From assembly GCA_020851235.1 (NCBI GenBank), contig JADZDD010000025.1:186001-250000 (forward strand): a stretch of DNA of 64,000 nt, read 5' to 3'. Positions 1-64,000 of the stretch are shown here, in pieces. Below the pieces are notes generated by a model, which saw only the letters and a list, made by a program, of their open reading frames with translations, had not been told where the DNA came from and did not search any database. The position numbers were made by a program, and so were the translations under genes. This DNA comes from Burkholderiales bacterium. GTDB taxonomy: Bacteria; Pseudomonadota; Gammaproteobacteria; Burkholderiales; Casimicrobiaceae. How positions within the stretch are numbered: the stretch's first letter is position 1; every line of letters starts with the position of its first letter.

Positions 1-556
1 AGCCCGCGATCGCGCCGATCACGGCCTCGCGCAGCGGGACGAACAGCCCGTACAGGTTGGCGAGGAGCCCGCCCCACAGCAGCGGCAGCGTGAGATCGTC
101 GGGCAGGAGCTGCGTGTCGAAGTCGATGAACGTGAGCGCCACCAGCGCCCACAGGAAGGCGCAGGCCGCAAGGCCCTGCCAGGTCGGCCCGAAGTGCCAG
201 ATCGCGAGTGCGGCCAGCGCCCCACCGAGGAGCTCGACGATCGGGTAGCGCGCCGGGATGCGCGCGTTGCAGCCGCGGCACTTGCCGCGCAGGGCGAGCC
301 ACGAGACGACCGGCACGTTCTCGATCGCCGAGATCGCGTGTCCGCAGGCCGGACACGCGGAGCGCGGCACGACGAGGTTGTAGCGCGCGGCCGGGGCGGG
401 GGTCTCGCCGCGCAGTTCGGCGCACTGGTCCTGCCAGCCCCGCTCGAGCATCTTCGGCAGGCGGTGGATGACGACGTTGAGGAAGCTCCCCACGCACAGC
501 CCCACGATGGCCGCGACCACCGTGGCGGCCGCGGGATCCGCGAGCAGTCCGAGCAT
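1..556 (-). CDS. pilD: Prepilin peptidase / N-methyltransferase PilD (3' end outside the window)
   Basis: Inner-membrane aspartic protease that cleaves type IV prepilin leaders and N-methylates the new N terminus. About 185 N-terminal residues are visible, starting at ATG 556; an in-frame GTG a few codons upstream is an alternative. Seen: an N-terminal membrane segment followed by GSFLNVVIHRLP, then two cysteine pairs (CPACG and CRGC) that form the zinc site of this family, then further hydrophobic segments with the aspartate motif DFDTQLLPDD. It lies immediately downstream of pilC on the same strand (gap 57 nt), matching the usual pilB-pilC-pilD order. The gene runs off the left edge, so the C-terminal membrane helices and second catalytic aspartate are not visible. 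Confidence 0.92.
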   Translation of the reverse strand, partial: MLGLLADPAAATVVAAIVGLCVGSFLNVVIHRLPKMLERGWQDQCAELRGETPAPAARYNLVVPRSACPACGHAISAIENVPVVSWLALRGKCRGCNARIPARYPIVELLGGALAALAIWHFGPTWQGLAACAFLWALVALTFIDFDTQLLPDDLTLPLLWGGLLANLYGLFVPLREAVIGAIAG

Positions 557-613
557 CAGCGATCGCACCCCGGGCCGGCACGGCCGGCGGTGACCGAAAC
601 CGCGCGCGGCACG

Positions 614-1840
614 CTACACCACGGCGCCGAGCTTGAAGATCGGCAGGTACATCGCGACCACGAGCCCGCCGATGACGACGCCGAGGAAGACGATGATGAT
701 GGGCTCGAGGAGGCTCGACAGCGCTGCCACCGCGTCGTCCACCTCGCGCTCGAAGTAGTCGGCGATCTTGCCCAGCATGTTGTCGAGCGAGCCCGATTCC
801 TCGCCGATCTGCGTCATCTGCAGCACCATCGTCGGGAAGAGCTGCGTGTTGGCCATGGCATTGGTGAGGCTCGTTCCCGTCGACACCTCGGTCTGGATCT
901 TGCGCGTTGCCGCGACGTACACGGCGTTGCCCGACGCGCCGCCGACCGCGTCGAGCGACTCGACGAGCGGGACGCCGGCGGCGAACATCGTCTGCAGCGT
1001 GCGCGTCCAGCGCGCGATCGTCGCCTTCTCGAGGATGGCTCCGATCACGGGGAGCTTCAGCATGAGGCGGTCGGTGGTGTAGCGGAATGCGGCGGATCGC
1101 CGTCGACCCGCGAAGAAGCCGAAGATCGCGGCCGCGATGATGAGCGCCACGAGCCACCACCAGACGACGACCCAGTCGGAGATCGCCATCACGATGAGCG
1201 TCGGCGCCGGCAGGTCGGCGCCGAAGTTGGTGAAGACCTTCTTGAACGCCGGGATCACCCAGACCATGATGATCCACACCACGACGATCGCCACGGTGAT
1301 CACCGAGATCGGATAGAAGAGGGCGGACTTGATCTTGCCCTTGATCGCGAGGATCTTCTCCTTGTACGTCGCGAGGCGCTCGAGGATGGCGTCGATCGTG
1401 CCCGAGGCCTCGCCCGCGGCCACGAGGTTGCAGTAGAGCTGGTCGAAGTGCTTGGGATGCTCGCGAAAGGCCTGCGACATCGACGAGCCGGCCTCGATCT
1501 TGTTCTTGATGTCCATCATGAGGCGCGAGAAGCGCGGATTGCCGTGACCGCGGGCGACGATCTCGAAGGCCTGCAGGAGCGGCACGCCGGCCCGCAGCAT
1601 CGTGGCGAGCTGACGGGTGAAGAAGGCGATGTCCTTGTCGACGATCTTCTTGCCGCCACGGAACGTCTGCTTCTTGATCTTGGCAACGCGCACGCCCTGG
1701 CGGCGCAGGTTGGTGACGACGACCGTCTCGGAGGCGGCACGAGCCTCTCCACGCACCTGGCGATTGGACCGGTCGGTCCCCTCCCAGATGAAGGTGTACT
1801 CCTTGACGTCGCGGCGGGTGGCTGCGGTTGCGGTGGCCAT
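614..1840 (-). CDS. pilC: Type IV pilus inner-membrane platform protein PilC
   Basis: Platform protein of the type IV pilus machine; in the family it couples the PilB ATPase in the cytoplasm to pilin assembly in the inner membrane. The 408-residue length is normal. Seen: two homologous T2SSF cytoplasmic domains, the first with FFTRQLATMLRAGVPLLQA and the second with RWTRTLQTMFAAGVPLVES, separated by two strongly hydrophobic segments around residues 175-255, and a final hydrophobic segment close to the C terminus. The start ATG at 1840 is 19 nt downstream of the pilB stop, so the two are almost certainly cotranscribed with pilD. Confidence 0.96.
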   Translation of the reverse strand: MATATAATRRDVKEYTFIWEGTDRSNRQVRGEARAASETVVVTNLRRQGVRVAKIKKQTFRGGKKIVDKDIAFFTRQLATMLRAGVPLLQAFEIVARGHGNPRFSRLMMDIKNKIEAGSSMSQAFREHPKHFDQLYCNLVAAGEASGTIDAILERLATYKEKILAIKGKIKSALFYPISVITVAIVVVWIIMVWVIPAFKKVFTNFGADLPAPTLIVMAISDWVVVWWWLVALIIAAAIFGFFAGRRRSAAFRYTTDRLMLKLPVIGAILEKATIARWTRTLQTMFAAGVPLVESLDAVGGASGNAVYVAATRKIQTEVSTGTSLTNAMANTQLFPTMVLQMTQIGEESGSLDNMLGKIADYFEREVDDAVAALSSLLEPIIIVFLGVVIGGLVVAMYLPIFKLGAVV

Positions 1841-1859
1841 GATCGTCCCTTCCTTTGCC

Positions 1860-3584
1860 CTACTCGTTCGTGATCGCTTCGATTTCCTCGAGCGAGGTCA
1901 CGCCTGACTTGACCTTGAGCAGGCCCGACTGGCGCAGGTCGCGCACGCCTTCCTTGCGCGCCTGCTCGGCGATGTCGAGCGCGTTGCCGTTGCGCATGAT
2001 CACCTGGCGCATCTCCTCGGTGATCGGCAGGACCTGGTAGACGCCGACGCGGCCCTTGTAGCCCGTGCCCTTGCAATGATCGCAGCCGACCGGACCGTAC
2101 GGCGTCCACGAGCCGTCGAGGTCGGCCTCGGTGAAGCCGGCGCGCAGCAGTGCCTCGGGCGGGATGTCCTCGGGTTTCTTGCAATGCGTGCACAGGCGCC
2201 GCCCGAGCCGCTGCGCGGTGATGAGGATCACCGACGAGGCGACGTTGAATGGCGCGACACCCATGTTGAGCAGACGCGTGAGCGTGGTCGGCGCGTCGTT
2301 GGTGTGCAGCGTCGACAGCACGAGGTGGCCCGTTTGCGCCGCCTTGATCGCGATGTCGGCGGTTTCGAGGTCGCGAATTTCGCCGACCATGATGATGTCC
2401 GGATCCTGCCGCAGGAACGCCTTCAGCGCGATGGCGAAGGTGAGCCCCGCCTTGTCGTTGACGTTGACCTGATTGACGCCGGCGAGCTGGATTTCCGCCG
2501 GGTCTTCGGCGGTGGCGATGTTCACGCCCGGCTCGTTCAGGATGTTGAGGCAGGTGTACAGCGACACCGTCTTGCCGCTGCCGGTCGGCCCGGTGACGAG
2601 GATCATGCCGTACGGGCGCTTGATCGCATGCAGCAGCGCTTCCTGCTGGTCCGGCTCGTAGCCCAGCGCCTCGATGCCGAGCTTGATCCCCGACGAGTCG
2701 AGGATGCGCATCACGATCTTCTCGCCGTAGAGCGTGGGCAAGGTCGAGACGCGGAAGTCGATCGCCTTCGTCTTGTTGAGCACGAGCTTCATCCGCCCGT
2801 CCTGCGGCACGCGCTTTTCCGAGATGTCGAGCTTGCTGATGACCTTGATGCGCGAGGCGACGCGATCCTTGATGGCGAGCGGCGGCTGCGCGACCTCGTT
2901 CAGGATCCCGTCGATGCGGTAGCGCACGCGGTAATAGCGCTCGTACGGCTCGAAATGGATGTCGGAGGCACCACTCGAAATCGCGTCGGTGAGGAGCTTC
3001 TGGATGTACTTGACGATCGGCGCGTCTTCGACGTCGGCTTCGTCCTCCACCGACGTCGTCGACGCAACGCCGCTCTCCTCGAGGCCGATCTCGAGATCGT
3101 CGAGCTTGGCCATGTCCTTCAGGTTGGCGCCGCTCTGGTCGACGAGGCGCGCGATCACCGCGGCGAGCTTGTCGTCCTCGACGACGATCACCTCGGGCAC
3201 GAGGTTGGTCTTGAAGCGGACCTCGTCGAGCGCCTGGAGGTTGGCGGGATCGGACGTCGCGACGTAGAGCTTGTTGCTGCGCTTGAACAGCGGCAGCACC
3301 CGGCGCGACTGCGCCATCTTGACGTCGAGCAGGTCCTTCTGGATCTGGTCGGTGTCGAAGGCGGCCAGATCGAGGAGCGGCGTGCCGAACGCCCGCGACG
3401 CGAAGATCGCGAGCTGCTGCGCGGTCATCCGCTTGCCGGAAAGAAGCTGCTCGACGAACGACACCCCGGCGCCATGCGCCTGCGCGTGCAGCGCCTCCGC
3501 CTCGTACTCGGACATGAGCCCGCTTTGGGTGAGCGCGCGGGCGAGTCCGCTGATGTTGCGCGTTGCGGCAGCGTGCGTGGCCAT
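1860..3584 (-). CDS. pilB: Type IV pilus extension ATPase PilB
   Basis: Hexameric cytoplasmic ATPase that powers pilus extension. Seen: an N-terminal MshEN/T2SSE_N type domain, a Walker A motif GPTGSGKT around residues 310-317, the Asp box and Walker B region (DPDIIMVGEIRD), a His box (LVLSTLHTND) and a C-terminal zinc site with two CxxC pairs (CTHC, CDHC). I chose ATG 3584 (574 residues), where the sequence begins MATHAAATRN; the frame stays open to 3653, but the upstream extension is arginine/proline-rich and unlike the family. First gene of the visible pilB-pilC-pilD run. No pilin gene is in the window. Confidence 0.95.
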   Translation of the reverse strand: MATHAAATRNISGLARALTQSGLMSEYEAEALHAQAHGAGVSFVEQLLSGKRMTAQQLAIFASRAFGTPLLDLAAFDTDQIQKDLLDVKMAQSRRVLPLFKRSNKLYVATSDPANLQALDEVRFKTNLVPEVIVVEDDKLAAVIARLVDQSGANLKDMAKLDDLEIGLEESGVASTTSVEDEADVEDAPIVKYIQKLLTDAISSGASDIHFEPYERYYRVRYRIDGILNEVAQPPLAIKDRVASRIKVISKLDISEKRVPQDGRMKLVLNKTKAIDFRVSTLPTLYGEKIVMRILDSSGIKLGIEALGYEPDQQEALLHAIKRPYGMILVTGPTGSGKTVSLYTCLNILNEPGVNIATAEDPAEIQLAGVNQVNVNDKAGLTFAIALKAFLRQDPDIIMVGEIRDLETADIAIKAAQTGHLVLSTLHTNDAPTTLTRLLNMGVAPFNVASSVILITAQRLGRRLCTHCKKPEDIPPEALLRAGFTEADLDGSWTPYGPVGCDHCKGTGYKGRVGVYQVLPITEEMRQVIMRNGNALDIAEQARKEGVRDLRQSGLLKVKSGVTSLEEIEAITNE

Positions 3585-3866
3585 GCAGTGAGTCGGAGTG
3601 AAATCCTCGAAGGTTCGCGGTCGCGGCGGGCAGGGGTCACGACGTCCCGCCACGGGGCGTCGGTGAAGGCAAGCAAGCGCCGTGCCGGCAGCGCGAAATC
3701 CGTGCTATTCCAAATGCATAAAATCAGGAGCCAAACGATAATGCCCGCTCGGGGTTGCTTTGTAAAGGCGACGGAATCGCGCGCAACCCTGCGGCTTGCA
3801 CTCCACGGGCACCGGCGCCGACGTTTTCCGGCGCGACGCGGCGCAGGGCTCGCGCGCGGCGCTCGC
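3585..3866. promoter_or_regulatory. Intergenic region upstream of pilB
   Basis: This 282-nt gap separates the pilB start from the end of the CcsA-like gene; both are on the minus strand. It includes an A/T-richer island (about 3705-3745) in otherwise GC-rich DNA, which is where a pilB promoter would be expected. On the minus strand TTGGCT followed about 16 nt later by TGGAAT is a weak sigma70-like candidate. I found no convincing -24/-12 sigma54 element: the spacing between the GG and GC doublets is wrong. Confidence 0.3.
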
Positions 3867-4661
3867 CTAACGGCCGAGCAGCACCTGCGCCACGAACTTG
3901 CTGCCCAGATAGCCCAGCAATAGCAAGACGGTGCCGGCGACGACGGCGTACAGCGCGCGCCGGCCGCGCCAGCCGTAGCGCCAGCGGCCGTAGAGCAGGA
4001 TCGCGAAGGCGGCGAAGCCGGCGAGCGAGAGCACGTTCTTGTGCGTGAACAGCAGCGGCCGGCCGAAGATCTGCTCGGAGAAGACGAGCCCGCTCACAAG
4101 CGTTGCCGCCAGCAGGACGAAGCCTGCGAGCACCAGGCGAAAGAGGAGACGCTCGAGCGTGAGCAGCGGCAAGGCGCCGTCGCCGGGCATCGGCGCGCTG
4201 CCCCGGTGGATGCGCCGCTCGAGGCCGAGGAGGAGCACCGCCTGCAGCGCCGCGACGACGAGGAAGGCATAGCCGGCGAGGGCGACCGCGATGTGCAGCG
4301 CGGCCCACACCTCGCCGCCGTAGGTGAAGCGGTGCGGTGCGCCGCCGGCCGCCGGTGCGAGCGCGCACAGCGCGGTGACCGCGAGCACGATCGTTGCCAC
4401 TCCCGGGAGCTTGCGCAGCAACCCGGCCGCCGTCGCGACGATCGCGGTGAGCCACGCGACGACCGAGAGCGCCTGCGGAAACGACAGGTCGAGCCCGTCC
4501 GGACGGAAGGTGACGTGGACGATCGTCGCGGCGTGGACGATCAGGGCGAGCGCGAGGAGCGCGCGCGCATCGCGTGGCCGCGACGCGTGCGTCGCCCCGC
4601 GGGCGTAGCGCCACGCCGCAAGGCCATAGAGAAGGGCGGCGAGAACGTACAGTAGAATCAC
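3867..4661 (-). CDS. CcsA-like cytochrome c assembly family inner-membrane protein (YpjD type)
   Basis: Polytopic membrane protein of 264 residues with about eight hydrophobic segments. Family features seen are the conserved histidine and tryptophan-rich context (VWAALHIAVALAGYAFL) and the C-terminal FTHKNVLSLAGFAAFAILL segment, typical of the cytochrome c assembly / CcsA-related proteins that handle haem; the YpjD branch has no proven role. It lies head to head with ffh, an arrangement common in Betaproteobacteria and Gammaproteobacteria. It is not accompanied by other cytochrome c maturation genes here, so a direct role in c-type cytochrome assembly is inference only. Confidence 0.82.
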   Translation of the reverse strand: MILLYVLAALLYGLAAWRYARGATHASRPRDARALLALALIVHAATIVHVTFRPDGLDLSFPQALSVVAWLTAIVATAAGLLRKLPGVATIVLAVTALCALAPAAGGAPHRFTYGGEVWAALHIAVALAGYAFLVVAALQAVLLLGLERRIHRGSAPMPGDGALPLLTLERLLFRLVLAGFVLLAATLVSGLVFSEQIFGRPLLFTHKNVLSLAGFAAFAILLYGRWRYGWRGRRALYAVVAGTVLLLLGYLGSKFVAQVLLGR

Positions 4662-4835
4662 GGCGCAGTCACGATCCCGTCACCCTCCCCGGCCCGCGAG
4701 CGTCGCGAGCGCCACGATCCGTGGCACGAGGGCACGGCGCGATGACGTCGGGCCAACGCCACGACATCGTGTGCCGCGCGGTGCGGTGGGTCGAGTGTAC
4801 CCGATGCCTCGGCGTCGTCCGCGAAAGCGCCACCC

Positions 4836-6185
4836 ATGCTCGAAAACCTGACAGAACGCCTGTCGCGCGTCGTGAAGGAACTGCGCGGCCAGGCGCGGCT
4901 CACCGAAGACAACATCCAGGACGCGCTGCGCGAGGTGCGTCTGGCGCTGCTCGAGGCCGACGTCGCGCTGCCGGTCGTGCGCGAATTCATCGCGACGGTG
5001 CGGCAGAAGGCGCTGGGCGAGGAGGTCGTCGGCTCGCTCACGCCGGGGCAGGCGCTCATCGGGGTGGTCCACCGCGAGTTGACCTCGCTCATGGGCGGCA
5101 CCGCCGAGCCGCTGTCGTTTGCCACGCAGCCGCCGGCGGTCATCCTGCTCGCCGGCTTGCAGGGCGCGGGCAAGACGACGACCGCGGGCAAGCTTGCGCG
5201 CCTGCTGTCCACCGAGCAGAAGAAGAAGGTGCTGGTCGTCTCCGCCGACGTCTACCGGCCGGCCGCGATCGAGCAGCTCCGGCTCCTCGCCGACCAGGTC
5301 GACGTCGACTTCTTCGCCTCGAACGCGACGGAGCAACCGGTGGCGATCGCACGCAACGCCCTCGACTGGGCGCGACGCCACTACCACGACGTGCTGATCG
5401 TCGACACCGCCGGCCGCCTCGGCGTGGACGAGGCGATGATGCGCGAGATCGCCGAGTTGCACGCGGCCGTGCAGCCCATCGAGACGCTCTTCGTCGTCGA
5501 TGCCATGCAAGGCCAGGACGCGGTCAATACCGCCAAGGCGTTTCGCGACGCGTTGCCGCTCACCGGCGTCGTCCTCACCAAGCTCGACGGCGACGCGCGC
5601 GGCGGGGCGGCGCTGTCGGTGCGGCACGTGACCGGCGCGCCGATCAAGTTCGCCGGCGTGGCCGAAAAGATCAACGGCCTCGAGGTCTTCCATCCCGAGC
5701 GCATGGCCTCGCGCATCCTCGGCATGGGCGACGTGCTGACGCTCATCGAGGAGGCGCAAAAGAGCGTCGACATCGAGGAGGCGAAGAAGCTCGCCAAGAA
5801 GGTCAAGACCGGCAAGGGGTTCGATCTCACCGACTTCAAGGCGCAGTTCGCGCAGATGCGCAAGATGGGCGGCATCGCCGGCATGATGGACAAGCTTCCG
5901 GCCGAGCTCGCCCGCGCCGCGCAGGGCGCCACGGTGGACGAGCGCAAGCTCGCACGCGTCGAAGGCATCATCGACTCGATGACGCCGCAGGAGCGGGCCA
6001 AGCCGGAGCTGCTGAAGGCGTCGCGCAAGCGTCGCATCGCCGCCGGCGCCGGCGTCACGGTGCAGGAGGTGAATCAGCTTCTGAACCAGTTCGAGCAGAC
6101 GCAGAAGATGATGAAGATGGTGGCCAAGGGCGGCATGCAGAAGATGCTGCGCGGTATGAAGGGGATGCTGCCGGGAATGCGATAG
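4836..6185 (+). CDS. ffh: Signal recognition particle GTPase Ffh
   Basis: Protein component of the signal recognition particle; with 4.5S RNA it delivers nascent inner-membrane proteins to FtsY. Seen: an N-terminal four-helix N domain, a G domain with P-loop GLQGAGKTTT near residues 107-116, DTAGR (G3) and TKLDGDARGG (G4 region), and a methionine-rich C-terminal M domain containing many MxxM clusters such as MRKMGGIAGMMDK. The 449-residue length is typical. Start ATG 4836. Transcribed divergently from the CcsA-like gene across about 174 nt. Confidence 0.98.
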   Translation: MLENLTERLSRVVKELRGQARLTEDNIQDALREVRLALLEADVALPVVREFIATVRQKALGEEVVGSLTPGQALIGVVHRELTSLMGGTAEPLSFATQPPAVILLAGLQGAGKTTTAGKLARLLSTEQKKKVLVVSADVYRPAAIEQLRLLADQVDVDFFASNATEQPVAIARNALDWARRHYHDVLIVDTAGRLGVDEAMMREIAELHAAVQPIETLFVVDAMQGQDAVNTAKAFRDALPLTGVVLTKLDGDARGGAALSVRHVTGAPIKFAGVAEKINGLEVFHPERMASRILGMGDVLTLIEEAQKSVDIEEAKKLAKKVKTGKGFDLTDFKAQFAQMRKMGGIAGMMDKLPAELARAAQGATVDERKLARVEGIIDSMTPQERAKPELLKASRKRRIAAGAGVTVQEVNQLLNQFEQTQKMMKMVAKGGMQKMLRGMKGMLPGMR

Positions 6186-6295
6186 CGGCCGCCATGCGCG
6201 CGCGGAGCGGCGTGGCGCGGGCCGGAGCGCCGGCGCGGCGGGGTGGGGTGGGGCAGCGCGAGACGGCTCGCCGACGGGGCCGTGTCGCCCGGGCA

Positions 6296-6325
6296 TTGCC
6301 CGGAATCGCCGTTTCGCAGTAGAAT
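6296..6325 (+). promoter_or_regulatory. Predicted sigma70 promoter of the rpsP operon
   Basis: TTGCCC (6296-6301) and TAGAAT (6320-6325) are separated by 18 nt and lie 66 nt upstream of the rpsP start codon. The -10 box matches the consensus at five of six positions. The 206-nt gap after ffh contains no other recognisable element. Confidence 0.5.
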
Positions 6326-6391
6326 CAACGTCTTTTCGTCTTTGCCTGGCGGGTGCTCGCGCGCCGGGCGCCACGCACAGGATTTCCCGTC

Positions 6392-6652
6392 ATGGTCGTC
6401 ATTCGCCTCGCCCGCGGGGGCGCCAAGAAGCGCCCCTTCTACAACATCGTCGTCGCCGATTCGCGCCACCGTCGCGACGGGCGCTTCATCGAGCGCGTCG
6501 GCTTCTTCAATCCGATCGCCACGGAGAAGGAAGAGGGCCTGCGTCTTTCGGCCGAGCGCGTGGCGTACTGGCAGTCGAAGGGGGCCCAGTTGTCCGACAC
6601 CGTCGCCGGGCTCGTCAAGCGCCACGCGGCGGCGGCGAAGCCTGCGGCCTGA
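6392..6652 (+). CDS. rpsP: 30S ribosomal protein bS16
   Basis: Small-subunit ribosomal protein, 86 residues, with the family N terminus [20 protein letters not shown] and the [10 protein letters not shown] segment. ATG 6392 is chosen because it gives the canonical N terminus and has AGGA about 9 nt upstream; an in-frame ATG 39 nt earlier would add a non-conserved extension. First gene of rpsP-rimM-trmD-rplS. Confidence 0.98.
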
Positions 6653-6696
6653 AGCCCGGCGCCGACATCGCCAGCGTCGCGCCGAGCGACGTCGTC

Positions 6697-7191
6697 GTGA
6701 TGGGGCGCGTCAGCGCACCGTACGGCGTGCGCGGGTGGCTCAAGGTGGCGCCGTCGACCATGACCGTGGACGCGCTCCTGGGTTATCCGCAGTGGTGGTT
6801 GCGCCGAAGGGGTGAAAGCGCGTGGCAGGAGGCCGGGCAGCTCGCGGGTCGCGTGCATGGCAACGCGCTCGTCGTGCAGCTGGCGGGGCTTGACGACCGG
6901 GAAGCCGCGATGGCGTTTTCCGGCGCCGACGTGGGTGTGCTGCGCAGCGCGCTGCCCGCTGCCGGCGCCGGCGAGGTGTACTTGACCGACCTCGTGGGGC
7001 TTGCCGTGGTCAACCGGGCGAACGAGGCGCTCGGCCGGGTGCGTGAAGTGCAGGAGTTCGGTGCGCATCCCGTCCTGCGCATCGAAGGCGACGACGGCGC
7101 CACGCATCTCGTGCCCTTCGTCGCAGCGTACGTCGACGCGGTCGACGTCGCCGGCGGGAAGATCGAAGTCGACTGGCACAAGGATTATTGA
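6697..7191 (+). CDS. rimM: 16S rRNA processing / 30S maturation factor RimM
   Basis: RimM binds uS19 and assists maturation of the 30S head. Seen: the N-terminal beta-barrel motif GRVSAPYGVRGWLKV and a C-terminal PRC-barrel with DLVGLAVVN and a closing GGKIEVDW. The start is uncertain: GTG 6697 or ATG 6700 gives about 164 residues, and the same frame is open back to the rpsP stop without a better start codon, so an initiation at CTG near 6649 cannot be excluded. Gap to rpsP is 44 nt. Confidence 0.94.
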   Translation: MMGRVSAPYGVRGWLKVAPSTMTVDALLGYPQWWLRRRGESAWQEAGQLAGRVHGNALVVQLAGLDDREAAMAFSGADVGVLRSALPAAGAGEVYLTDLVGLAVVNRANEALGRVREVQEFGAHPVLRIEGDDGATHLVPFVAAYVDAVDVAGGKIEVDWHKDY

Positions 7192-7248
7192 CGGCGCGCG
7201 GCGCGAGCGGCGGGCCGACGCAGGCAGGAGACAGGGACGAGGGGCGCC

Positions 7249-7998
7249 GTGCGCATCGACGTCGTCACGTTGTTCCCGGAGATGGTGGTGCAGGCAGCGG
7301 CGGTCGGCGTGACCGGACGCGCGGCCGAGCGGGGCCTTTGGCAGCTCGGGGTGTGGAATCCGCGGGACTTCGCCACCGACGCGCACCGCACCGTCGACGA
7401 TCGCCCTTACGGTGGCGGGCCGGGGATGGTGATGCTGGCGGCGCCGCTGGCGCGGGCGATCGCCGCGGCGCGGCTCGCCCAGGCGGCGGCCGGGGCGCGC
7501 GGGACGCGGGTGATCCACCTCACTCCGGCTGGCACGCCGCTCGACCATGCGCGCGTGGCGGCGCTGGCGGGGGAGGTCGACGCGGGGTACGTGCTCCTCG
7601 CGGGGCGGTACGAAGGCATCGACGAGCGCCTGATCGCACGCGACGTCGACGAGGAAATCGCGATCGGGGATTTCGTGGTCTCGGGCGGCGAGTTGCCGGC
7701 GCTGATGCTGATCGACGCGATCGCGCGGCTCTTGCCCGGGGCGTTGAACGACGAGCAGTCGGCGCGGGAGGATTCGTTTGCCGACGGCCTGCTCGACTGT
7801 CCGCACTACACGCGGCCGGAAGAGTACGAAGGGATGGCGGTACCCGCGGTGCTCCTGTCCGGGCACCACGAGAAGATCCGCCGCTGGCGCCTCGCGCAGT
7901 CGCTGCAGCGGACGCGGACGCGGCGGCCCGATCTTCTGGCCGGGCGCACGCTCACCCGGGAAGAGGCGGCGTTGCTCGCCGGGACGGAAGAGGCATGA
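7249..7998 (+). CDS. trmD: tRNA (guanine-37-N1)-methyltransferase TrmD
   Basis: SAM-dependent methyltransferase forming m1G37 in tRNAs that read CNN codons, preventing +1 frameshifting. Seen: the N terminus [12 protein letters not shown], the trefoil-knot SAM-binding region with [13 protein letters not shown] and the following [14 protein letters not shown], and the C-terminal [10 protein letters not shown]. 249 residues is normal. The start is GTG 7249, 57 nt after rimM. Confidence 0.97.
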
Positions 7999-8156
7999 AC
8001 GGTGGGGCCGAAGTGGCAGTCGGCGCCGCCCGCAAGGTGAGAGGCAGTGCTGCCACGGCAGGTGCACGACGATAACGAACCAGGCGTCTCATCAGGGGCC
8101 GACGGGCTTGCCCGCCTCATCCCTGCGCTGACCGCCGCCAACACGAAGGAAGCCGC

Positions 8157-8540
8157 ATGAACATCATCGAAACGCTCGAGAAGGAAGAGATCGCCCGGCT
8201 GGGCAAGACGATCCCCGACTTCTCTCCCGGCGACACCGTCGTCGTCAACGTCAACGTCGTCGAAGGCGAGCGCAAGCGGGTGCAGGCCTACGAGGGCGTG
8301 GTCATCGGCAAGCGCAACCGCGGCCTCAACTCGTCGTTCACCGTGCGCAAGATCTCGAGCGGGGAAGGCGTGGAGCGCACCTTCCAGACGTACTCGCCGC
8401 TGCTCGCCTCGATCGAGGTCAAGCGCAAGGGCGACGTGCGCCGGGCCAAGCTCTACTACCTGCGCGACCGTTCCGGCAAGGCGGCCCGCATCCGCGAGAA
8501 GCTCACGCGCCAGAAGGACGCCGGCACGAAGAGCGAGTGA
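8157..8540 (+). CDS. rplS: 50S ribosomal protein bL19
   Basis: Large-subunit protein at the 30S-50S interface. 127 residues beginning [12 protein letters not shown], with the conserved [16 protein letters not shown] and [18 protein letters not shown] segments. A GAAGGA Shine-Dalgarno sequence lies about 6 nt upstream of ATG 8157. Last gene of the rpsP operon, followed by a GC-rich hairpin. Confidence 0.98.
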
Positions 8541-8547
8541 CGGCAGC

Positions 8548-8564
8548 GCCGGGAGCTCCCCGGC
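8548..8564 (+). terminator. GC-rich hairpin after rplS, possible terminator
   Basis: An imperfect inverted repeat (GCCGGG, AGCT, CCCCGGC with one extra C) starts 8 nt after the rplS stop. The downstream sequence is only weakly T-rich (CTTCTTGCTTTG about 15 nt later), so intrinsic termination is possible but not secure. Confidence 0.3.
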
Positions 8565-8672
8565 GGCGGGCGGCGGCCTGCTTCTTGCTTTGTGACCGAG
8601 GGTACCCCTGACGGCTTCTCACGCGAGATCCCGACGGCATAATGGCAGTTCCCTCGCGTTAGCTCCGCCCGC

Positions 8673-10679
8673 ATGAAGGCAACGCTGTACGAGGCGCTCG
8701 GCATCCTTCCCGCTTCCTCCGACGAGGAAGTGCGGGCGGCGCTGCGCCGGATCATCCGCAAGTACTACGCCAAGACCCGCGACGGCCAGGGCAACGTCGA
8801 GGAGGCGCTGCGCTTCATCAACCACGCCAGTCGGATCCTCTCCGATCCCGACCGCCGGACCCGCTACGACGCCGAACTCGCGCTCTCGGCGGGGACGACC
8901 GAGCAGCGCATCGCCCACGTCGTCACCAATGCGGTGGCCGACGCCGGCGAGCAGACCGACGTCGGCAAGGTCGACGAGCCGGTCGACCGCAAGTCGCCCG
9001 AGGCGATCGACGACGAGCTCGAGACCGGGCTCGACGCCGCCGAGCCGGCACCGGAGCGCCATCCGCACCACCCGGGCCTGACCGAGCGGGTCGCCTCGTT
9101 CGGGCGCTCGCCGATCGTGACGATCGTGCTGTGCGTGTTCTTCGGCGCCTTCATCGCCGCCGCGATCGTCTTCGTGACGCCGGCCGACACGATCCTCGTC
9201 GCGAAGCAGGTCCTCGTGTGGGTCACGATCACGCTGCTGGCGCTCACGCTCGTCTACGGCGTGGTCCACGGGCTTGCGTACCTGCGCCGGCGCAAGGGCG
9301 CGCCGCCGCCCGCACTCGTTCCGCAGACCGACCTCGCGATCCTCAACTGGCGGCGCGAGAAGAGCGTCTTCCTCGGCACCAACCAGCCGCCCGAGGATGC
9401 AAGCTGGATCTTCCAGTTGCGCATGGCCGAGCTCGAGCGCGCGAAGTCCGGCCGCACGAGCGAGGCGCGACCGTGGCAGCGACTCGCCGCGCGCGTGTTC
9501 GACTACGCGATCTGGGGCCTGGTCCTCGCCCTCCTGCTCTCCGAGTTGCGTGGCCTGGGCGCGATCGCACCCGAGCTCGCCTTCTGGCTCGGCCATCCGC
9601 TCGTCGCGCCGGTGCTCATCACCGCGAGCTTCGTCCCGATCGAGGCGCTACTCATCGCTTCGATCGGCACCACACCCGGCAAGTGGCTCTTCGGCGTCTT
9701 CCTCCAGTTTTCGATTTCCGACGCGTACGCGCAGCGCGACGTGCGCACGCAGTTGAAGCGGGCGCTGCGCCGCGCGTGGCGCGTGTGGTGGGAGGGCGTG
9801 GGCTGCGGCTTCCCGCTGCTCGCACCCGTGCTCATCGCCATCGCCTACGAGAAGCTTGCGCAGAATCAGGAGACCGACTGGGACTTCGCGCAGGACGTGC
9901 TCGTCACGCACGGCCCCCCGGGGCTGCTCAACGCCGTCACCGGCGTGTGCGGGTTGGCGGCGATGCTGTGGCTCTACGGCGTGGCCTGGCACCAGCCGAT
10001 GGCCGACTCGATCGCCTGGGCACGCACCACGATCGCGGCGGCGATCCCGTCGGCGCAAACGATCACGGGCGGTTTCGCCGGTGGTGCGGGGCGCATCGCG
10101 AGCGCGCCGCACTCGTCGGGGGCCGTCGGCACCGCAGCCACGGGCGGCGGCGCCACCAACGCGGCCGCGCCCGCGGCGCCCGCCGTGCCCAGTGCCCGGG
10201 CGAGCGCGCCGGCGTCGACACTGGGGCACGACGCGGACCCGGCGACGTCCACGCCGATCACGTCGTCGACTTCGGACCCGGCCGCACCCACGGTCGCCCT
10301 CCCGGATTCGGCATCGGCCGGCGCGCCGCGGACTCCCGTCGATCCATCGCTGCCGCTCGACGAGGATCTCGCCGCGTCGTTTGCCGAGCGCAAGGCGAAG
10401 ATCGCCGTGGTGAGCGTCGAGGGACCGCGCATGCTGCGTGCCGGCAACTGGCGGCGCGCCGCGGAGCTTTGCAAGGCGTGGACCGAACTCGAGCTTGCGA
10501 GCGCGCCGTCGTATCGCTGCCTCGGCACCGCGCTGCAGGCGCAGGGCTATCACCAGGACGCGATCGCCGCCTTCCGCAAGGCCAAGCAGTACGAGCCCAA
10601 CGACCGCTCGCTCGACACCGCGATCGACCGCTCGCAAAAGGGCATCGTCGCCGAGTTCCTGAACCGCTATCGGCGGTAG
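8673..10679 (+). CDS. Membrane protein with J-like N terminus, RDD domain and C-terminal TPR
   Basis: 668 residues of mosaic architecture; function unknown. Seen: residues 1-70 resemble a J domain (YEALGILPASSDEEVRAALR, FINHASRILSDPDRRTRYDA), but the HPD tripeptide that activates DnaK is missing (YYAKTRD stands there). Two hydrophobic segments follow near 150-205, then an RDD-type membrane domain (RVFDYAIWGLVLALLLSELR, later TTPGKWLFGVFL) around 270-430. A low-complexity Ala/Thr/Pro/Ser region around 465-560 precedes a TPR-like end (NWRRAAELCKAW, GYHQDAIAAFRKAKQYEP). Weak promoter elements (TTCTCA, 16 nt, CATAAT ending at 8643) precede it. The missing HPD argues against Hsp70 co-chaperone activity in the normal sense. 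Confidence 0.75.
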   Translation: MKATLYEALGILPASSDEEVRAALRRIIRKYYAKTRDGQGNVEEALRFINHASRILSDPDRRTRYDAELALSAGTTEQRIAHVVTNAVADAGEQTDVGKVDEPVDRKSPEAIDDELETGLDAAEPAPERHPHHPGLTERVASFGRSPIVTIVLCVFFGAFIAAAIVFVTPADTILVAKQVLVWVTITLLALTLVYGVVHGLAYLRRRKGAPPPALVPQTDLAILNWRREKSVFLGTNQPPEDASWIFQLRMAELERAKSGRTSEARPWQRLAARVFDYAIWGLVLALLLSELRGLGAIAPELAFWLGHPLVAPVLITASFVPIEALLIASIGTTPGKWLFGVFLQFSISDAYAQRDVRTQLKRALRRAWRVWWEGVGCGFPLLAPVLIAIAYEKLAQNQETDWDFAQDVLVTHGPPGLLNAVTGVCGLAAMLWLYGVAWHQPMADSIAWARTTIAAAIPSAQTITGGFAGGAGRIASAPHSSGAVGTAATGGGATNAAAPAAPAVPSARASAPASTLGHDADPATSTPITSSTSDPAAPTVALPDSASAGAPRTPVDPSLPLDEDLAASFAERKAKIAVVSVEGPRMLRAGNWRRAAELCKAWTELELASAPSYRCLGTALQAQGYHQDAIAAFRKAKQYEPNDRSLDTAIDRSQKGIVAEFLNRYRR

Positions 10680-10683
10680 GTGC

Positions 10684-10701
10684 GGCGGCGCGCGCGCCGC
10701 C
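10684..10701. terminator. Perfect 18-nt GC palindrome between convergent genes
   Basis: GGCGGCGCGCGCGCCGCC reads identically on both strands and sits in the 30-nt gap between the stops of two convergent genes. The position suits a bidirectional terminator, but there is no flanking T tract. Confidence 0.3.
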
Positions 10702-10709
10702 GGCAACAC

Positions 10710-11750
10710 TCACGCGGCGCCGGGCGCTTGCGCTGCGTAGGCGTCGAAGGCTTCGCGCAGCCCCGCACGCAGGTCGTGCGTCGGCGCGTAACCCAGGAGT
10801 TGTCGTGCTTTCGTGATGTCGGCTTGCGAATCACGCACGTCGCCTTCCCGGAAATCGGCGTAACGCGGCGCGGCGATGCGCAGGTCCGGCCGTCGCTCGG
10901 CGACGAGTTCGCACAGGAACCCGTAGAGCTCATCGAGCGAGGTCCGCCCGCCGACCGCGACGTTGTAGACCTCGTTCTGTGCATCGCTGCGGTCGGTCGT
11001 CGCGGCGAGGAGGTTTGCCTGCACGACGTTGGCGACGTAGCAGAAGTCGCGCGTGGTGCTGCCGTCGCCGTTGATCGTCACCGGCGCTTCGGCGAGGAGC
11101 GCGGCGATCCAGCGCGGGATCACCGCGGCGTACGCGCCGGCGGGGTCCTGCCGTGGACCGAACACGTTGAAGTAGCGCAGCCCGATCGCGAGCGTGGCGT
11201 AGCAGCGTGCGAAGACGTCGGCGTAGATCTCGTCGATGAGCTTGGTCGCCGCGTAGGGCGACAGCGGACGGCCGATCGCCGCTTCGACCTTCGGCAACGC
11301 CGGATGATCGCCGTAGGTCGAGCTCGACGCCGCGTAGACGAAGCGGCCCACACCGGCGTCGCGCGCTGCCACCAGCATGTTGAGAAAGCCCGTCGCATTG
11401 GCGGCGTGGGTCGACAGCGGATCGGCGATCGACCGCGGCACCGATCCCAGCGCCGCCTCGTGCAGCACGACGTCGACGCCCTCGCAGGCACGCCGGCACG
11501 CGGCGGGGTCGGTGATGTCGGCTTCGATGAGCGTGTGGCGCTGCCACGCTTCGCGACCCACCGCCACACGCACGGCGTCGAGGTTCGCGCGGTGCCCGGT
11601 CGCGAAGTTGTCGAGGCCGACGACCTCTTGGTCGAGGTTGAGGAGCGTCTCGACGAGGTGCGAGCCGATGAAGCCGGCGCTGCCAGTGACTAGCCAGCGC
11701 GCGCGCCAGTCGCGCAGGTACGCGAAGCGGCGATCGAGCGCTTCGCGCAT
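10710..11750 (-). CDS. tviC: UDP-N-acetylhexosamine(-uronate) C4-epimerase, TviC/WbpP type
   Basis: Extended SDR epimerase, 346 residues. Seen: the Rossmann GxxGxxG motif ([14 protein letters not shown]) about 20 residues in, the family signature [13 protein letters not shown], catalytic YAATK (Tyr-xxx-Lys), and NVFGPRQDP. TviC/WbpP enzymes interconvert UDP-GlcNAc(A) and UDP-GalNAc(A). It follows the dehydrogenase gene by 17 nt on the same strand, so the pair predicts UDP-GlcNAc to UDP-GlcNAcA to UDP-GalNAcA as in Vi antigen synthesis. I set the start at ATG 11750 ([12 protein letters not shown]); the same frame runs far upstream inside the dehydrogenase gene but only as a shadow. Substrate assignment is inference from family and neighbour. 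Confidence 0.88.
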
Positions 11751-11767
11751 CGTGACGGCGCTGCCGC

Positions 11768-13063
<1,296 letters not shown>

Positions 13064-13236
13064 CCTTCCATTCTGCTCGTCGGTGGGCGCAGACCAACGG
13101 TCCCGTATCCGCTCTCACGCCCCTTCGCTTCGATCCAGGCCCGAACGTGCGCGATGATATCGTCATCGACCATGCGCGCGCCCCAGGCGTTTCGCGGCGT
13201 TGCGACGAGCGGCGCCGCCGTGCACTCGCGCGTGGC

Positions 13237-13242
13237 TATAAT
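13237..13242 (+). promoter_or_regulatory. TATAAT -10 element upstream of the MraY-like gene
   Basis: A perfect TATAAT lies in the 242-nt divergent region, 64 nt upstream of the next start codon. No convincing -35 box exists at 16-18 nt spacing (the sequence there is GC-rich), so this is a partial promoter match only. Confidence 0.35.
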
Positions 13243-13305
13243 GAGCGCAGCACGAAGGCATGGTGCCGAACCGAGCCACCACGCTTCCACGAGATCGCAG
13301 GAGAG

Positions 13306-14439
13306 ATGCACCCGGAGTGGTGGTTCGCAGCAGTTCCCGCAGTCTTCGCCGTCGCGGTGATGCCTGTCGCGATCCGTACCCGATCGATCGGCCAGGACCG
13401 CGCCGACGGCGTGCAGGCGATGCACCTCGCACCGACCTCGCGCCTGGGCGGTGCGATCGTCTACCTCGCCTTCCTCGCCGTCGCCCTCGTCTGGCACGGC
13501 AGCCAGACGCACGAACTCGGCTCGGCGCTCACGCTGGCGCTCGCCGCGCTTCCTCTGGTCGTCGTTGGTGTGGGCGAGGACATCACCCGCCGCGTGCGGC
13601 CGCGCTATCGCCTCCTCGCCGCACTCGCCGCTGGCGTGTTCGCAAGCTTCTACGCCGACGGCGTCGTCCCCCGGGTCGACCTGCCGCTCGTCGACTACCT
13701 CCTCGCGCATGCGTGGTTCGCGCTGCCGCTCACCTGGTTCATGGTCGTCGGCTCGTGCAATGCGTTCAACCTCATCGATGGCGCGCATGGCCTTGCGAGC
13801 GGCACCGCGATCATCCTCTTCGCCGGTCTCGCCCTTGCCGCCGGCTGGGCGCAGGACGGTGCGACGCTCGCGCAGTCGCTCGCCATGATCGGCGCGCTCG
13901 CCGGCTTCCTCGTCTGGAACTATCCGCGCGGTCGCGTTTTCCTCGGTGACGCCGGCGCGTACTTCATCGGGTTCATGTACGCGCAGTTGTCGATCGCGCT
14001 CATCACGCGAAACGACGAGATTTCGGCCTGGTACGTGATCGTGCTCGCCGGCTATCCGATCGTCGACACGCTCTTCGCGATGTACCGCCGCGGCGTCGTG
14101 CGCCGTCGTCCGCTGATGGAGCCGGACGCGCTGCACCTCCACTCGCTCGTCTACCGCCGCGTCGCGATCCCGAACCAGCGCGCACGCCTCGGGCGCGAGG
14201 CTCGCGCCAGCGGCAGGCGCACCTGGCATCTGCCCAGCGCCAATGCGAGCGTGGCCCCGCGCCTGTGGCTGCACAGCCTCGCCTGCCTGGGCGCGGCCGT
14301 CGTCTTCTACGACAACACGTTTGCGCTTCTCGCCTGCCTCGCCATCTATGCGCTGCATTACACGCATCGCTACCGCATGCTGGTACGATTCGGGCGGCGA
14401 CAGGTGCGTCGCGTGCTCGTCGCACGCCGCAAGCCTTGA
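13306..14439 (+). CDS. MraY/WecA-like undecaprenyl-phosphate glycosyl-1-phosphate transferase
   Basis: Polyprenyl-phosphate sugar-1-phosphate transferase expected to load the first sugar of a repeat unit on undecaprenyl phosphate in the inner membrane. 377 residues with about ten hydrophobic segments. Seen: the family motif NAFNLIDGAHGLASG, which carries catalytic Asp, and NYPRGRVFLGDAGAYFIG, the second signature, plus the cytoplasmic His-rich loop (DALHLHSLVYRR). I chose ATG 13306 because CAGGAGAG precedes it by a few nt; the longer open frame upstream is not family-like. The sugar is probably a UDP-N-acetylhexosamine, given the neighbours. Confidence 0.88.
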   Translation: MHPEWWFAAVPAVFAVAVMPVAIRTRSIGQDRADGVQAMHLAPTSRLGGAIVYLAFLAVALVWHGSQTHELGSALTLALAALPLVVVGVGEDITRRVRPRYRLLAALAAGVFASFYADGVVPRVDLPLVDYLLAHAWFALPLTWFMVVGSCNAFNLIDGAHGLASGTAIILFAGLALAAGWAQDGATLAQSLAMIGALAGFLVWNYPRGRVFLGDAGAYFIGFMYAQLSIALITRNDEISAWYVIVLAGYPIVDTLFAMYRRGVVRRRPLMEPDALHLHSLVYRRVAIPNQRARLGREARASGRRTWHLPSANASVAPRLWLHSLACLGAAVVFYDNTFALLACLAIYALHYTHRYRMLVRFGRRQVRRVLVARRKP

Positions 14440-14526
14440 GCCCCGCGTGTCGACCCCGTCCGCTTACTCACATTCACACCGTCCAAGCCCCCGATCCACG
14501 AGCCGGATCGGGCGAGACTCCACCGA

Positions 14527-15486
<960 letters not shown>

Positions 15487-15611
15487 GGTTCGCGTGCCGG
15501 GGTCGTTCGCCAGCTGCGAGCTGTACCCCGCATTTGGATCGGGGCGTACGTTGAATTGCGATCCCCCAATGGAGTGAGGGGCGTGGATCCAATTCTTGTG
15601 CGCGAAGACTG

Positions 15612-17537
15612 ATGTGCGGAATTGCTGGCATCCTCGGTAGACCCGGCGCGCAGCCGATTATGGAGCGAATGCTCGCGGTCCAGCGCCATCGCGGACCCGA
15701 CGGATCAGGTGTGTGGGCGGATCAGGTCGCCGATGGACGCGAGCTGATTCTCGGTCATCGTCGATTATCGATCATCGATCTGTCAGAGGCCGGATCACAG
15801 CCGATGGCGGATGTCAGCGGCCAGTTCGTGCTGACCTATAACGGCGAGATATACAACTACCGCGAGATTCGGAGCGACCTGCAGAACCTGGGCGTGCTGT
15901 TCCGGTCCGAGTCGGACTCTGAGGTCATACTCGAAGCCTACAAGCGCTGGGGAACAGACTGTCTCGCCCGGCTCAATGGAATGTTTGCGTTCGCGTTGTA
16001 TGACCGAACGCGAAAGGTGCTGTTCTGCGCGCGCGATCGGTATGGGGAGAAACCGTTCCTCTTCGGAGAGGGGCCAGGATTCTTCGCTTTCGCTTCCGAG
16101 TACAAGGCTTTGCTTCAGTACGACGCGCTGTCGCTCGATGTGGATGAGTGGCGCCTCATTCGGGCCGCGCACAACCCGAGCACCGGTCTGGACGCGGACA
16201 GGCAGACAGTCTTCAATGCCGTTCAGCAGTTGTTGCCGGGTGAGGCGATGGAGGTTGACGTCCACTCGCTGTCGAGGCGCACCTGGCGCTATTGGGAGAT
16301 CGCCCCGGTCGAGACTAGGAATGTCGTCGATGAGGAAGAGGTGTTCGCGGAGTTTCGCGAACTTCTGATCGACGCGGTCAGGCTTCGTCTTCGGAGTGAC
16401 GTGGTCGTTGGCAGCTGCCTTTCGGGAGGACTCGACTCGAGCGCAATCGTGTGTATTGTCAGACGACTGCTCGGGGCTGATGCGACCTACAACACCTTTA
16501 CAGGCTGCTTCCCGGGAACCACCGCGGACGAATGGGAGCACGCGGTTCAGGTCATCAGCGCAACTGGCGTGCGCAGCCACAGGGTCGAACCGACGGTCGG
16601 GGGCTTTCTGGAAGAGCTGCCGCGGTTCGTGTGGCACAACGAACTACCAGTCGGGGGTTCCAGCCAATACGCGCAGTGGTCCGTGTTTCGCCTCGCGCGC
16701 GATCATGGGGTGACTGTCCTGTTGGACGGTCAGGGCTCTGACGAATTGCTGGGGGGGTACGAGCAATACTTCAGCAAGTACATCGATGCGCTTAGGGCTG
16801 CGGGGGACACGGCCCGTATCTCGCGCGAGTTGCCCCGGATTCGTTCGCGATACCCCCTTGCCCTGACCCCACCGCTGCGTACTGTAAGGGACCGTGTGCC
16901 ATTCCGAGTCAGGCATTGGATCTCGCGCCATCGTGGGGTCGGGACGAGTCTCCTGTATGGCCTGCGCCCGGAGGTCGCCGAATCGATCGGACGGGAAAAC
17001 GCCCTGCCCGAACGGCCGGGATTCAACCCCTTGGCAAACGCCCTGGTGCAGGACAGCTTCGGGCGATTTCTGACCACACTGCTCCGCTACGGGGATCGCA
17101 ATTCAATGGCGCATTCACGGGAGGTCCGGCTTCCGTTCTGTGATCACCGGATCGCCGAATTTGTGTTCCGTCTTCCGCCTCACCTGCTCATGGGGGAAGT
17201 GCAGACCAAACGGCTGCTGCGCGAATCGATGCGTGACATCCTGCCCGAATCCATCAGAACGCGTTGGAACAAACAAGGATTCAGACCGCCTCAGGAACTG
17301 TGGTTCCGGTCGGAACGTCTTCTCGAGTTGACGCGATCGATCTTCGAGTCCGAACGATTCCGGAATAGCCCCTATTGGCGGGCTGACTGGTGGTTAACGG
17401 CCTTGCGACGGCTCAAAGCGGGGGAATCAGCATTGAACGGAACGCTGTGGGCGCCAGTCATGGTCGAACTTTGGCGCGAACACTTCCTCGAGCCGGTCGA
17501 GCGCGACCGAAGGAACTCCGCTCTCGTGGCTGCATGA
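15612..17537 (+). CDS. AsnB-like glutamine-dependent amidotransferase (first of four)
   Basis: 641 residues with the two-domain class B asparagine synthetase layout. Seen: nucleophile Cys2 (MCGIAGILG), QRHRGPDGSG, HRRLSIIDLS, and YNGEIYNYREI of the glutaminase domain; then the ATP-pyrophosphatase loop LSGGLDSSA around residue 271 and DGQGSDELLGGYEQYF. Family knowledge: paralogues inside surface-polysaccharide loci are thought to amidate uronic-acid sugars (the WbpS-type role) rather than make asparagine. The stop overlaps the next glycosyltransferase start (ATGA). Base composition is clearly less GC-rich than the flanking housekeeping genes. Acceptor substrate is inferred, not seen. Confidence 0.87.
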   Translation: MCGIAGILGRPGAQPIMERMLAVQRHRGPDGSGVWADQVADGRELILGHRRLSIIDLSEAGSQPMADVSGQFVLTYNGEIYNYREIRSDLQNLGVLFRSESDSEVILEAYKRWGTDCLARLNGMFAFALYDRTRKVLFCARDRYGEKPFLFGEGPGFFAFASEYKALLQYDALSLDVDEWRLIRAAHNPSTGLDADRQTVFNAVQQLLPGEAMEVDVHSLSRRTWRYWEIAPVETRNVVDEEEVFAEFRELLIDAVRLRLRSDVVVGSCLSGGLDSSAIVCIVRRLLGADATYNTFTGCFPGTTADEWEHAVQVISATGVRSHRVEPTVGGFLEELPRFVWHNELPVGGSSQYAQWSVFRLARDHGVTVLLDGQGSDELLGGYEQYFSKYIDALRAAGDTARISRELPRIRSRYPLALTPPLRTVRDRVPFRVRHWISRHRGVGTSLLYGLRPEVAESIGRENALPERPGFNPLANALVQDSFGRFLTTLLRYGDRNSMAHSREVRLPFCDHRIAEFVFRLPPHLLMGEVQTKRLLRESMRDILPESIRTRWNKQGFRPPQELWFRSERLLELTRSIFESERFRNSPYWRADWWLTALRRLKAGESALNGTLWAPVMVELWREHFLEPVERDRRNSALVAA

Positions 17538-18766
17538 TGCGTCTGGTGTTCGTCAATCACGCTCACCCGGACACTCCACATGTTTCAGGCATGCGTGTCG
17601 GAAACTTTGCGCGAGAGATGGCAAACCGCGGTCATCAGGTGGTGGTATTAACGAGTCCCGTTGAGGGCTCGACGATATTCGGTCCGGAGAGCAATGATCT
17701 CGGTCAGTCCTTGGCGTCGCACGACTGGGCGCGCCCTCTCGTTGTCGCCGTACCGCCCACGCGCCGGTGGGCGCTGGAGCAGATTCGACACGGAACCTTG
17801 CCAAGTGCGCTTCGGCGCGCTCTGACTTTGTCACAATTCGTTGCCCACGGCGGGGTCTTTGCCGATTGGCATAGGGCGGCGATACCGGCAATGAATCGGC
17901 TGGCAGATGCGTTCAGGCCTGACCTGATATGGGGAACGTTCGGCAACACGACCAACCTCGCCATCGCGCAGCAGATCGCGCGTCGCGTTGGGTGTCCGTG
18001 GGTGATGGACGTCAAGGATAGCTGGACTGCATTCGTTCCGCGCATGTTGCGTCGGCCACTGGCGTGGCGTTTCCGCGACGCCGCCGCCAGAACAAGCAAT
18101 TCACACTTTCATCAGGAAATTGCCCAGCGGTGGTTCGCACGAATCCCGACCACGGTGATCTACAGCGGTGTCGCAGACGAATTCTTTGATGGCGCCAATT
18201 GTGTTTCGGGGAGTGGTCGGCACCAACTCCTCTTGGTGGGGAGCGTGTATGAGGGGGTCCGCCTCAGGTCCTACCTCAACGCCTTGCGCACATGGTTGGA
18301 GAGTATTTCTGAGACGGAACGCGAGTCGGTGACTTTCGCATACGCCGGCTCGGACAGTGGCCACGTTCATAGTGCACTGAAGGACATCTCGTTGCCATGT
18401 CAGCTTCACATCATGGAGCAACGCGGTATCTCCGATTTCGCCTTGCTGGCGAGAGCCTCATTTGCAAACTCGTACCTGACCGCATCGTTCACATTTCATC
18501 ACAAGCTGCTTGAGCTACTGGTTTGTGGAAGGCCACTGATTTGCTATCCGTCGGAGCGAACGGAGAGCAAGATGCTCGCGTCGCAATCAACGACGACGTT
18601 TGCGTCGTGCAGCTCCGAAGGAGAGTTGCGCCATGCGCTGGCTGCGGCGTGGGCTATGCGTGGACAGCCCTACGCAGTCGGCGATCCGCCGCCATGGCGA
18701 TGGAGCGACTTTGCGGTCGATCTCGAGAAGTGCTTTCAGAAGTGCCTGCGGGAGCACGCCCACTGA
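17534..18766 (+). CDS. Glycosyltransferase, GT4-like
   Basis: 410 residues starting MMRLVFVNHAHPDTPHVSGMR, with an N-terminal GT-B Rossmann half (GNFAREMANRGHQVVVLTSP) and a C-terminal half containing LLELLVCGRPLICYPSER, typical of the nucleotide-sugar site in this fold. DVKDSWTAFVPRMLRRP is the usual post-linker helix region. ATG 17534 overlaps the upstream amidotransferase stop by 4 nt and the gene's own stop overlaps the next amidotransferase, so three genes are translationally coupled. Sugar specificity unknown. Confidence 0.78.
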   Translation: MMRLVFVNHAHPDTPHVSGMRVGNFAREMANRGHQVVVLTSPVEGSTIFGPESNDLGQSLASHDWARPLVVAVPPTRRWALEQIRHGTLPSALRRALTLSQFVAHGGVFADWHRAAIPAMNRLADAFRPDLIWGTFGNTTNLAIAQQIARRVGCPWVMDVKDSWTAFVPRMLRRPLAWRFRDAAARTSNSHFHQEIAQRWFARIPTTVIYSGVADEFFDGANCVSGSGRHQLLLVGSVYEGVRLRSYLNALRTWLESISETERESVTFAYAGSDSGHVHSALKDISLPCQLHIMEQRGISDFALLARASFANSYLTASFTFHHKLLELLVCGRPLICYPSERTESKMLASQSTTTFASCSSEGELRHALAAAWAMRGQPYAVGDPPPWRWSDFAVDLEKCFQKCLREHAH

Positions 18767-20604
18767 TGTGCGGAATTGCCGGAATCGTGACCAGTCACCC
18801 ACGGCGGCATCTGGCGACGATTGAGGCCATGTCCGCAATGTTGGCGCATCGCGGTCCAGATGACGCGGGAACGTGGTCGGACGAACGGGCCATGCTGGTA
18901 CATCGCCGCCTCAGTATCATCGACACCAGTACTGCGGGACATCAGCCAATGACATCGCACTGCGGGCGATATGTCATGAGCTACAACGGCGAGATCTACA
19001 ACTACCTTGAGCTGCGCCGCGATCTGGAACACCGAGGCGTGTTGTTTCGGAGCCAAAGCGACAGCGAGGTCTTGCTTGCAGCATTTGTTGCCTACGGAGT
19101 CGAGTTTCTCACGATGCTGAATGGCATGTGGGCCTTCGCAATCTGGGATCGAAAGGCCGCGCGGCTGATGGTCAGTCGCGACCGGTTCGGTGAGAAGCCG
19201 TTCTACTACTTTGTTAGGGACGGAAGTCTCGTTTTCGCCTCCGAGATCAAGGCACTGTTGGCGACCGGATGGGTCGAACGCGAACCCGAGCCCGCGATGG
19301 TGGCAGACTTCTGCGCCGAGCGTGTTTCGGATCACACCGAGCGGACGTTCTTCAAGGGCATCTCGCAGCTGGCCCCCGGCACCTGGGGATGGTGGGAGGA
19401 CGGCGTTCTCAGCCCCAAGCGCTACTGGCGCTTACCGGACGACGATCATGAATCGAACAGAGGCGATCTGGTCGAAGAGATTGCGGCGCTTCTCGGGGAT
19501 TCGGTTCGCATCCGGCTCCGCGCAGATACGCCGGTAGGAACCCTGCTGAGCGGGGGCCTGGATTCTTCGGGAGTCACATGCCTCGCCGCAGAGAGGGTAT
19601 CGGGTCGACTCACCGCATTTTCGACAGTGAACCGCCCGCCGCCCGAAGAAGCGGCCGGCATTGAACTGGTGCTCCAGGCGCACGGCAATGTCGAGCTCCG
19701 TCGCGACGAGCCGGGATCCGAAACCCTGGATGACGAGCTTACGAACTGCCTTTGGCATCAGGAGGAACCGTTTGCGGACGGCTCGATGCTCGCTCACTTT
19801 CGTCTGATGCGGCTTGCGCGACAATCGGGAATCAGGGTGTTGCTGACGGGCCAAGGCGCGGACGAGATCTTTGCGGGATACCCGGGATACTTGGCGGTTC
19901 ACCTTGGAGGGCTGATCAGGCGCGGACAGTGGCGAATGGCTGCGGCGCTCTGGCGATCGCTGGTGACGTCCGGGCAGCGCTTGCAACTCGCGAGTATCGG
20001 CGGTTACGCGTTGCCGAAGACCATCTCCTCCGAGATCCGTCGACGGCGAAAGACCGCATCCGTGGATTGGATCGCGGATGGCTACAGAAGGGTGACGCCG
20101 GAGATCGGGGAAGGCTATGCCACAAATGGCGGAGATGCACTGAACGAGGCACTGCGCGCATCGCTCACTTGCCGCACTCTTCCCGGATTTCTCCACTATG
20201 AAGATCGCAACAGCATGGCCTTCGGCGTCGAGACCCGGATTCCGTACCTCGACCACCGACTTGTCTCGAAGGTCCTGCCGACTCCTGGGTCGAGCAAACT
20301 CGCCGGAGGACGGCCCAAGTCACTGCTGCGAAGCGCGCTGGCCGGTAAGGTTCCAGAGCCCATCGTTAGGCGACTTGCCAAGCAAGGGTACCCCGCTCCG
20401 CTTGGTGGCTGGCTACGGGCGGAAGCCTCCGATCGGAGGGTGGCACGCCTTGAGGCCGTTCGGGAATGTCCGTTGATTGATTTCGGTGCCTGGCTGCGCC
20501 GTCACCGACGGTTCCAGGAGGGCAATGATGGCGAGCTTCCGGCTGTTTGGCGCGGCCTGATTGTCGCCTTGTGGCACGCACGCTTCATGAGGCAGATCGC
20601 GTGA
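18766..20604 (+). CDS. AsnB-like glutamine-dependent amidotransferase (second of four)
   Basis: 612 residues from ATG 18766 (MCGIAGIVTS). Glutaminase features: Cys2, AHRGPDDAGTW, HRRLSIIDT, YNGEIYNYLEL. Synthetase features: LLSGGLDSSGVTC around residues 260-270, LTGQGADEIFAGYPGYL, and the C-terminal FLHYEDRNSMAFGVETRIPY block. The start overlaps the upstream glycosyltransferase stop by one base (TGATG). It is diverged from the first copy, so not a recent duplication. Role inferred as sugar carboxyl amidation. Confidence 0.86.
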   Translation: MCGIAGIVTSHPRRHLATIEAMSAMLAHRGPDDAGTWSDERAMLVHRRLSIIDTSTAGHQPMTSHCGRYVMSYNGEIYNYLELRRDLEHRGVLFRSQSDSEVLLAAFVAYGVEFLTMLNGMWAFAIWDRKAARLMVSRDRFGEKPFYYFVRDGSLVFASEIKALLATGWVEREPEPAMVADFCAERVSDHTERTFFKGISQLAPGTWGWWEDGVLSPKRYWRLPDDDHESNRGDLVEEIAALLGDSVRIRLRADTPVGTLLSGGLDSSGVTCLAAERVSGRLTAFSTVNRPPPEEAAGIELVLQAHGNVELRRDEPGSETLDDELTNCLWHQEEPFADGSMLAHFRLMRLARQSGIRVLLTGQGADEIFAGYPGYLAVHLGGLIRRGQWRMAAALWRSLVTSGQRLQLASIGGYALPKTISSEIRRRRKTASVDWIADGYRRVTPEIGEGYATNGGDALNEALRASLTCRTLPGFLHYEDRNSMAFGVETRIPYLDHRLVSKVLPTPGSSKLAGGRPKSLLRSALAGKVPEPIVRRLAKQGYPAPLGGWLRAEASDRRVARLEAVRECPLIDFGAWLRRHRRFQEGNDGELPAVWRGLIVALWHARFMRQIA

Positions 20605-21635
20605 GCGTAAAGCTGCTTTACTTTGGCCCGCAGTGGACTGGCTCGACTTCGCTGCAGCGCTTGCACGCGTTCCAGCAGATCGACGGCTTGGAGGCGATCG
20701 GAGTCGACTGCGGCGCCGACGTTGGGGCGAAATCTACACTTTGGCGTCGAGTACGCTGGAAACTCCGTTTGCCTGTAGACGCTTTGCGGGAGAATGAGCG
20801 CCTGCTCGACGCAGTGGCCGCGCATCGACCCGATATCGTGTTGGTGGACAACAGCAAGGTAATTGCGCGCGAAACGCTGGAACGAATTCGACGATCCGGC
20901 GTGTCTCGCCTAGTCTATTATTCCCCAGACGATATCGTAGCCCGACACAATCTGAGTCTTCCGTTGAAGTGGACCCTTCCCAGTTGGGATATTGTCTGTA
21001 CCACCAAGACGTTCAACATCCCTGAACTCGCTGCGCTTGGGGTTCCCCGACCATTCCTGATTGGCAAGGCGTTCGACCCACAATTGCATAGGCCCATGTC
21101 GCCAGAGCAAGTCGGGCCCGACTATGAGCGATACGATGCAGTCTTCGTAGGGGATTGGGAACAGCAGCGATGTGCTAGCATCAACGCTCTTGCGGAGGCT
21201 GGATGCGCAGTAGTTGTCTTCGGCGCAAACATAAAGAAGTGGCGTCGTAGTCGACTACATCCGTCGATTGACCTACGCATGCCCGCGTATGGCGAAGACT
21301 ATGTAGTTGCGCTTCACACAGCGAAAGTAGCATTATGCTTCCTTCGAAAGATCAATCGAGACCGCATCACGCAGCGCACGATGGAGATCGCGGCGAGCGC
21401 GCGCCCGATGGTCGCAGAACGCACGGATGAACACGACGCCCATTTCGCGCACGGCAGGGAGTATCTCGGATTTGAGTCCGACAGCGAACTCGTACAACGG
21501 GTGCGCAGTCTTGCCCAGGATGATTCCCTGCGCATGTCAATAGCGGAATCGGCACGTCGGCGCTGCATGGCATCCGGTTACTCTACGGCGGAGCGCGCGC
21601 GGCAGATGCTCAATGCGTTTCTTGAGGGGAAATGA
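20601..21635 (+). CDS. Glycosyltransferase, CgeB-like
   Basis: 344 residues starting at GTG 20601, which overlaps the preceding stop (GTGA). Seen: N-terminal VKLLYFGPQWTGSTSLQR, a middle region YYSPDDIVARHNLS, and a C-terminal half FVGDWEQQRCASINALAEAG resembling the CgeB / glycosyl transferase group 1 fold, with TQRTMEIAASARPMVAERTDEH as the probable nucleotide-sugar binding loop. Function beyond glycosyl transfer cannot be stated. Confidence 0.65.
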   Translation: MSVKLLYFGPQWTGSTSLQRLHAFQQIDGLEAIGVDCGADVGAKSTLWRRVRWKLRLPVDALRENERLLDAVAAHRPDIVLVDNSKVIARETLERIRRSGVSRLVYYSPDDIVARHNLSLPLKWTLPSWDIVCTTKTFNIPELAALGVPRPFLIGKAFDPQLHRPMSPEQVGPDYERYDAVFVGDWEQQRCASINALAEAGCAVVVFGANIKKWRRSRLHPSIDLRMPAYGEDYVVALHTAKVALCFLRKINRDRITQRTMEIAASARPMVAERTDEHDAHFAHGREYLGFESDSELVQRVRSLAQDDSLRMSIAESARRRCMASGYSTAERARQMLNAFLEGK

Positions 21636-21885
21636 GCGCATCCTCGGCATGAGCTCCTTCTTGACTTGGGAAAGTCCCAACCTACTCTGCGTGAGCCGAT
21701 GCGCCCCTGCCGACACGTCTGGTGCGTCGGCGGCTGACGCCAATGTCAAGACGATGCTGTCGCGATTGATGCTGGGGGTTCTCTAGTGCGGGACGTACGG
21801 AAGCGAAGTGCTGCTCCTGTTTGTCCGTATAGAACCGTTTGCCAAGGAGCGCTTCTCGATCCATTTGGCCTGACTGACTACATTG
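21636..21885. other. 250-nt gap with no recognisable gene
   Basis: The longest interruption in this coupled gene run. Only a short GTG-initiated frame of about 31 codons ending at the TAG near 21785 is open on the plus strand, without family resemblance or a ribosome-binding site. I see no terminator or repeat. Confidence 0.4.
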
Positions 21886-22800
21886 ATGTTTGAGGATTTC
21901 GCGAGTTGGATCGGCCGCAACGTCAGGCTTCCGGGCGTTCACTCGCTGATCCGCGCGGTATATCCGATTGGTGTGGCGAGTGGTCGTCACGTAGCCGGCG
22001 TCCGCGCACGCGCTGACGGACTGATGGCTTATGTCGACACCCGCGAGTTGATCGATTGGACCGTGTTCTTTAGTGGCGACTATGAATCGCACATTGGGGC
22101 GCTATTCACATATCTACTAGAGCGCGGAGAGACTGCGATAGACGTGGGCGCAAACGTGGGAATGCACACGCTGACTCTTGCGAGAATCGTCGGACCGCGA
22201 GGGAAAGTGATTGCGTTCGAGCCCAACCCAGATGTAAGGGAACGCCTGCGGCGAAATGTCGAACTGAACGGGTTCGCACACGTGCACGTCGACCGGCGCG
22301 CATTGGGATACGACGCTGCGCATGGGTCGCTGCGGGTGCCGGCGGTCGGAAGCGCCGAAGCTTGGAATTCGGGAATGGCGAGCCTTGTGGCCCTTGAAAC
22401 TCCGCACGAGTGCGTGGAAGTTGACGTTGTGCCGTTGGATTCGGTTGTGGATGAGCTGGCCATCGACCGTCTAGGTATGGTGAAAATCGATGTTCAAGGC
22501 TATGAGGTACCTGTACTAGGAGGAATGGCCAGAGTCGCGAAGCGATACCGGCCCGCGATCGTCTTCGAATATGAAGACTGGGCTTGGAAGTCGGCAGGCT
22601 GTAGTCTCGCGGGTGCGCTGACGATGCTGGAACAATGGGGCTATGAGGTGTGGGCGATCGAGGCTCGGGGGCGGCCGGGCTTCAATCTCGTGCCTTTAGG
22701 GATTGAGACAGCCGCACATGTCGAGTGCCTGGCCATGGCACGTTCGGATCCGAAACATCAGGCGATCCTGGAGTTCGTCCAGAGCGAAGTGCATGGCTAG
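21886..22800 (+). CDS. FkbM family SAM-dependent methyltransferase
   Basis: 304 residues from ATG 21886 (a TTG lies one codon earlier). Seen: motif I AIDVGANVGMHTLTLAR, the post-I acidic VIAFEPNPDVRERLRRNVELN, and MVKIDVQGYEVPVLGGM, the FkbM signature with its conserved Lys-Ile-Asp. FkbM enzymes O-methylate hydroxyl groups on sugars and polyketides; here a sugar of the polysaccharide repeat is the likely acceptor. The stop overlaps the next gene start. Confidence 0.87.
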   Translation: MFEDFASWIGRNVRLPGVHSLIRAVYPIGVASGRHVAGVRARADGLMAYVDTRELIDWTVFFSGDYESHIGALFTYLLERGETAIDVGANVGMHTLTLARIVGPRGKVIAFEPNPDVRERLRRNVELNGFAHVHVDRRALGYDAAHGSLRVPAVGSAEAWNSGMASLVALETPHECVEVDVVPLDSVVDELAIDRLGMVKIDVQGYEVPVLGGMARVAKRYRPAIVFEYEDWAWKSAGCSLAGALTMLEQWGYEVWAIEARGRPGFNLVPLGIETAAHVECLAMARSDPKHQAILEFVQSEVHG

Positions 22801-24217
22801 GCTAGTTGTCCGGCGGTCGGCGCTTGTGCCGCTATCCGGATCCGCAGTGATCTACGCTATTGGCGTCGCTTTGGCGGGTGCCGCGGCGTTTGCGACCAAC
22901 GATGCATGGTTGCCGCTCCTTTTTGCGTTCGGCGGCATCGCGGCGCTCTTTGCGTGGTGGACGATGCGTTGGCCAGATCAAAGTGCGCGCTATCTCTCTT
23001 TCGGTGCCGTGTTGCTCCTTGCGTGCGTTGCAAATAGGTTGCTCTACCTGGCAGACTTTGCATTCGCGGGACCGAGACTCGACGAGTGGCCGTTCCCTGC
23101 CGGCAACCCGGAGAGTGCATTCTTCAAGGGTGAAGTACTCACGATAGGGGGTTCGTTGATTTCAGTATTGGCTTGGGCAGCTACCGGTGGGCTTCGAGTC
23201 TCGCCGACGGTGATCCTAAGGAGACTCGACAGGTTCCGCAGGCAGTTGCTGGTGATCTACGTCCTGTCATTGTTCGCCGTCATCGCGATGCAAAGCCTGC
23301 CGGGCGCTGCGGCCGCTCTTGGCTTGCTACTCCCCACCCTGCAAGCGCTAGGCTTGGTAGCGGCAGTTCTACTTCCACTGGCGGCGCTCAAGAGAGCGCT
23401 TTTCATTATTCCTTCAGTACTTCTTCTTAGCGCGCCATTCGTGCTGGCCTCAGCAGGCACGGGCATGAAGGAGTCGATCATTCTCGCGTTGCTGCCGGTG
23501 GGGGCAATCCTCTGGGCAAGGGTCAGGGGTTTCTACAGCCGGATCATCATCCTCAGCGCGGCCGCTGTGTGCATTTCGTTGATTACTTCGTACGTTGGAT
23601 ACTTCCGTGATGCGGTCTGGCGGGACCACTTGGGAACAGTGACAACAGCGCAGGTTCTTGAGGAGTACGTCGACGAGGTTCAGCAGGTTGGCGCGGCCGA
23701 AACCATAGCAGACGGATGGTTGAAGTTCATGTCGCGCAGCAATGCGAGCATCTCACGCGCTTGGGCCGTGGCAATTGCAGATGAACAAGCCATGGAGCCG
23801 GAGCTAGTGTTCGGTCCGTTGGTCTACGTATTCATTCCGCGGGTGTTCTGGCCTGACAAGCCAGCGATACGCCAAGGATGGGAATTCAGTCGCCTCGTCT
23901 TCGGCCCCGCGTACACCGCATGGAGCGAGAGTTCGACCGCGGCGGGGTTCTATACATCGTTGTACCTGGGATATGGGTGGATCGCCTTCTTGGGAGGGGC
24001 GGTCTTCGTGGGCTATTTGGTTGCCAAGGCTACCTTGGCGGCGAGATACGTAGGCGGCGATCTGGCCGCTGGCCTATTCGTATTGGGGATGGTCCCATAC
24101 GCACTGCGGATGGACGAGCAGTGGCCGGTCGGGGTGTTCAGCGCTCCCGTCATTACGCTTGCGTATGTCCTCATGGTCGTCTTCACTGTGGGGTTGATTA
24201 CATTGCAACGACCTTGA
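22793..24217 (+). CDS. Wzy-like O-antigen/exopolysaccharide polymerase
   Basis: 474 residues, with roughly ten to twelve hydrophobic segments spread along the length and one long periplasmic-type loop (around residues 280-370, with VTTAQVLEEYVDEVQQ and FIPRVFWPDKP). This topology, rather than sequence motifs, identifies Wzy proteins, which join undecaprenyl-linked repeat units at the periplasmic face. ATG 22793 overlaps the methyltransferase stop. The only such protein in this block; a Wzx-like flippase is encoded at about 36.0 kb. Confidence 0.68.
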   Translation: MARLVVRRSALVPLSGSAVIYAIGVALAGAAAFATNDAWLPLLFAFGGIAALFAWWTMRWPDQSARYLSFGAVLLLACVANRLLYLADFAFAGPRLDEWPFPAGNPESAFFKGEVLTIGGSLISVLAWAATGGLRVSPTVILRRLDRFRRQLLVIYVLSLFAVIAMQSLPGAAAALGLLLPTLQALGLVAAVLLPLAALKRALFIIPSVLLLSAPFVLASAGTGMKESIILALLPVGAILWARVRGFYSRIIILSAAAVCISLITSYVGYFRDAVWRDHLGTVTTAQVLEEYVDEVQQVGAAETIADGWLKFMSRSNASISRAWAVAIADEQAMEPELVFGPLVYVFIPRVFWPDKPAIRQGWEFSRLVFGPAYTAWSESSTAAGFYTSLYLGYGWIAFLGGAVFVGYLVAKATLAARYVGGDLAAGLFVLGMVPYALRMDEQWPVGVFSAPVITLAYVLMVVFTVGLITLQRP

Positions 24218-24235
24218 ATTGCACGCTCAAGCGGA

Positions 24236-25477
24236 ATGCGGAATATGGTGGCGCACATTGGACTGATCGTTCCCGCTTTGTTGGATGGGGGCGGCGTGCC
24301 TTCGGTGGCGCGCTTCGTGAGGAAGACTGCCTTGCAGAGTGGGGAGTTCAAGCTCAGCGTCGTATCGCTGTCGTCATCGATTGGGGATGATGAGGGTGTC
24401 CGAGTGCTCTCCCCGCGCTCCTGGCTTCGCGGGGTTCGAACCTCGGCGAATGATTGGGATGGCGTGCCGATCGTGCATGTGGGGACTCTTGGCGGAGAGC
24501 TGGAGTTTCAGCGCTACCGGCGGCGCAAGGCAGTCTCCGATGCGGTGGCGAACTGTGACATTCTTCAGGTGGTATGCGGCTCGCCGGCTTGGGCCAATTC
24601 AGTTTGCGAACTGGGGAAGCCAGTGGCTTTGCAAGCCGCGACACGGGCGCGTGTGGAGCGTCGCCGGCGGGATGCCCAACCTCGCGGCGCGCTTGGCTTG
24701 TGGCGCAAGGCGATGACTAGAGTTACCGACCGCCTGGACGATCGCGCACTACGTCTCGTCGATGCAATCCAGGTCGAGAATCCATGGATGCTTGAATACG
24801 CGCGGAGGGTGAACGTTGGAAGGGACGTCGACATTCGCTATGCGCCGCCGGGCGTCGACGACACGCTGTTTCACCCTTTAGTAAGGCGGGATCTCGGCGG
24901 CGATGCGTACATCCTGTGCGTCGGTCGGCTGGATGACCCCCGCAAGAACATCGGGTTGCTCGTCGAGGGGTATGCGCGACTATCCGGCGGACTGCGGCGT
25001 CGCGTTCGGCTCGTGCTTGCAGGCTCGTCGGGACCACCGCGGGCGCTCTGGTCGCGCGCGGAAGCTTTGGGAGTCCGCGATCGCGTCGAGTACATCCCGA
25101 ATCCGTCCCGCGAGAAGCTCGTCGGGCTTTATCAACGGGCCAGCGTGTTCGCGCTACCTTCCGACGAGGAAGGCTTGGGCGTCGTGCTGCTGGAGTCGAT
25201 GGCCTGCGGTGTACCTGTCGTATCCACGCGCAGCGGTGGGCCCGATGGTGTCGTTACCGACGGAAAGGACGGATTCCTCGTGCCGCTCGACGATGCTGAG
25301 GCCATGGCGGATCGACTCGGCCGGCTTCTCCGCGAGACTACGCTCAATGTTTCGATGGGCCGCGAGGCGCGACGCACCGTCGAGGCACGATACTCGGAAC
25401 GCGTCGCGGGCGACGCGTTCCTGGACGTCTGGGACCGATTGTTGACTAAGGTTGGCAAGAAGTCATGTGTGGGCTAG
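24236..25477 (+). CDS. Glycosyltransferase, GT4 family
   Basis: 413 residues with a GT-B fold. Seen: N-terminal HIGLIVPALLDGGGVPSVAR (glycine-rich acceptor loop), the interdomain YAPPGVDDTLFHP, ILCVGRLDDPRKNIGLLVEG, and the C-terminal EEGLGVVLLESMACGVPVVS, which holds the EX7E-type motif of retaining GT4 enzymes. A second ATG three codons in is possible. Its 3' end overlaps the next amidotransferase by 13 nt. Confidence 0.86.
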   Translation: MRNMVAHIGLIVPALLDGGGVPSVARFVRKTALQSGEFKLSVVSLSSSIGDDEGVRVLSPRSWLRGVRTSANDWDGVPIVHVGTLGGELEFQRYRRRKAVSDAVANCDILQVVCGSPAWANSVCELGKPVALQAATRARVERRRRDAQPRGALGLWRKAMTRVTDRLDDRALRLVDAIQVENPWMLEYARRVNVGRDVDIRYAPPGVDDTLFHPLVRRDLGGDAYILCVGRLDDPRKNIGLLVEGYARLSGGLRRRVRLVLAGSSGPPRALWSRAEALGVRDRVEYIPNPSREKLVGLYQRASVFALPSDEEGLGVVLLESMACGVPVVSTRSGGPDGVVTDGKDGFLVPLDDAEAMADRLGRLLRETTLNVSMGREARRTVEARYSERVAGDAFLDVWDRLLTKVGKKSCVG

Positions 25478-27258
25478 TCGGCGCGTTCGAGCGTTCCGGT
25501 GCGGACGTCATCGACGAGCACTTGCGCGCGGCACTTGCACATATGGTGCGAAGGGGTCCGGATGGCGAAGGCACGTGGCGCGACGAAGGCGTCGTGCTTG
25601 GCCATCGCCGCCTCGCAATCATCGATCTCGACCCGCGCGCGGCCCAGCCTATGCACTCGGCCGATGGACGTTACACCATCGCCTTCAACGGCGAGATCTA
25701 CAACTACCGCGAGCTGCGCCGCGAGCTCGCGACTCAGGGTGTGTCATTTCGCACGACATCTGACACGGAGGTGATCCTTGCACTCTTCGCCCATCTAGGC
25801 GAAGCAATGCTGCCGCACCTGCAGGGCATGTTTGCCTTCGTTATCTGGGATCGATTGGCGAAGCGCGCGTTTGCGGCACGTGACCCCTATGGGATCAAAC
25901 CACTCTACTACGCTGAGACGTCCCAAGGGGCACTGGTCGCCTCACAGGTCAAGGCGCTGCTGGCGACGGGTTTGGTCTCGCGCGAGCCCGATGTTCATGG
26001 CCAGGCTGGCTTCTGGCTCCTGGGTAGCGTGCCGGAGCCGCGGACCTGGTTCAGGGCGGTTCGGGCAATGCCTGCCGGGCACTTCGCGTGGATTGAGCAG
26101 GGAAAGGTCGGACCGCCGAGGTGTTGGTGGGACATTGGCAATGCATGGCGGGCTGGCTCTGGCGATCGCAGGCCCGATTCGGAAGTGCGTGACCACGTTC
26201 GCGTTGCGCTCAAGGAGTCTGTGGCGAGGCACCTTGTCGCCGACGTGCCGGTAGGCGTGTTTCTCTCTGGAGGCATTGATTCGGGTGCGCTTGCGGGTCT
26301 GATGGTCGAGGCCGGTGCGCGTGCGCTCGAAGGGTTCACGATCACATACGACGAGTTCTCCGGACGTCCCGAGGACGAGGCACCAGTTGCGGCGCGCGTT
26401 GCCGCGCACTACGGCATCAAACACCATGTGCGGCGCGTTACGCGCGACGAGTTCCTTTCTGATCTGCCGCGTATTCTCGATGCGATGGATCAGCCGAGCA
26501 TCGATGGAATCAATACCTGGTACGCCAGCAAGGCGACCGTGGAGAAGGGCTTGAAGGTGGTGGTGTCAGGTGTCGGTGGGGACGAACTCTTCCAGGGTTA
26601 TGAGAGCTTTCGGCAACTTCCACGTCTCGTCAAGGCACGTCGAACCATGGGTGCGTTGCCGGGAGGCGTTTCCGCAATGCAGTGGTGGGCCGAGTGGCGG
26701 GCGAAACAAACGAACAACGCCCGGTGGCATTGCATGCCGGAATGGAGCAGGTCCATCGCGGGAGCATGGTGGCTGCGCCGTAGCCTGTTCGCGCCGCGCG
26801 ATCTGACGAGCCTCATGGGGGCGGACGCCGCAGACGAAGCATTGCGGGGGTTTGACGCAACGCACTATGTCCAGGCGATGAGCGGTCCGCTCTCCCAAGA
26901 CCCAAGGCTCGCGCTCGGGCAGATCGAGTCCACGACCTATCTTCGCAACCAGTTGCTTCGCGATAGTGACTGGGCGAGCATGGATCACGGGGTAGAATTG
27001 CGCACTCCGCTGGTCGATGCACGACTGTTAAGGCAAGTTCAGCCGTACTTGCCGGACTTTCGTCGTTTTCCTAACAAGGAGCTTCTTGCGCGTACGCCCG
27101 CCAATCCGCTTCCGGATAGCGTCCTTCGGCGACGCAAAACAGGCTTTGGCGTTCCAGTCGCTAGATGGCTTGCCCCGCGCCTCACTCCGAGCGGTGAATC
27201 TGGAAGCAGGGGATTGGCGAAATTGCTATCTATTCACTATGGGGCGACAGCGGCTTGA
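25465..27258 (+). CDS. AsnB-like glutamine-dependent amidotransferase (third of four)
   Basis: 597 residues. Glutaminase part: Cys2 (MCGLVGAFER), RRGPDGEGTW, HRRLAIIDLD, FNGEIYNYREL. Synthetase part: FLSGGIDSGAL near residue 267 and SGVGGDELFQGYESF, then LRDSDWASMDHGVELRTPLVD. Like its paralogues it is tightly coupled to glycosyltransferase genes on both sides (13-nt overlap upstream, 4-nt downstream). Ordinary asparagine synthesis is not excluded for any one copy, but four copies in one polysaccharide locus argues for sugar amidation. Confidence 0.86.
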   Translation: MCGLVGAFERSGADVIDEHLRAALAHMVRRGPDGEGTWRDEGVVLGHRRLAIIDLDPRAAQPMHSADGRYTIAFNGEIYNYRELRRELATQGVSFRTTSDTEVILALFAHLGEAMLPHLQGMFAFVIWDRLAKRAFAARDPYGIKPLYYAETSQGALVASQVKALLATGLVSREPDVHGQAGFWLLGSVPEPRTWFRAVRAMPAGHFAWIEQGKVGPPRCWWDIGNAWRAGSGDRRPDSEVRDHVRVALKESVARHLVADVPVGVFLSGGIDSGALAGLMVEAGARALEGFTITYDEFSGRPEDEAPVAARVAAHYGIKHHVRRVTRDEFLSDLPRILDAMDQPSIDGINTWYASKATVEKGLKVVVSGVGGDELFQGYESFRQLPRLVKARRTMGALPGGVSAMQWWAEWRAKQTNNARWHCMPEWSRSIAGAWWLRRSLFAPRDLTSLMGADAADEALRGFDATHYVQAMSGPLSQDPRLALGQIESTTYLRNQLLRDSDWASMDHGVELRTPLVDARLLRQVQPYLPDFRRFPNKELLARTPANPLPDSVLRRRKTGFGVPVARWLAPRLTPSGESGSRGLAKLLSIHYGATAA

Positions 27259-28382
27259 AGCTAGTTCACGTCGTTCCGCACATAGATGAGGAAGCCTCCG
27301 GGCCCTCGTATTCAGCGCCGAGGCTATGCGAGAGTCTTGCCGCAAGGGGTCACGAGGTCGAGCTTTCTTGTCTTGCAGCACGCACACCCATCGCCGGTGT
27401 TCACATTGACGTGCACCGCGAATGGCCGGTATTCCGCCGTTTCGCGGTTTCGCCAAGCCACGCGCGTGCTCTCCGCGGCAAAGCCAAAGTGGCCGATGTT
27501 GTGCATAACCACAGTCTTTGGTCGATGGTGAACATGGCAAGTGGTTTGATTGTGCCTAGTTCCCACGCGAAGCTCGTGACGTCACCCAGAGGGACACTCT
27601 CGTCCTGGGCGTTGGGGCGTCGGCGCCATATTAAGTGTGCATTGTGGCCTTTGCAGCGGAGAGCACTCTTTTGCGCTAATCTCATACACGCCACCAGTCA
27701 GGAGGAATACGAGGAGATTCGCGCGCTTGGACTTAGAGTGCCAGTCGCGATTATTCCCAATGGCGTTGATGTCCCACCGGAACCGATGCGACACAAGGCC
27801 GGTGGGCGCAGAACCCTCCTCTATCTTGGCCGATTGCACCCCAAGAAGGGATTGGAGACCCTTTGCGAGGCGTGGAAAAGCTTGCAGGGCAGATACTCAG
27901 AATGGGATCTGCACATCGTCGGCCACGGACAACCCGAGTACGAGTCGAGATTGAAGCGCTTGACCGCGGGGCTCGAACTTGAGCGCGTTGAGTTTCGGGG
28001 GCCTCTTTATGGAGATGCCAAGAGGGAGGCGTATTTCGAAGCATCGTTGTTCGTCCTGCCTACTCAATCCGAGAATTTCGGTATGGTCGTTGCCGAAGCG
28101 CTCGCCCATGGGTGTCCGGCTGTAGTAAGCAAAGGCGCCCCTTGGTCTGGCCTGGAGCGGGCGCGATGCGGATGGTGGGTCGGGCGTGACGCCAATGGTT
28201 TGATGGCAGGACTCGACGCAGCGATGTCCACGCCCCGAGAGGCTCTAGTCGAAATGGGCAAGCGAGGTCGAGAATGGATGAGGAGGGACTTCGGATGGAG
28301 CGCAATAGCTGAGCAGATGGAGCTTACCTATGCTTGGGTATTGGAGAGAGCGGGCTGTCCAAGATGGGTCGAGCGGGCATAA
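27255..28382 (+). CDS. Glycosyltransferase, GT4 family
   Basis: 375 residues from TTG 27255, overlapping the previous stop (TTGA). Seen: KLVHVVPHIDEEASGPSYSA, HNHSLWSM, TSPRGTLSSWAL, IIPNGVDVPPEP, LLYLGRLHPKKGLETLCEAW and ENFGMVVAEALAHGCPAVVS. These are typical GT4 features, with the conserved Glu-x7-Glu region at the end. It is the last intact gene before the IS-disrupted methyltransferase. Confidence 0.86.
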   Translation: MKLVHVVPHIDEEASGPSYSAPRLCESLAARGHEVELSCLAARTPIAGVHIDVHREWPVFRRFAVSPSHARALRGKAKVADVVHNHSLWSMVNMASGLIVPSSHAKLVTSPRGTLSSWALGRRRHIKCALWPLQRRALFCANLIHATSQEEYEEIRALGLRVPVAIIPNGVDVPPEPMRHKAGGRRTLLYLGRLHPKKGLETLCEAWKSLQGRYSEWDLHIVGHGQPEYESRLKRLTAGLELERVEFRGPLYGDAKREAYFEASLFVLPTQSENFGMVVAEALAHGCPAVVSKGAPWSGLERARCGWWVGRDANGLMAGLDAAMSTPREALVEMGKRGREWMRRDFGWSAIAEQMELTYAWVLERAGCPRWVERA

Positions 28383-28393
28383 GTCATTGAGGC

Positions 28394-28675
28394 ATGCATC
28401 GGTCGTTGCGACGCAATCTCGCATGTCTCGCAAAGCCTCCCGATTTCATCACTATCTCGTTTCCGACGTTCAGAATGAGTGATTCATTGCAGATGTTTCG
28501 TTCGCTAAGAATGCTTGCGGGCGACGTCATCGGTATATCGGGCTTGCTCGGGCTGCGCCGCGCTTGCATGTGGACGTTTGCGGCACTTCGGAATGTCCCC
28601 GAAATCATAAAATCGAGAAATCTGCAAGTCGCAGATCGAGAGATGGGCCCTGGGCCATTCCTATTGAGCATTCAG
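28394..28675 (+). pseudogene. FkbM-type methyltransferase, N-terminal fragment interrupted by an IS element
   Basis: A 94-residue open frame (MHRSLRRNLACLAKPPDFIT onwards) ends at the left edge of the IS. The stretch TFAALRNVPEIIKSRNLQVA resembles the region ahead of the catalytic domain in FkbM-like methyltransferases. The matching C-terminal piece lies beyond the IS, but neither piece contains the SAM-binding motif (DxGANxG). The gene therefore appears to have lost its middle as well as being interrupted. Assignment of this fragment relies on position and weak resemblance. Confidence 0.5.
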
Positions 28676-28677
28676 TA

Positions 28678-29758
28678 AATGGTTGACGGCTCAGAAGGCG
28701 AGTGCGGCTTGCTGCCAGAAGGCGCGGATCAAGCGTGGCCGGCGCTGCATCGATTTCAGACGCCGACGCGCGAAGTCGCTCACCTCATGCAGCGTGGCCG
28801 GGCAGAGGTTGGCGATCTCGTGCTTCTTCAGATATGCCCAGATGGCTTCGACTGGGTTGAGTTCCGGCGCGTAGGGCGGGAGGAAGGCGATTGCGATGCG
28901 GCCGTCTTGCTGTTCCAACCACTCACGTACCTGTCGGCTCTTGTGCGCGCCGACGCCGTCCCAGACGATCAGCAGCTTGTGCCGGATCTGGCGCTTGAGG
29001 GCGCCCAGGAACTCGATGATCTGCGCACTCTTGACCGCGCCGTCGACGAAGCGGAAATAGAAGCGCCACCACGACAGCCCGGCGATCGCCGACATCTGCT
29101 TCCAGGTGAAGCTCTGCTGGATGATCGGTGTCTGCCCGCGCCGCCCCCAGGTGCGGGTTACCGGACACCTTTCCGAGAGGCCCGACTCGTCGATGAAGAC
29201 GATGGTGCGGCCCTCTCGACTGGACTTTTTTTAGCGCCGGCCATGTCTGGCGCTTCCACCTGACAATGGCCTCCTCGTCGCGCTGCAACGCCCGCTTCTC
29301 CGGCTTCTGCGGCGAGAAGCCCAGCCGGTGCAGCAGAGCCCAGCATCCGGTGTTGCTGTACTTCACGCCGAACTCGCGCTCGATCACCACGCGCACGCGC
29401 TTGACCGTCCACAACTCGGTCGCGAATCCGGCTTGCAAGGCGCCCTTCAGCAGTAGCGACGACAGTTCCGCACACTGGTCCGGTGCCAACCACCGCGGCC
29501 GGCCCAGCACCTTCGCTTTCAGCCGGCCTGCCGCGCCATTGACCGCGGCCAATTGCCGCGCCCAATCGCTGACCGCCTGCCGCGAGACCGAGAGCCGCTG
29601 CGCCACCTCGGCTTGCGACACCTTGCGCTTGAGCAGCCGCGCCCCCTCGATGCGGCGCGCCTCCATCGCCTGCAAATCCCGCTTCGTTGCCATGCGTCGT
29701 CCTCGGCAGATCACCTGCCGATACAACGCGCACGCATACGAAACGGGTGTCAAGCATT
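28678..29758. mobile_element. IS630-type insertion sequence with TA target duplication
   Basis: Element of 1081 bp. Seen: a TA dinucleotide on each side (28676-28677 and 29759-29760), the expected IS630/Tc1 target duplication, and terminal inverted repeats (including TA, TAAATGGTTGAC at the left and TAAATGCTTGAC as the complement of the right end, 11 of 12 identical). One transposase is encoded on the minus strand in two frames. It is inserted in an FkbM-like methyltransferase gene. Confidence 0.88.
28691..29693 (-). CDS. IS630-family transposase in two frames, joined at an A7 tract
   Basis: N-terminal frame starts at ATG 29693 (MATKRDLQAMEARRIEG) with helix-turn-helix features (VSQAEVAQRLSVSRQAVSDW) and a winged-helix part. 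The catalytic frame carries TIVFIDESGLSE (first Asp) and LIVWDGVGAHKSRQVREWL, then LPPYAPELNPVEAIWAYLKK (final Asp-Glu region), the full DDE set. The two frames differ by +1 and meet at seven consecutive A residues (T7 on the plus strand, about 29226-29232); the catalytic frame has a stop just before that tract. Either this copy carries a one-base insertion, or the protein is made by slippage at A7. Total span equals 334 codons plus one base. Confidence 0.85.
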
Positions 29759-29760
29759 TA

Positions 29761-30161
29761 GTGGATTCTCAATAAGAGGATTTGTCGGGCTCAATCAAGA
29801 TGCAGTGGACGTACTGCTGGCGCGATCTGAGTACGATGGAGCCCTCACCATTTCTGAACAGCACTTGATTTTGGCGATCGGATTGCCGCATATCGATTTT
29901 TTGAAGTGTGACATCGAGGGCGGTGAGTTCTCGCTATTCGGACCAGAGTGCGCGCTACTCAGGATGACGAAGCGGTTGGCCATCGCGATTCATGCGTTTG
30001 CCGGAGATGTGAGAAGATCTATCGAGGTGGCCAGGTGCGAAGGATTTGAGATCCTCAGTACGAACTGGGATCAGGACGGCACGGCAGTAGTGTTTGCGGA
30101 GAAACGTCGCACCCGACAACGCGATCGGGTGCCCAGTCGACGAGCTGAAGTGCAACTGTAA
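29761..30161 (+). pseudogene. FkbM-type methyltransferase, C-terminal fragment
   Basis: Open frame from the right IS edge to the stop at 30161. Contains HIDFLKCDIEGGEFSLFGPE, the FkbM signature (Lys-x-Asp-x-Glu-Gly-x-Glu), followed by the normal end of the fold. Motif I is missing, and this frame does not join in phase with the N-terminal fragment when the IS and one TA are removed (a TGA intervenes). It is a remnant unless it is reinitiated as a fragment. Confidence 0.75.
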
Positions 30162-30169
30162 GATGCGAG

Positions 30170-31090
30170 GTGCAGCGGGGCAGTACTTGGGATGAATATA
30201 GAGATGGCGAGCTGATCGTGACGCCAGAACGCGCGCCGGTAGCGGTAGTCCTACTTGCGCTCAACGAAGCGCACAACATGGAGGCAGTCCTTCGCAACCT
30301 CGATGGCTGGGCACAGGAGGTGTTCCTGGTCGACAGCTTCAGCCGCGACGAGACGGTGGAGATTGCGTTGCGGCATGGTGTGCATGTCGTCCAGCGCGCG
30401 TTCCGCGGTTTCGGCGACCAGTGGAACTTCGCGCTTCGCGAACTTCCGATTCGCGCTCCCTGGACGATGAAGCTCGATCCCGACGAGCGATTGTCAGACA
30501 ACCTCAAGCGCAACATCGCAAGCGCGGTGCGAGTCGGAGACGCAGATGGAATCAGTATGAGTCGCCGGCTCTGGTTCATGTCACGACCGTTGCCGGTGAG
30601 GCAGACGCTCGTGCGGGTCTGGCGCACGGGGAAATGCCGATTCACGGACGTGAAGGTCAACGAGTATCCGGTGGTCGACGGGACGATTCGCCATGTGGAT
30701 GGGGACATCGAGCACCACGACAGCCCCGATCTCGATCACTGGATGGACAAGCAGAACCGCTATTCGACGGCAGAGGCTATCGGGGCGAGCGCCGGAATGC
30801 CTCTCGCGGCCGAACCGCGCGTGCTCGGCACGGCGCTCGAGCGGCGAATGTGGGTCAAGAAGCACTTTCACGGAATCCCATTCAGGTATCTGGGACTCTT
30901 TCTCCACCACTACCTCCTGCAAGGTGCGTGGCGGGCAGGTTGGGTGGGATATGCCTGGTCCCGACTGCGGTGCGACGTGTATCGCATGGCGGAGTACAAG
31001 CTTCGCGAGATTCGACTCACCGGCCGCCTTCCGCTGAAGCGCTCGATCGGGCCCGGCCAGCCCGATCCGCGCGTCCCGCAGTACGACTGA
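30170..31090 (+). CDS. Family 2 glycosyltransferase, WaaE/KdtX-like
   Basis: 306 residues from GTG 30170. Seen: the GT-A fold N terminus VAVVLLALNEAHNMEAVLRN, VFLVDSFSRDETVEIA, GFGDQWNFAL and the acidic motif MKLDPDERLSD, which places it near the lipopolysaccharide-core beta-glucosyltransferase WaaE/KdtX branch of GT2. The C-terminal half has amphipathic segments (FRYLGLFLHHYLLQGAWRAG) that may touch the membrane. GC content is higher than the block to its left. Confidence 0.82.
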   Translation: MQRGSTWDEYRDGELIVTPERAPVAVVLLALNEAHNMEAVLRNLDGWAQEVFLVDSFSRDETVEIALRHGVHVVQRAFRGFGDQWNFALRELPIRAPWTMKLDPDERLSDNLKRNIASAVRVGDADGISMSRRLWFMSRPLPVRQTLVRVWRTGKCRFTDVKVNEYPVVDGTIRHVDGDIEHHDSPDLDHWMDKQNRYSTAEAIGASAGMPLAAEPRVLGTALERRMWVKKHFHGIPFRYLGLFLHHYLLQGAWRAGWVGYAWSRLRCDVYRMAEYKLREIRLTGRLPLKRSIGPGQPDPRVPQYD

Positions 31091-31123
31091 CGGGTCGCAT
31101 CTCATTCGAGAGACGGGCGAGCT

Positions 31124-33034
31124 ATGTGCGGCGTGACCGGCGCGTGGGTGCGCGATCGCGATCCGGAGGACCTCCGGCAATCGATGGCGCTGCTCGCCCA
31201 TCGTGGCCCGGACGATTTGGGGGAGTTTGTTGATCGAGAGGCGGGTGTGGCGCTTGGCCACCGCCGCCTCTCCATCATCGATCTCTCGCCTTCCGGCCAC
31301 CAGCCGATGGTGTCGGAGGACGGCAATCTCGCCATCGCGTACAACGGCGAGATCTACAACTACCGCGAGCTGCGTGCCGGCTTGGAGGCTTCGGGGGTCG
31401 TGTTTCTGGGCGACTCGGACACCGAAGTGCTGCTGCGGCTCTATGCGTCGCAGGGATTGGCGGCGCTCCCGCAGCTGAACGGGATCTTCGCCTTCGCGCT
31501 GTATGACAAGCGCGCGGGCGAGCTTCTGCTGGTGCGCGATGGCCTCGGCGTGAAGCCGATGTACTTCATCGAAGACGATGACGGCTTCCGGTTCGCGAGC
31601 GAGATCAAGGGGCTGGCACCGTGGATCCCGCGTGGCGCACAGCTCGACGTGGATGCCCTGCATCGGTACCTAACATTTCTCTGGTGTCCTGGAACGAGGA
31701 CGCCGTTCGCCGCGGTACGCAAGCTCGCGCCGGGCGAGGCGATCCGCGTTCGCGATGGACGGATAGTCGAGCGCTGGAATTGGTATGAGCCACCCGTGGT
31801 CCGCCCTGTACGGCGAGCATCGGTACCTGCTGACCCGATCGGCGAGGTACGGGAGGCGGTTCGTCGCGCGGTGACGCGGCAGCTCGTCTCGGACGTTCCG
31901 GTAGGAGCGTTCCTGTCCGGTGGGCTGGATTCGAGTGCGGTCACGGCGTTCGCGCGGGAGCGGTTGCCTGATCTGCGTTGCTTCACGATCGAACCGATGG
32001 GCGGCACGGACGAGGGCGAGGCCGCCGACCTGCCCTACGCGCGCAAGGTGGCGGCGCATCTCGGCGTGCGCCTCGACGTCGTCAGCATCGACTCTTCACG
32101 CATGGCGAGCGACCTCGACGCAATGGTCTGGATGCTCGACGAGCCGCTCGCTGATCCCGCGCCGCTCAATGTGCTCTATATCAGTCGGCTCGCGCGTGAG
32201 GCGGGTATCAAGGTGCTGCTGTCGGGTGCCGGGGGAGACGACCTTTTCACCGGCTATCGTCGCCACCTGGCGCTGCGCTACGAGCGCTGGTGGTCGTGGT
32301 TTCCGGCGTCGGTCAGGAGCAGTCTCGACGGCGCGGCACAACGTCTCGATCAGCGCGTGGCATGGAAGCGGCGCCTGGCGCGGCTGCTGTCGGGCGCAGG
32401 CGCATCGGGCGATTCACGGCTCGCGGCGTACTTCGCATGGGCGCGACGCGACGACCTGGTTGCGCTCTACGGCGAACGCATGCGCGCGGCGGCCGAGTCG
32501 GCGCGCGCGGAGCAGCCGATGCTCGATTTCCTGGCGCGCGTCGATCCTTCGCGCTCGCCGCTCGATCGCATGCTGGCGCTCGAGCAGCGCTTCTTCCTCG
32601 CCGACCACAACCTGCTCTACACGGACAAGATGAGCATGGCGGCGGGCGTCGAGGTGCGCGTCCCTTTCCTCGATCCCGAACTCGTCGATCTCGCGGCGCG
32701 AATTCCGGACCGGTACAAGCAACGCGGGCGCGTCGGCAAATGGGTCCTCAAGAAGGCGATGGAGCCGCTGCTGCCGCGCGAGATCATCTATCGGCCCAAG
32801 ACCGGGTTCGGGGCGCCGTTGCGTCGCTGGATGCGGCACGAGCTGCGGGATCTCGTCGGGGAGTTATTGTCGGAGGCGAGCCTGCGTCGGCGCGGGCTGT
32901 TCGATCCGCAGGGCGTGCGCAGGCTGATCGAGGACAATGACGCCGGCCGCCGCGACGGGGCGTACACGCTGCTATCGCTGCTTTGCATCGAGATCTGGTG
33001 CAGGAGGTTCGTCGACCAGCCCGAGGGGGGGTGA
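31124..33034 (+). CDS. AsnB-like glutamine-dependent amidotransferase (fourth of four)
   Basis: 636 residues. Cys2 is present (MCGVTGAWVR), with AHRGPDDLGEF, HRRLSIIDLS and YNGEIYNYREL; then FLSGGLDSSAV near residue 264, SGAGGDDLFTGYRRHL and LLYTDKMSMAAGVEVRVPFL. Its higher GC content sets it apart from the first two copies, so it may have a separate origin. Stop and next start overlap by one base (TGATG). Probable sugar carboxyl amidation. Confidence 0.87.
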   Translation: MCGVTGAWVRDRDPEDLRQSMALLAHRGPDDLGEFVDREAGVALGHRRLSIIDLSPSGHQPMVSEDGNLAIAYNGEIYNYRELRAGLEASGVVFLGDSDTEVLLRLYASQGLAALPQLNGIFAFALYDKRAGELLLVRDGLGVKPMYFIEDDDGFRFASEIKGLAPWIPRGAQLDVDALHRYLTFLWCPGTRTPFAAVRKLAPGEAIRVRDGRIVERWNWYEPPVVRPVRRASVPADPIGEVREAVRRAVTRQLVSDVPVGAFLSGGLDSSAVTAFARERLPDLRCFTIEPMGGTDEGEAADLPYARKVAAHLGVRLDVVSIDSSRMASDLDAMVWMLDEPLADPAPLNVLYISRLAREAGIKVLLSGAGGDDLFTGYRRHLALRYERWWSWFPASVRSSLDGAAQRLDQRVAWKRRLARLLSGAGASGDSRLAAYFAWARRDDLVALYGERMRAAAESARAEQPMLDFLARVDPSRSPLDRMLALEQRFFLADHNLLYTDKMSMAAGVEVRVPFLDPELVDLAARIPDRYKQRGRVGKWVLKKAMEPLLPREIIYRPKTGFGAPLRRWMRHELRDLVGELLSEASLRRRGLFDPQGVRRLIEDNDAGRRDGAYTLLSLLCIEIWCRRFVDQPEGG

Positions 33035-33840
33035 TGGAGGCCGCGAAGCGGGATGTTCACGATTTCTGGGATCGCGCATCCTGCGGCGAGGACCTTTTCC
33101 TTGGCGGTCGCGAAACCGCGCATTACGATGAGCAGGCTCGGGCCCGTTACGCGCTGGAACCCTACATTCCCGAATTCGCCCGCTTTGACGACAGTCGAGG
33201 ACAACGCGTCCTGGAGATTGGCGTGGGGCTGGGAGCGGATCATGAGCGATTTGCACGCGCCGGAGCGGAACTCTTCGGTATCGACCTCACCTTCAGGGCG
33301 GTCGCCCACACGGCTGCCCGGCTTCGCGCCAGGGACTTGCAGAGTTCGCTTTGTGAGGGGGATGCCGAGAACCTTCCATTCCCGGACCAGAGCTTCGACC
33401 GGGTCTATTCGTGGGGAGTCATCCATCATTCGCCGGACACGCCGAGGGCGGTCTCGGAGATCGCGCGAGTGCTGAAGCCCGGTGGTATCGCGCGGATCAT
33501 GGTGTATCACAAGCACAGTCTCGTCGGCGCCATGCTCTGGGTGCGCTACGCGTTGCTTGCGCTCAAGCCGTTCACTTCAATGAATGCAATCTACGCGCGA
33601 CACCTCGAGAGCCCCGGGACCAAGGCCTACTCGACCAGCGAGATCCGTCAGTTGTTCGCGCGGTTCTCGAAGCTGGAGATGAAGATCGAACTTTCGCATG
33701 GGGATCTTCTGTCCGAGCACGCGGGGCAGAGGCATGGAGGCATTGCGCTATCCTTGGCGCGCCGCGTATGGCCGCGGAAGCTGGTTCAGCGCTACATGTC
33801 CCGGTTTGGTCTTTTCCTTTGCATCACGGCGACCAGGTGA
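33034..33840 (+). CDS. Class I SAM-dependent methyltransferase (Methyltransf_11 type)
   Basis: 268 residues from ATG 33034. Seen: motif I VLEIGVGLGADHERFARAG, acidic post-I GIDLT, motif II-like DAENLPFPDQSFDRVYSWGV and VLKPGGIARIMVY. Coupled to the fourth amidotransferase, so it likely modifies the same glycan; O- versus N-methylation cannot be decided. The C-terminal third is basic and moderately hydrophobic (LVGAMLWVRYALLALKPF). Confidence 0.82.
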   Translation: MEAAKRDVHDFWDRASCGEDLFLGGRETAHYDEQARARYALEPYIPEFARFDDSRGQRVLEIGVGLGADHERFARAGAELFGIDLTFRAVAHTAARLRARDLQSSLCEGDAENLPFPDQSFDRVYSWGVIHHSPDTPRAVSEIARVLKPGGIARIMVYHKHSLVGAMLWVRYALLALKPFTSMNAIYARHLESPGTKAYSTSEIRQLFARFSKLEMKIELSHGDLLSEHAGQRHGGIALSLARRVWPRKLVQRYMSRFGLFLCITATR

Positions 33841-33887
33841 TCGTGGGCTCTCCCCTCCGCGGTGATTCGTGGGGATGTGAAAGGACG

Positions 33888-33913
33888 GCGTCGGCCTGAA
33901 GGCCGATCCACAC
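33888..33913. repeat. REP-like palindrome (single unit)
   Basis: Unit GCGTCGGCCTGAAGGCCGAT with the perfect 16-nt palindrome TCGGCCTGAAGGCCGA disrupted only at the centre. Same family as the copies at 39.1, 41.4 and 42.2 kb. Lies between the methyltransferase and the WxcM-like gene. Confidence 0.75.
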
Positions 33914-34001
33914 GGATGGAAGGACGTGTCCGGATTCTTGTGTGTGAGGCATATCATGGCTGGTGACAGGCAAACTGTCCCGAACGTTACGGAATCGAAC
34001 C

Positions 34002-34937
34002 ATGAGCGAGCATCAGCCCTACATTCATCCACTAGCGGATGTTCAGACCACGAAGGTCGGTGCAGGAACGAGACTATGGCAATTCGTCGTAGCCCTGCCG
34101 GGAGCCGAAATCGGCTCGGACTGCATCATCTGCTCGCATTGCTTCATCGAGAACGACGTGGTCATAGGCGACCGGGTGACGGTGAAAAATGGCGTCCAGC
34201 TTTGGGACGGCCTGCGGGTGGGTGATGACGTGTTCATCGGCCCGAATGTCACGTTCACCAACGACCGATATCCGCGCAGCCGGCAACACCCGGGGAGCTT
34301 CCTGCAGACCCACATCGACCCGGGTGCATCCATCGGCGGTGGGGCGACACTGGTCCCTGGCATCCGCATCGGCAGGAATGCGCTGGTTGGCGCAGGCGCG
34401 GTCGTCACCCGCTCGATCCCACCCAACGCGATCGTGGTTGGCAACCCTACCCGTATCGTCGGCTACGTGGATGCGAAGGAGCATTTGCAGAACAAGGATT
34501 CAGCCAAAGACTTGCCTGCCCAAGCCGAAGGCATGGGTACCCGGTTCTATCAACTGCCCAGGATCATCGATATCCGTGGCAGCCTGAGCGCGGGCGAGTT
34601 CGAGAAGTCGATTCCCTTTGCGGTGAAGCGCTACTTTCTCGTCTTCAACGTCCCCAGTGCCGAGACAAGGGGCGAGCACGCCCACCACGCGTGCCACCAG
34701 TTCCTGGTCTGCGTGCACGGCTCGGTTTCCGTGGTGCTGGACGATGGCGATGGCCGGGAGGAATACATCCTCGATCGGCCCGATGCCGGCCTCTACATCC
34801 CTCCGATGACCTGGGGTATCCAGTACAAGTACTCGGCCGATGCCGTTCTGCTCGTTTTCGCCTCGCACTACTACGACGCCGACGACTACATCCGCGACTA
34901 CGACGAGTTCCTCAAGCTCGCAAGGAACAAGGCTTGA
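34002..34937 (+). CDS. WxcM-like bifunctional acetyltransferase / sugar 3,4-ketoisomerase
   Basis: 311 residues from ATG 34002. The N-terminal half is a left-handed beta-helix acyltransferase (hexapeptide repeats such as [20 protein letters not shown] and [21 protein letters not shown]). The C-terminal half is a cupin-type FdtA-like ketoisomerase ([38 protein letters not shown]). Known WxcM/FdtD fusions isomerise dTDP-4-keto-6-deoxyglucose and acetylate the later 3-amino sugar. Coupled to an FdtB-like aminotransferase (TTGA overlap). rmlA/rmlB are not in the window. Confidence 0.88.
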
Positions 34938-36028
34938 TCCCGTTTCTCGACCTGAAGGCACCTCACGTCGAACTCCGCGCCGAAATCGACGCTGCCATCG
35001 CCCGTGTGCTCGATTCGGGCTGGTACATCCTTGGCCCGGAGGTGGAAGTCTTCGAGGCCGAGTTCGCCGCCTACTGTCAGGTCGACCACGCCGTGGGCGT
35101 GGCCAACGGCCTGGACGCCCTGCACCTGGCTTTGCGCGCCATGGACATCGGCCCGGGCGACGAGGTCATCGTGCCGTCAAACACCTACATCGCCACCTGG
35201 CTTGCGGTGAGCCAGTGCGGCGCGTTGCCGGTGCCGGTGGAACCGGTGGAGGCCACCCACAACCTGGACCCGGCGCGGATCGAGGCAGCCCTCACCCGGC
35301 GCACCAAGGCCATCCTGCCGGTGCACCTGTACGGCCAGCCGGCCGACTTGGACCCAATCCTGGCTATCGCCCGCAGCCACGGCCTGCGCACGCTGGAAGA
35401 CGGTGCCCAAGCCCACGGCGCCCGCTACAAGGGCCGGCGCATCGGTGGCCACGGCGACGCGGTGGCCTGGAGTTTCTACCCAGGCAAGAACTTGGGCGCG
35501 TTGGGCGACGGCGGCGCGGTCACCACCAACGACCCGGAGCTGGCCCAGCGCCTGCGCGTGTTGCGCAACTACGGCTCGCAGGTGAAGTACGTCAACGAGG
35601 TGCAGGGCTGGAACAGCCGCCTGGATCCCCTGCAGGCGGCGGTGCTGCGGGTGAAGCTGGCGCACCTGGACGCCTGGAACGCGCGCCGCGCCGCCCTCGC
35701 ACGCCTGTACCTTGACGGACTGGCCGGCACCGGCCTGGTCCTGCCTGCCGTGCCCGAATGGGCCGACCCAGCCTGGCACCTGTTCGTGGTGCGCCACCCC
35801 CGGCGCGACGCCCTGCAGCAGGCGCTAGCCGACGCCGGCATCGGCACCTTGATCCACTACCCCATCCCGCCGCACAAGCAGCAGGCCTATGCCGAGGCCG
35901 GGTTCGCATCCGACGCCTTCCCGCTGGCCTGCACCCTGGCCGACCAGGTGCTGAGCCTGCCGATGGGGCCGCAGCTTTCCTTTGGGGCTGCAACACGTGT
36001 CATAGACGTCATTCGGCAGGGTTGCTGA
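34934..36028 (+). CDS. FdtB-like dTDP-3-keto-sugar aminotransferase (DegT/DnrJ/EryC1)
   Basis: PLP-dependent sugar aminotransferase of 364 residues from TTG 34934. Seen: [54 protein letters not shown], and the PLP lysine in [19 protein letters not shown], then [18 protein letters not shown]. With the WxcM-like enzyme it would make a dTDP-3-acetamido-3,6-dideoxyhexose such as Fuc3NAc or Qui3NAc. This part is GC-rich again. Sugar stereochemistry cannot be read from sequence. Confidence 0.88.
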
Positions 36029-36029
36029 G

Positions 36030-37541
36030 GTGAGCGACAACGCGTCCTACCGCCAGATCCTGCGATCCTCGTCAATCATCGGTGGAGCTTCGGCGTTCAA
36101 CATCGTCATCAGCCTTCTGCGCACCAAGGTTGTGGCGATGTTGTTGGGACCCGCGGGCATTGGCCTGATCGGCCTGTTGCACAACCTGATGTCAGCGGCG
36201 GCAACGGCTTCCGCGCTTGGGTTTGGCAATGCGGGGACACGGCAAATTGCCGAGGCAAACGGTCAGGATGACCTGTTGGCCATATCAGTTGCGCGACGCG
36301 CGCTGTTTTGGGGAACACTGGCGTTGGCAATGGCGGGAAGCCTGGTGTTCTGGCTGTTGCGAGGCGTGATTGCACAGCATGTGCTGGGTGATCGAGAACT
36401 TGCATCCGCCGTGGGTTGGCTGGCGCTGGGCGTAGGGTTGACGGTGGCCACGGGTTCGCAGAGTGCGTTGCTCACAGGGATGCGACGCATCGGCGATGTT
36501 GCAAGGTTGCAGATTGCCGCATCGGTGCCGTCCACGGTGGTTGGCCTTGCTGCAATTTGGTGGCTGGGAACCAAAGGCATTCTGCTGTATGTGTTGATTG
36601 GGCCGGCGGTCGGTTTCCTGTTCGGGTATCTGTATGCGGCACGATTGCCACGTATCAAGACTGGGCCGCCGTCGAGAACGGAACTGATAGGGCAATGGAA
36701 GGCCCTGCTGGGTTTGGGTTCGAACTTCATGGTGGCCGGTTTGACGGTCACCTTGGGCCAGTTGTTTGTGCGAACACTGGTACAACGGGAGTTGGGGCCA
36801 ACCGCACTGGGACAGTTCCAGGCAGCGTGGGCGCTCTCCACTGCCTACATTGGCTTTGTATTAGGGGCCATGGGTACCGATTACTATCCGCGGCTCACGG
36901 CGGTGATTGAGGACAAGGCGACTGCCAACCGACTTGTCAATGAGCAGGCCGAGGTTGCGTTGTTGCTGGCAGGGCCGGTGTTCCTGGCAATCGTGGCACT
37001 GGCTCCCTGGGCGGTCAGGCTGTTCTACACCGCCGAATTCCAAGAGGCGATCAGCATCTTGCGGTGGCAGGTCTTGGGGGACATCCTGAGAACTGCTTCT
37101 GTCCCGGTAGGTTACATCATGCTGGCGGCGGGGGCGGGACGCACGTTCATGCTCAGCGAGGCCTTTGCCATCGGCGTGTTCGTGGTTGCGGTTTGGGTGG
37201 GGCTGCCGTTGTTTGGAATACAGGCCACGGGAATTGGCTTTGCATTGATGTATGCGTGCTACCTGCCCCTGGTGTATTGGCTGGCAAGGCGAAGGACCGG
37301 GTTTTCATGGATACGCCGGGTGGCGTGGCAAGGAGTGCTTCTGTTCGTGGCTGCGGTCTTCGTATGCATGCTGGCAGGGTGGCGAGAATGGGCGGGGGCG
37401 CTGTCTGGTGTCTTGGCAGCACTTATTTTTGGCGCATCTGGCTTGGGAAGGCTTGCCCAGATGATCGGTGATGAAGGGCGGCTTGGGCGCTTGGTAGTTA
37501 TTGGCAACCAAGTGATTGCAAGATTGAAAGTGTGGAGATAA
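36030..37541 (+). CDS. Wzx-like polysaccharide repeat-unit flippase
   Basis: 503 residues from GTG 36030, two nt after the aminotransferase stop, with about 12-14 hydrophobic segments typical of the MOP/PST family. Seen: an N terminus like Wzx/RfbX (RSSSIIGGASAFNIVISLLR, KVVAMLLGPAGIGLIGLL). Expected to move undecaprenyl-linked repeats across the inner membrane. The DNA is again lower in GC, as is common for wzx genes. Confidence 0.87.
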   Translation: MSDNASYRQILRSSSIIGGASAFNIVISLLRTKVVAMLLGPAGIGLIGLLHNLMSAAATASALGFGNAGTRQIAEANGQDDLLAISVARRALFWGTLALAMAGSLVFWLLRGVIAQHVLGDRELASAVGWLALGVGLTVATGSQSALLTGMRRIGDVARLQIAASVPSTVVGLAAIWWLGTKGILLYVLIGPAVGFLFGYLYAARLPRIKTGPPSRTELIGQWKALLGLGSNFMVAGLTVTLGQLFVRTLVQRELGPTALGQFQAAWALSTAYIGFVLGAMGTDYYPRLTAVIEDKATANRLVNEQAEVALLLAGPVFLAIVALAPWAVRLFYTAEFQEAISILRWQVLGDILRTASVPVGYIMLAAGAGRTFMLSEAFAIGVFVVAVWVGLPLFGIQATGIGFALMYACYLPLVYWLARRRTGFSWIRRVAWQGVLLFVAAVFVCMLAGWREWAGALSGVLAALIFGASGLGRLAQMIGDEGRLGRLVVIGNQVIARLKVWR

Positions 37542-37605
37542 GTGGTGGAGTTGGGCTGTCGCCCACATTTTCCAGACAACCAGGGCGGCACGTGGCGACG
37601 CATGA

Positions 37606-38955
37606 ATGAAGAACGACGAACAACACGATGAAGAACCAGCCTCCATGGGAGGTGGCCAGCGCATCGTTTTCATCTACGGTTCGTTGGATATGGGCGGTGT
37701 GGAAACCTACATTCTGAGGTTGTCCAACTGGCTTGTATCGCGCGGGATTGCTGTAACCCTCTTGCTGGTCAAGCCAGGCAAGCTTGACAGCTTGCTGTTA
37801 CCAGCAGTGGTTCGGGTCTATGGGGTTACGGACAACGCGGTTTTCTTGAAGAAGAAAGGAATCCCGGCGGAAGCAGAAGACGCCCTGCGTTCTGCGACAA
37901 TCCTGTTCGCATTGGATCCGTTCTCCTCCTTCAGGACAACGGCATTGCTGTCGCGATCCAATCCTTTGGCAAGAGTTGCTCATGGCGTGTTTCATCCGAG
38001 GATTTATTTCCTCCATGACCCGCGACCAACAGGTTCTGATCGGCTAATGAAGAAACTCTTGCAGGACGTTCTGGAACCTTCAAACCTCCTATTCATGAAT
38101 GAAGCATGCAGAGCGAGTCATGGACGCGAGTTCGGACTGGATTTTTCCAATGCATCGGTCTTCCCATTGCCAATAGCAGGTGTCAGGGAGGTGCCCTGTG
38201 GTGCAAGGGGGCGGCGAATCGTATCGGTCGGTCGCCTGACTTCCTTCAAGACCTATAACTTGTACATGCTGGACGTCGTTCGCGAACTGTTGGATAGAGG
38301 GTTCCATGACGTTCGTTGGGACGTCTATGGCGATGGCCCCATGCGGCCAGAGATGCTCAAGAGAGTTGATGAACTCTCCTTGACTGGCCATGTGTTCATG
38401 CATGGCGAGATCGCCTACCAGCAATTCAGTGATGCCGTGTGCGGGGCGGAGGTGTTCGTTGGCATGGGCACGGCATTGATTGAAGCCGCTGCCCACGGGG
38501 TGGTTTGTGTGCCCGCGATTGACAGTGCAAACGCAAAGTCCTATGGGTATTTCCACGATCTTGACGGTTATTCTGTCGGCGAACATGCAAGTGCTGCGCC
38601 ATCGATTCCAGTGACTGAGTTGATAGTAGATATATTCAATCTTGATGATTGGGCCTATCAGGCGTTGGTGGCCGAAGAGGTTGCACGTGCCAGACAGTTT
38701 GATATTGAGACCATCGGCGGGAGATTCCTGGAAACTACATCCAGAACCCAAAGTGTTGAATCCCATAGGCGGCTGCCGCCCTCCATGCGCTGGCGCTATG
38801 CGACCATTGTCCTGATGGGCACCATGGCCGGCTTCTTTTCGAAAGCTGTTGCCAAAGGTCTGCGGATCGTTCTCCCAACGAGCATGTGGATCCGGTTGCG
38901 CGAAATGAACAGGAGGAGGCATGCCGTGAAGAATCGTTCCGAACTTTCCGCTTAG
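37606..38955 (+). CDS. Glycosyltransferase, GT4-like
   Basis: 449 residues. Seen: VFIYGSLDMGGVETYILRLSNWL (glycine-rich GT-B start), RRIVSVGRLTSFKTYNLYML, WDVYGDGPMRPEMLKRV, and VFVGMGTALIEAAAHGVVCV as the C-terminal nucleotide-sugar region. The last ~80 residues are extra and basic, with a hydrophobic stretch (YATIVLMGTMAGFFSKAV), perhaps membrane contact. Start ATG 37606; ATG 37645 is an alternative. Confidence 0.78.
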   Translation: MKNDEQHDEEPASMGGGQRIVFIYGSLDMGGVETYILRLSNWLVSRGIAVTLLLVKPGKLDSLLLPAVVRVYGVTDNAVFLKKKGIPAEAEDALRSATILFALDPFSSFRTTALLSRSNPLARVAHGVFHPRIYFLHDPRPTGSDRLMKKLLQDVLEPSNLLFMNEACRASHGREFGLDFSNASVFPLPIAGVREVPCGARGRRIVSVGRLTSFKTYNLYMLDVVRELLDRGFHDVRWDVYGDGPMRPEMLKRVDELSLTGHVFMHGEIAYQQFSDAVCGAEVFVGMGTALIEAAAHGVVCVPAIDSANAKSYGYFHDLDGYSVGEHASAAPSIPVTELIVDIFNLDDWAYQALVAEEVARARQFDIETIGGRFLETTSRTQSVESHRRLPPSMRWRYATIVLMGTMAGFFSKAVAKGLRIVLPTSMWIRLREMNRRRHAVKNRSELSA

Positions 38956-39075
38956 TCCCAGCCTCCCCCGAAGTCATGATGCCTTGATGCTAGGCAAGAG
39001 CCGACACGTCAGAACCCCGGATCGCTTGGTTCGAGTGCCGGCCATTGAGGATGTCAGTGGGAGCGGGGACATGCG

Positions 39076-39199
39076 GTCCGGGCTTCAACCCGACGGGAAT
39101 CGATGATCGGAGCTGATGTCGCGATGTGTGGAGAGGCACGCGGCGTCGGCCTGAAGGCCGACCCTCGGGATAATGCTGTAGGTCAGGCTTCAGCCCGAC
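39076..39199. repeat. REP-like palindromes, three units
   Basis: Units at 39076-39094 (TCCGGGCTTCAACCCGAC), 39143-39163 (GTCGGCCTGAAGGCCGACC) and 39178-39199 (GTAGGTCAGGCTTCAGCCCGAC), in the 286-nt gap before the fused oxidoreductase gene. Each is a short inverted repeat with a TTCA/TGAA loop. The last two form a pair like those at 41.4 and 42.2 kb. I see no gene in this gap. Confidence 0.8.
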
Positions 39200-39241
39200 A
39201 GAGGCGAATGTTGATCTCTTTGTGACCCCGGCCGCGATCCA

Positions 39242-41374
39242 ATGAAGCAAGTCCTCCAGCACCTCGGCACGGGCAAGACGACGGTCGCGGACGTCCCGTG
39301 CCCGTGCGCGGCGCCGGGGACGCTCGCGATCCGCACCACGGCGTCGCTCATCTCGTCGGGCACCGAGCGGATGCTGGTCGAGTTCGGGCGCGGGTCGCTC
39401 CTCGACAAGGTGCGCCAGCAGCCGGACAAGGTGGCGCAGGTGCTCGACAAGATGCGCACCGACGGCGTCGTCGCAACGCTGGAGGCGGTGCGCAGCAAGC
39501 TCGACCAGCCGTTGGCACTCGGCTACTGCAACGTGGGGCGCGTGGCGGAGATCGGGCGCGGAGTCGAGGGCTTCGCGGTGGGCGATCGGGTCGTGTCCAA
39601 CGGGAAGCATGCGGAAGTGGTCGTCGTGCCGCGCAACCTGTGCGCCAGGGTGCCCGAGGACGTGGACGACGAGAGCGCGTCGTTCACGGTGCTGGGCGCG
39701 ATCGCGCTACAGGGCGTGCGGCTCGCGCAGCCCACGCTCGGCGAGTCGGTTGCGGTGATCGGTCTCGGGCTCGTGGGGCTCCTCGCCGTGCAGATCCTGC
39801 GCGCGAACGGCTGCCGCGTGCTCGGCGTCGATCTCGATGCGTCGCGGCTCGCGCTGGCGCGGGAGGTCGGCGCCGAGGCGGTCGATCTTTCGAAGGGGCA
39901 AGACCCGGTTGCGGCGGCAATGGCGTTCTCGCGCGGGCAGGGCATCGACGCGGCGCTCATCACGGCGTCGACGTCGAGCAGCGAGCCGGTCGCCCAGGCG
40001 GCGAAGATGTGCCGCAAGCGCGGTCGCATCGTGCTCGTCGGCGTGACCGGCGTCGAACTCTCCCGCGCCGACTTCTATGAGAAGGAACTCTCGTTCCAGG
40101 TGAGCTGCTCCTACGGGCCGGGGCGCTACGACCCCGGCTACGAGGAAGGCGGCCACGACTATCCGATCGGCTTCGTGCGCTGGACCGAGCAGCGCAACTT
40201 CGAGGCGGTGCTCGACCTCATGGCGAGCGGGCGCCTGCAGGTCGCGCGGCTTCTCACCCATCGGTATGCGCTCGATCGCGCGGGGGAGGCGTACGACCTC
40301 CTGGCTTCGGGGGCGCCTTCGCTCGGGATCCTCCTCGAGTATCCGGCGGTGCCGATGTCGGCCGGTGCAGCGATGCAGGAGCGATCGGTCGCGCTGCGGG
40401 CGGCGGCTGCGCCGGGGGGGCACGCGAGTGTTGTGTTCATCGGCGCCGGCAACTACGCTGGGCGCGTGCTGATCCCGGCGTTCAAGGCGGCGGGCGCCGA
40501 GCTGCGCACGGTGGTGAGCGCGGGCGGGGCGAGCGCGGTGCATTTCGGCAACAAGTTCGGGTTCGCGAACGCCTCGTCGGACGCAGCGGCAGCGCTCGCC
40601 GATCCTGCCGTCGACACGGCCGTCATCGCCACGCGGCACGATGCTCATGCAGGCTTCGTGTTGGCGGCGATGCGGGCGGGCAAGCACGTGTTCTGCGAGA
40701 AGCCGCTGTGCCTGACGCAGGATGAACTCGCGGAGATCGAGGCCGAGGCGGCGCGGCATGCCGATCGGCTGCTGATGGTCGGGTTCAACCGTCGCTTCGC
40801 GCCGCTGGTGGTGAAGATGCGCGAGCTGCTGCGCGCGGTCGCGGAGCCGAAAAGCTTCATCGTGACGGTCAACGCGGGCGCGATCGCGCCTTCGCACTGG
40901 ACGCAGGATCCGGCGGTGGGCGGCGGGCGGATCGTCGGCGAGGCGTGCCACTTCATCGACCTGCTGCGCCACCTCGCCGGCGCGCCCATCGTCGGGTCGC
41001 ACGCCGTCGCGCTCGGCCGCCATCCGGCGCTCGCCGTGCGCGACGACAAGGCGACACTCACGCTCGAGTTCGGCGACGGCTCGGTGGGCACGATCCACTA
41101 TCTCGCGAACGGCGACCGCGGCTTCCCGAAGGAGCGCGTCGAGGTGTTCAGCTCGGGGCGCGTGCTGCAGCTCGACAACTTCCGGCGTCTCGCGGGCTGG
41201 GGGTGGAAGGGCTTCCGCTCGTCCGCGCAGTGGCGCCAGGACAAGGGGCAGGCCGCGTGCGCGAAGGCGTTCGTCGATGCCGTGCGGGGTGGCGGCGCGG
41301 CGCCGATTCCGCTGGGCGAGATCCTCGAGGTGAGTCGCGCGAGTATCGAGCTGCAGCAGCGGCTGAGGGGGTGA
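39242..41374 (+). CDS. Fused zinc-type dehydrogenase / Gfo-Idh-MocA oxidoreductase
   Basis: 710 residues with two nucleotide-binding units. Residues 1-370 resemble medium-chain dehydrogenases (GTERMLVEFGRGS, GDRVVSNGKHAEVVVVP, SVAVIGLGLVGLLAVQILRA). Residues 390-710 are a Gfo/Idh/MocA protein (VVFIGAGNYAGRVLIPAFKA, GKHVFCEKPLCLTQDELAE, MVGFNRRFAPLV). Such bi-domain proteins recur in polysaccharide loci next to WecB and heparinase-like genes, as here; the reaction is not established. It probably modifies a nucleotide sugar. ATG 39242 follows a REP-containing gap. Confidence 0.87.
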   Translation: MKQVLQHLGTGKTTVADVPCPCAAPGTLAIRTTASLISSGTERMLVEFGRGSLLDKVRQQPDKVAQVLDKMRTDGVVATLEAVRSKLDQPLALGYCNVGRVAEIGRGVEGFAVGDRVVSNGKHAEVVVVPRNLCARVPEDVDDESASFTVLGAIALQGVRLAQPTLGESVAVIGLGLVGLLAVQILRANGCRVLGVDLDASRLALAREVGAEAVDLSKGQDPVAAAMAFSRGQGIDAALITASTSSSEPVAQAAKMCRKRGRIVLVGVTGVELSRADFYEKELSFQVSCSYGPGRYDPGYEEGGHDYPIGFVRWTEQRNFEAVLDLMASGRLQVARLLTHRYALDRAGEAYDLLASGAPSLGILLEYPAVPMSAGAAMQERSVALRAAAAPGGHASVVFIGAGNYAGRVLIPAFKAAGAELRTVVSAGGASAVHFGNKFGFANASSDAAAALADPAVDTAVIATRHDAHAGFVLAAMRAGKHVFCEKPLCLTQDELAEIEAEAARHADRLLMVGFNRRFAPLVVKMRELLRAVAEPKSFIVTVNAGAIAPSHWTQDPAVGGGRIVGEACHFIDLLRHLAGAPIVGSHAVALGRHPALAVRDDKATLTLEFGDGSVGTIHYLANGDRGFPKERVEVFSSGRVLQLDNFRRLAGWGWKGFRSSAQWRQDKGQAACAKAFVDAVRGGGAAPIPLGEILEVSRASIELQQRLRG

Positions 41375-41381
41375 GGGGTTG

Positions 41382-41471
41382 GTGGGTCGGCCTTCAGGCC
41401 GACGCCGTTGCGCATGTCGGCCTGACGGCCGACCCACAACCTCACCGCTGTAGGTCGGGCTTCAGCCCGAC
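41382..41471. repeat. REP-like palindromes, three units
   Basis: Units at 41382-41406, 41414-41435 and 41448-41471. The second and third form a composite: GTCGGCCTGACGGCCGACCC, a 12-nt spacer containing CTCACCGCTG, then TAGGTCGGGCTTCAGCCCGAC. The same composite, nearly identical over about 60 nt, recurs at 42162-42224. The rest of the gap to 41617 has no gene. Confidence 0.85.
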
Positions 41472-41617
41472 ACCTTCATCCCGACACCGCTGGCCCTCCG
41501 CCACACGGGTGAATGTCGGCGAGTCCTGCCTGCGAATAGGCTGGACGAATCTCCTTGTGTCGTCGCAACGAAATCACCTACTTGCCAAATATTACCCTAC
41601 AAGGTTAATCTCCGGTT

Positions 41618-41746
41618 GAGAAGCGCTCCCACGCCGACCATCGAATCTGGGAGGACGTCTATTGTCCCGCGACGCCGGTCGGCGATGTCTACGTGAAGCT
41701 CACGGTGATCGAAGACGTGCTCGTGGTTTCGTTCAAGGAGCTGTGA
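41618..41746 (+). pseudogene. C-terminal remnant of an MqsR-like toxin
   Basis: About 42 codons ending at TGA 41744-41746, reading WEDVYCPATPVGDVYVKLTV and ending in VVSFKEL, which resembles the end of MqsR family mRNA interferases. The frame is closed upstream by a TAA, no start codon or N-terminal half is present, and the region just left is AT-richer. The antitoxin gene begins 2 nt downstream, as in intact mqsRA operons. Confidence 0.7.
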
Positions 41747-41748
41747 CG

Positions 41749-42150
41749 ATGAGATGCCCGTCCTGCGGCGGCGCCGAACTCGTGCGCGACACGCGAGTCA
41801 TGCCGTACACCTACAAGGGCGAGACGACCAGGATTCCCGATGTGACCGGCGACTACTGCCCCGCGTGTGGCGAGGTCGTGCTGAGGACGAAGGAGTCGGA
41901 GCGCGTCGGCGCGCTGATGCTGGAGTTCAATCGGAAAGTCAACGCAGCCAGGGTCGATCCGGAGTTCATCGTTCGCGTTCGCAAGAAGCTCGCGCTCGAT
42001 CAGCGCGAGGCGGGAGAGATCTTCGGTGGCGGCGCGAACGCGTTCTCGCGCTACGAGAACGGCAGGACACGGCCGCCGCTGGCGTTGGTGAAGTTGCTGA
42101 GAGTGCTCGATCGACATCCCGATCTGCTAGTGGAGGTTCAGGGGGCATAG
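41749..42150 (+). CDS. mqsA: MqsA-type antitoxin (zinc finger plus HTH)
   Basis: 133 residues from ATG 41749. The N-terminal zinc domain has two CxxC pairs (RCPSCGGAE and YCPACGEV); the C-terminal HTH has LALDQREAGEIFGGGANAFSRYENG, the classic MqsA DNA-binding helix region. Partner toxin is truncated (see 41618-41746), so this looks like an orphan antitoxin that may still act as a repressor. Confidence 0.88.
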   Translation: MRCPSCGGAELVRDTRVMPYTYKGETTRIPDVTGDYCPACGEVVLRTKESERVGALMLEFNRKVNAARVDPEFIVRVRKKLALDQREAGEIFGGGANAFSRYENGRTRPPLALVKLLRVLDRHPDLLVEVQGA

Positions 42151-42161
42151 GTTCGGAATGC

Positions 42162-42224
42162 GTGATGTCGGCCTGAAGGCCGTCCCACAATCTCACCGCT
42201 GTAGGTCGGGCTTCAGCCCGACAG
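42162..42224. repeat. Composite REP-like element (two units)
   Basis: GATGTCGGCCTGAAGGCCGT at the left, CTCACCGCTG spacer, then TAGGTCGGGCTTCAGCCCGAC. Nearly identical to the composite at 41411-41471, including the spacer. Lies between mqsA and brnT. Confidence 0.85.
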
Positions 42225-42315
42225 CCCATGGCTCCAGCGCGCCCGATACGGATCGAGATATGGCATTTTGTATGGCTCGGCGGTAGGATGACAGCATGGC
42301 CGGTGGCCATTTCGG

Positions 42316-42597
42316 GTGGATCCCGCCAAGGACCGCGCGAACGTCGTGAAGCATGGCGTCGATTTCGCTACGGCTCGATTGGCCTTCCTCGACGAGCATC
42401 GCGTGATCGCCGAAGACACTGCTCACAGCGCGCGCGAGAAGCGTTACTTCTGTTTCGGCAAAGTCGGTGGCGGTATCCTGACCGTTCGATTCACCTACCG
42501 CTCCGGCAGGATTCGCATCTTCGGCGCGGGATACTGGCGCAAGGGCAAGCAGATCTATGACCGCGAAAATCAGGTACACCGACGAGCCGATCGGTAG
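42316..42597 (+). CDS. brnT: BrnT-family ribonuclease toxin
   Basis: 93 residues from GTG 42316. Seen: DPAKDRANVVKHGVDFATAR (the BrnT N-terminal signature), RVIAEDTAHSAREKRYFCFG and ILTVRFTYRSGRIRIFGAGYW. BrnT is an RNase toxin neutralised by the BrnA antitoxin encoded downstream, and the genes overlap by 41 nt as usual for the pair. The N terminus is slightly short compared with typical BrnT (the FEW residues before DPAK are absent). Confidence 0.88.
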   Translation: MDPAKDRANVVKHGVDFATARLAFLDEHRVIAEDTAHSAREKRYFCFGKVGGGILTVRFTYRSGRIRIFGAGYWRKGKQIYDRENQVHRRADR

Positions 42598-42865
42598 TCC
42601 GCGAGTCGTCGCGGACTTCCTGCCTGCTCCCGAGGAGCTCGCCTTTCGCGAGGATGGCGTCAAGATCACGCTCGCGCTCAGCCGAAAGAGCGTCGCGTTC
42701 TTCAAGCGCGAAGCCGCGAAGCACAATACCCAGTACCAGCGCATGATCCGTCGCCTCCTCGATGCCTACGCGGACCGCTACACGCAGACGACGCGCCCGC
42801 CATCGCCCGGGCGCGTGCAGGCAGAGGGTCGTCCTCGGGGCAATCGGCGGTTGTCTCGGCCGTGA
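42557..42865 (+). CDS. brnA: BrnA-family antitoxin
   Basis: 102 residues. The C-terminal ribbon-helix-helix-like part (VKITLALSRKSVAFFKREAA, QYQRMIRRLLDAYADRY) matches BrnA antitoxins, which bind BrnT and repress the operon. After ADRY there is a proline/arginine-rich tail of about 25 residues that BrnA proteins normally lack, suggesting loss of the original stop codon. Confidence 0.85.
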   Translation: MTAKIRYTDEPIGSPRVVADFLPAPEELAFREDGVKITLALSRKSVAFFKREAAKHNTQYQRMIRRLLDAYADRYTQTTRPPSPGRVQAEGRPRGNRRLSRP

Positions 42866-42984
42866 AACGACATTCACTAGGGAAGTTCGACCGTAAGATC
42901 GCGGCTTCCGCGGAGCATCCGGAGGCGTCGCTGAAGCACATCGTGCGCGGGATCCTGCGCGCGTTCAAGGACGCGTCCGCTTGA
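42862..42984 (+). CDS. Small uncharacterised ORF overlapping brnA
   Basis: A 40-codon frame from GTG 42862 (overlapping the brnA stop as GTGA), rich in Lys/Arg/His (for example KFDRKIAASAEHPEASLKHI). No family recognised. It could be a decayed piece of an older gene, since the brnA tail just upstream also looks abnormal. Confidence 0.25.
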   Translation: MKRHSLGKFDRKIAASAEHPEASLKHIVRGILRAFKDASA

Positions 42985-43075
42985 CCAGCCGACCAGGCAA
43001 ACGCGCCGGCGTGGTGAAACGGTTGCGGTCTCACACTCGTCGCTTCGATCCGCCGGCCGAGTTCGGAGCGAGCCG

Positions 43076-44179
43076 GTGACCCCGCTGATCGACGTCGTCG
43101 CGGGGGCGCGGCCCAACTTCATGAAGATCGCGCCGATCCTGCGTGCGCTCGACGCGCGCAGGGCGCAGGGCGTGCCGCTCGCGCGGCGGCTCGTGCACAC
43201 CGGACAGCACTACGACGCGCGGATGTCGGGCGACTTCTTCGCGCAGCTCGGCATCCCCGAACCCGACGTCAACTTCGAGGTCGGGTCGGGCACGCAGGCC
43301 GAGCAGACCGGCGCGATCATGGTGCGCTACGAGGCGCTGCTCGCGGAGCGGCGCAGCGACCTCTGCCTCGTCGTTGGCGATGTCACCTCGACGATGGCCT
43401 GCGCGATCACGGCGCAGAAGACGGGCGTGCCGGTCGCGCACGTCGAGGGCGGGATCCGCTCGGGCGACTGGACGATGCCCGAGGAGATCAACCGGATGGC
43501 GACCGACGCGGTCACCAACTGGTTCTTCACGACGAGCGCGGCGGCGAACGACAACCTGCGCCGCGCAGGCGTCGGCGACGAGCGCATCTTCTTCGTCGGC
43601 AACACGATGATCGACACCTTGCTCGCGACAAGGGACAGGCTGCGAGCGCCGGCGTTCTTCGGCGAACTCGGGCTCGAGCCGGGCGGCTACTTCGTGCTGA
43701 CGCTGCACCGGCCGTCGAACGTGGACGCGAGCGGCACGTTCGCGAAGCTTCTCGGGGCGATCGGCGAAGCGACGCGCGGGATGCCGGTGATCTTCCCCGT
43801 GCACCCACGCACCGCGAAGACGCTGCGCGAGATCCCCGGGCTGCCCGCGGGGTTGCGGCTGGTCGAGCCGCAGCCCTACCTGGAGTTCAACTGGCTCGTG
43901 AAGCACGCGCGCGCGGTGATCACCGACTCGGGGGGCATCACCGAGGAGACGACCGTGATGGGCGTCCCCTGCCTCACGCTGCGCGACACGACCGAGCGGC
44001 CCGAGACGATCACGATCGGGACCAACGAGCTCATCGGCACCGATCCCGCTCGCTTGAAGCCCGCGCTCGACCGGCTCTTCGCGGGCGAATGGAAGAAGGG
44101 CGCGATCCCGGAGAAGTGGGACGGCAAGGCGGCGGAGCGGATCGTCGCGGCGCTCGAAACGCTCCTCGTCCGGCGCTGA
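43076..44179 (+). CDS. wecB: Non-hydrolysing UDP-GlcNAc 2-epimerase WecB
   Basis: Converts UDP-GlcNAc to UDP-ManNAc in the cytoplasm. 367 residues from GTG 43076. Seen: DVVAGARPNFMKIAPILRAL, HTGQHYDARMSGDFF, VVGDVTSTMACAITA, HVEGGIRSGDWTMPEEINR, VITDSGGITEETTVMGVPCLTLRDTTERPE. All are conserved in the WecB/MnaA family. With the TviB-like dehydrogenase it could supply ManNAcA, an alternative or additional uronic sugar. Coupled to the heparinase-like gene (TGATG). Confidence 0.95.
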   Translation: MTPLIDVVAGARPNFMKIAPILRALDARRAQGVPLARRLVHTGQHYDARMSGDFFAQLGIPEPDVNFEVGSGTQAEQTGAIMVRYEALLAERRSDLCLVVGDVTSTMACAITAQKTGVPVAHVEGGIRSGDWTMPEEINRMATDAVTNWFFTTSAAANDNLRRAGVGDERIFFVGNTMIDTLLATRDRLRAPAFFGELGLEPGGYFVLTLHRPSNVDASGTFAKLLGAIGEATRGMPVIFPVHPRTAKTLREIPGLPAGLRLVEPQPYLEFNWLVKHARAVITDSGGITEETTVMGVPCLTLRDTTERPETITIGTNELIGTDPARLKPALDRLFAGEWKKGAIPEKWDGKAAERIVAALETLLVRR

Positions 44180-45825
44180 TGTCCGCGGGAAAGCCGGCGC
44201 GCTACTGGCACACGGTGCGCCACCTGCGCCCGGTGCAGGTCTGGGGGCGCGTGCGGTTCCGCCTCGCACGGCCGAAGCCCGACCTTCGTCCCGCGCCCGC
44301 GCTGCGTTCGCCGTCTGCGACGTGGGTGCGCTGCGCGCGGCGCGCTTCGATGACGGGACCCGCCACATTGTCGGTGGTCGGCGCGCAGCGCACGATCGCC
44401 ACCGCGATGGATTGGAACCGCGCCGACTGGCCGAAGCTCTGGCTCTACAACGCGCACTATTGCGACGACCTCGCGGCGTCCGATGCGGACGCGCGGGCGG
44501 AGTGGCATCGGGGACTCCTCGCGCGCTGGATCGACGAGAACCCGCCGGGGCGAGGCAACGGCTGGGAGCCTTATCCGCTGTCGCTGCGGATCGTGAACTG
44601 GATCAAGTGGGCGCTCGACGGCCAGCGACTGGACGATGTGGCGCGCGGGAGCCTCGCGGTGCAGGCGCGCTTCCTGCGCAGGCGACTCGAAGTGCACCTG
44701 CTCGGCAACCACCTGTGGGCGAACGCGAAAGCACTCGCGTTCGCGGGCAGTTTCTTCGACGGCGCCGAGGCGGACGGCTGGCGTGAACGCGGCCTCGCGA
44801 TCCTGCGCCGTGAGCTGGACGAACAGGTGCTCGCCGACGGCGGACACTTCGAGCTGAGCCCGATGTACCACGCGCTGATCGTCGAGGACCTGCTCGACCT
44901 CGTGCAGCTCGCGCGCGTGTATCCCGGGCGCTTCGGCGATGAGGATGTCGCCCGCTGGCGCGAGGCGTCGACGCGGATGCTGGACTGGTTGCGCGCGGTG
45001 TCGCACCCGGACGGCGAGATCGCGTTCTTCAACGATGCAGCGATCGGCGTTGCGCCGAGCGTCGGCGCGCTGACGGACTACGCGAGAGCGCTGGGCGCGC
45101 CGGTGAACGCGGAGGCACTTCCCGCGCTGGTCGCGCTGCGGGACTCGGGCTACGTGCGGCTTGCGGCAGGAGCCGCGGTGCTGATCGTCGACGTGGCGCG
45201 CATCGGGCCGGACCACCTTCCCGGCCACGCGCACGCGGACACCTTGAGCTTCGAACTCTCGCTCGGCGGGCGTCGCGTGCTGGTGAACGGTGGGACCTCG
45301 ACCTACGAAGCCGACGCGCAGCGCCATCGCGAGCGCGGGAGCGCGATGCACAACACGCTCACCGTCGACGGAGCGGACTCGTCGGAGGTGTGGGCAAGCT
45401 TCCGCGTCGCGCGGCGGGCGAGGCCGTTCGACGTGCGGTGGGGACGTGACGACGACGCGACGCTTTGGGTCGAGGCGGCGCACGACGGTTACCGCCGGCT
45501 GCCCGGCCGGGTCGTGCACCGGCGCCGGTGGGAGCTGCAGGAAAGCGCGCTCGTCGTCGTCGACACGATCGAGGGTCGGCCGCGCCAAGCGGTGGCGCGG
45601 TTCCGGTTCGCGCCGGGGATCGCGGTGGAACGGGCGCGCGACGATGCCACGGAGGGCGAGGTGAGTGGCGCGCAGGCGCCATTACGGTGGCGCTGCGAGG
45701 GCCCAACGCGCGTCTCGATCGAGCGCGGGAGCTGGCATCCGCGCTTCGCGGCGAGCGAGGCGATCGACGTGCTGGTGGTTCCCCTGCGCGGATCGACGCT
45801 GCGCACGACGTTCGACTGGGGCTGA
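44179..45825 (+). CDS. Heparinase II/III-family protein
   Basis: 548 residues. The N-terminal half is an (alpha/alpha)-barrel type domain (WLYNAHYCDDLA, GNGWEPYPLSLRIVNWIKWA, HLLGNHLWANAKALAFAG, GHFELSPMYHALIVEDLLD). The C-terminal half carries the heparinase II/III beta-sandwich region GHAHADTLSFELSLGGRRVLVNGGTSTY. No obvious signal peptide is visible, so it may act inside the cell or need another route. In polysaccharide loci such proteins are thought to cleave or edit uronate-containing polymers, matching the predicted HexNAcA here. Activity is inferred. Confidence 0.86.
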   Translation: MSAGKPARYWHTVRHLRPVQVWGRVRFRLARPKPDLRPAPALRSPSATWVRCARRASMTGPATLSVVGAQRTIATAMDWNRADWPKLWLYNAHYCDDLAASDADARAEWHRGLLARWIDENPPGRGNGWEPYPLSLRIVNWIKWALDGQRLDDVARGSLAVQARFLRRRLEVHLLGNHLWANAKALAFAGSFFDGAEADGWRERGLAILRRELDEQVLADGGHFELSPMYHALIVEDLLDLVQLARVYPGRFGDEDVARWREASTRMLDWLRAVSHPDGEIAFFNDAAIGVAPSVGALTDYARALGAPVNAEALPALVALRDSGYVRLAAGAAVLIVDVARIGPDHLPGHAHADTLSFELSLGGRRVLVNGGTSTYEADAQRHRERGSAMHNTLTVDGADSSEVWASFRVARRARPFDVRWGRDDDATLWVEAAHDGYRRLPGRVVHRRRWELQESALVVVDTIEGRPRQAVARFRFAPGIAVERARDDATEGEVSGAQAPLRWRCEGPTRVSIERGSWHPRFAASEAIDVLVVPLRGSTLRTTFDWG

Positions 45826-45833
45826 TCGGCGCG

Positions 45834-47054
45834 ATGCGCATCCTCTTCCTCTCCGACAATTTCCCGCCTGAGAGCAACGCGCCGGCGACGCGGCTCCACG
45901 AACACGCGGTGCGCTGGGTGCGTGCGGGGCACGAGGTGACCGTCATCACCTGCGCGCCCAACTTTCCCGAAGGCAAGCTCTACGCGGGCTACCGCAACGC
46001 GTGGCGCCAGGTCGAGACGGTGGACGGCATCCGCGTGGTGCGGGTGAAGACCTACATCACGGCGAACGAGGGCTTCCTGCGGCGCACGCTCGACTACATG
46101 AGCTTCATGGTCATGGCGTTCGTGATGGGGCTCTTCGAGCGCAGGCCGAACGTGGTGGTGGCGACCTCGCCGCAGTTCTTCTGCGCGATTGCAGGTTGGG
46201 CGCTGTCGGTCGCGAAGTGGCGGCCGTTCGTGTTCGAGCTGCGCGACCTGTGGCCGGCGTCGATCGTGGCGGTGGGGGCGATGGGTCGGAGTCCCGCGAT
46301 CCGCCTGCTCGAGCGCATCGAGCTCTTCCTCTACCGGCGGGCGGCGGCGGTGATCTCGGTGACCGAGTCGTTTCGCGAGGATCTCGTCGCGCGAGGCATC
46401 GACCGCGAGAAGATCCACGTCGTCATCAACGGCGTGGATCTCGACCGCTACGAGCCCCAGCCGCGCGATGCCGGGTTGGAGCGCGAGTTCGCGCTGGAGG
46501 GGAAGTTCGTCGCGGGCTACATGGGCACGCACGGGCTGGCGCACGCGCTGCCCAAGGTGCTGGAGGCGGCGGAGCGTTTGCGGGGGCGCGAGAACATCGT
46601 GTTCTTCTTCGCCGGATCGGGCGCGCAGCGCGGGACGGTGGAGCGAATCGTCGCCGAGCGCGGCCTTGCGAACGTGCGGCTCATTCCGCGCCAGCCGAAG
46701 GCGCGGATGCCGGCGCTGTGGAGCGCGTGCGACGTCGCGATCGTGCCGCTGCGCGACAACCCGGTCTTCACAACGGTGATTCCGTCGAAGATCTTCGAGT
46801 CGATGGGGATGGGCGTGCCGATCCTCATGAGCCTGCCCGAGGGCGAGGCCACGCGGATCGTCCGCGAGACCGGCGCCGGCGTTTGCGTGCCGCCCGAAGA
46901 TCCCGCGGCGATGGCCGCCGCGATCGTCGAGTTGGCCGAACATCCAGACCGAGTCGCTGCGTTGCGCGCAGCGGCTCGTGCGGCCGCCCCGCAGTTCTCG
47001 CGCGATCGGCTGGCGATGAGGATGGCGGACATCCTCGCGCGTATCGGACGATGA
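45834..47054 (+). CDS. Glycosyltransferase, GT4 family, WbuB-like
   Basis: 406 residues from ATG 45834. Seen: RILFLSDNFPPESNAPATRL, ITCAPNFPEGKLYAGYRN, FELRDLWPASIVAVGAM, INGVDLDRYEPQP, YMGTHGLAHALPKVLEAAE and VIPSKIFESMGMGVPILM. This is the WbuB-like branch, whose known members transfer amino-deoxy sugars such as L-fucosamine. Coupled to the following gene by an ATGA overlap. Confidence 0.87.
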   Translation: MRILFLSDNFPPESNAPATRLHEHAVRWVRAGHEVTVITCAPNFPEGKLYAGYRNAWRQVETVDGIRVVRVKTYITANEGFLRRTLDYMSFMVMAFVMGLFERRPNVVVATSPQFFCAIAGWALSVAKWRPFVFELRDLWPASIVAVGAMGRSPAIRLLERIELFLYRRAAAVISVTESFREDLVARGIDREKIHVVINGVDLDRYEPQPRDAGLEREFALEGKFVAGYMGTHGLAHALPKVLEAAERLRGRENIVFFFAGSGAQRGTVERIVAERGLANVRLIPRQPKARMPALWSACDVAIVPLRDNPVFTTVIPSKIFESMGMGVPILMSLPEGEATRIVRETGAGVCVPPEDPAAMAAAIVELAEHPDRVAALRAAARAAAPQFSRDRLAMRMADILARIGR

Positions 47055-47701
47055 TGCCCCGACTGCGTTGCGTCCTGCTGACGTTGCTCGTGTGCGCCCT
47101 CGTCGTCATGAGCGCCGCCGCAATCGTTGCCGCACGCGCGGGGCATTGGCTGGAAGCGCCCGGGCAGAGCCCGACGCGGGCCGATGCGATCGCGGTCCTG
47201 GGCGGCGACGACGACGGAGAGCGCGCCGCGCGCGCGGCGGAACTCTACCGCGAGGGGATCGCCCCCAGGCTCGTCCTGACCGGCCTGCAGCAAGGTGTCG
47301 CGGCGATACCGGCGTGGCTCAACTGGCGCGCGGACCAACTCGAAGCCAGCGGGGTCCCGCGCTCGGCGCTACGCTTCGAGCTGGAGGCACGTAGCAGCTA
47401 CACCGAGGCGGTCGAGCTCCTCGCGCTCATGCGCAAGGAGCGCTGGCACACGCTCGTCGTGGTGAGTGATCCGCCGCACATGCGGCGCTTGTCGTGGATG
47501 TACGCCGACGTCTTCGCGGGCTCAGGCGTCGAGTACGTGCTCGTCGCATCTCGCCCCGACTGGTGGCGGGCGGACGGCTGGTGGCGGGACGAGAAGTCCG
47601 GGCAGTTCGTGATCCAGGAGCTCATCAAGCTCGGTTACTACACGGCGCGCAAGTGGACCGGCAACGCGCGGCCGTCGGCAGAGGTCGTACCGGCGCGGTA
47701 A
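47051..47701 (+). CDS. YdcF/ElyC-like DUF218 membrane-anchored protein
   Basis: 216 residues with an N-terminal transmembrane anchor (LLTLLVCALVVMSAAAIVAA) and a DUF218 domain: AIAVLGGDDDGERAARAAEL, IAPRLVLTG, RSSYTEAVELL and VVVSDPPHMRRLSWMY. DUF218 proteins such as ElyC/SanA influence cell-envelope carbon flow; exact chemistry is unknown. It closes the first polysaccharide block. Confidence 0.85.
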   Translation: MMPRLRCVLLTLLVCALVVMSAAAIVAARAGHWLEAPGQSPTRADAIAVLGGDDDGERAARAAELYREGIAPRLVLTGLQQGVAAIPAWLNWRADQLEASGVPRSALRFELEARSSYTEAVELLALMRKERWHTLVVVSDPPHMRRLSWMYADVFAGSGVEYVLVASRPDWWRADGWWRDEKSGQFVIQELIKLGYYTARKWTGNARPSAEVVPAR

Positions 47702-47829
47702 CGGCGTGCCCACCGCGCACGTGAGCCACTCGCGGTTGCGGTTTGGATCGCTTGTCGAGCTCGGGCCCTCGCTGCACCACGGGTCGCTGCGAAGCGGATC
47801 TTCCTACCAGGTGCGGGATGGCAGAACCG

Positions 47830-48126
47830 CTATGACGATCGCACGTCCTCGAAGCTGATCGACATTCTCTTGCCAATCGCTCTGGCTGCCCTCGCAAGCG
47901 TTGCGAGAGTCACCGACGGATTGGTCGGATCGAGGAGCCGGTCGAGTTGTCCGCGGCTCGTGGCCATCCGCCGCGCCATCTCGGTCTTCGTGACGCGCCG
48001 TTCCGCCATGGCGTGCGCGATCATTGAGGCAACGACCTTCTTGATCGCCGCAGCTTCGACTTCTTCGATGATGTCCTCGGCACGAAGGAACGCGTCGAAA
48101 TCCGAACCGATATGCCGATGGCTCAT
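47830..48126 (-). CDS. HigA-like XRE antitoxin
   Basis: 98 residues. The HTH is MAERRVTKTEMARRMATSRG followed by QLDRLLDPTNPSVTLATLAR, typical of XRE antitoxins of HigA type; the N-terminal part (FLRAEDIIEEVEAAAIKKVV) would contact the toxin. It starts inside the toxin gene end (ATGA overlap), toxin first, as in hig operons. Confidence 0.86.
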   Translation of the reverse strand: MSHRHIGSDFDAFLRAEDIIEEVEAAAIKKVVASMIAHAMAERRVTKTEMARRMATSRGQLDRLLDPTNPSVTLATLARAARAIGKRMSISFEDVRSS

Positions 48127-48491
48127 TCGTCACCTCGCAAACACTTCAGCCGATCGCGGGCCAGTTCCAGATCGGATCGACGGGTTCTCCGGTCTTTCTT
48201 GATGAAGCCATGGAGAAGGACCATCGTATTCCCTTCGAACGTGAACAGCACCCGTGCAATCCGGTTCTCGAGCTTCGTGCGGACTTCCCAGATGTCGCCT
48301 GCGATGTGCTCGATCAAGGGCAGACCGAGCGGCCAGCCGAACTGTGCCGCCTTGATGTTTTCACCGATAGCCTTTTTCTCGTGCTTGGGTAGCGCCTGAA
48401 GCCATTCGCGAACCGGCTCCGAGCCCGACATTGACGCTCGAAAGAACCGGACTTCGAGCTTCGGCAGTCCTGACCGCGGCAATCGTATCAT
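48123..48491 (-). CDS. HigB-like RelE-superfamily toxin (Gp49 type)
   Basis: 122 residues. Seen: LEVRFFRASMSGSEPVREWL, then LPLIEHIAGDIWEVRTKLENRIARVLFTFEGNTMVLLHGFIKKDRR, the phage Gp49/HigB fold with its basic catalytic C-terminal part. First gene of the pair; the A/T-richer bases around 48485-48500 are the likely promoter/operator. It sits between the polysaccharide and lasso blocks. Confidence 0.86.
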   Translation of the reverse strand: MIRLPRSGLPKLEVRFFRASMSGSEPVREWLQALPKHEKKAIGENIKAAQFGWPLGLPLIEHIAGDIWEVRTKLENRIARVLFTFEGNTMVLLHGFIKKDRRTRRSDLELARDRLKCLRGDE

Positions 48492-48700
48492 TTATGGTAC
48501 GCCTCGTCACTCGAAGAGCCGCCTCACGAAGGAAGGATCGCGTCTCCTGGTTTGCGGGCGCTCCTGTCTCCACCCCACGAAGCCGTCATCGCTTCGGGAT
48601 TCACTCCATCCGGATCGCGCGACGGTCGTGCGGACCCTCGGTGAAGTCTCACCGGGAATGCCCCGACGTCGCGATCGGCGAAACGGCTGACGCGCTCCGG

Positions 48701-50347
48701 TTATCGGCCGTCCATCCGCACGATGCGATGCGCGACCGCGAGACTCGCGGGGCGATGCGTGATGAGGAGCACGGTGCGGCCCGCGAGCGCCTCGCGCGCA
48801 CCATCGAGGAATTCGCGCTCCCCTTGCGGGTCGAACATCGCGGTGGCTTCGTCGAGGATGAGGATCGGCGGATCCTTGACGAGGGCGCGGGCGAGCGCGA
48901 CCCGCTGCTGCTGACCTCCCGACAATCGCGCGCCGCGGTCGCCGACGAGCGTGTCGTAACCTTCCGGCAGCGCGGTGATGAAATCGTGCGCGCGGGCGAG
49001 TCGCGCCGCACGCTCGATCGCCTCGTCGGTCGCATCGGCCCGGCCGTAGGCGATGTTGTCGCGCACGCTCGCGTGGAAGAGCAGCACGTGCTGCGGCACG
49101 ATGCCGATCTGGCGACGCAGGCTCGCGAGCGTCACGTCCGCGATGTCGTGGCCATCGATGGTGATGGTGCCGCTGGCGGGCTCGTGGAAGCGCAGCAGGA
49201 GATGGACGAGCGTGCTCTTGCCGGCGCCGTTGGGGCCGACGATGCCTACGGTTTCGCCGGCCGCGATGCGCAGCGTGAGGTCGTCGAGCACGCGAGTGCG
49301 TCCCGGATACGCGAATGTCACGTTCGTGAAGGCGATGTCGCCGCGCACCTGCGGTAGCGGGGTGCCCGCGTCGAGCGGCGGCTCGGGCACCTCGTCGAGT
49401 GCGCGCACGAGGCGCGCAAGGGCGCCACGTGTGGACTGGGTGCGGCCGTAGACGTCGGCGAGCCCGGAAACGGGTCGCGTCAGCACGAGCGCGTAGAGGA
49501 GAAAGCTCACGAGCTCCGCGGGTGTCATTGCGCCCCCGGCGAGCTTCGCACCTCCCAACCCCAGCAGCGCAACGATGCCGGCCGCCGCGATGAACTGGAG
49601 CGCCGGTCCCAGTGCCGCCTGGAGGCGGATCTGCCGCGAGGTGAGATGCAGCACCCGTTCGATCTGCGCGCGGTAGCGCGTCGATTCGAGCCCTTCGCGG
49701 GTGAACGACTTGATCGCCGGCAGCAGGCCCAGGTTCTCGTCGGCGATCGCGATGGCCGCCGCGTGCTCGTCCTGCAGCGTCGCGGCAAGCGGGCGCAATC
49801 GGCGGCCGAGGATCTTCACGACGAGGTAGAAGAGCGGCACCGCGATCAATGCAAGGAGTGCGAGCGCGGGCTGCAGGCGGAACATGAGCACCGCGGCACC
49901 GGCGACGGTCAAGATGAGCGGCACGAGCGTCACCGCGGTGCCGGTGAGGTAGTCGCCGACGACGTAGACGTCGCGGGTGAGCAGTGCCAGCGTCTCGCCG
50001 TGGCGGCGCTGCTGGAAGAAGCCGAGCGGCAGCGCCTGCAAGTGATCGTAGAGGCGAACCTTGAGGTCCGACGCGATACGCTCCGCGGTGCGGCCGAGGA
50101 GCCAACCGTTGGTAAAGCGCAGCAGCGCCTGCACCGCGAAGAGGGCGAGCAGCGCAACGAGGATCGCCGCGGTCGCCGCACCGGCAACAGCTTCGCCGGG
50201 CAGGAGCGCGCCGGCGAGCTTGCCGCCCTGCCACGGCACGGCGAGCGCTGCGGCACTCTCCGCGAGCATGAGGACCGTGCAAAGCGCGAGCGGACCGCGG
50301 TAGGGGACGGCGAAGGCCGCGAGCGTGCGCAGGTCGTTGGAGAGCAT
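48701..50347 (-). CDS. Lasso-peptide ABC exporter (half-transporter, permease plus ATPase)
   Basis: 548 residues from ATG 50347. The N-terminal exporter domain has about six hydrophobic segments (GPLALCTVLMLAESAAALAV onwards; GFFQQRRHGETLALLTRDVY). The ATPase domain shows Walker A GPNGAGKST, Q-loop IGIVPQHVLLF, signature LSGGQQQRVALARAL, Walker B ILILDEATAMFD and H-loop THR. No peptidase domain, so it would export mature peptide, as lasso D proteins do, and confer self-protection. It lies 16 nt after the nucleotidyltransferase gene on the same strand. Role inferred from the cluster. Confidence 0.88.
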   Translation of the reverse strand: MLSNDLRTLAAFAVPYRGPLALCTVLMLAESAAALAVPWQGGKLAGALLPGEAVAGAATAAILVALLALFAVQALLRFTNGWLLGRTAERIASDLKVRLYDHLQALPLGFFQQRRHGETLALLTRDVYVVGDYLTGTAVTLVPLILTVAGAAVLMFRLQPALALLALIAVPLFYLVVKILGRRLRPLAATLQDEHAAAIAIADENLGLLPAIKSFTREGLESTRYRAQIERVLHLTSRQIRLQAALGPALQFIAAAGIVALLGLGGAKLAGGAMTPAELVSFLLYALVLTRPVSGLADVYGRTQSTRGALARLVRALDEVPEPPLDAGTPLPQVRGDIAFTNVTFAYPGRTRVLDDLTLRIAAGETVGIVGPNGAGKSTLVHLLLRFHEPASGTITIDGHDIADVTLASLRRQIGIVPQHVLLFHASVRDNIAYGRADATDEAIERAARLARAHDFITALPEGYDTLVGDRGARLSGGQQQRVALARALVKDPPILILDEATAMFDPQGEREFLDGAREALAGRTVLLITHRPASLAVAHRIVRMDGR

Positions 50348-50363
50348 GGCGATCCGTTGGGGA

Positions 50364-51554
50364 TCAGCGCTTGCGTGCAGCGATGCCGCCGAGCCAGCGT
50401 CGCGCGTGCAGGAGCGCAAGCGCACTCTTCCTCGCCTCGGGAAAGCGTTCGCGCAGGTAATCGGCCTCGGGGAGCGCCCGGCCGGCGAGGTAGGCAAGGC
50501 GCGTGTGCAGCGTCGGCAGCGCACGCAGTTCGAGCCACTCGCGGCGCCATCGCCCGGCGCGCAGGAGTTCGGCGCCGGAGGCGGCAGCGGGACTGCGCTC
50601 GAGCGCTGCGATCAAGGCGCCGACGTGCGGCGAGGCCAGGCATTGCGCGCACCGGCGCAGGCCGTCGAGCGCGATCGCTGCGACGCGCTTGTCCTCGACG
50701 CCGCGGACGAAGTCGGCGCGCCCGGCGTCATCCATCGCATCGGCCAGGACCCGGATGTCGTGGAGCCAGATCAGGCGATCGCCAAACTCCGCTGCGACGA
50801 AGACGTTGTTGGCGGCACGGTGCAGCAGCGCGACGGTCAGTGCATGAGCATCCCCGAGACCGCGCGCATGCACGCCCAAGGCGGCGATGGGCCGTGACGC
50901 GTCGACGAGTTCGTCGAACGAGTACAGCCACGCGAACGATTGCGCGTTGCTCAGGCGCCAGTGCAAGTCGATGGTCCAGCTCTGACCGTGGGCACCGACG
51001 CGCGTCATCTCGGCCTGATAACCGACGAAGCGGCCGGCGGGGCCGCTCACCCGCCGGTAGCCCAGCTCGCGCAGGATGCGTCGCGCAGCGTCCTGGTGGA
51101 ATGGCGCCACCAGCAGGTCGACGTCGGCGCGTGGCCGCAAGGCCGGTGCGTCGTAGTGCGTGTACGCGAGCGCGCCTCCCTTCAGTAGCAGCGGCGCGAT
51201 CCCGTGCCGCGCGAGCTCGTCCAGCACGCGCTCGAGTTCGGCACGCTGCACGACCTCGTCGATCGCGCCGACCAGCGCGTCTTCGCGGCAGGCGCGTCGG
51301 ATCGGCTCGGGCCACGATCGCCAAGGGGTGGGGCTGGCGTCGTGCGTCGTGTCGCGCCCGCCGGTGGCGTTTGCCACGTCGGCCAGGCTCGCGGCCGCCT
51401 CCCCTTGCCGCAGGCGGGCATCGACGAGCGGACTCACGCCGTGGTGGCGCGCGGCACGCAGGAACGCATCGACCGCCGCCGCGTCGTCGCGAGGCCACGG
51501 CGGCGCTTCACCTCGAAGGAGCGCGCAAAGAAGAGCGTGGGGGGCGAAGGGCAT
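50364..51554 (-). CDS. Nucleotidyltransferase-fold protein of the lasso cluster
   Basis: 396 residues of the NTP_transf_5 type. Seen: the nucleotidyltransferase motif region LLLKGGALAYTHYDAPALRPRADVDLLV, with the paired aspartates of ADVDLLV, then SWTIDLHWRLSN giving the third acidic position (DLHW). Helical C-terminal region with ALLHRAANNVFVAAEFGDRLIWLHDIRVL. Homologues accompany HPr-kinase-like proteins in several proteobacterial lasso clusters; what they modify is not established for this type. Cotranscribed with the exporter and divergent from the kinase-like gene. Confidence 0.8.
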   Translation of the reverse strand: MPFAPHALLCALLRGEAPPWPRDDAAAVDAFLRAARHHGVSPLVDARLRQGEAAASLADVANATGGRDTTHDASPTPWRSWPEPIRRACREDALVGAIDEVVQRAELERVLDELARHGIAPLLLKGGALAYTHYDAPALRPRADVDLLVAPFHQDAARRILRELGYRRVSGPAGRFVGYQAEMTRVGAHGQSWTIDLHWRLSNAQSFAWLYSFDELVDASRPIAALGVHARGLGDAHALTVALLHRAANNVFVAAEFGDRLIWLHDIRVLADAMDDAGRADFVRGVEDKRVAAIALDGLRRCAQCLASPHVGALIAALERSPAAASGAELLRAGRWRREWLELRALPTLHTRLAYLAGRALPEADYLRERFPEARKSALALLHARRWLGGIAARKR

Positions 51555-51791
51555 CGGATCGGTCAGCGTGCGCCGCGATCGATCCCGACCCGGCGTGGGG
51601 TACTGCTTGGCGTGAGCACCCCATTATCGCGCCCGACCGACCGCCACGGTGGGGTCGGCCGCCGGTTGCGCGCAGGCGTGCGCGGTCTTCGCCGGTTGCG
51701 GCCGCGATGCCATCGTGGCGTTCTTGCGCGTCGTCGCGGGGTACACTGCCGCGCGTCATCGTCGAGCGCCGCAATCGGCGTCGGCTGTCCC
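51555..51791. promoter_or_regulatory. Divergent intergenic region of the lasso cluster
   Basis: 237 nt separating the leftward nucleotidyltransferase/exporter genes from the rightward kinase/cyclase genes. It must carry promoters for both arms. No clear -35/-10 pair stands out on either strand and I see no palindromic operator. Confidence 0.35.
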
Positions 51792-52634
51792 GTGTCATCG
51801 ACCCGCAATCCACCGTCCCCGACCTTTCACGCCGTGCTCGCGGGCGTGCGTATCACCAGCGACCGTCCGCTGCCGGAGCTTCCGGTCGGTGGAGAGTACG
51901 ACCTCGACGTCGACGTTCGCTTCGTGGCGGAGCGCGACGCGGCGACCGGGGCACGCGCCGGTCCGCCAGCCGCCGGCACGCGGCCCGATGACACCTACGC
52001 CTTGCCAGCATCGACCCGTCAGCGCGGGTGGATTCACGCGAACGGACGCGAGGTCGTCATCACCGAGCCGCCAGGCGGTTGCGCCGACGTTGCCGCCGCG
52101 TTGCGTGGCGTCGTTCCCTTCGCTTCCGCCCTGCAAGGCCGGGTCATCCTGCACGCTTCGGCGGTTGCGTGCCCCGAGGGCATCCACGCCTTCGTCGGCG
52201 CGAGCGGCGTCGGCAAGTCGACGCTGGCGAAACATCTCGGCGCGCGCGGGTGGCCGATCGTGGCGGACGATCTCACGCCGTGTCGCATCGAGGGCGCCAC
52301 GGTGCGCGTGCCGTTGCCCGCCGCACTCGGCGAAGCGGTGGCGTGTCCGGGATTGCGCGCGATCCACTTCCTGTCGCGCTCGCAGCGGATCGCGCGCGTG
52401 CAGCACGACGCACTCGCGGCTCCGGTGGCCATCAGGGAGCTCCTCTGGCATGGGTTCAGCGACCTCGACGCGCCGGACCTGTGGGCGAAACACTTCGTCG
52501 CGTGCGCGGACATCGCCCGCCGCGTGCCCTCGTACGCGCTCGTGGTGCCGGACGAGCGCGGGCGCGTGGCGGAGATTGCAGACGCGGTGCGCGACGTCTT
52601 GACCGCATCGGGCCTGTCGCCGGCAGCGCGCTGA
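51792..52634 (+). CDS. HPr-kinase-like serine kinase of the lasso cluster
   Basis: 280 residues, if started at GTG 51792; an in-frame GTG at 51837 is an alternative. Seen: a P-loop GASGVGKST at about residues 136-144, followed by the HprK-type IVADDLTPC (Asp-Asp) and a C-terminal helical end. The N-terminal HprK domain is absent, as in the lasso-associated kinases that phosphorylate the C-terminal Ser of the precursor in paeninodin-type systems. Neither precursor here ends in Ser, so the acceptor would have to be different. Only 4 nt separate it from the cyclase gene. Confidence 0.85.
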   Translation: MSSTRNPPSPTFHAVLAGVRITSDRPLPELPVGGEYDLDVDVRFVAERDAATGARAGPPAAGTRPDDTYALPASTRQRGWIHANGREVVITEPPGGCADVAAALRGVVPFASALQGRVILHASAVACPEGIHAFVGASGVGKSTLAKHLGARGWPIVADDLTPCRIEGATVRVPLPAALGEAVACPGLRAIHFLSRSQRIARVQHDALAAPVAIRELLWHGFSDLDAPDLWAKHFVACADIARRVPSYALVVPDERGRVAEIADAVRDVLTASGLSPAAR

Positions 52635-52638
52635 AGCG

Positions 52639-54573
52639 ATGGCGGGCCTCACCGGAATCGTGCACTGGGACGGCAGTGCCGCCCAGGTCGCGACGATCCG
52701 CGCGATGCTCGACACGATCCGCCATCGCGGCCCCGATGGGCTCTTTGCCGCGGCCCACGGCAGCGTGGGCTTGGGGCACGCGCGCCTCGCGCTCGACGTA
52801 GCCGAACGTCGACAGCCGCAACCCGTGTCCACGCCCGACGGGCGCTATCGCCTCGTCGCCGACGCGCGCCTGTCCAATCGCCGCGACTTGCGGCAGGCGC
52901 TTGCAACCACAGCCTGGCTTGGTGACGCGCCCATCGACGCGGAGATCCTCGTCGCGGCGTACGCGCGCTGGGGCGACAAGGCGGTGCAGGCGTTACGCGG
53001 CGATTTTGCCTTTGTCGTGTGGGACGACACGACACGCACGCTGTACGCGGCGCGCGACCCCTTCGGCGTGAAGCCATTCTTCTACACGACCGATGCGGCG
53101 CGGTTTGCCTTCGGCTCCGAGCCCAAGGCGCTTCTCACGCTCCCTGGATTCCGCGCGATACCGGACGAGGCTGCGCTCGTCGAACTCCTCGTCACGGGCC
53201 GGCCTCGCGCAACCGAGGCGACGTTCCACGCAGGGATCACGCGCCTGCGGGGGGCGCACGCGCTGCAGGCGAGCGCACAGGGCGTGCGCGTGACGCGCTG
53301 GTGGAATCCCGGCGCCGACGAAGCGCCGGCACGGCAGCTGCCCGACGACGAGTATCCGCGACGCTTCTACCTGCACTTGCGGCAGGCCGTCGCGCGTGCG
53401 CTCGACGTCGAGGTGCCGGTGGCCATCGAATTGAGCGGCGGTTACGACTCGTCATCGATCGCCGTCACCGCGGCCGACCTCCACACCGATCCACAATGCG
53501 CGCTGCCGCCGATCCATACGCTGTCGCAGCGCTACCCCGGACTGCCGTGCGACGAGGGCGAGATGATCGATGCGGTGCGCGCGGTCTCGCCGTTTCCGGC
53601 GATCCGCTTCGACGTTGCCGTTGCCGACCCGACCCGCGGCTTCGATGCGGAGTTCCACAAGAGCGATGCACCGCGGGTGGACATCTCCTGGGAGCGTCGG
53701 GAGAGTGAATCCCAACACCTCGCAGCCGCGGGGTGCCGTGTGGTGCTGACCGGTATCGGCGGCGATGAGCTTTCCTGGGATCCCGATTTCGCAGCGGACC
53801 TGTGGCGAAGCCGGCGCTATCTCGCGGCGTTGCGCTATTGCCTCACCGACCCGCGCGTGCGGCGCGATCGCGATCGGCGCGCCTGCTTGCTGCGGCTTGC
53901 ACGCTTTGCCACCCCTGCCGTGGTGAAGCGCTTCGTCCGGTGTGTGCGCCCGGCCGCCGCCACTCCCTTGCCGTCGTGGCTCACTGCACGTGCCGGCGCC
54001 GCATTTCGCGCGCGCGAAGCGGCGGCGAGGGCGCGTGCGGCGCCGCGATCATTTGCGCAGGACGCCGTGCGACGTTGGCTCGATGCGCCGGAGTTCCAGG
54101 CGCTGCTCGAGGATCAGGAGCGCCAGTCGGCGTGGTGCGGCATCGAACGTCGCCATCCGTTTCTCGACCGCGATCTGGTCGAGTACGTGCTGGCGATTCC
54201 CTGGCAGGCTCGCTACCGACAGCCGGGCGCGTTCAAGACGCTCCTGGTGCGTGCGCTGGGAGCACGCCTGCCCGAGCGCATCCGCGACAGGAACGGAAAG
54301 ACGGTGTTCGATGCCTATTTCCTCGCACTGTATGGCGCCGGGGCAGCGTCGTTGCGGGCGCGGCTCGAGGCCACCGCGCACTGGGCCTCCGCGGCCGTGG
54401 TCGAGCGCGAGCCCTTGCTCGCGGCGGTCGAGCGATCCGCGTTGCCGGGCGCCCACACGACCTTCGGCGAGGTGTCGCTTCCGTTGGCCGCCGTGCTCGT
54501 CGAGTTCTGGTCGCGCCGCCTTTCGCCGCGCGCCCAAGGGGCTCCCCCGAGCGGGCAGACGGCAGGCCGTTAG
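52639..54573 (+). CDS. Lasso peptide cyclase (asparagine synthetase-like, C protein)
   Basis: 644 residues. Architecture of class B asparagine synthetase, but the second residue is Ala (MAGLTGIVHW) where the glutaminase needs Cys, so no ammonia can be made from glutamine. This is the hallmark of lasso cyclases, which adenylate a core Asp/Glu side chain and join it to the N terminus. The ATP site is intact: LSGGYDSSS around residues 265-273 and TGIGGDELSWD. C-terminal block RQPGAFKTLLVRALGARLP. Diverged from all four polysaccharide amidotransferases in this window. Directly upstream of the precursor genes. Confidence 0.93.
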   Translation: MAGLTGIVHWDGSAAQVATIRAMLDTIRHRGPDGLFAAAHGSVGLGHARLALDVAERRQPQPVSTPDGRYRLVADARLSNRRDLRQALATTAWLGDAPIDAEILVAAYARWGDKAVQALRGDFAFVVWDDTTRTLYAARDPFGVKPFFYTTDAARFAFGSEPKALLTLPGFRAIPDEAALVELLVTGRPRATEATFHAGITRLRGAHALQASAQGVRVTRWWNPGADEAPARQLPDDEYPRRFYLHLRQAVARALDVEVPVAIELSGGYDSSSIAVTAADLHTDPQCALPPIHTLSQRYPGLPCDEGEMIDAVRAVSPFPAIRFDVAVADPTRGFDAEFHKSDAPRVDISWERRESESQHLAAAGCRVVLTGIGGDELSWDPDFAADLWRSRRYLAALRYCLTDPRVRRDRDRRACLLRLARFATPAVVKRFVRCVRPAAATPLPSWLTARAGAAFRAREAAARARAAPRSFAQDAVRRWLDAPEFQALLEDQERQSAWCGIERRHPFLDRDLVEYVLAIPWQARYRQPGAFKTLLVRALGARLPERIRDRNGKTVFDAYFLALYGAGAASLRARLEATAHWASAAVVEREPLLAAVERSALPGAHTTFGEVSLPLAAVLVEFWSRRLSPRAQGAPPSGQTAGR

Positions 54574-54612
54574 CCGGGGGACGCTGCGGAGTCGCCGGAT
54601 GCCGGCTTTGCC

Positions 54613-54640
54613 TTGCGTGATTCGCGGCGCACCCTACAAT
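54613..54640 (+). promoter_or_regulatory. Predicted sigma70 promoter of the precursor peptides
   Basis: TTGCGT (54613-54618), 16-nt spacer, TACAAT (54635-54640), located 69 nt upstream of the first precursor start, in a gap that is otherwise GC-rich. An extra promoter here would give precursor mRNA in excess over the enzymes, common in lasso clusters. Confidence 0.5.
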
Positions 54641-54709
54641 AGGCAAGGTTCTTCCCCTGCCGCACGCGGCGGGGTCGTTCCACGTGAGGCCACCGACAGG
54701 ACGGATGCG

Positions 54710-54886
54710 ATGAATCCCGCAACTTTCGACACCCCCGCGCCGGCGCGCAGCGAACCCGTCTCTCCAGCCGGGCAGCGGCGCTATCACCCGCCGGTGTGCC
54801 GACCGCTGGGGGACTTGCGGCGCGTGACGCTCAAGAGCGGGCGCTCTCGGGACAGCAACGCCGATTTTCCCAGCTATCAGCCCTAG
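54710..54886 (+). CDS. Lasso peptide precursor 1
   Basis: 58 residues from ATG 54710 with AGGACGG about 6 nt upstream. Leader (residues 1-40) has the YxxP motif Y25HPP28 that B1/RRE proteins recognise, then CRPLGDLRRVT ending at Thr40; Thr is the penultimate leader residue in nearly all lasso precursors. After it: LKSGRSRDSNADFPSYQP to the stop. Counting core residue 1 as Lys42, Asp48 is residue 7; an alternative core starting at Gly44 puts Asp52 at position 9. Core boundary is therefore uncertain. No Ser at the C terminus. The next precursor follows 14 nt downstream. Confidence 0.86.
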   Translation: MNPATFDTPAPARSEPVSPAGQRRYHPPVCRPLGDLRRVTLKSGRSRDSNADFPSYQP

Positions 54887-54900
54887 CCCGTACGCGTTCC

Positions 54901-55092
54901 ATGCAGCGTGCGCGCATGCGCGCCGTCGTTGTGTCCGATGTGGATCCGACGACCGTCGCCGGCACCGCTTTCGGGCCTGCGCGCAAGCGCTACGCGGCCC
55001 CGGCGTGTCGGGACCTCGGTGCGGTGCATCGGGTGACGCGAAAGACCGGCGGCGACACCGACAATTCGAAGCAGCACCCGACGCGACGGTGA
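54901..55092 (+). CDS. Lasso peptide precursor 2
   Basis: 63 residues from ATG 54901 (ATG 54916 is an alternative). The leader has the same pattern as precursor 1: R30-Y31-AAP34, ACRDLG and HRVT ending at Thr46. The core region is RKTGGDTDNSKQHPTRR. Shared with precursor 1 are K-[S/T]-G directly after the Thr-x pair and an Asp exactly eight residues after the Thr (Asp54). If the core began at Gly50 there would be no acidic residue at positions 7-9, so the Gly-first model fails for this copy. The stop overlaps the methyltransferase start (GTGA), so the two genes are translationally coupled. Confidence 0.84.
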   Translation: MQRARMRAVVVSDVDPTTVAGTAFGPARKRYAAPACRDLGAVHRVTRKTGGDTDNSKQHPTRR

Positions 55093-55886
55093 CGCCCGGC
55101 GGAGGGGGAGCGAAGCGCGTTCGTCTGTTCATCCGCGCCGATGAATGGCAGCGGCGCGGCGCGGCGGCGCTGCAAGCGCTGCACCAGGGCTGGTGGCTGG
55201 GCTGGCTCGATCACCGCGATCTCGACGATCTTGCGCGCCGGCAGTACGCCCGCTGGCCACGCTACCGCGACGACACGTACAACACCAGCGGCTTGACACG
55301 CTGGGAGGCCGACGCCGTTCGCGCGCACTTTCCTGCCGAGGGTGCGATCCTCGTCGCTGCGGCCGGCGGCGGACGCGAAGTCGTGGCCCTCGCCCGGTTG
55401 GGTTACCGGGTGGAAGGCTTCGATTGCGTCGAGGCCCTGGTCGCGTGTGGCCGCGAGACGTTGATGCGCTTCGGCGTGAATGCGCGCCTCGAACTCGCCC
55501 CGCCCGGAGGGATCCCCGAGGGGCTCGGTCACCACGTCGGTGCAATCGTCGGCTGGGGTGGTTACATGCACATCCCCGGCCGCGGCGCGCGCATCGCTTT
55601 CCTGCGCGGACTGCGGCGACACGTCGACGCCGGCGCCCCGCTGCTCGTCTCGTTCTTCACGCGGACCGGGCCATCGCGGCGCCTCGTGTGGACGCAGCGG
55701 ATCGCCCGCGCGCTGCGCCGCCTGCGGCGAAGCCCCGATCCGGTCGAATACGGCGACACGCTCGATCGGACGTTCGATCACCTGTTCACCAAAGACGAAA
55801 TCGCGCAGGAGCTGGCGGCGGCGGACTTCGCGCTCGTCAGTTACGCCGAGACACCGTACGGGCACGCCGTGGGTCGCGCGGTGTGA
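55089..55886 (+). CDS. Class I methyltransferase of the lasso cluster
   Basis: 265 residues from GTG 55089, overlapping the second precursor's stop. Seen: motif I ILVAAAGGGREVVALARLGY then VEGFD as the acidic residue that binds the SAM ribose, and an N-terminal Trp/Arg-rich region (RADEWQRRGAAALQALHQGW). Known lasso methyltransferases methylate the C-terminal carboxylate or side chains; which applies here cannot be seen. Its tight coupling to the precursor gene argues that the peptide is the substrate. The 3' end overlaps the convergent B2 gene by 50 nt. Confidence 0.8.
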   Translation: MTPGGGGAKRVRLFIRADEWQRRGAAALQALHQGWWLGWLDHRDLDDLARRQYARWPRYRDDTYNTSGLTRWEADAVRAHFPAEGAILVAAAGGGREVVALARLGYRVEGFDCVEALVACGRETLMRFGVNARLELAPPGGIPEGLGHHVGAIVGWGGYMHIPGRGARIAFLRGLRRHVDAGAPLLVSFFTRTGPSRRLVWTQRIARALRRLRRSPDPVEYGDTLDRTFDHLFTKDEIAQELAAADFALVSYAETPYGHAVGRAV

Positions 55887-56349
55887 GCGCGCAAGCGTCG
55901 GGCGGCGTCGTGCCACCGGGCGGCGCAAGCGCTGCAGCAAACGCGGCGAAGGTTGCAAGATGCGCATCGTCCTCGCCCAGCGCCACGCCACCGCACTCGA
56001 CCCACGCATGCGCTTCGAGCGCTTCGGCGCCGCGCCGTGCGCCAAGGCGCAATTCACAGGCGATGCCCTCGCGTTGCAGCAGCCGCCACAGCACGACCGA
56101 GCGGTGCAGGCAGGCGAGGCGCAGCGGCAGGCGTGCCGCCGCGACGGCGACGAGCCGCGCGATCGCCCGCGCGCGGGCGAGGTCGGGGGGCTCCGCTGTC
56201 ACGCTGCTCTTCGCGGGTTCGCTTGCGGCCGCAGGTCGAAAGCCGGTGGATGCCACGGTGAATCTTGCGTGGACGAGCATCAAAGCCGCACGCACGAGGA
56301 GCTGCCGCTCGGCCCACGACAGCGCGGCGAGGTGGCGCCAGTCACCCAT
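55837..56349 (-). CDS. Lasso peptide B2 leader peptidase (transglutaminase-like)
   Basis: 170 residues from ATG 56349. Cysteine-protease triad candidates: Cys80 in RLACLHRSVVLWRLLQREGI, His114 in EAHAWVE and Asp127 in LGEDD, matching the McjB C-terminal family pattern. It removes the leader after Thr-x. B1 is encoded upstream as a separate gene that overlaps the B2 start by 8 nt, the split-B arrangement. Convergent with the methyltransferase. Confidence 0.92.
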   Translation of the reverse strand: MGDWRHLAALSWAERQLLVRAALMLVHARFTVASTGFRPAAASEPAKSSVTAEPPDLARARAIARLVAVAAARLPLRLACLHRSVVLWRLLQREGIACELRLGARRGAEALEAHAWVECGGVALGEDDAHLATFAAFAAALAPPGGTTPPDACALTPRDPRRARTVSRRN

Positions 56350-56608
56350 CGGTCACGACGACGAGCTTGCGTTTGGCGAGCGTGGCGATGAGGGCATCGA
56401 GGTCGCGGGCGAGGACGTCCTCGGCCACGTCGTAGCGCGCGAGGAGCGCGCCTCGCGCTGCACCCACCTCGCCGTGTGCGGCAAGCGCCTTCCAGAAGTC
56501 GAGGCCGACGTCGTCGAGACCGAAGTACTCGCCGGTCTCGAGATTGAGGAGCACGCCCTCGTCGTCGAGTTCGGTCGAAAGCACCGTGTCGGGGATCGTT
56601 ATTCGCAT
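56342..56608 (-). CDS. Lasso peptide B1, PqqD-like RiPP recognition element
   Basis: 88 residues. Typical PqqD/RRE fold features: three N-terminal strands with DDEGVLLNLETGEYFGLDDV (the L-N-x-x-T-G-x-Y-x-L-x-x-x-G signature) followed by an amphipathic helix pair (FWKALAAHGEVGAARGALLA and LARDLDALIATLAKRKLVVV). It binds the YxxP leader motif and presents the precursor to B2 and the cyclase. Promoter expected in the 141-nt divergent gap shared with the Wza-like gene. Confidence 0.93.
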   Translation of the reverse strand: MRITIPDTVLSTELDDEGVLLNLETGEYFGLDDVGLDFWKALAAHGEVGAARGALLARYDVAEDVLARDLDALIATLAKRKLVVVTDG

Positions 56609-56749
56609 CGCGAAGCGGGAGCGACCGCAGGGTACGCGCGGCCATTTTAGCGCCGCACGCGACGAACGGTACCGCGCCGGGGATGCCTGCCGGCGTCGCG
56701 GCGGTGGAGTGGCGTATCATTTCGCCGACGCTCTCGCTCGGATGCGGCA

Positions 56750-57589
56750 TTGCACGTGATTTGGACCCTTATTCCGTCGAGCCGCGGCACGCGGTGGCGC
56801 CGTTGGCAGGTCGCTACCGCGGTCGTGGTCTTCGCGCTGGCGGGTTCGGTCGCGCACGCACAGGCCGAGGCAGCCGATGCGCCGCCACCGCCGTCGTACG
56901 CGGTCAATGCCCCGGGAAGCCCGATGCTTGCTCCCGTGCCGGCGCCCGGACCGAGCGGGCCCGCGCCGATCGCGGGCAATACGCCGCCGGCAACTCCGTT
57001 GCAGCCGGGGGAGACCGGCCCGCGCGACTACCGGATCGGTGCGCAGGACCTCCTCGAGATCCGCGTCTACGGGATCGACGACCTGAAGCGCGACGTCCGC
57101 GTCAATTCGCGCGGCATGGTGACGTTGCCGCTGATCGGTCCGGTCGAGGTCGGCGGACTCACGAGCGAGGACGCCGAGGCGCTGATCGCGGCGAAGTACG
57201 CCAAGGATTACCTGCAGGATCCGCAGGTCTCGGTGTTCATCAAGGAGTTCACCAGCCAGCGGATCACCGTCGAGGGCGCCGTCGCGCGCCCGGGCATCTA
57301 CCCCATTCGGGGCGACACGACGCTCGTGCAGGCGATCGCGCTTGCTGGAGGGCAGGGGCAGCTGCCCGACCTCAACGAGGTCATGGTGTTCCGTCTCGAG
57401 GCGGGCCAGCGCCGCGCCATCACCTACGACCTCATCAAGATTCGCAGTGGCGAGATCCCGGACCCGAAGCTCGTGAACGAGGATATCGTCGTCGTCAAGC
57501 GCGAGGCCAATCGCGTGGTCCTGCGCGATTCGGTCTTCGGTGACGTGATCAACATCCTCAATCCGATGAATTACCTGCCGCGATGGTGA
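56750..57589 (+). CDS. Wza-like polysaccharide export protein
   Basis: 279 residues if started at TTG 56750; GTG 56756 is an alternative. Signal peptide region VATAVVVFALAGSVAHA; no lipobox Cys is visible. A Pro/Ala-rich linker follows, then the Poly_export domain (DYRIGAQDLLEIRVYGIDDL, VTLPLIGPVEVGGLTSEDAE) and SLBB domain (RITVEGAVARPGIYPI). Forms, in the family, the outer-membrane/periplasmic channel for capsular or exopolysaccharide. Nine nt upstream of the Wzc-like kinase gene. Confidence 0.92.
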   Translation: MHVIWTLIPSSRGTRWRRWQVATAVVVFALAGSVAHAQAEAADAPPPPSYAVNAPGSPMLAPVPAPGPSGPAPIAGNTPPATPLQPGETGPRDYRIGAQDLLEIRVYGIDDLKRDVRVNSRGMVTLPLIGPVEVGGLTSEDAEALIAAKYAKDYLQDPQVSVFIKEFTSQRITVEGAVARPGIYPIRGDTTLVQAIALAGGQGQLPDLNEVMVFRLEAGQRRAITYDLIKIRSGEIPDPKLVNEDIVVVKREANRVVLRDSVFGDVINILNPMNYLPRW

Positions 57590-57598
57590 CCCTCGCCC

Positions 57599-59893
57599 AT
57601 GCCCGACAACGACGCGCCGCGTAATCCGCCCGCCGCCGCCGCCGGAGCGCTGCCGGCTCGACCGTCCACCGCGCTATCGACCTACGTTGCCCCCGCCCTC
57701 GCGCCGGAGATCGACGGCGACGACGACGCGATCCACCTGCGTGACCTGTGGCGCGTCGTCGTCAAGCGCAAGTGGGTGGTGCTCGCCGTGCTGGTCATCG
57801 TCGTCCTCACGGGACTTGCCGCGACGATGATGGCGACACCGATCTATCGCTCTTCGATCACGCTCAAGATCGAGCGCGAGGCGAGCAAGATCGTCGACTT
57901 CAAGGGAGCGCCGGTCGAGCCGCAGGAATACGGCGACATCGATTTCTATCGCACGCAGTACGAGCTCCTGAAGAGCCGGTCGCTCGCCGAGCGCGTCGTG
58001 CGCCAACTCGATCTCAAGCAGCGTTCCGCGGCAACGCCCGAGCCCACGACGCCGTGGTGGAGCAAGCTCGGCGCGGCGCTCTTCCCGCGCTCGGGTGATG
58101 CACCGGCAGATGCGTCCGAGGAGCCCTCACCCACCGCGGCCGACGGCGATGCCGCGGCCGTCGGCGCGTTCATGGGCTCGCTCACCGTCGAGCCGGTGCG
58201 CAATTCGCGGCTCGTGCGCGTGCTCTTCGACTCGCCTGATCGTGAGCTCGCCGCCGAGGCGCTGAATGCACTTGCGCAGAACTTCATCGCGCTGTCGCTC
58301 GAGCGGCGCTTCGATGCGTCGTCGTACGCCAAGGCGTTCCTCGAGGAGAAGCTCGCGCAGACCAAGGCGAAGCTGGAGGAATCCGAGCGCGCGCTCGTCG
58401 CCTTCCAGCGCGAGCAGCAGATCATCAACGTCGACGACAAGCAGAACGTCCTCGCGCAGACGCTCGGGGCGTACAACGCGACGGCGGCGAAGGTCGGCGA
58501 GGAACGCATGCGGGCCGAGGCGCTGTACCGGGAGTTTCGCGACAACCCCGCGTCGTCGCCGCAGATGCTCGACAACAAGGCGATGTCGGCGCTGCGCGAG
58601 CAGCGCACGAAACTGCAGGTCGAATACCAGGACCTCTCCCGCATCTACAAACCCGCGTTTCCGAAGATGCAACAGCTCGCGGCGGCGATCGAGGAGGTGG
58701 ACAAGAAGATCGCCGAGGAGACCGATCTTGCACGCCGCTCGATCGAAGGGAGCTACAAGGCCGCGGTGCAGCAAGAGGCCGCCGTCAAGACCAAGCTCGA
58801 CCAGGCGAAGAAGGACATGCTCGACCTGCAGGGGCGCAGCATCCGTTTCGGGATCCTGAAGCGCGAGGTCGACACCAATCGTTCGCTCTACGACGGCCTG
58901 TTGCAGCGGCTGAAGGAGGTTGGCGTCGAGGCGGGCGTGGGCACCAACAACGTCTCGGTCGTCGACCCGGCGATCGTCGCGCGCGCGCCGTACAAGCCCA
59001 ACCTCAGGCTCAATCTGCAACTCGCCGGCGCCCTGGGGCTCCTCCTGGGCATCGGGCTCGCGTTCTTCCTCGAGTATCTCGACGACACGATGCAGCGTCC
59101 CGACGACATGGAGCGCATCGCGCGCCTGCCGGTGCTGGGCGTCATTCCGCTCGTGAAGCAGCGCAAGGCGTCGCGCGAGCCTCCCTTGGCGCTGCAGGCG
59201 CATACCGATGCCCGCTCGACGTTTGCCGAGGCGTATCGCTCGATGCGTACCGCGCTGCAGTTCTCCACGCGCGAGGGCGCACCGCATCAGCTCGTCGTGA
59301 CGAGTACGGGGACCGCCGAGGGCAAGTCGACGACCGCGGTCGCGCTCGCCATCAACTTCGCGCAGATCGGCCAGGCGACGCTGTTGATCGACGCCGACCT
59401 GCGCAATCCCTCGCTGCATGCGATGCTGGGGCTCGACAACAGTCGTGGCCTGTCCAATTACCTCTCGGGGGATCTGCCGGCGTTGAGCGTCGTGCGCATC
59501 ACGACGATCCCCAATCTGTACGCGATCCCCGCAGGCCCGCTGCCGCCCAACCCGGTCGAGCTCCTGTCGGGTCCGAAGATGCTCGGGCTGCTCTCCGACC
59601 TCGAGCGGCGCTTCCCGTCGATCGTGCTCGATTCGCCGCCGGTGCTGGGGCTCGCCGATGCGCTCGTGCTCGGCAATCAGGTGGGGTCGATGGTGTTCGT
59701 CGTCGCGGCCGGGTCGACCCGCAAGGCGCACATGCGCGCGGCGCTGAAGCGACTGCGCCAGGCAAGCGTGACGCCGATCGGTGCGGTGATGACGAAGGTG
59801 GACATGCGCGACGGACGTTACGGCTACGAAAGCGCGTACTACTACTATCGGAGCACGAACGACGCTCCGAAGCTCGCGCGGAGTCCCGCCTGA
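57599..59893 (+). CDS. Wzz/Wzc-like tyrosine autokinase for polysaccharide chain export
   Basis: 764 residues. N-terminal Wzz domain with two membrane segments (WVVLAVLVIVVLTGLAATMM and LQLAGALGLLLGIGLAFFL) bracketing a long periplasmic coiled coil. The C-terminal BY-kinase has Walker A TSTGTAEGKSTTAVAL near residue 570, Walker A' LLIDADLRNPSLHAMLG, Walker B SIVLDSPPVL, and a terminal tyrosine cluster (Tyr741, Tyr743, Tyr747-750). It regulates polymer length and export. The partner phosphatase is not in the window. Confidence 0.95.
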   Translation: MPDNDAPRNPPAAAAGALPARPSTALSTYVAPALAPEIDGDDDAIHLRDLWRVVVKRKWVVLAVLVIVVLTGLAATMMATPIYRSSITLKIEREASKIVDFKGAPVEPQEYGDIDFYRTQYELLKSRSLAERVVRQLDLKQRSAATPEPTTPWWSKLGAALFPRSGDAPADASEEPSPTAADGDAAAVGAFMGSLTVEPVRNSRLVRVLFDSPDRELAAEALNALAQNFIALSLERRFDASSYAKAFLEEKLAQTKAKLEESERALVAFQREQQIINVDDKQNVLAQTLGAYNATAAKVGEERMRAEALYREFRDNPASSPQMLDNKAMSALREQRTKLQVEYQDLSRIYKPAFPKMQQLAAAIEEVDKKIAEETDLARRSIEGSYKAAVQQEAAVKTKLDQAKKDMLDLQGRSIRFGILKREVDTNRSLYDGLLQRLKEVGVEAGVGTNNVSVVDPAIVARAPYKPNLRLNLQLAGALGLLLGIGLAFFLEYLDDTMQRPDDMERIARLPVLGVIPLVKQRKASREPPLALQAHTDARSTFAEAYRSMRTALQFSTREGAPHQLVVTSTGTAEGKSTTAVALAINFAQIGQATLLIDADLRNPSLHAMLGLDNSRGLSNYLSGDLPALSVVRITTIPNLYAIPAGPLPPNPVELLSGPKMLGLLSDLERRFPSIVLDSPPVLGLADALVLGNQVGSMVFVVAAGSTRKAHMRAALKRLRQASVTPIGAVMTKVDMRDGRYGYESAYYYYRSTNDAPKLARSPA

Positions 59894-59951
59894 TGTCGAC
59901 CGCGGCGAGTCGTGCGCCGACGGGGTTCGCGCCGCGCATCCGGGAGCGGGC

Positions 59952-61667
59952 ATGCCGGCAAGCTCGTCCGCGGACCTGACGGCGCGCCTGCTGCTGCGCT
60001 ACGCGAGCGAGCCGTCGCGCTATCGCATCGAGGCGACGGGCGCCGACACCTCGCTCGTCGACACCGACGTCGTGATCCGGCTCGCGCTCGGGCGCGATGT
60101 GGCGCTTGCTGACGCGGCGACGACCGCCGCGGGCTTCGGCGCGCTGCGCGCGGCGGCGATCCGCTACATGCGCGAGGTGTTCTTCCGGGCCGACGCGTCG
60201 CCGTACCAGACGCTGGGGCTCGCGCGCGACGCCTCGCCGGAGACGATCCGCGAGCGCTTCCGGCTCGTCATGCTCCTCGTTCACCCCGACCGGCAACAGC
60301 CGGGCGCGGCCTGGCCCGGGACCTGTGCGGCGCAGGCCAACCACGCCTACGCGATCCTGCGTGATCCGCAGGCTCGGGCCGCCTTCGACCGCGAGGAGAG
60401 CGCCCGCGAGGCGGCGGCGCAGGCGGCGCGGGAGGCTGCCGCCGCGAAGGCGCGCCCGCCGGCCGGGGCGCCCGCGGGGCGCACCGTCCTCGTTCGGCAG
60501 TGGCGGCCACCGCCGCCGCGGCAGGTCTTGCCCGAATGGCTGACGGCGAGCGTCGGGGGCTGGGTGCGCGCGCACCCCGCGGGGGCCGCCTTCGCCGTGC
60601 TTGGCGCGAGCGCCGTTCTGGTCATGGGGGGCGTTGCGTTGTGGGAGACCGAGTCGGCGTCGCTCGTGCGTGCGCCGCGGCCGCCCGCGGCGGTCGCCAA
60701 CGCACCGGTACCCGGGATCACGCCACAAGCGGCATCGGCTGCGGCGGAGGCGCCGGACGTGGTCCCTCCCGAGGCGCCGGTCGTTGCTGCGTCGACCGCA
60801 GCGTCGACCGAAGCGGCGAGCGCACCGTTCGCCGCGCCACCTACCGCGCCCCCGACCCCTGCGCCGGCCATGCCCCCGACCGCCGCGCCGCCCCGCGCGC
60901 CCCCGATCGCGGCGCCGGCCATGCCCCCGACCGCCGCGCCGCCCACCGTGCCCCCGACCTCTGCGGCGACCATGCCCCCGACCGCCGCGCCAGCGATGCT
61001 GCCGACTCATCGAGTCCCGGCCGAAGCGCACGCGGCGCCTCGCGTTCGCGCCGTCGCCGTGTCCCCGATGGCGGTACCGGCACCGGCGCCGGCGCGGATA
61101 CCGGCACCGGTCCCGATCCAGACTCCGACGCTCGCCGTTCCCGCTCCGGCGGCGGCCCCGCCGATGCCGCGGCCCGCCGCAGCTTCGGCGCGGGTGGCAG
61201 CGATCGATGTGGCGACGGCGCCCGCTGCGGCGCATGCGTCGGCCATGGCGACACCCTCGGCCATGGCGACACCCTCGGCCATGGCGGCGGCGGGGCAAGC
61301 GCCCACCTCCGAGGAGATCGAGACGTTCTTCGCCCGCTTCATCGCGGCCTACGAGGGCGGTCGGGCCGACGTCGTCGCCTCGATGTTCCATCCGGACGCG
61401 CAGGTCAACGAGCGGTCGGGACGCGCCGCGATTCGTGATGAGTACGATGCGGTCTTTCGCGAATCGGCGTGGCGCCGGATGCAGATCACGCGCATCCATT
61501 GGCGGCGCACGGGCGACGCCGCGCGGGCGCAGGGCGAAGCCGTGGTCACGATCGGCTGGCGCGACGGACGCGAAGTCGTGCGGCGCTTTCCGATCGACCT
61601 CGCGCTCGTGCACAGCGACGGGCGCGTGGTGATCATGCACCTCATGCGCGGTCCGAGCGCGCCGTGA
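59952..61667 (+). CDS. J-domain protein with Pro/Ala-rich linker and SnoaL-like end
   Basis: 571 residues. J domain around residues 75-145 with intact HPD (MLLVHPDRQQ). A single membrane segment follows (AGAAFAVLGASAVLVMGGVAL, near 215-235), then about 200 residues of Ala/Pro/Met-rich repeats, then a SnoaL-like fold near the end (EEIETFFARFIAAYEGGR, DVVASMFHPDAQVNERSGR). Likely a membrane-anchored Hsp70 co-chaperone linked to the EPS locus; J-domain proteins occur in such betaproteobacterial loci, but the client is unknown. Stop and next start overlap by one base. Confidence 0.8.
   Translation: MPASSSADLTARLLLRYASEPSRYRIEATGADTSLVDTDVVIRLALGRDVALADAATTAAGFGALRAAAIRYMREVFFRADASPYQTLGLARDASPETIRERFRLVMLLVHPDRQQPGAAWPGTCAAQANHAYAILRDPQARAAFDREESAREAAAQAAREAAAAKARPPAGAPAGRTVLVRQWRPPPPRQVLPEWLTASVGGWVRAHPAGAAFAVLGASAVLVMGGVALWETESASLVRAPRPPAAVANAPVPGITPQAASAAAEAPDVVPPEAPVVAASTAASTEAASAPFAAPPTAPPTPAPAMPPTAAPPRAPPIAAPAMPPTAAPPTVPPTSAATMPPTAAPAMLPTHRVPAEAHAAPRVRAVAVSPMAVPAPAPARIPAPVPIQTPTLAVPAPAAAPPMPRPAAASARVAAIDVATAPAAAHASAMATPSAMATPSAMAAAGQAPTSEEIETFFARFIAAYEGGRADVVASMFHPDAQVNERSGRAAIRDEYDAVFRESAWRRMQITRIHWRRTGDAARAQGEAVVTIGWRDGREVVRRFPIDLALVHSDGRVVIMHLMRGPSAP
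60862..60994 (+). repeat. In-frame minisatellite coding Pro/Ala repeats
   Basis: About three imperfect units built on GCCATGCCCCCGACCGCCGC, each coding A-M-P-P-T-A-A-P and spacer. A second small tandem (ATGGCGACACCCTCGGCC, two full copies and a partial one) occurs at 61244-61282. Both stay in frame and form the low-complexity linker of the J-domain protein. Confidence 0.7.
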
Positions 61668-62881
61668 TGGATGCGACCCGGAACACGGCGGCGCAGGCGT
61701 GGACCGTGGTCGCCATCGGCGTCGCGCTCGCGCTCGCGTGGTGGGTGATCGTCGCCGCGAACGAGGCGTGGCGCGAAGGCGGTCGCGCCCTCGTCCTCGG
61801 ACGCGATACCACCGAGGGCGGTGACGCCTCACCGCTGGCGCGTTGGCGCGCGCAGGTCGCGCGCAACCCGACCGACGCCGTCGCGTTGCTCGCGCTCGGC
61901 CGGGCGCGCGAAGCGCAGGGTGACATCGAAGGTGCGCGGTCCGCGATCGACCGCGCACTGCAACTCGCACCCGCCGACCGGGTGGCGTTGATCGAGGGTG
62001 CGGCGTTTCATGCCCGCACCGGCGACGCGGCCGGGGCGCTCGCGCGCCTGCGGCGGGTCGCCGATCTGCATCCGGATGCGTATACGCTCGTGTGGCCCGT
62101 GTTCACGACGGCCCTCGACGACGCTCGCCATACGGAGTTCTTCGTCGGCGTGGCGGGCGAGAACCCGCAGTGGTGGCCGGCGTTCTTCGCGCACGCCTGC
62201 GCCGCGGCGACGAGCACCGGTGCGCTCGAGCGAGTCTTCGCCGTGCGCGCGGCGGCGGGGAAGGCCAGCGCCGACGAGCGACGCTGCTTCATCGGCCGCC
62301 TGCAGCGCGAAGGCCGCTGGTCGAGCGCGTACCAGGCGTGGCTCAACAGCCTCCCGCCCGCGGCGCGGCAGCACGTCGGCTACGTCTACAACGGTGATTT
62401 CGAGCAAGCGCCGTCGAATCTGGGGTTCGACTGGGTCGTCGCCCGCCAGGGTGGCGTCGTCGTCGAAACCGGGCGCGCTGCCGGTGCGGCCGGTCGCGCG
62501 CTCCACGTCGAACTCCTCGACAAGCGCTGGACGGGGCCCCCGATCCAGCAGACGCTCGTTCTCGTCCCAGGTCGCTACCGCTTCGAGGGGCGCGGCCGCG
62601 TCGAGCGGCTGGAGAGCTGGCTCGGCCTGCAGTGGGGCGTCTACTGCGTGGATGCCGGGGAGGCGACGCCGCGGCAACTCGCGCACACCCGTCGTTTTGC
62701 CGGATCGTCCGGGTGGGTCGACTGGAGCGAGGATTTCACCGTCCCGCGCGACTGTCCGGTCCAGCGCCTGCGGCTCGAACTCGCCAATCTGCGCGAAGGT
62801 GTGGCAGCGCCAGGCAATGTGGCGGCACGGCTGTCGGGCGACCTGTGGTTCGACGGGCTCAGGATCCGCGGGCTTGACTAG
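61667..62881 (+). CDS. Membrane-anchored TPR protein of the EPS locus
   Basis: 404 residues. One N-terminal membrane segment (VVAIGVALALAWWVIVAA) followed by TPR-like helices (NPTDAVALLALGRAREAQGD, ALQLAPADRVALIEGAAFHA). The C-terminal 170 residues (YVYNGDFEQAPSNLGFDWVV, LVPGRYRFEGRGRVERL) look like a beta-sandwich carbohydrate-binding type module; this is impression, not a recognised motif. Coupled to the upstream J-domain gene. Probably scaffolds polysaccharide assembly at the periplasmic face. Confidence 0.65.
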   Translation: MDATRNTAAQAWTVVAIGVALALAWWVIVAANEAWREGGRALVLGRDTTEGGDASPLARWRAQVARNPTDAVALLALGRAREAQGDIEGARSAIDRALQLAPADRVALIEGAAFHARTGDAAGALARLRRVADLHPDAYTLVWPVFTTALDDARHTEFFVGVAGENPQWWPAFFAHACAAATSTGALERVFAVRAAAGKASADERRCFIGRLQREGRWSSAYQAWLNSLPPAARQHVGYVYNGDFEQAPSNLGFDWVVARQGGVVVETGRAAGAAGRALHVELLDKRWTGPPIQQTLVLVPGRYRFEGRGRVERLESWLGLQWGVYCVDAGEATPRQLAHTRRFAGSSGWVDWSEDFTVPRDCPVQRLRLELANLREGVAAPGNVAARLSGDLWFDGLRIRGLD

Positions 62882-62956
62882 AGCCCGCCGACCGAGGGGA
62901 TAATGACGGTGGCGCCATCGAAGTGGCTGCCGCTGCCGTACACGCCAGGAACGCTG

Positions 62957-63403
62957 ATGAAGCTGCGCAGTTCGCTCGTGATCGTCGTGGGAGCCATCGC
63001 CGCATGGGCAGCGGGGCCCGCGCTCGCGCAGGACAAGACCGTCGCGCAACTCACCAACGTCGAAGGCAACGTGATGGTGAGCCAGGGTGACGGCATGGTG
63101 GCGGCGGTGAGCGGGCAGCGCGTGGCATCCGGCACGCGCGTCATCACGCTGGCCGGTGGCAAGGTCGTCATCGACTACGACGTCGGCTGCGACATCTCGC
63201 TCAAGGAAAACCAGCGTTTCACGGTGCGTACCGGCGAGTGCGCGGCACTGCTGGGCGAGGTGACGACCATCGTCCCGGGCAGCACCGCGCTCATGGCCGC
63301 GGGACTGTCGGTTCCGCAGTTCCTGGCCGGCGCGCTCATCGGGGCCGGTCTTGTCTACGCGACCTACGATCGCCACTGCGCCGAACAGGCCAGTCCGAAC
63401 TGA
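62957..63403 (+). CDS. Small FecR-like exported protein
   Basis: 148 residues from ATG 62957, chosen because it places a clear signal peptide (KLRSSLVIVVGAIAAWAAG, cut near ALAQ) at the N terminus and has AGGAACG upstream; the frame is open further back. The mature part has NVEGNVMVSQGDGMVAAVSG and GTRVITLAGGKVVIDYDVGC, resembling the FecR periplasmic beta domain, then a hydrophobic end (FLAGALIGAGLVYATY). Recurrent partner of EPS ligase genes; role unknown. Confidence 0.7.
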   Translation: MKLRSSLVIVVGAIAAWAAGPALAQDKTVAQLTNVEGNVMVSQGDGMVAAVSGQRVASGTRVITLAGGKVVIDYDVGCDISLKENQRFTVRTGECAALLGEVTTIVPGSTALMAAGLSVPQFLAGALIGAGLVYATYDRHCAEQASPN

Positions 63404-63429
63404 CCGACGTCACCCCCGCGCATGCAAGC

Positions 63430-64000
63430 GTGAAGGCGGAGCCCGCGGGCTCGGTCTTTGCGTGGGCGCTCATCGTTTTCGTCGTCGCCGCGCCGCTTGC
63501 CAAGGGCGGTAACCGCGCGCTTCCCCTGGCGGGCCTCGAACTCGCGGCGATCGGCTTCCTGCTCGCTCTCGCGCTGCGCCACGTGCGGCGTCAGGCGTAT
63601 GCGCCGCTGCCGCGGCTTTTCGTCGCCGCGCTCGTGCTCAGCGCGACGTATCCGCTGCTGCAACTCGTGCCGCTTCCCGCCGCGTGGTGGCAGGCGCTGC
63701 CGGGGCACGCGCCGTACGCCGCCGTGATCGACACACTTGCCGGTGTCGCCGACGGCTCGCAGTGGCGGCCGATTTCGCTCGTGCCGGCGGCGACACGTTA
63801 CGGCTGGCTCGCGCTGTTGCCTCCCTTTGCTGCGCTGCTTGCGGTGCGTGCGCTCGCACCCGCGCAGGTGGTGGGTCTCCTCGTCGCGATGACCATCGTC
63901 GCCGGAGTCGAAGGACTCGTCGGGTTGCTGCAGGTGGTCACCGGCGATGGCTCGATCCTCCATCTCGGCCATCGCGACACGTTTGGCACGGCGACCGGCA
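63430..64000 (+). CDS. O-antigen ligase-like polymerase/ligase (5' part only)
   Basis: About 190 residues are visible before the window ends; GTG 63430 is the assumed start (CTG 63400 is possible). Several hydrophobic segments (VFAWALIVFVVAAPLAKGG; LFVAALVLSATYPLLQLVPL) and the characteristic WQALPGHAPYAAV-type loop of Wzy_C/WaaL proteins that join or polymerise undecaprenyl-linked glycans. The catalytic periplasmic loop lies outside the window. Confidence 0.72.
   Translation, partial: MKAEPAGSVFAWALIVFVVAAPLAKGGNRALPLAGLELAAIGFLLALALRHVRRQAYAPLPRLFVAALVLSATYPLLQLVPLPAAWWQALPGHAPYAAVIDTLAGVADGSQWRPISLVPAATRYGWLALLPPFAALLAVRALAPAQVVGLLVAMTIVAGVEGLVGLLQVVTGDGSILHLGHRDTFGTATG

Follow-up and report, generated by a model that had tools for sequence, protein, structure and literature searches.

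A predicted gene set for two lasso peptides of a methyltransferase-linked subtype beside a polysaccharide-export locus in a Burkholderiales genome

Introduction

The benefit of lasso peptides to their producers is often unclear. Rings of 7-9 residues are known (PMC8498205), and several described clusters resemble the locus studied here. According to the passages of the paper drawn on, the bsf cluster of Bradymonas (BsfA, B1, B2, C, D, K, N) shares with it the split B1/B2 genes, kinase and nucleotidyltransferase genes, Y and P at leader positions -17 and -14, and identically spaced kinase residues (PMC10368454). However, BsfA carries Ile(-2), Gly1, a phosphorylated Ser3 and an Asp8 ring where our locus has Thr(-2), Lys1, Ser/Thr2 and Asp7; furthermore, the same passages name one precursor and no methyltransferase, while our locus has two precursors and a methyltransferase gene (MT) (PMC10368454). 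The pseudomycoidin (psm) and paeninodin (pade) clusters also combine an HprK-type kinase, an exporter and split B1/B2, with an N gene in psm, but their kinases modify a C-terminal Ser that is absent from the five precursors of MT-containing (MT+) clusters discussed below, and the parts of the papers considered mention no such methyltransferase (PMC9266682, PMC8498205). A methyltransferase beside lasso genes is described in the same parts for lassomycin-type clusters with StspM. This enzyme, modelled on mitomycin 7-O-methyltransferase, esterifies the C-terminus, whereas our MT shows weak generic matches, a comparison made by description (PMC9266682, PMC8498205).

Here, we report on positions 48701-56608 of a 64,000-nt stretch of Burkholderiales contig JADZDD010000025.1, the whole of which we call the window. 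Judged from its sequence, the region is a complete gene set for two predicted lasso peptides of an unusual methyltransferase-linked subtype, i.e., it belongs to the known kinase/nucleotidyltransferase kind of lasso cluster, while its variant with Lys1 and a methyltransferase is new.

Results

Gene content and lasso families

The region comprises nine genes, listed below with a putative promoter and two neighbouring polysaccharide genes.

48701..50347 (-): D, ABC exporter with membrane and ATPase domains (PF00664, E 1.2e-44; PF00005, E 1.8e-37)
50364..51554 (-): N, NTP_transf_5 protein, its fold label being that of PsmN (PF14907, E 2.5e-33)
51792..52634 (+): K, putative HprK-type precursor kinase, GTG start assumed (weak family matches and invariant residues)
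52639..54573 (+): C, AsnB-like lasso cyclase, Ala2 for Cys2, SGGYDS loop (NF033535, E 6e-84; PF00733, E 1.1e-33)
54613..54640 (+): putative promoter of A1-A2-MT, TTGCGT-16-TACAAT (hexamers and spacing identical in the congeneric genome G003)
54710..54886 (+): A1, precursor, 58 aa, predicted core KSGRSRDSNADFPSYQP (homologue in G003)
54901..55092 (+): A2, precursor, 63 aa, predicted core KTGGDTDNSKQHPTRR (homologue in G003)
55089..55886 (+): MT, class I SAM methyltransferase, GTG start (sub-cut-off matches; homologues in G003 and G795)
55837..56349 (-): B2, leader peptidase, Cys80 and His114 counted from the ATG (NF033537, 71.5 bits)
56342..56608 (-): B1, PqqD-like leader-recognition protein (PF05402, E 1.4e-15; TbiB1, E 9.6e-12)
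56750..57589 (+): Wza/EpsE-like polysaccharide export protein, divergent from B1 (TIGR03028, E 1.2e-26, below cut-off)
57599..59893 (+): Wzc-like chain-length/tyrosine autokinase of the polysaccharide locus (TIGR01007, 160 bits, cut-off 108)

A preceding sequence-only reading had listed the same nine genes, each of which was found at its place. Refined gene ends put the ATG of the exporter at 50347 and that of A2 at the first of two in frame; the GTG of MT at 55089 overlaps the A2 stop. A scan of the window returned neither a tRNA nor an Rfam match.

The cyclase consists of Asn_synthase and GATase_7 domains, and its best NCBIfam model is the lasso cyclase NF033535, at 282.8 bits, which is under that model's own cut-off of 525. 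Its N-terminus reads MAG versus MCG in the four other AsnB-like proteins of the window, i.e., the glutaminase Cys is replaced by Ala. B2 exceeds the cut-off of 33 of the lasso_biosyn_B2 model (NF033537), and its Cys and His are present in all 19 aligned B2 proteins. For B1, the closest solved chain is TbiB1. Thus, a PqqD-like B1, a Cys/His transglutaminase-like B2 and an AsnB-like cyclase without the glutaminase Cys, by which a lasso cluster is recognised, are all found. The sequence-only reading had called the locus a lasso cluster and had named two findings that would speak against this, namely B1/B2/cyclase homologues of a non-lasso family or precursor ORFs neither of which is conserved; the best scores of all three proteins are with lasso families, and both precursors are kept in the related cluster of G003.

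A non-lasso PqqD/HprK peptide-modifying system (SynChlorMet, GeoRSP or HPr-rel-A type) could also use AsnB-like and transglutaminase-like proteins, and there are indeed weak matches to ScmD, GeoRSP PqqD, HprK_rel_A and ScmC, with HprK_rel_A being the best NCBIfam match of the kinase. We rejected this candidate since lasso families and TbiB1 are the top-scoring matches of B1 and B2, the cyclase has Ala2 and a lasso cyclase as its best model, and the leader spacing is that of lasso precursors; it is thus highly improbable. The locus very probably encodes lasso biosynthesis.

A search with the cyclase gave one close relative, located on G003's own contig; three further matches, in named genomes, show 27-35% identity. 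Only the window's own cyclase was found at E<=1e-70 among the matches listed for 369 class genomes (up to three candidates scored per genome), a soft negative given the sampling of genomes. In plasmids, 245 records hold partial matches of <60% identity, none covering over 80% of the cyclase's length.

Precursors and core motif

The exact spacing of Y(-17), P(-14) and T(-2) is found in both window precursors and in 15 accepted precursors of a pattern search that itself demanded Y and P, with T, I or V permitted at -2. This spacing equals that of lasso leaders in the passages of PMC10368454 drawn on. In 510,522 bases, the generic pattern gave 19 matches, of which the 15 with Thr(-2) were accepted and four with Val(-2) dropped. 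Run on the reversed sequence, it matched six times, twice with Thr(-2), which shows that the generic pattern lacks specificity by itself; K[ST]G occurred in 0/6 of these matches. Accepted precursors come from 10/13 host-family clusters; G789 (B2 contig of 5,175 bases), G794, G796 and the non-family loci of the order yielded no accepted one. Scanned without their first codon, both window precursors are without a match at E<=0.1 in Pfam and NCBIfam.

All 5 precursors of the three MT+ clusters combine the leader Y(-17)xxP(-14)...T(-2)x with a core K-[ST]-G-x-x-x-D, while this core, and already its Lys1, is found in 0/10 precursors from seven MT-free clusters of the host family. The association of Lys1 with MT yields Fisher p-values of 3.3e-4 by precursor, 0.008 by cluster and 0.028 by lineage. 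It may stem from a single origin, i.e., the MT+ cyclases may be one clade: the three lasso MT+ cyclases form one branch (support 93/94) of the cyclase tree. Since the MT+ label of that tree also took in the window's four non-lasso AsnB proteins, we rely on this branch only. The four precursors of the window and G003 all have Cys instead of Leu(-12).

Both window precursors carry Asp7, that is, an acidic residue within core positions 7-9, and from the core motif a Lys1-Asp7 ring is a likely prediction. Such a seven-residue ring agrees with known lasso peptides of this ring size. Xanthomonins, for instance, close it between Gly1 and Glu7, where Lys1 and Asp7 are predicted here instead. The literature passages on lasso peptides that we covered contain no Lys1 lasso peptide.

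The methyltransferase

MT is assigned to the class I SAM methyltransferases by sub-cut-off matches, i.e., it weakly matches only the generic Methyltransf_25/23 models (Methyltransf_25: E 0.0049) and daptide_MTase (E 1.4e-5), both E values obtained with extra upstream residues included. Its predicted structure (pLDDT 67) has the class I methyltransferase fold, matching 1301 chains at E<=0.001. The model does not tell the acceptor. MT occurs in 3/64 host-family genomes (window included), every time inside a lasso cluster, with homologues of 76% identity in G003 and 45% in G795. Beyond the family, the search is again a sampled one with soft negatives: only the window's own MT was found among the matches listed for 398 phylum genomes (up to six candidates scored per genome). 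A two-row profile gave one weak 36-bit match in 399 order genomes (G031), around which no B1, B2, C, D, N or K match was found. The viral contigs and plasmids searched returned none.

Kinase, N protein and proposed mechanism

K is HprK-like by weak, below cut-off matches (TIGR04352, E 1.1e-5; PF07475, E 8.6e-4). Its residues H121-G136-G139-G141-K142-S143-D159-D160 are invariant in 5/5 aligned kinases; they include the H-K-D-D set of HprK-type kinases, and their spacing equals that of H148...D187 in BsfK. In the window and G003, about 37 residues are missing, among them the RLWxDS stretch that the three remaining aligned kinases contain. N contains the KGG...DVD motif.

From these genes, whose presence, conservation and motifs are directly observed, we infer the following chemical steps. 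B1 would bind A1 and A2 through their YxxP...T leader. K would phosphorylate the precursor, for which Ser/Thr2, conserved in the core, is a possible target. B2 would cleave after residue -1, leaving a leader that ends in T(-2)-L or T(-2)-R. C would then activate Asp7 and join it to the Lys1 amine, giving a seven-residue ring through which a tail of 9-10 residues is threaded. N probably adds a sugar to the phosphate, MT would methylate the A1/A2 precursors at a site associated with the Lys1-[ST]-G core, and D would export the products.

Ser/Thr2 is present in all five MT+ cores, which end in YQP, TRR, TPL, TRA and TKP; a C-terminal Ser, the PadeK/PsmK-type target, occurs in 0/5. Nevertheless, phosphorylation of Ser/Thr2 is a tentative and rather doubtful assignment, since BsfK modifies Ser3 and, in the passages drawn on, was not observed to modify position 2 of its own substrate (PMC10368454). 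The sequence-only reading had proposed nucleotide- or phosphate-modified peptides. A phospho-sugar is likelier than a nucleotide, since the characterised PsmN puts hexoses on phospho-Ser, with a nucleotidylation step left open in the part of the paper used (PMC9266682).

Conservation and mosaic structure

The congener G003, a Burkholderiales MAG, has all nine genes in the same order, both precursors included. Comparing window and G003, dN/dS is 0.51 for A1, 0.27 for C, 0.26 for MT, 0.18 for B1, 0.45 for B2 and 0.47 for K. From Tyr(-17) on, 17/33 residues of A2 are identical (dN 0.41, dS 0.61). Its differences are spread evenly across codon positions (10/12/12), which leaves the conserved motif and position, and not the substitution pattern, as the grounds for considering A2 coding. 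The fast change of A1 and A2, together with the absent kinase segment, could indicate a decaying cluster that yields no product, or an unphosphorylated peptide from an impaired kinase. However, all frames are open, the dN/dS of B1, MT, C, B2 and K stays within 0.18-0.47, the catalytic residues of the kinase are retained, and its gap is common to two genomes whose kinases are 62% identical and is thus no fresh lesion. Decay is therefore improbable.

Conservation differs between the parts of the cluster. With G014, the window shares B1 (81% identity), B2 (56%), N (61%) and D (76%), while K and C reach only 28% and 30%; with G003, D is 84% identical. K-C-A1-A2-MT forms a specialised module, flanked by D-N and B1-B2 arms that are mostly genus-typical, though not wholly so because N of G003 is only 43% identical to that of the window. 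G795 is placed differently in the B2 and cyclase trees, being a long branch in the former, and has no firm placement in the B1 and K trees. In the window, a toxin-antitoxin pair separates the DUF218 gene from D; it is absent from that spot in G003 and G014.

Linkage to polysaccharide export

The sequence-only reading had placed the cluster between two polysaccharide blocks; this turned out to be the more unusual fact, i.e., in the host family the lasso genes go with a polysaccharide-export locus. Among 64 genomes, a Wza/EpsE-like exporter (E<=1e-40) is found in 13/13 with lasso B2 versus 3/51 without (Fisher 4e-11, uncorrected for kinship; 6/51 and 2e-9 when counting three weak matches). The co-occurrence is complete within two genera at this threshold (4/4 vs 0/18 and 9/9 vs 0/8). 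In 12/13 genomes, B2 and exporter lie on one contig, 0.4-10.2 kb apart, and 9 of these 12 pairs are head to head. In the window, 141 bp separate the divergent B1-B2 and wza-wzc units. In G000, PF02563 is found above cut-off in the polysaccharide export protein. Outside the host family, 0/8 lasso-bearing genomes of the order show the linkage, a weak control with 6/8 B2 genes near contig ends.

Discussion

Co-occurrence and linkage are direct observations; what they mean functionally is our inference. Lasso and slime-polysaccharide export genes occur together and adjacent in the host family, which suggests that the two may work together. A genuine lasso cluster could also merely hitch-hike in the polysaccharide locus, with that locus being an exchange hot-spot or both being carried on one transferred island, and no functional link. 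The mosaic identities of the cluster, the discordant placement of G795 (with its long B2 branch), the toxin-antitoxin pair at the DUF218-D gap, the three genomes with exporter but no lasso B2, and Fisher values that ignore shared ancestry all fit such a history. On the other hand, two genera show complete co-occurrence despite the strong divergence of their lasso enzymes, and most linked pairs have the head-to-head arrangement. We thus regard hitch-hiking as a serious contender at somewhat less than even odds, and lean slightly towards a peptide role tied to the polysaccharide. A stronger version, in which the exopolysaccharide system of the host family includes the lasso peptide as a functional component, is unlikely: here, the phosphate set by K and a sugar added by N would draw on the locus's own sugars, and the exported peptide would be matrix-associated, covalently tethered or controlling export. 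Among the open-licence papers listed as matches, seen as titles and abstract starts, none describes a lasso-polysaccharide linkage or a Lys1 core.

Overall, we assign a probability of roughly 0.8 to the explanation as a whole, that of a functional lasso-peptide cluster. From the Lys1-[ST]-G-xxx-Asp7 core and the one methyltransferase family associated with it, a modified, small-ring lasso scaffold is predicted. That diverged lasso clusters of two genera co-occur completely with one type of polysaccharide-export locus points to a role that is concrete and can be tested. If the stronger version were true, the lasso peptide would belong to the matrix instead of acting as a free antibiotic, which is a role new to this class.

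Gene content and layout of the lasso cluster

Each of the nine lasso genes named by the sequence-only reading at 48701-56608 is present and consistent with domain searches, i.e., the ABC exporter (D), the NTP_transf_5 protein (N), the HprK-type kinase (K), the AsnB-like cyclase (C), the precursors A1 and A2, the class I SAM methyltransferase (MT), the leader peptidase (B2) and the PqqD-like recognition protein (B1), with the matches of K, C and MT below the curated cut-offs of their specific models. The leftward arms D-N and B1-B2 flank the rightward arm K-C-A1-A2-MT, in which the MT start sits on the A2 stop; the 3' ends of MT and B2 overlap (55837-55886). The sequence-only reading is thus right, and its core claim is an ordinary one: the genes form a lasso cluster with kinase and nucleotidyltransferase, which is a known kind.

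Within the genus, B2 exceeds its curated cut-off in 4/22 genomes (G000, G003, G014 and G006); the window is positions 186001-250000 of contig 25 of G000. G003 shows the identical order of all nine genes and counterparts of both A1 and A2, with identities to the window of 84% (B1, D), 76% (MT), 73% (C), 69% (B2), 62% (K) and 43% (N). Between G000 and G014, D, N, B1 and B2 remain similar while K and C are replaced, and the cluster keeps its position beside Wza-Wzc and a DUF218 gene. Between this DUF218 gene and D, the window carries genes for a Gp49-like toxin (PF05973, E 9.9e-21) and an HTH protein (47830-48491, minus strand); neither was found in the stretches examined of G003 and G014, where the DUF218 gene adjoins D.

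Four AsnB-like glutamine amidotransferases that retain Cys2, encoded by the polysaccharide block to the left of the lasso genes
15612-17537
18766-20604
25465-27258
31124-33034

Precursors and methyltransferase

According to PMC10368454, the leaders of lasso precursors are marked by Tyr(-17), Pro(-14) and Leu(-12), and mostly also by Thr(-2). Counted from Tyr, A1 and A2 of the window match this at Pro(-14) and Thr(-2) but show Cys at -12, and their first core residue is Lys. Position -12 is Cys, not Leu, in 4/4 precursors of the window (54710-55092) and G003 (stretch L009, 11163-11612), and Val in that of G795.

Predicted cores of precursors from clusters with MT
Window: KSGRSRDSNADFPSYQP and KTGGDTDNSKQHPTRR
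G003: KTGPKVDNDRQQPTYTPL and KTGSSRDNAQPHLTRA
G795 (another genus; third cluster with MT): KTGTKTDNSSNPTKP

Lys1, Ser/Thr2, Gly3 and Asp7 occur in 5/5 precursors from the three clusters with MT. Among the family precursors compared, Lys1 is confined to these clusters; the first core residue is G, S, A, M, N or Q in the 10 accepted precursors from seven clusters without MT. MT itself is present in 3/64 family genomes, always within the lasso cluster, and that of G795 is 45% identical to the window's. The cyclases of the three clusters form one group (93/94), while the B2 tree joins window and G003 with G014 (99/99) and leaves G795 outside on a long branch. Lys1 core, cyclase type and MT thus appear to move together as a module, and statistics on the Lys1-MT association call for caution given the module's perhaps single origin. 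Candidate methyl acceptors are Lys1 and the C-terminal carboxylate, the latter being the site methylated by StspM.

The stretches L037, L038 and L049 (genomes G250, G147, G793) encode two or three AsnB-like proteins per cluster and two accepted precursors each, with differing core types, i.e., Asp9-type (e.g., ATNMGPYCD, MMDSGPYAD) and Glu8-type. Judged from sequence, this suggests two lasso peptides per locus with B1, B2 and D in common.

Kinase and candidate phosphorylation site

The accessible part of PMC9266682 gives the C-terminal Ser as the site of the lasso kinases PadeK, ThcoK, SyanK and PsmK, and has PsmN attach one or two hexoses after PsmK. In contrast to the substrates of these kinases, none of the five precursors from clusters with MT ends in Ser. 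BsfK targets ring Ser3 (PMC10368454, accessible part), and its residues H-G-G-G-K-S-D-D are retained in the window's K with identical spacing. Given these BsfK-like residues, the missing C-terminal Ser and Ser/Thr2 being the sole hydroxyl common to all five precursors, we tentatively favour Ser/Thr2 as the predicted site, at roughly one chance in three; the estimate is kept down because modification at position 2 of BsfK's own substrate was never observed according to the accessible part of PMC10368454. The alternative is the Pro-Ser/Thr in the tail, present in 4/5 precursors. The K specificity may differ from that of other kinases, since about 37 residues including RLWxDS, found in three other aligned kinases, are missing in window and G003.

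Linkage with the polysaccharide exporter

The gene beside B1 encodes the Wza/EpsE-like exporter of a polysaccharide locus. Lasso B2 was found in 13/64 family genomes and the exporter (E<=1e-40) in 16/64, namely in 13/13 genomes with B2 vs. 3/51 without (Fisher 4e-11, ignoring shared ancestry). The same holds for the window's genus (4/4 vs. 0/18), for a second genus (9/9 vs. 0/8) and for genomes with completeness of 90% or more and contamination of 5% or less (11/11 vs. 2/27). The genomes with exporter only are G786, G787 and G806 (stretches L053, L054, L055); three more without B2 (G799, G017, G013) show weak matches (1e-13 to 1e-16). The spot next to the exporter that the lasso cluster takes in the window is occupied in G787 by a glycosyltransferase, which shares 31% identity with the one at 45.8 kb of the window.

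B2 and exporter share a contig in 12/13 genomes, 0.4-10.2 kb apart and head to head in 9/12 linked cases; in the exception, G789, they lie on two separate contigs of about 5 kb each. B1 and wza diverge across a 141-bp gap in the window, and G003 is arranged alike.

As a control, we searched eight genomes with lasso B2 from other families of the sampled order for Poly_export genes. At least one was found in 7/8, but within 10.2 kb of B2 in 0/8; the nearest, in G350, shares a contig with B2 at a distance of about 40 kb, and all others are on contigs without B2. This control is weak because B2 lies less than 10.2 kb from a contig end in 6/8 (G105, G151, G187, G279, G338, G393), which could hide a neighbour; only G061 and G350 offer 10.2 kb on both sides. 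The Fisher value for linkage inside vs. outside the family is 4e-5, with shared ancestry and cut contigs ignored.

Interpretation

Two features look new, namely the Lys1-Asp7/MT subtype and, even more so, the association with an exopolysaccharide locus. Neither was found described in the accessible parts of the matches listed from the open-licence literature searched (including PMC9266682, PMC8498205, PMC13352647 and PMC10368454). Shared control of the B1 and wza units would be allowed by their divergence from the common gap, and N would require an activated sugar, which the polysaccharide locus could provide. An exchange hot-spot common to both loci would look similar to what we observe. A peptide-specific part swapped within a kept frame, together with the co-occurring exporter, is what would be expected if some lasso product serves the polysaccharide system.
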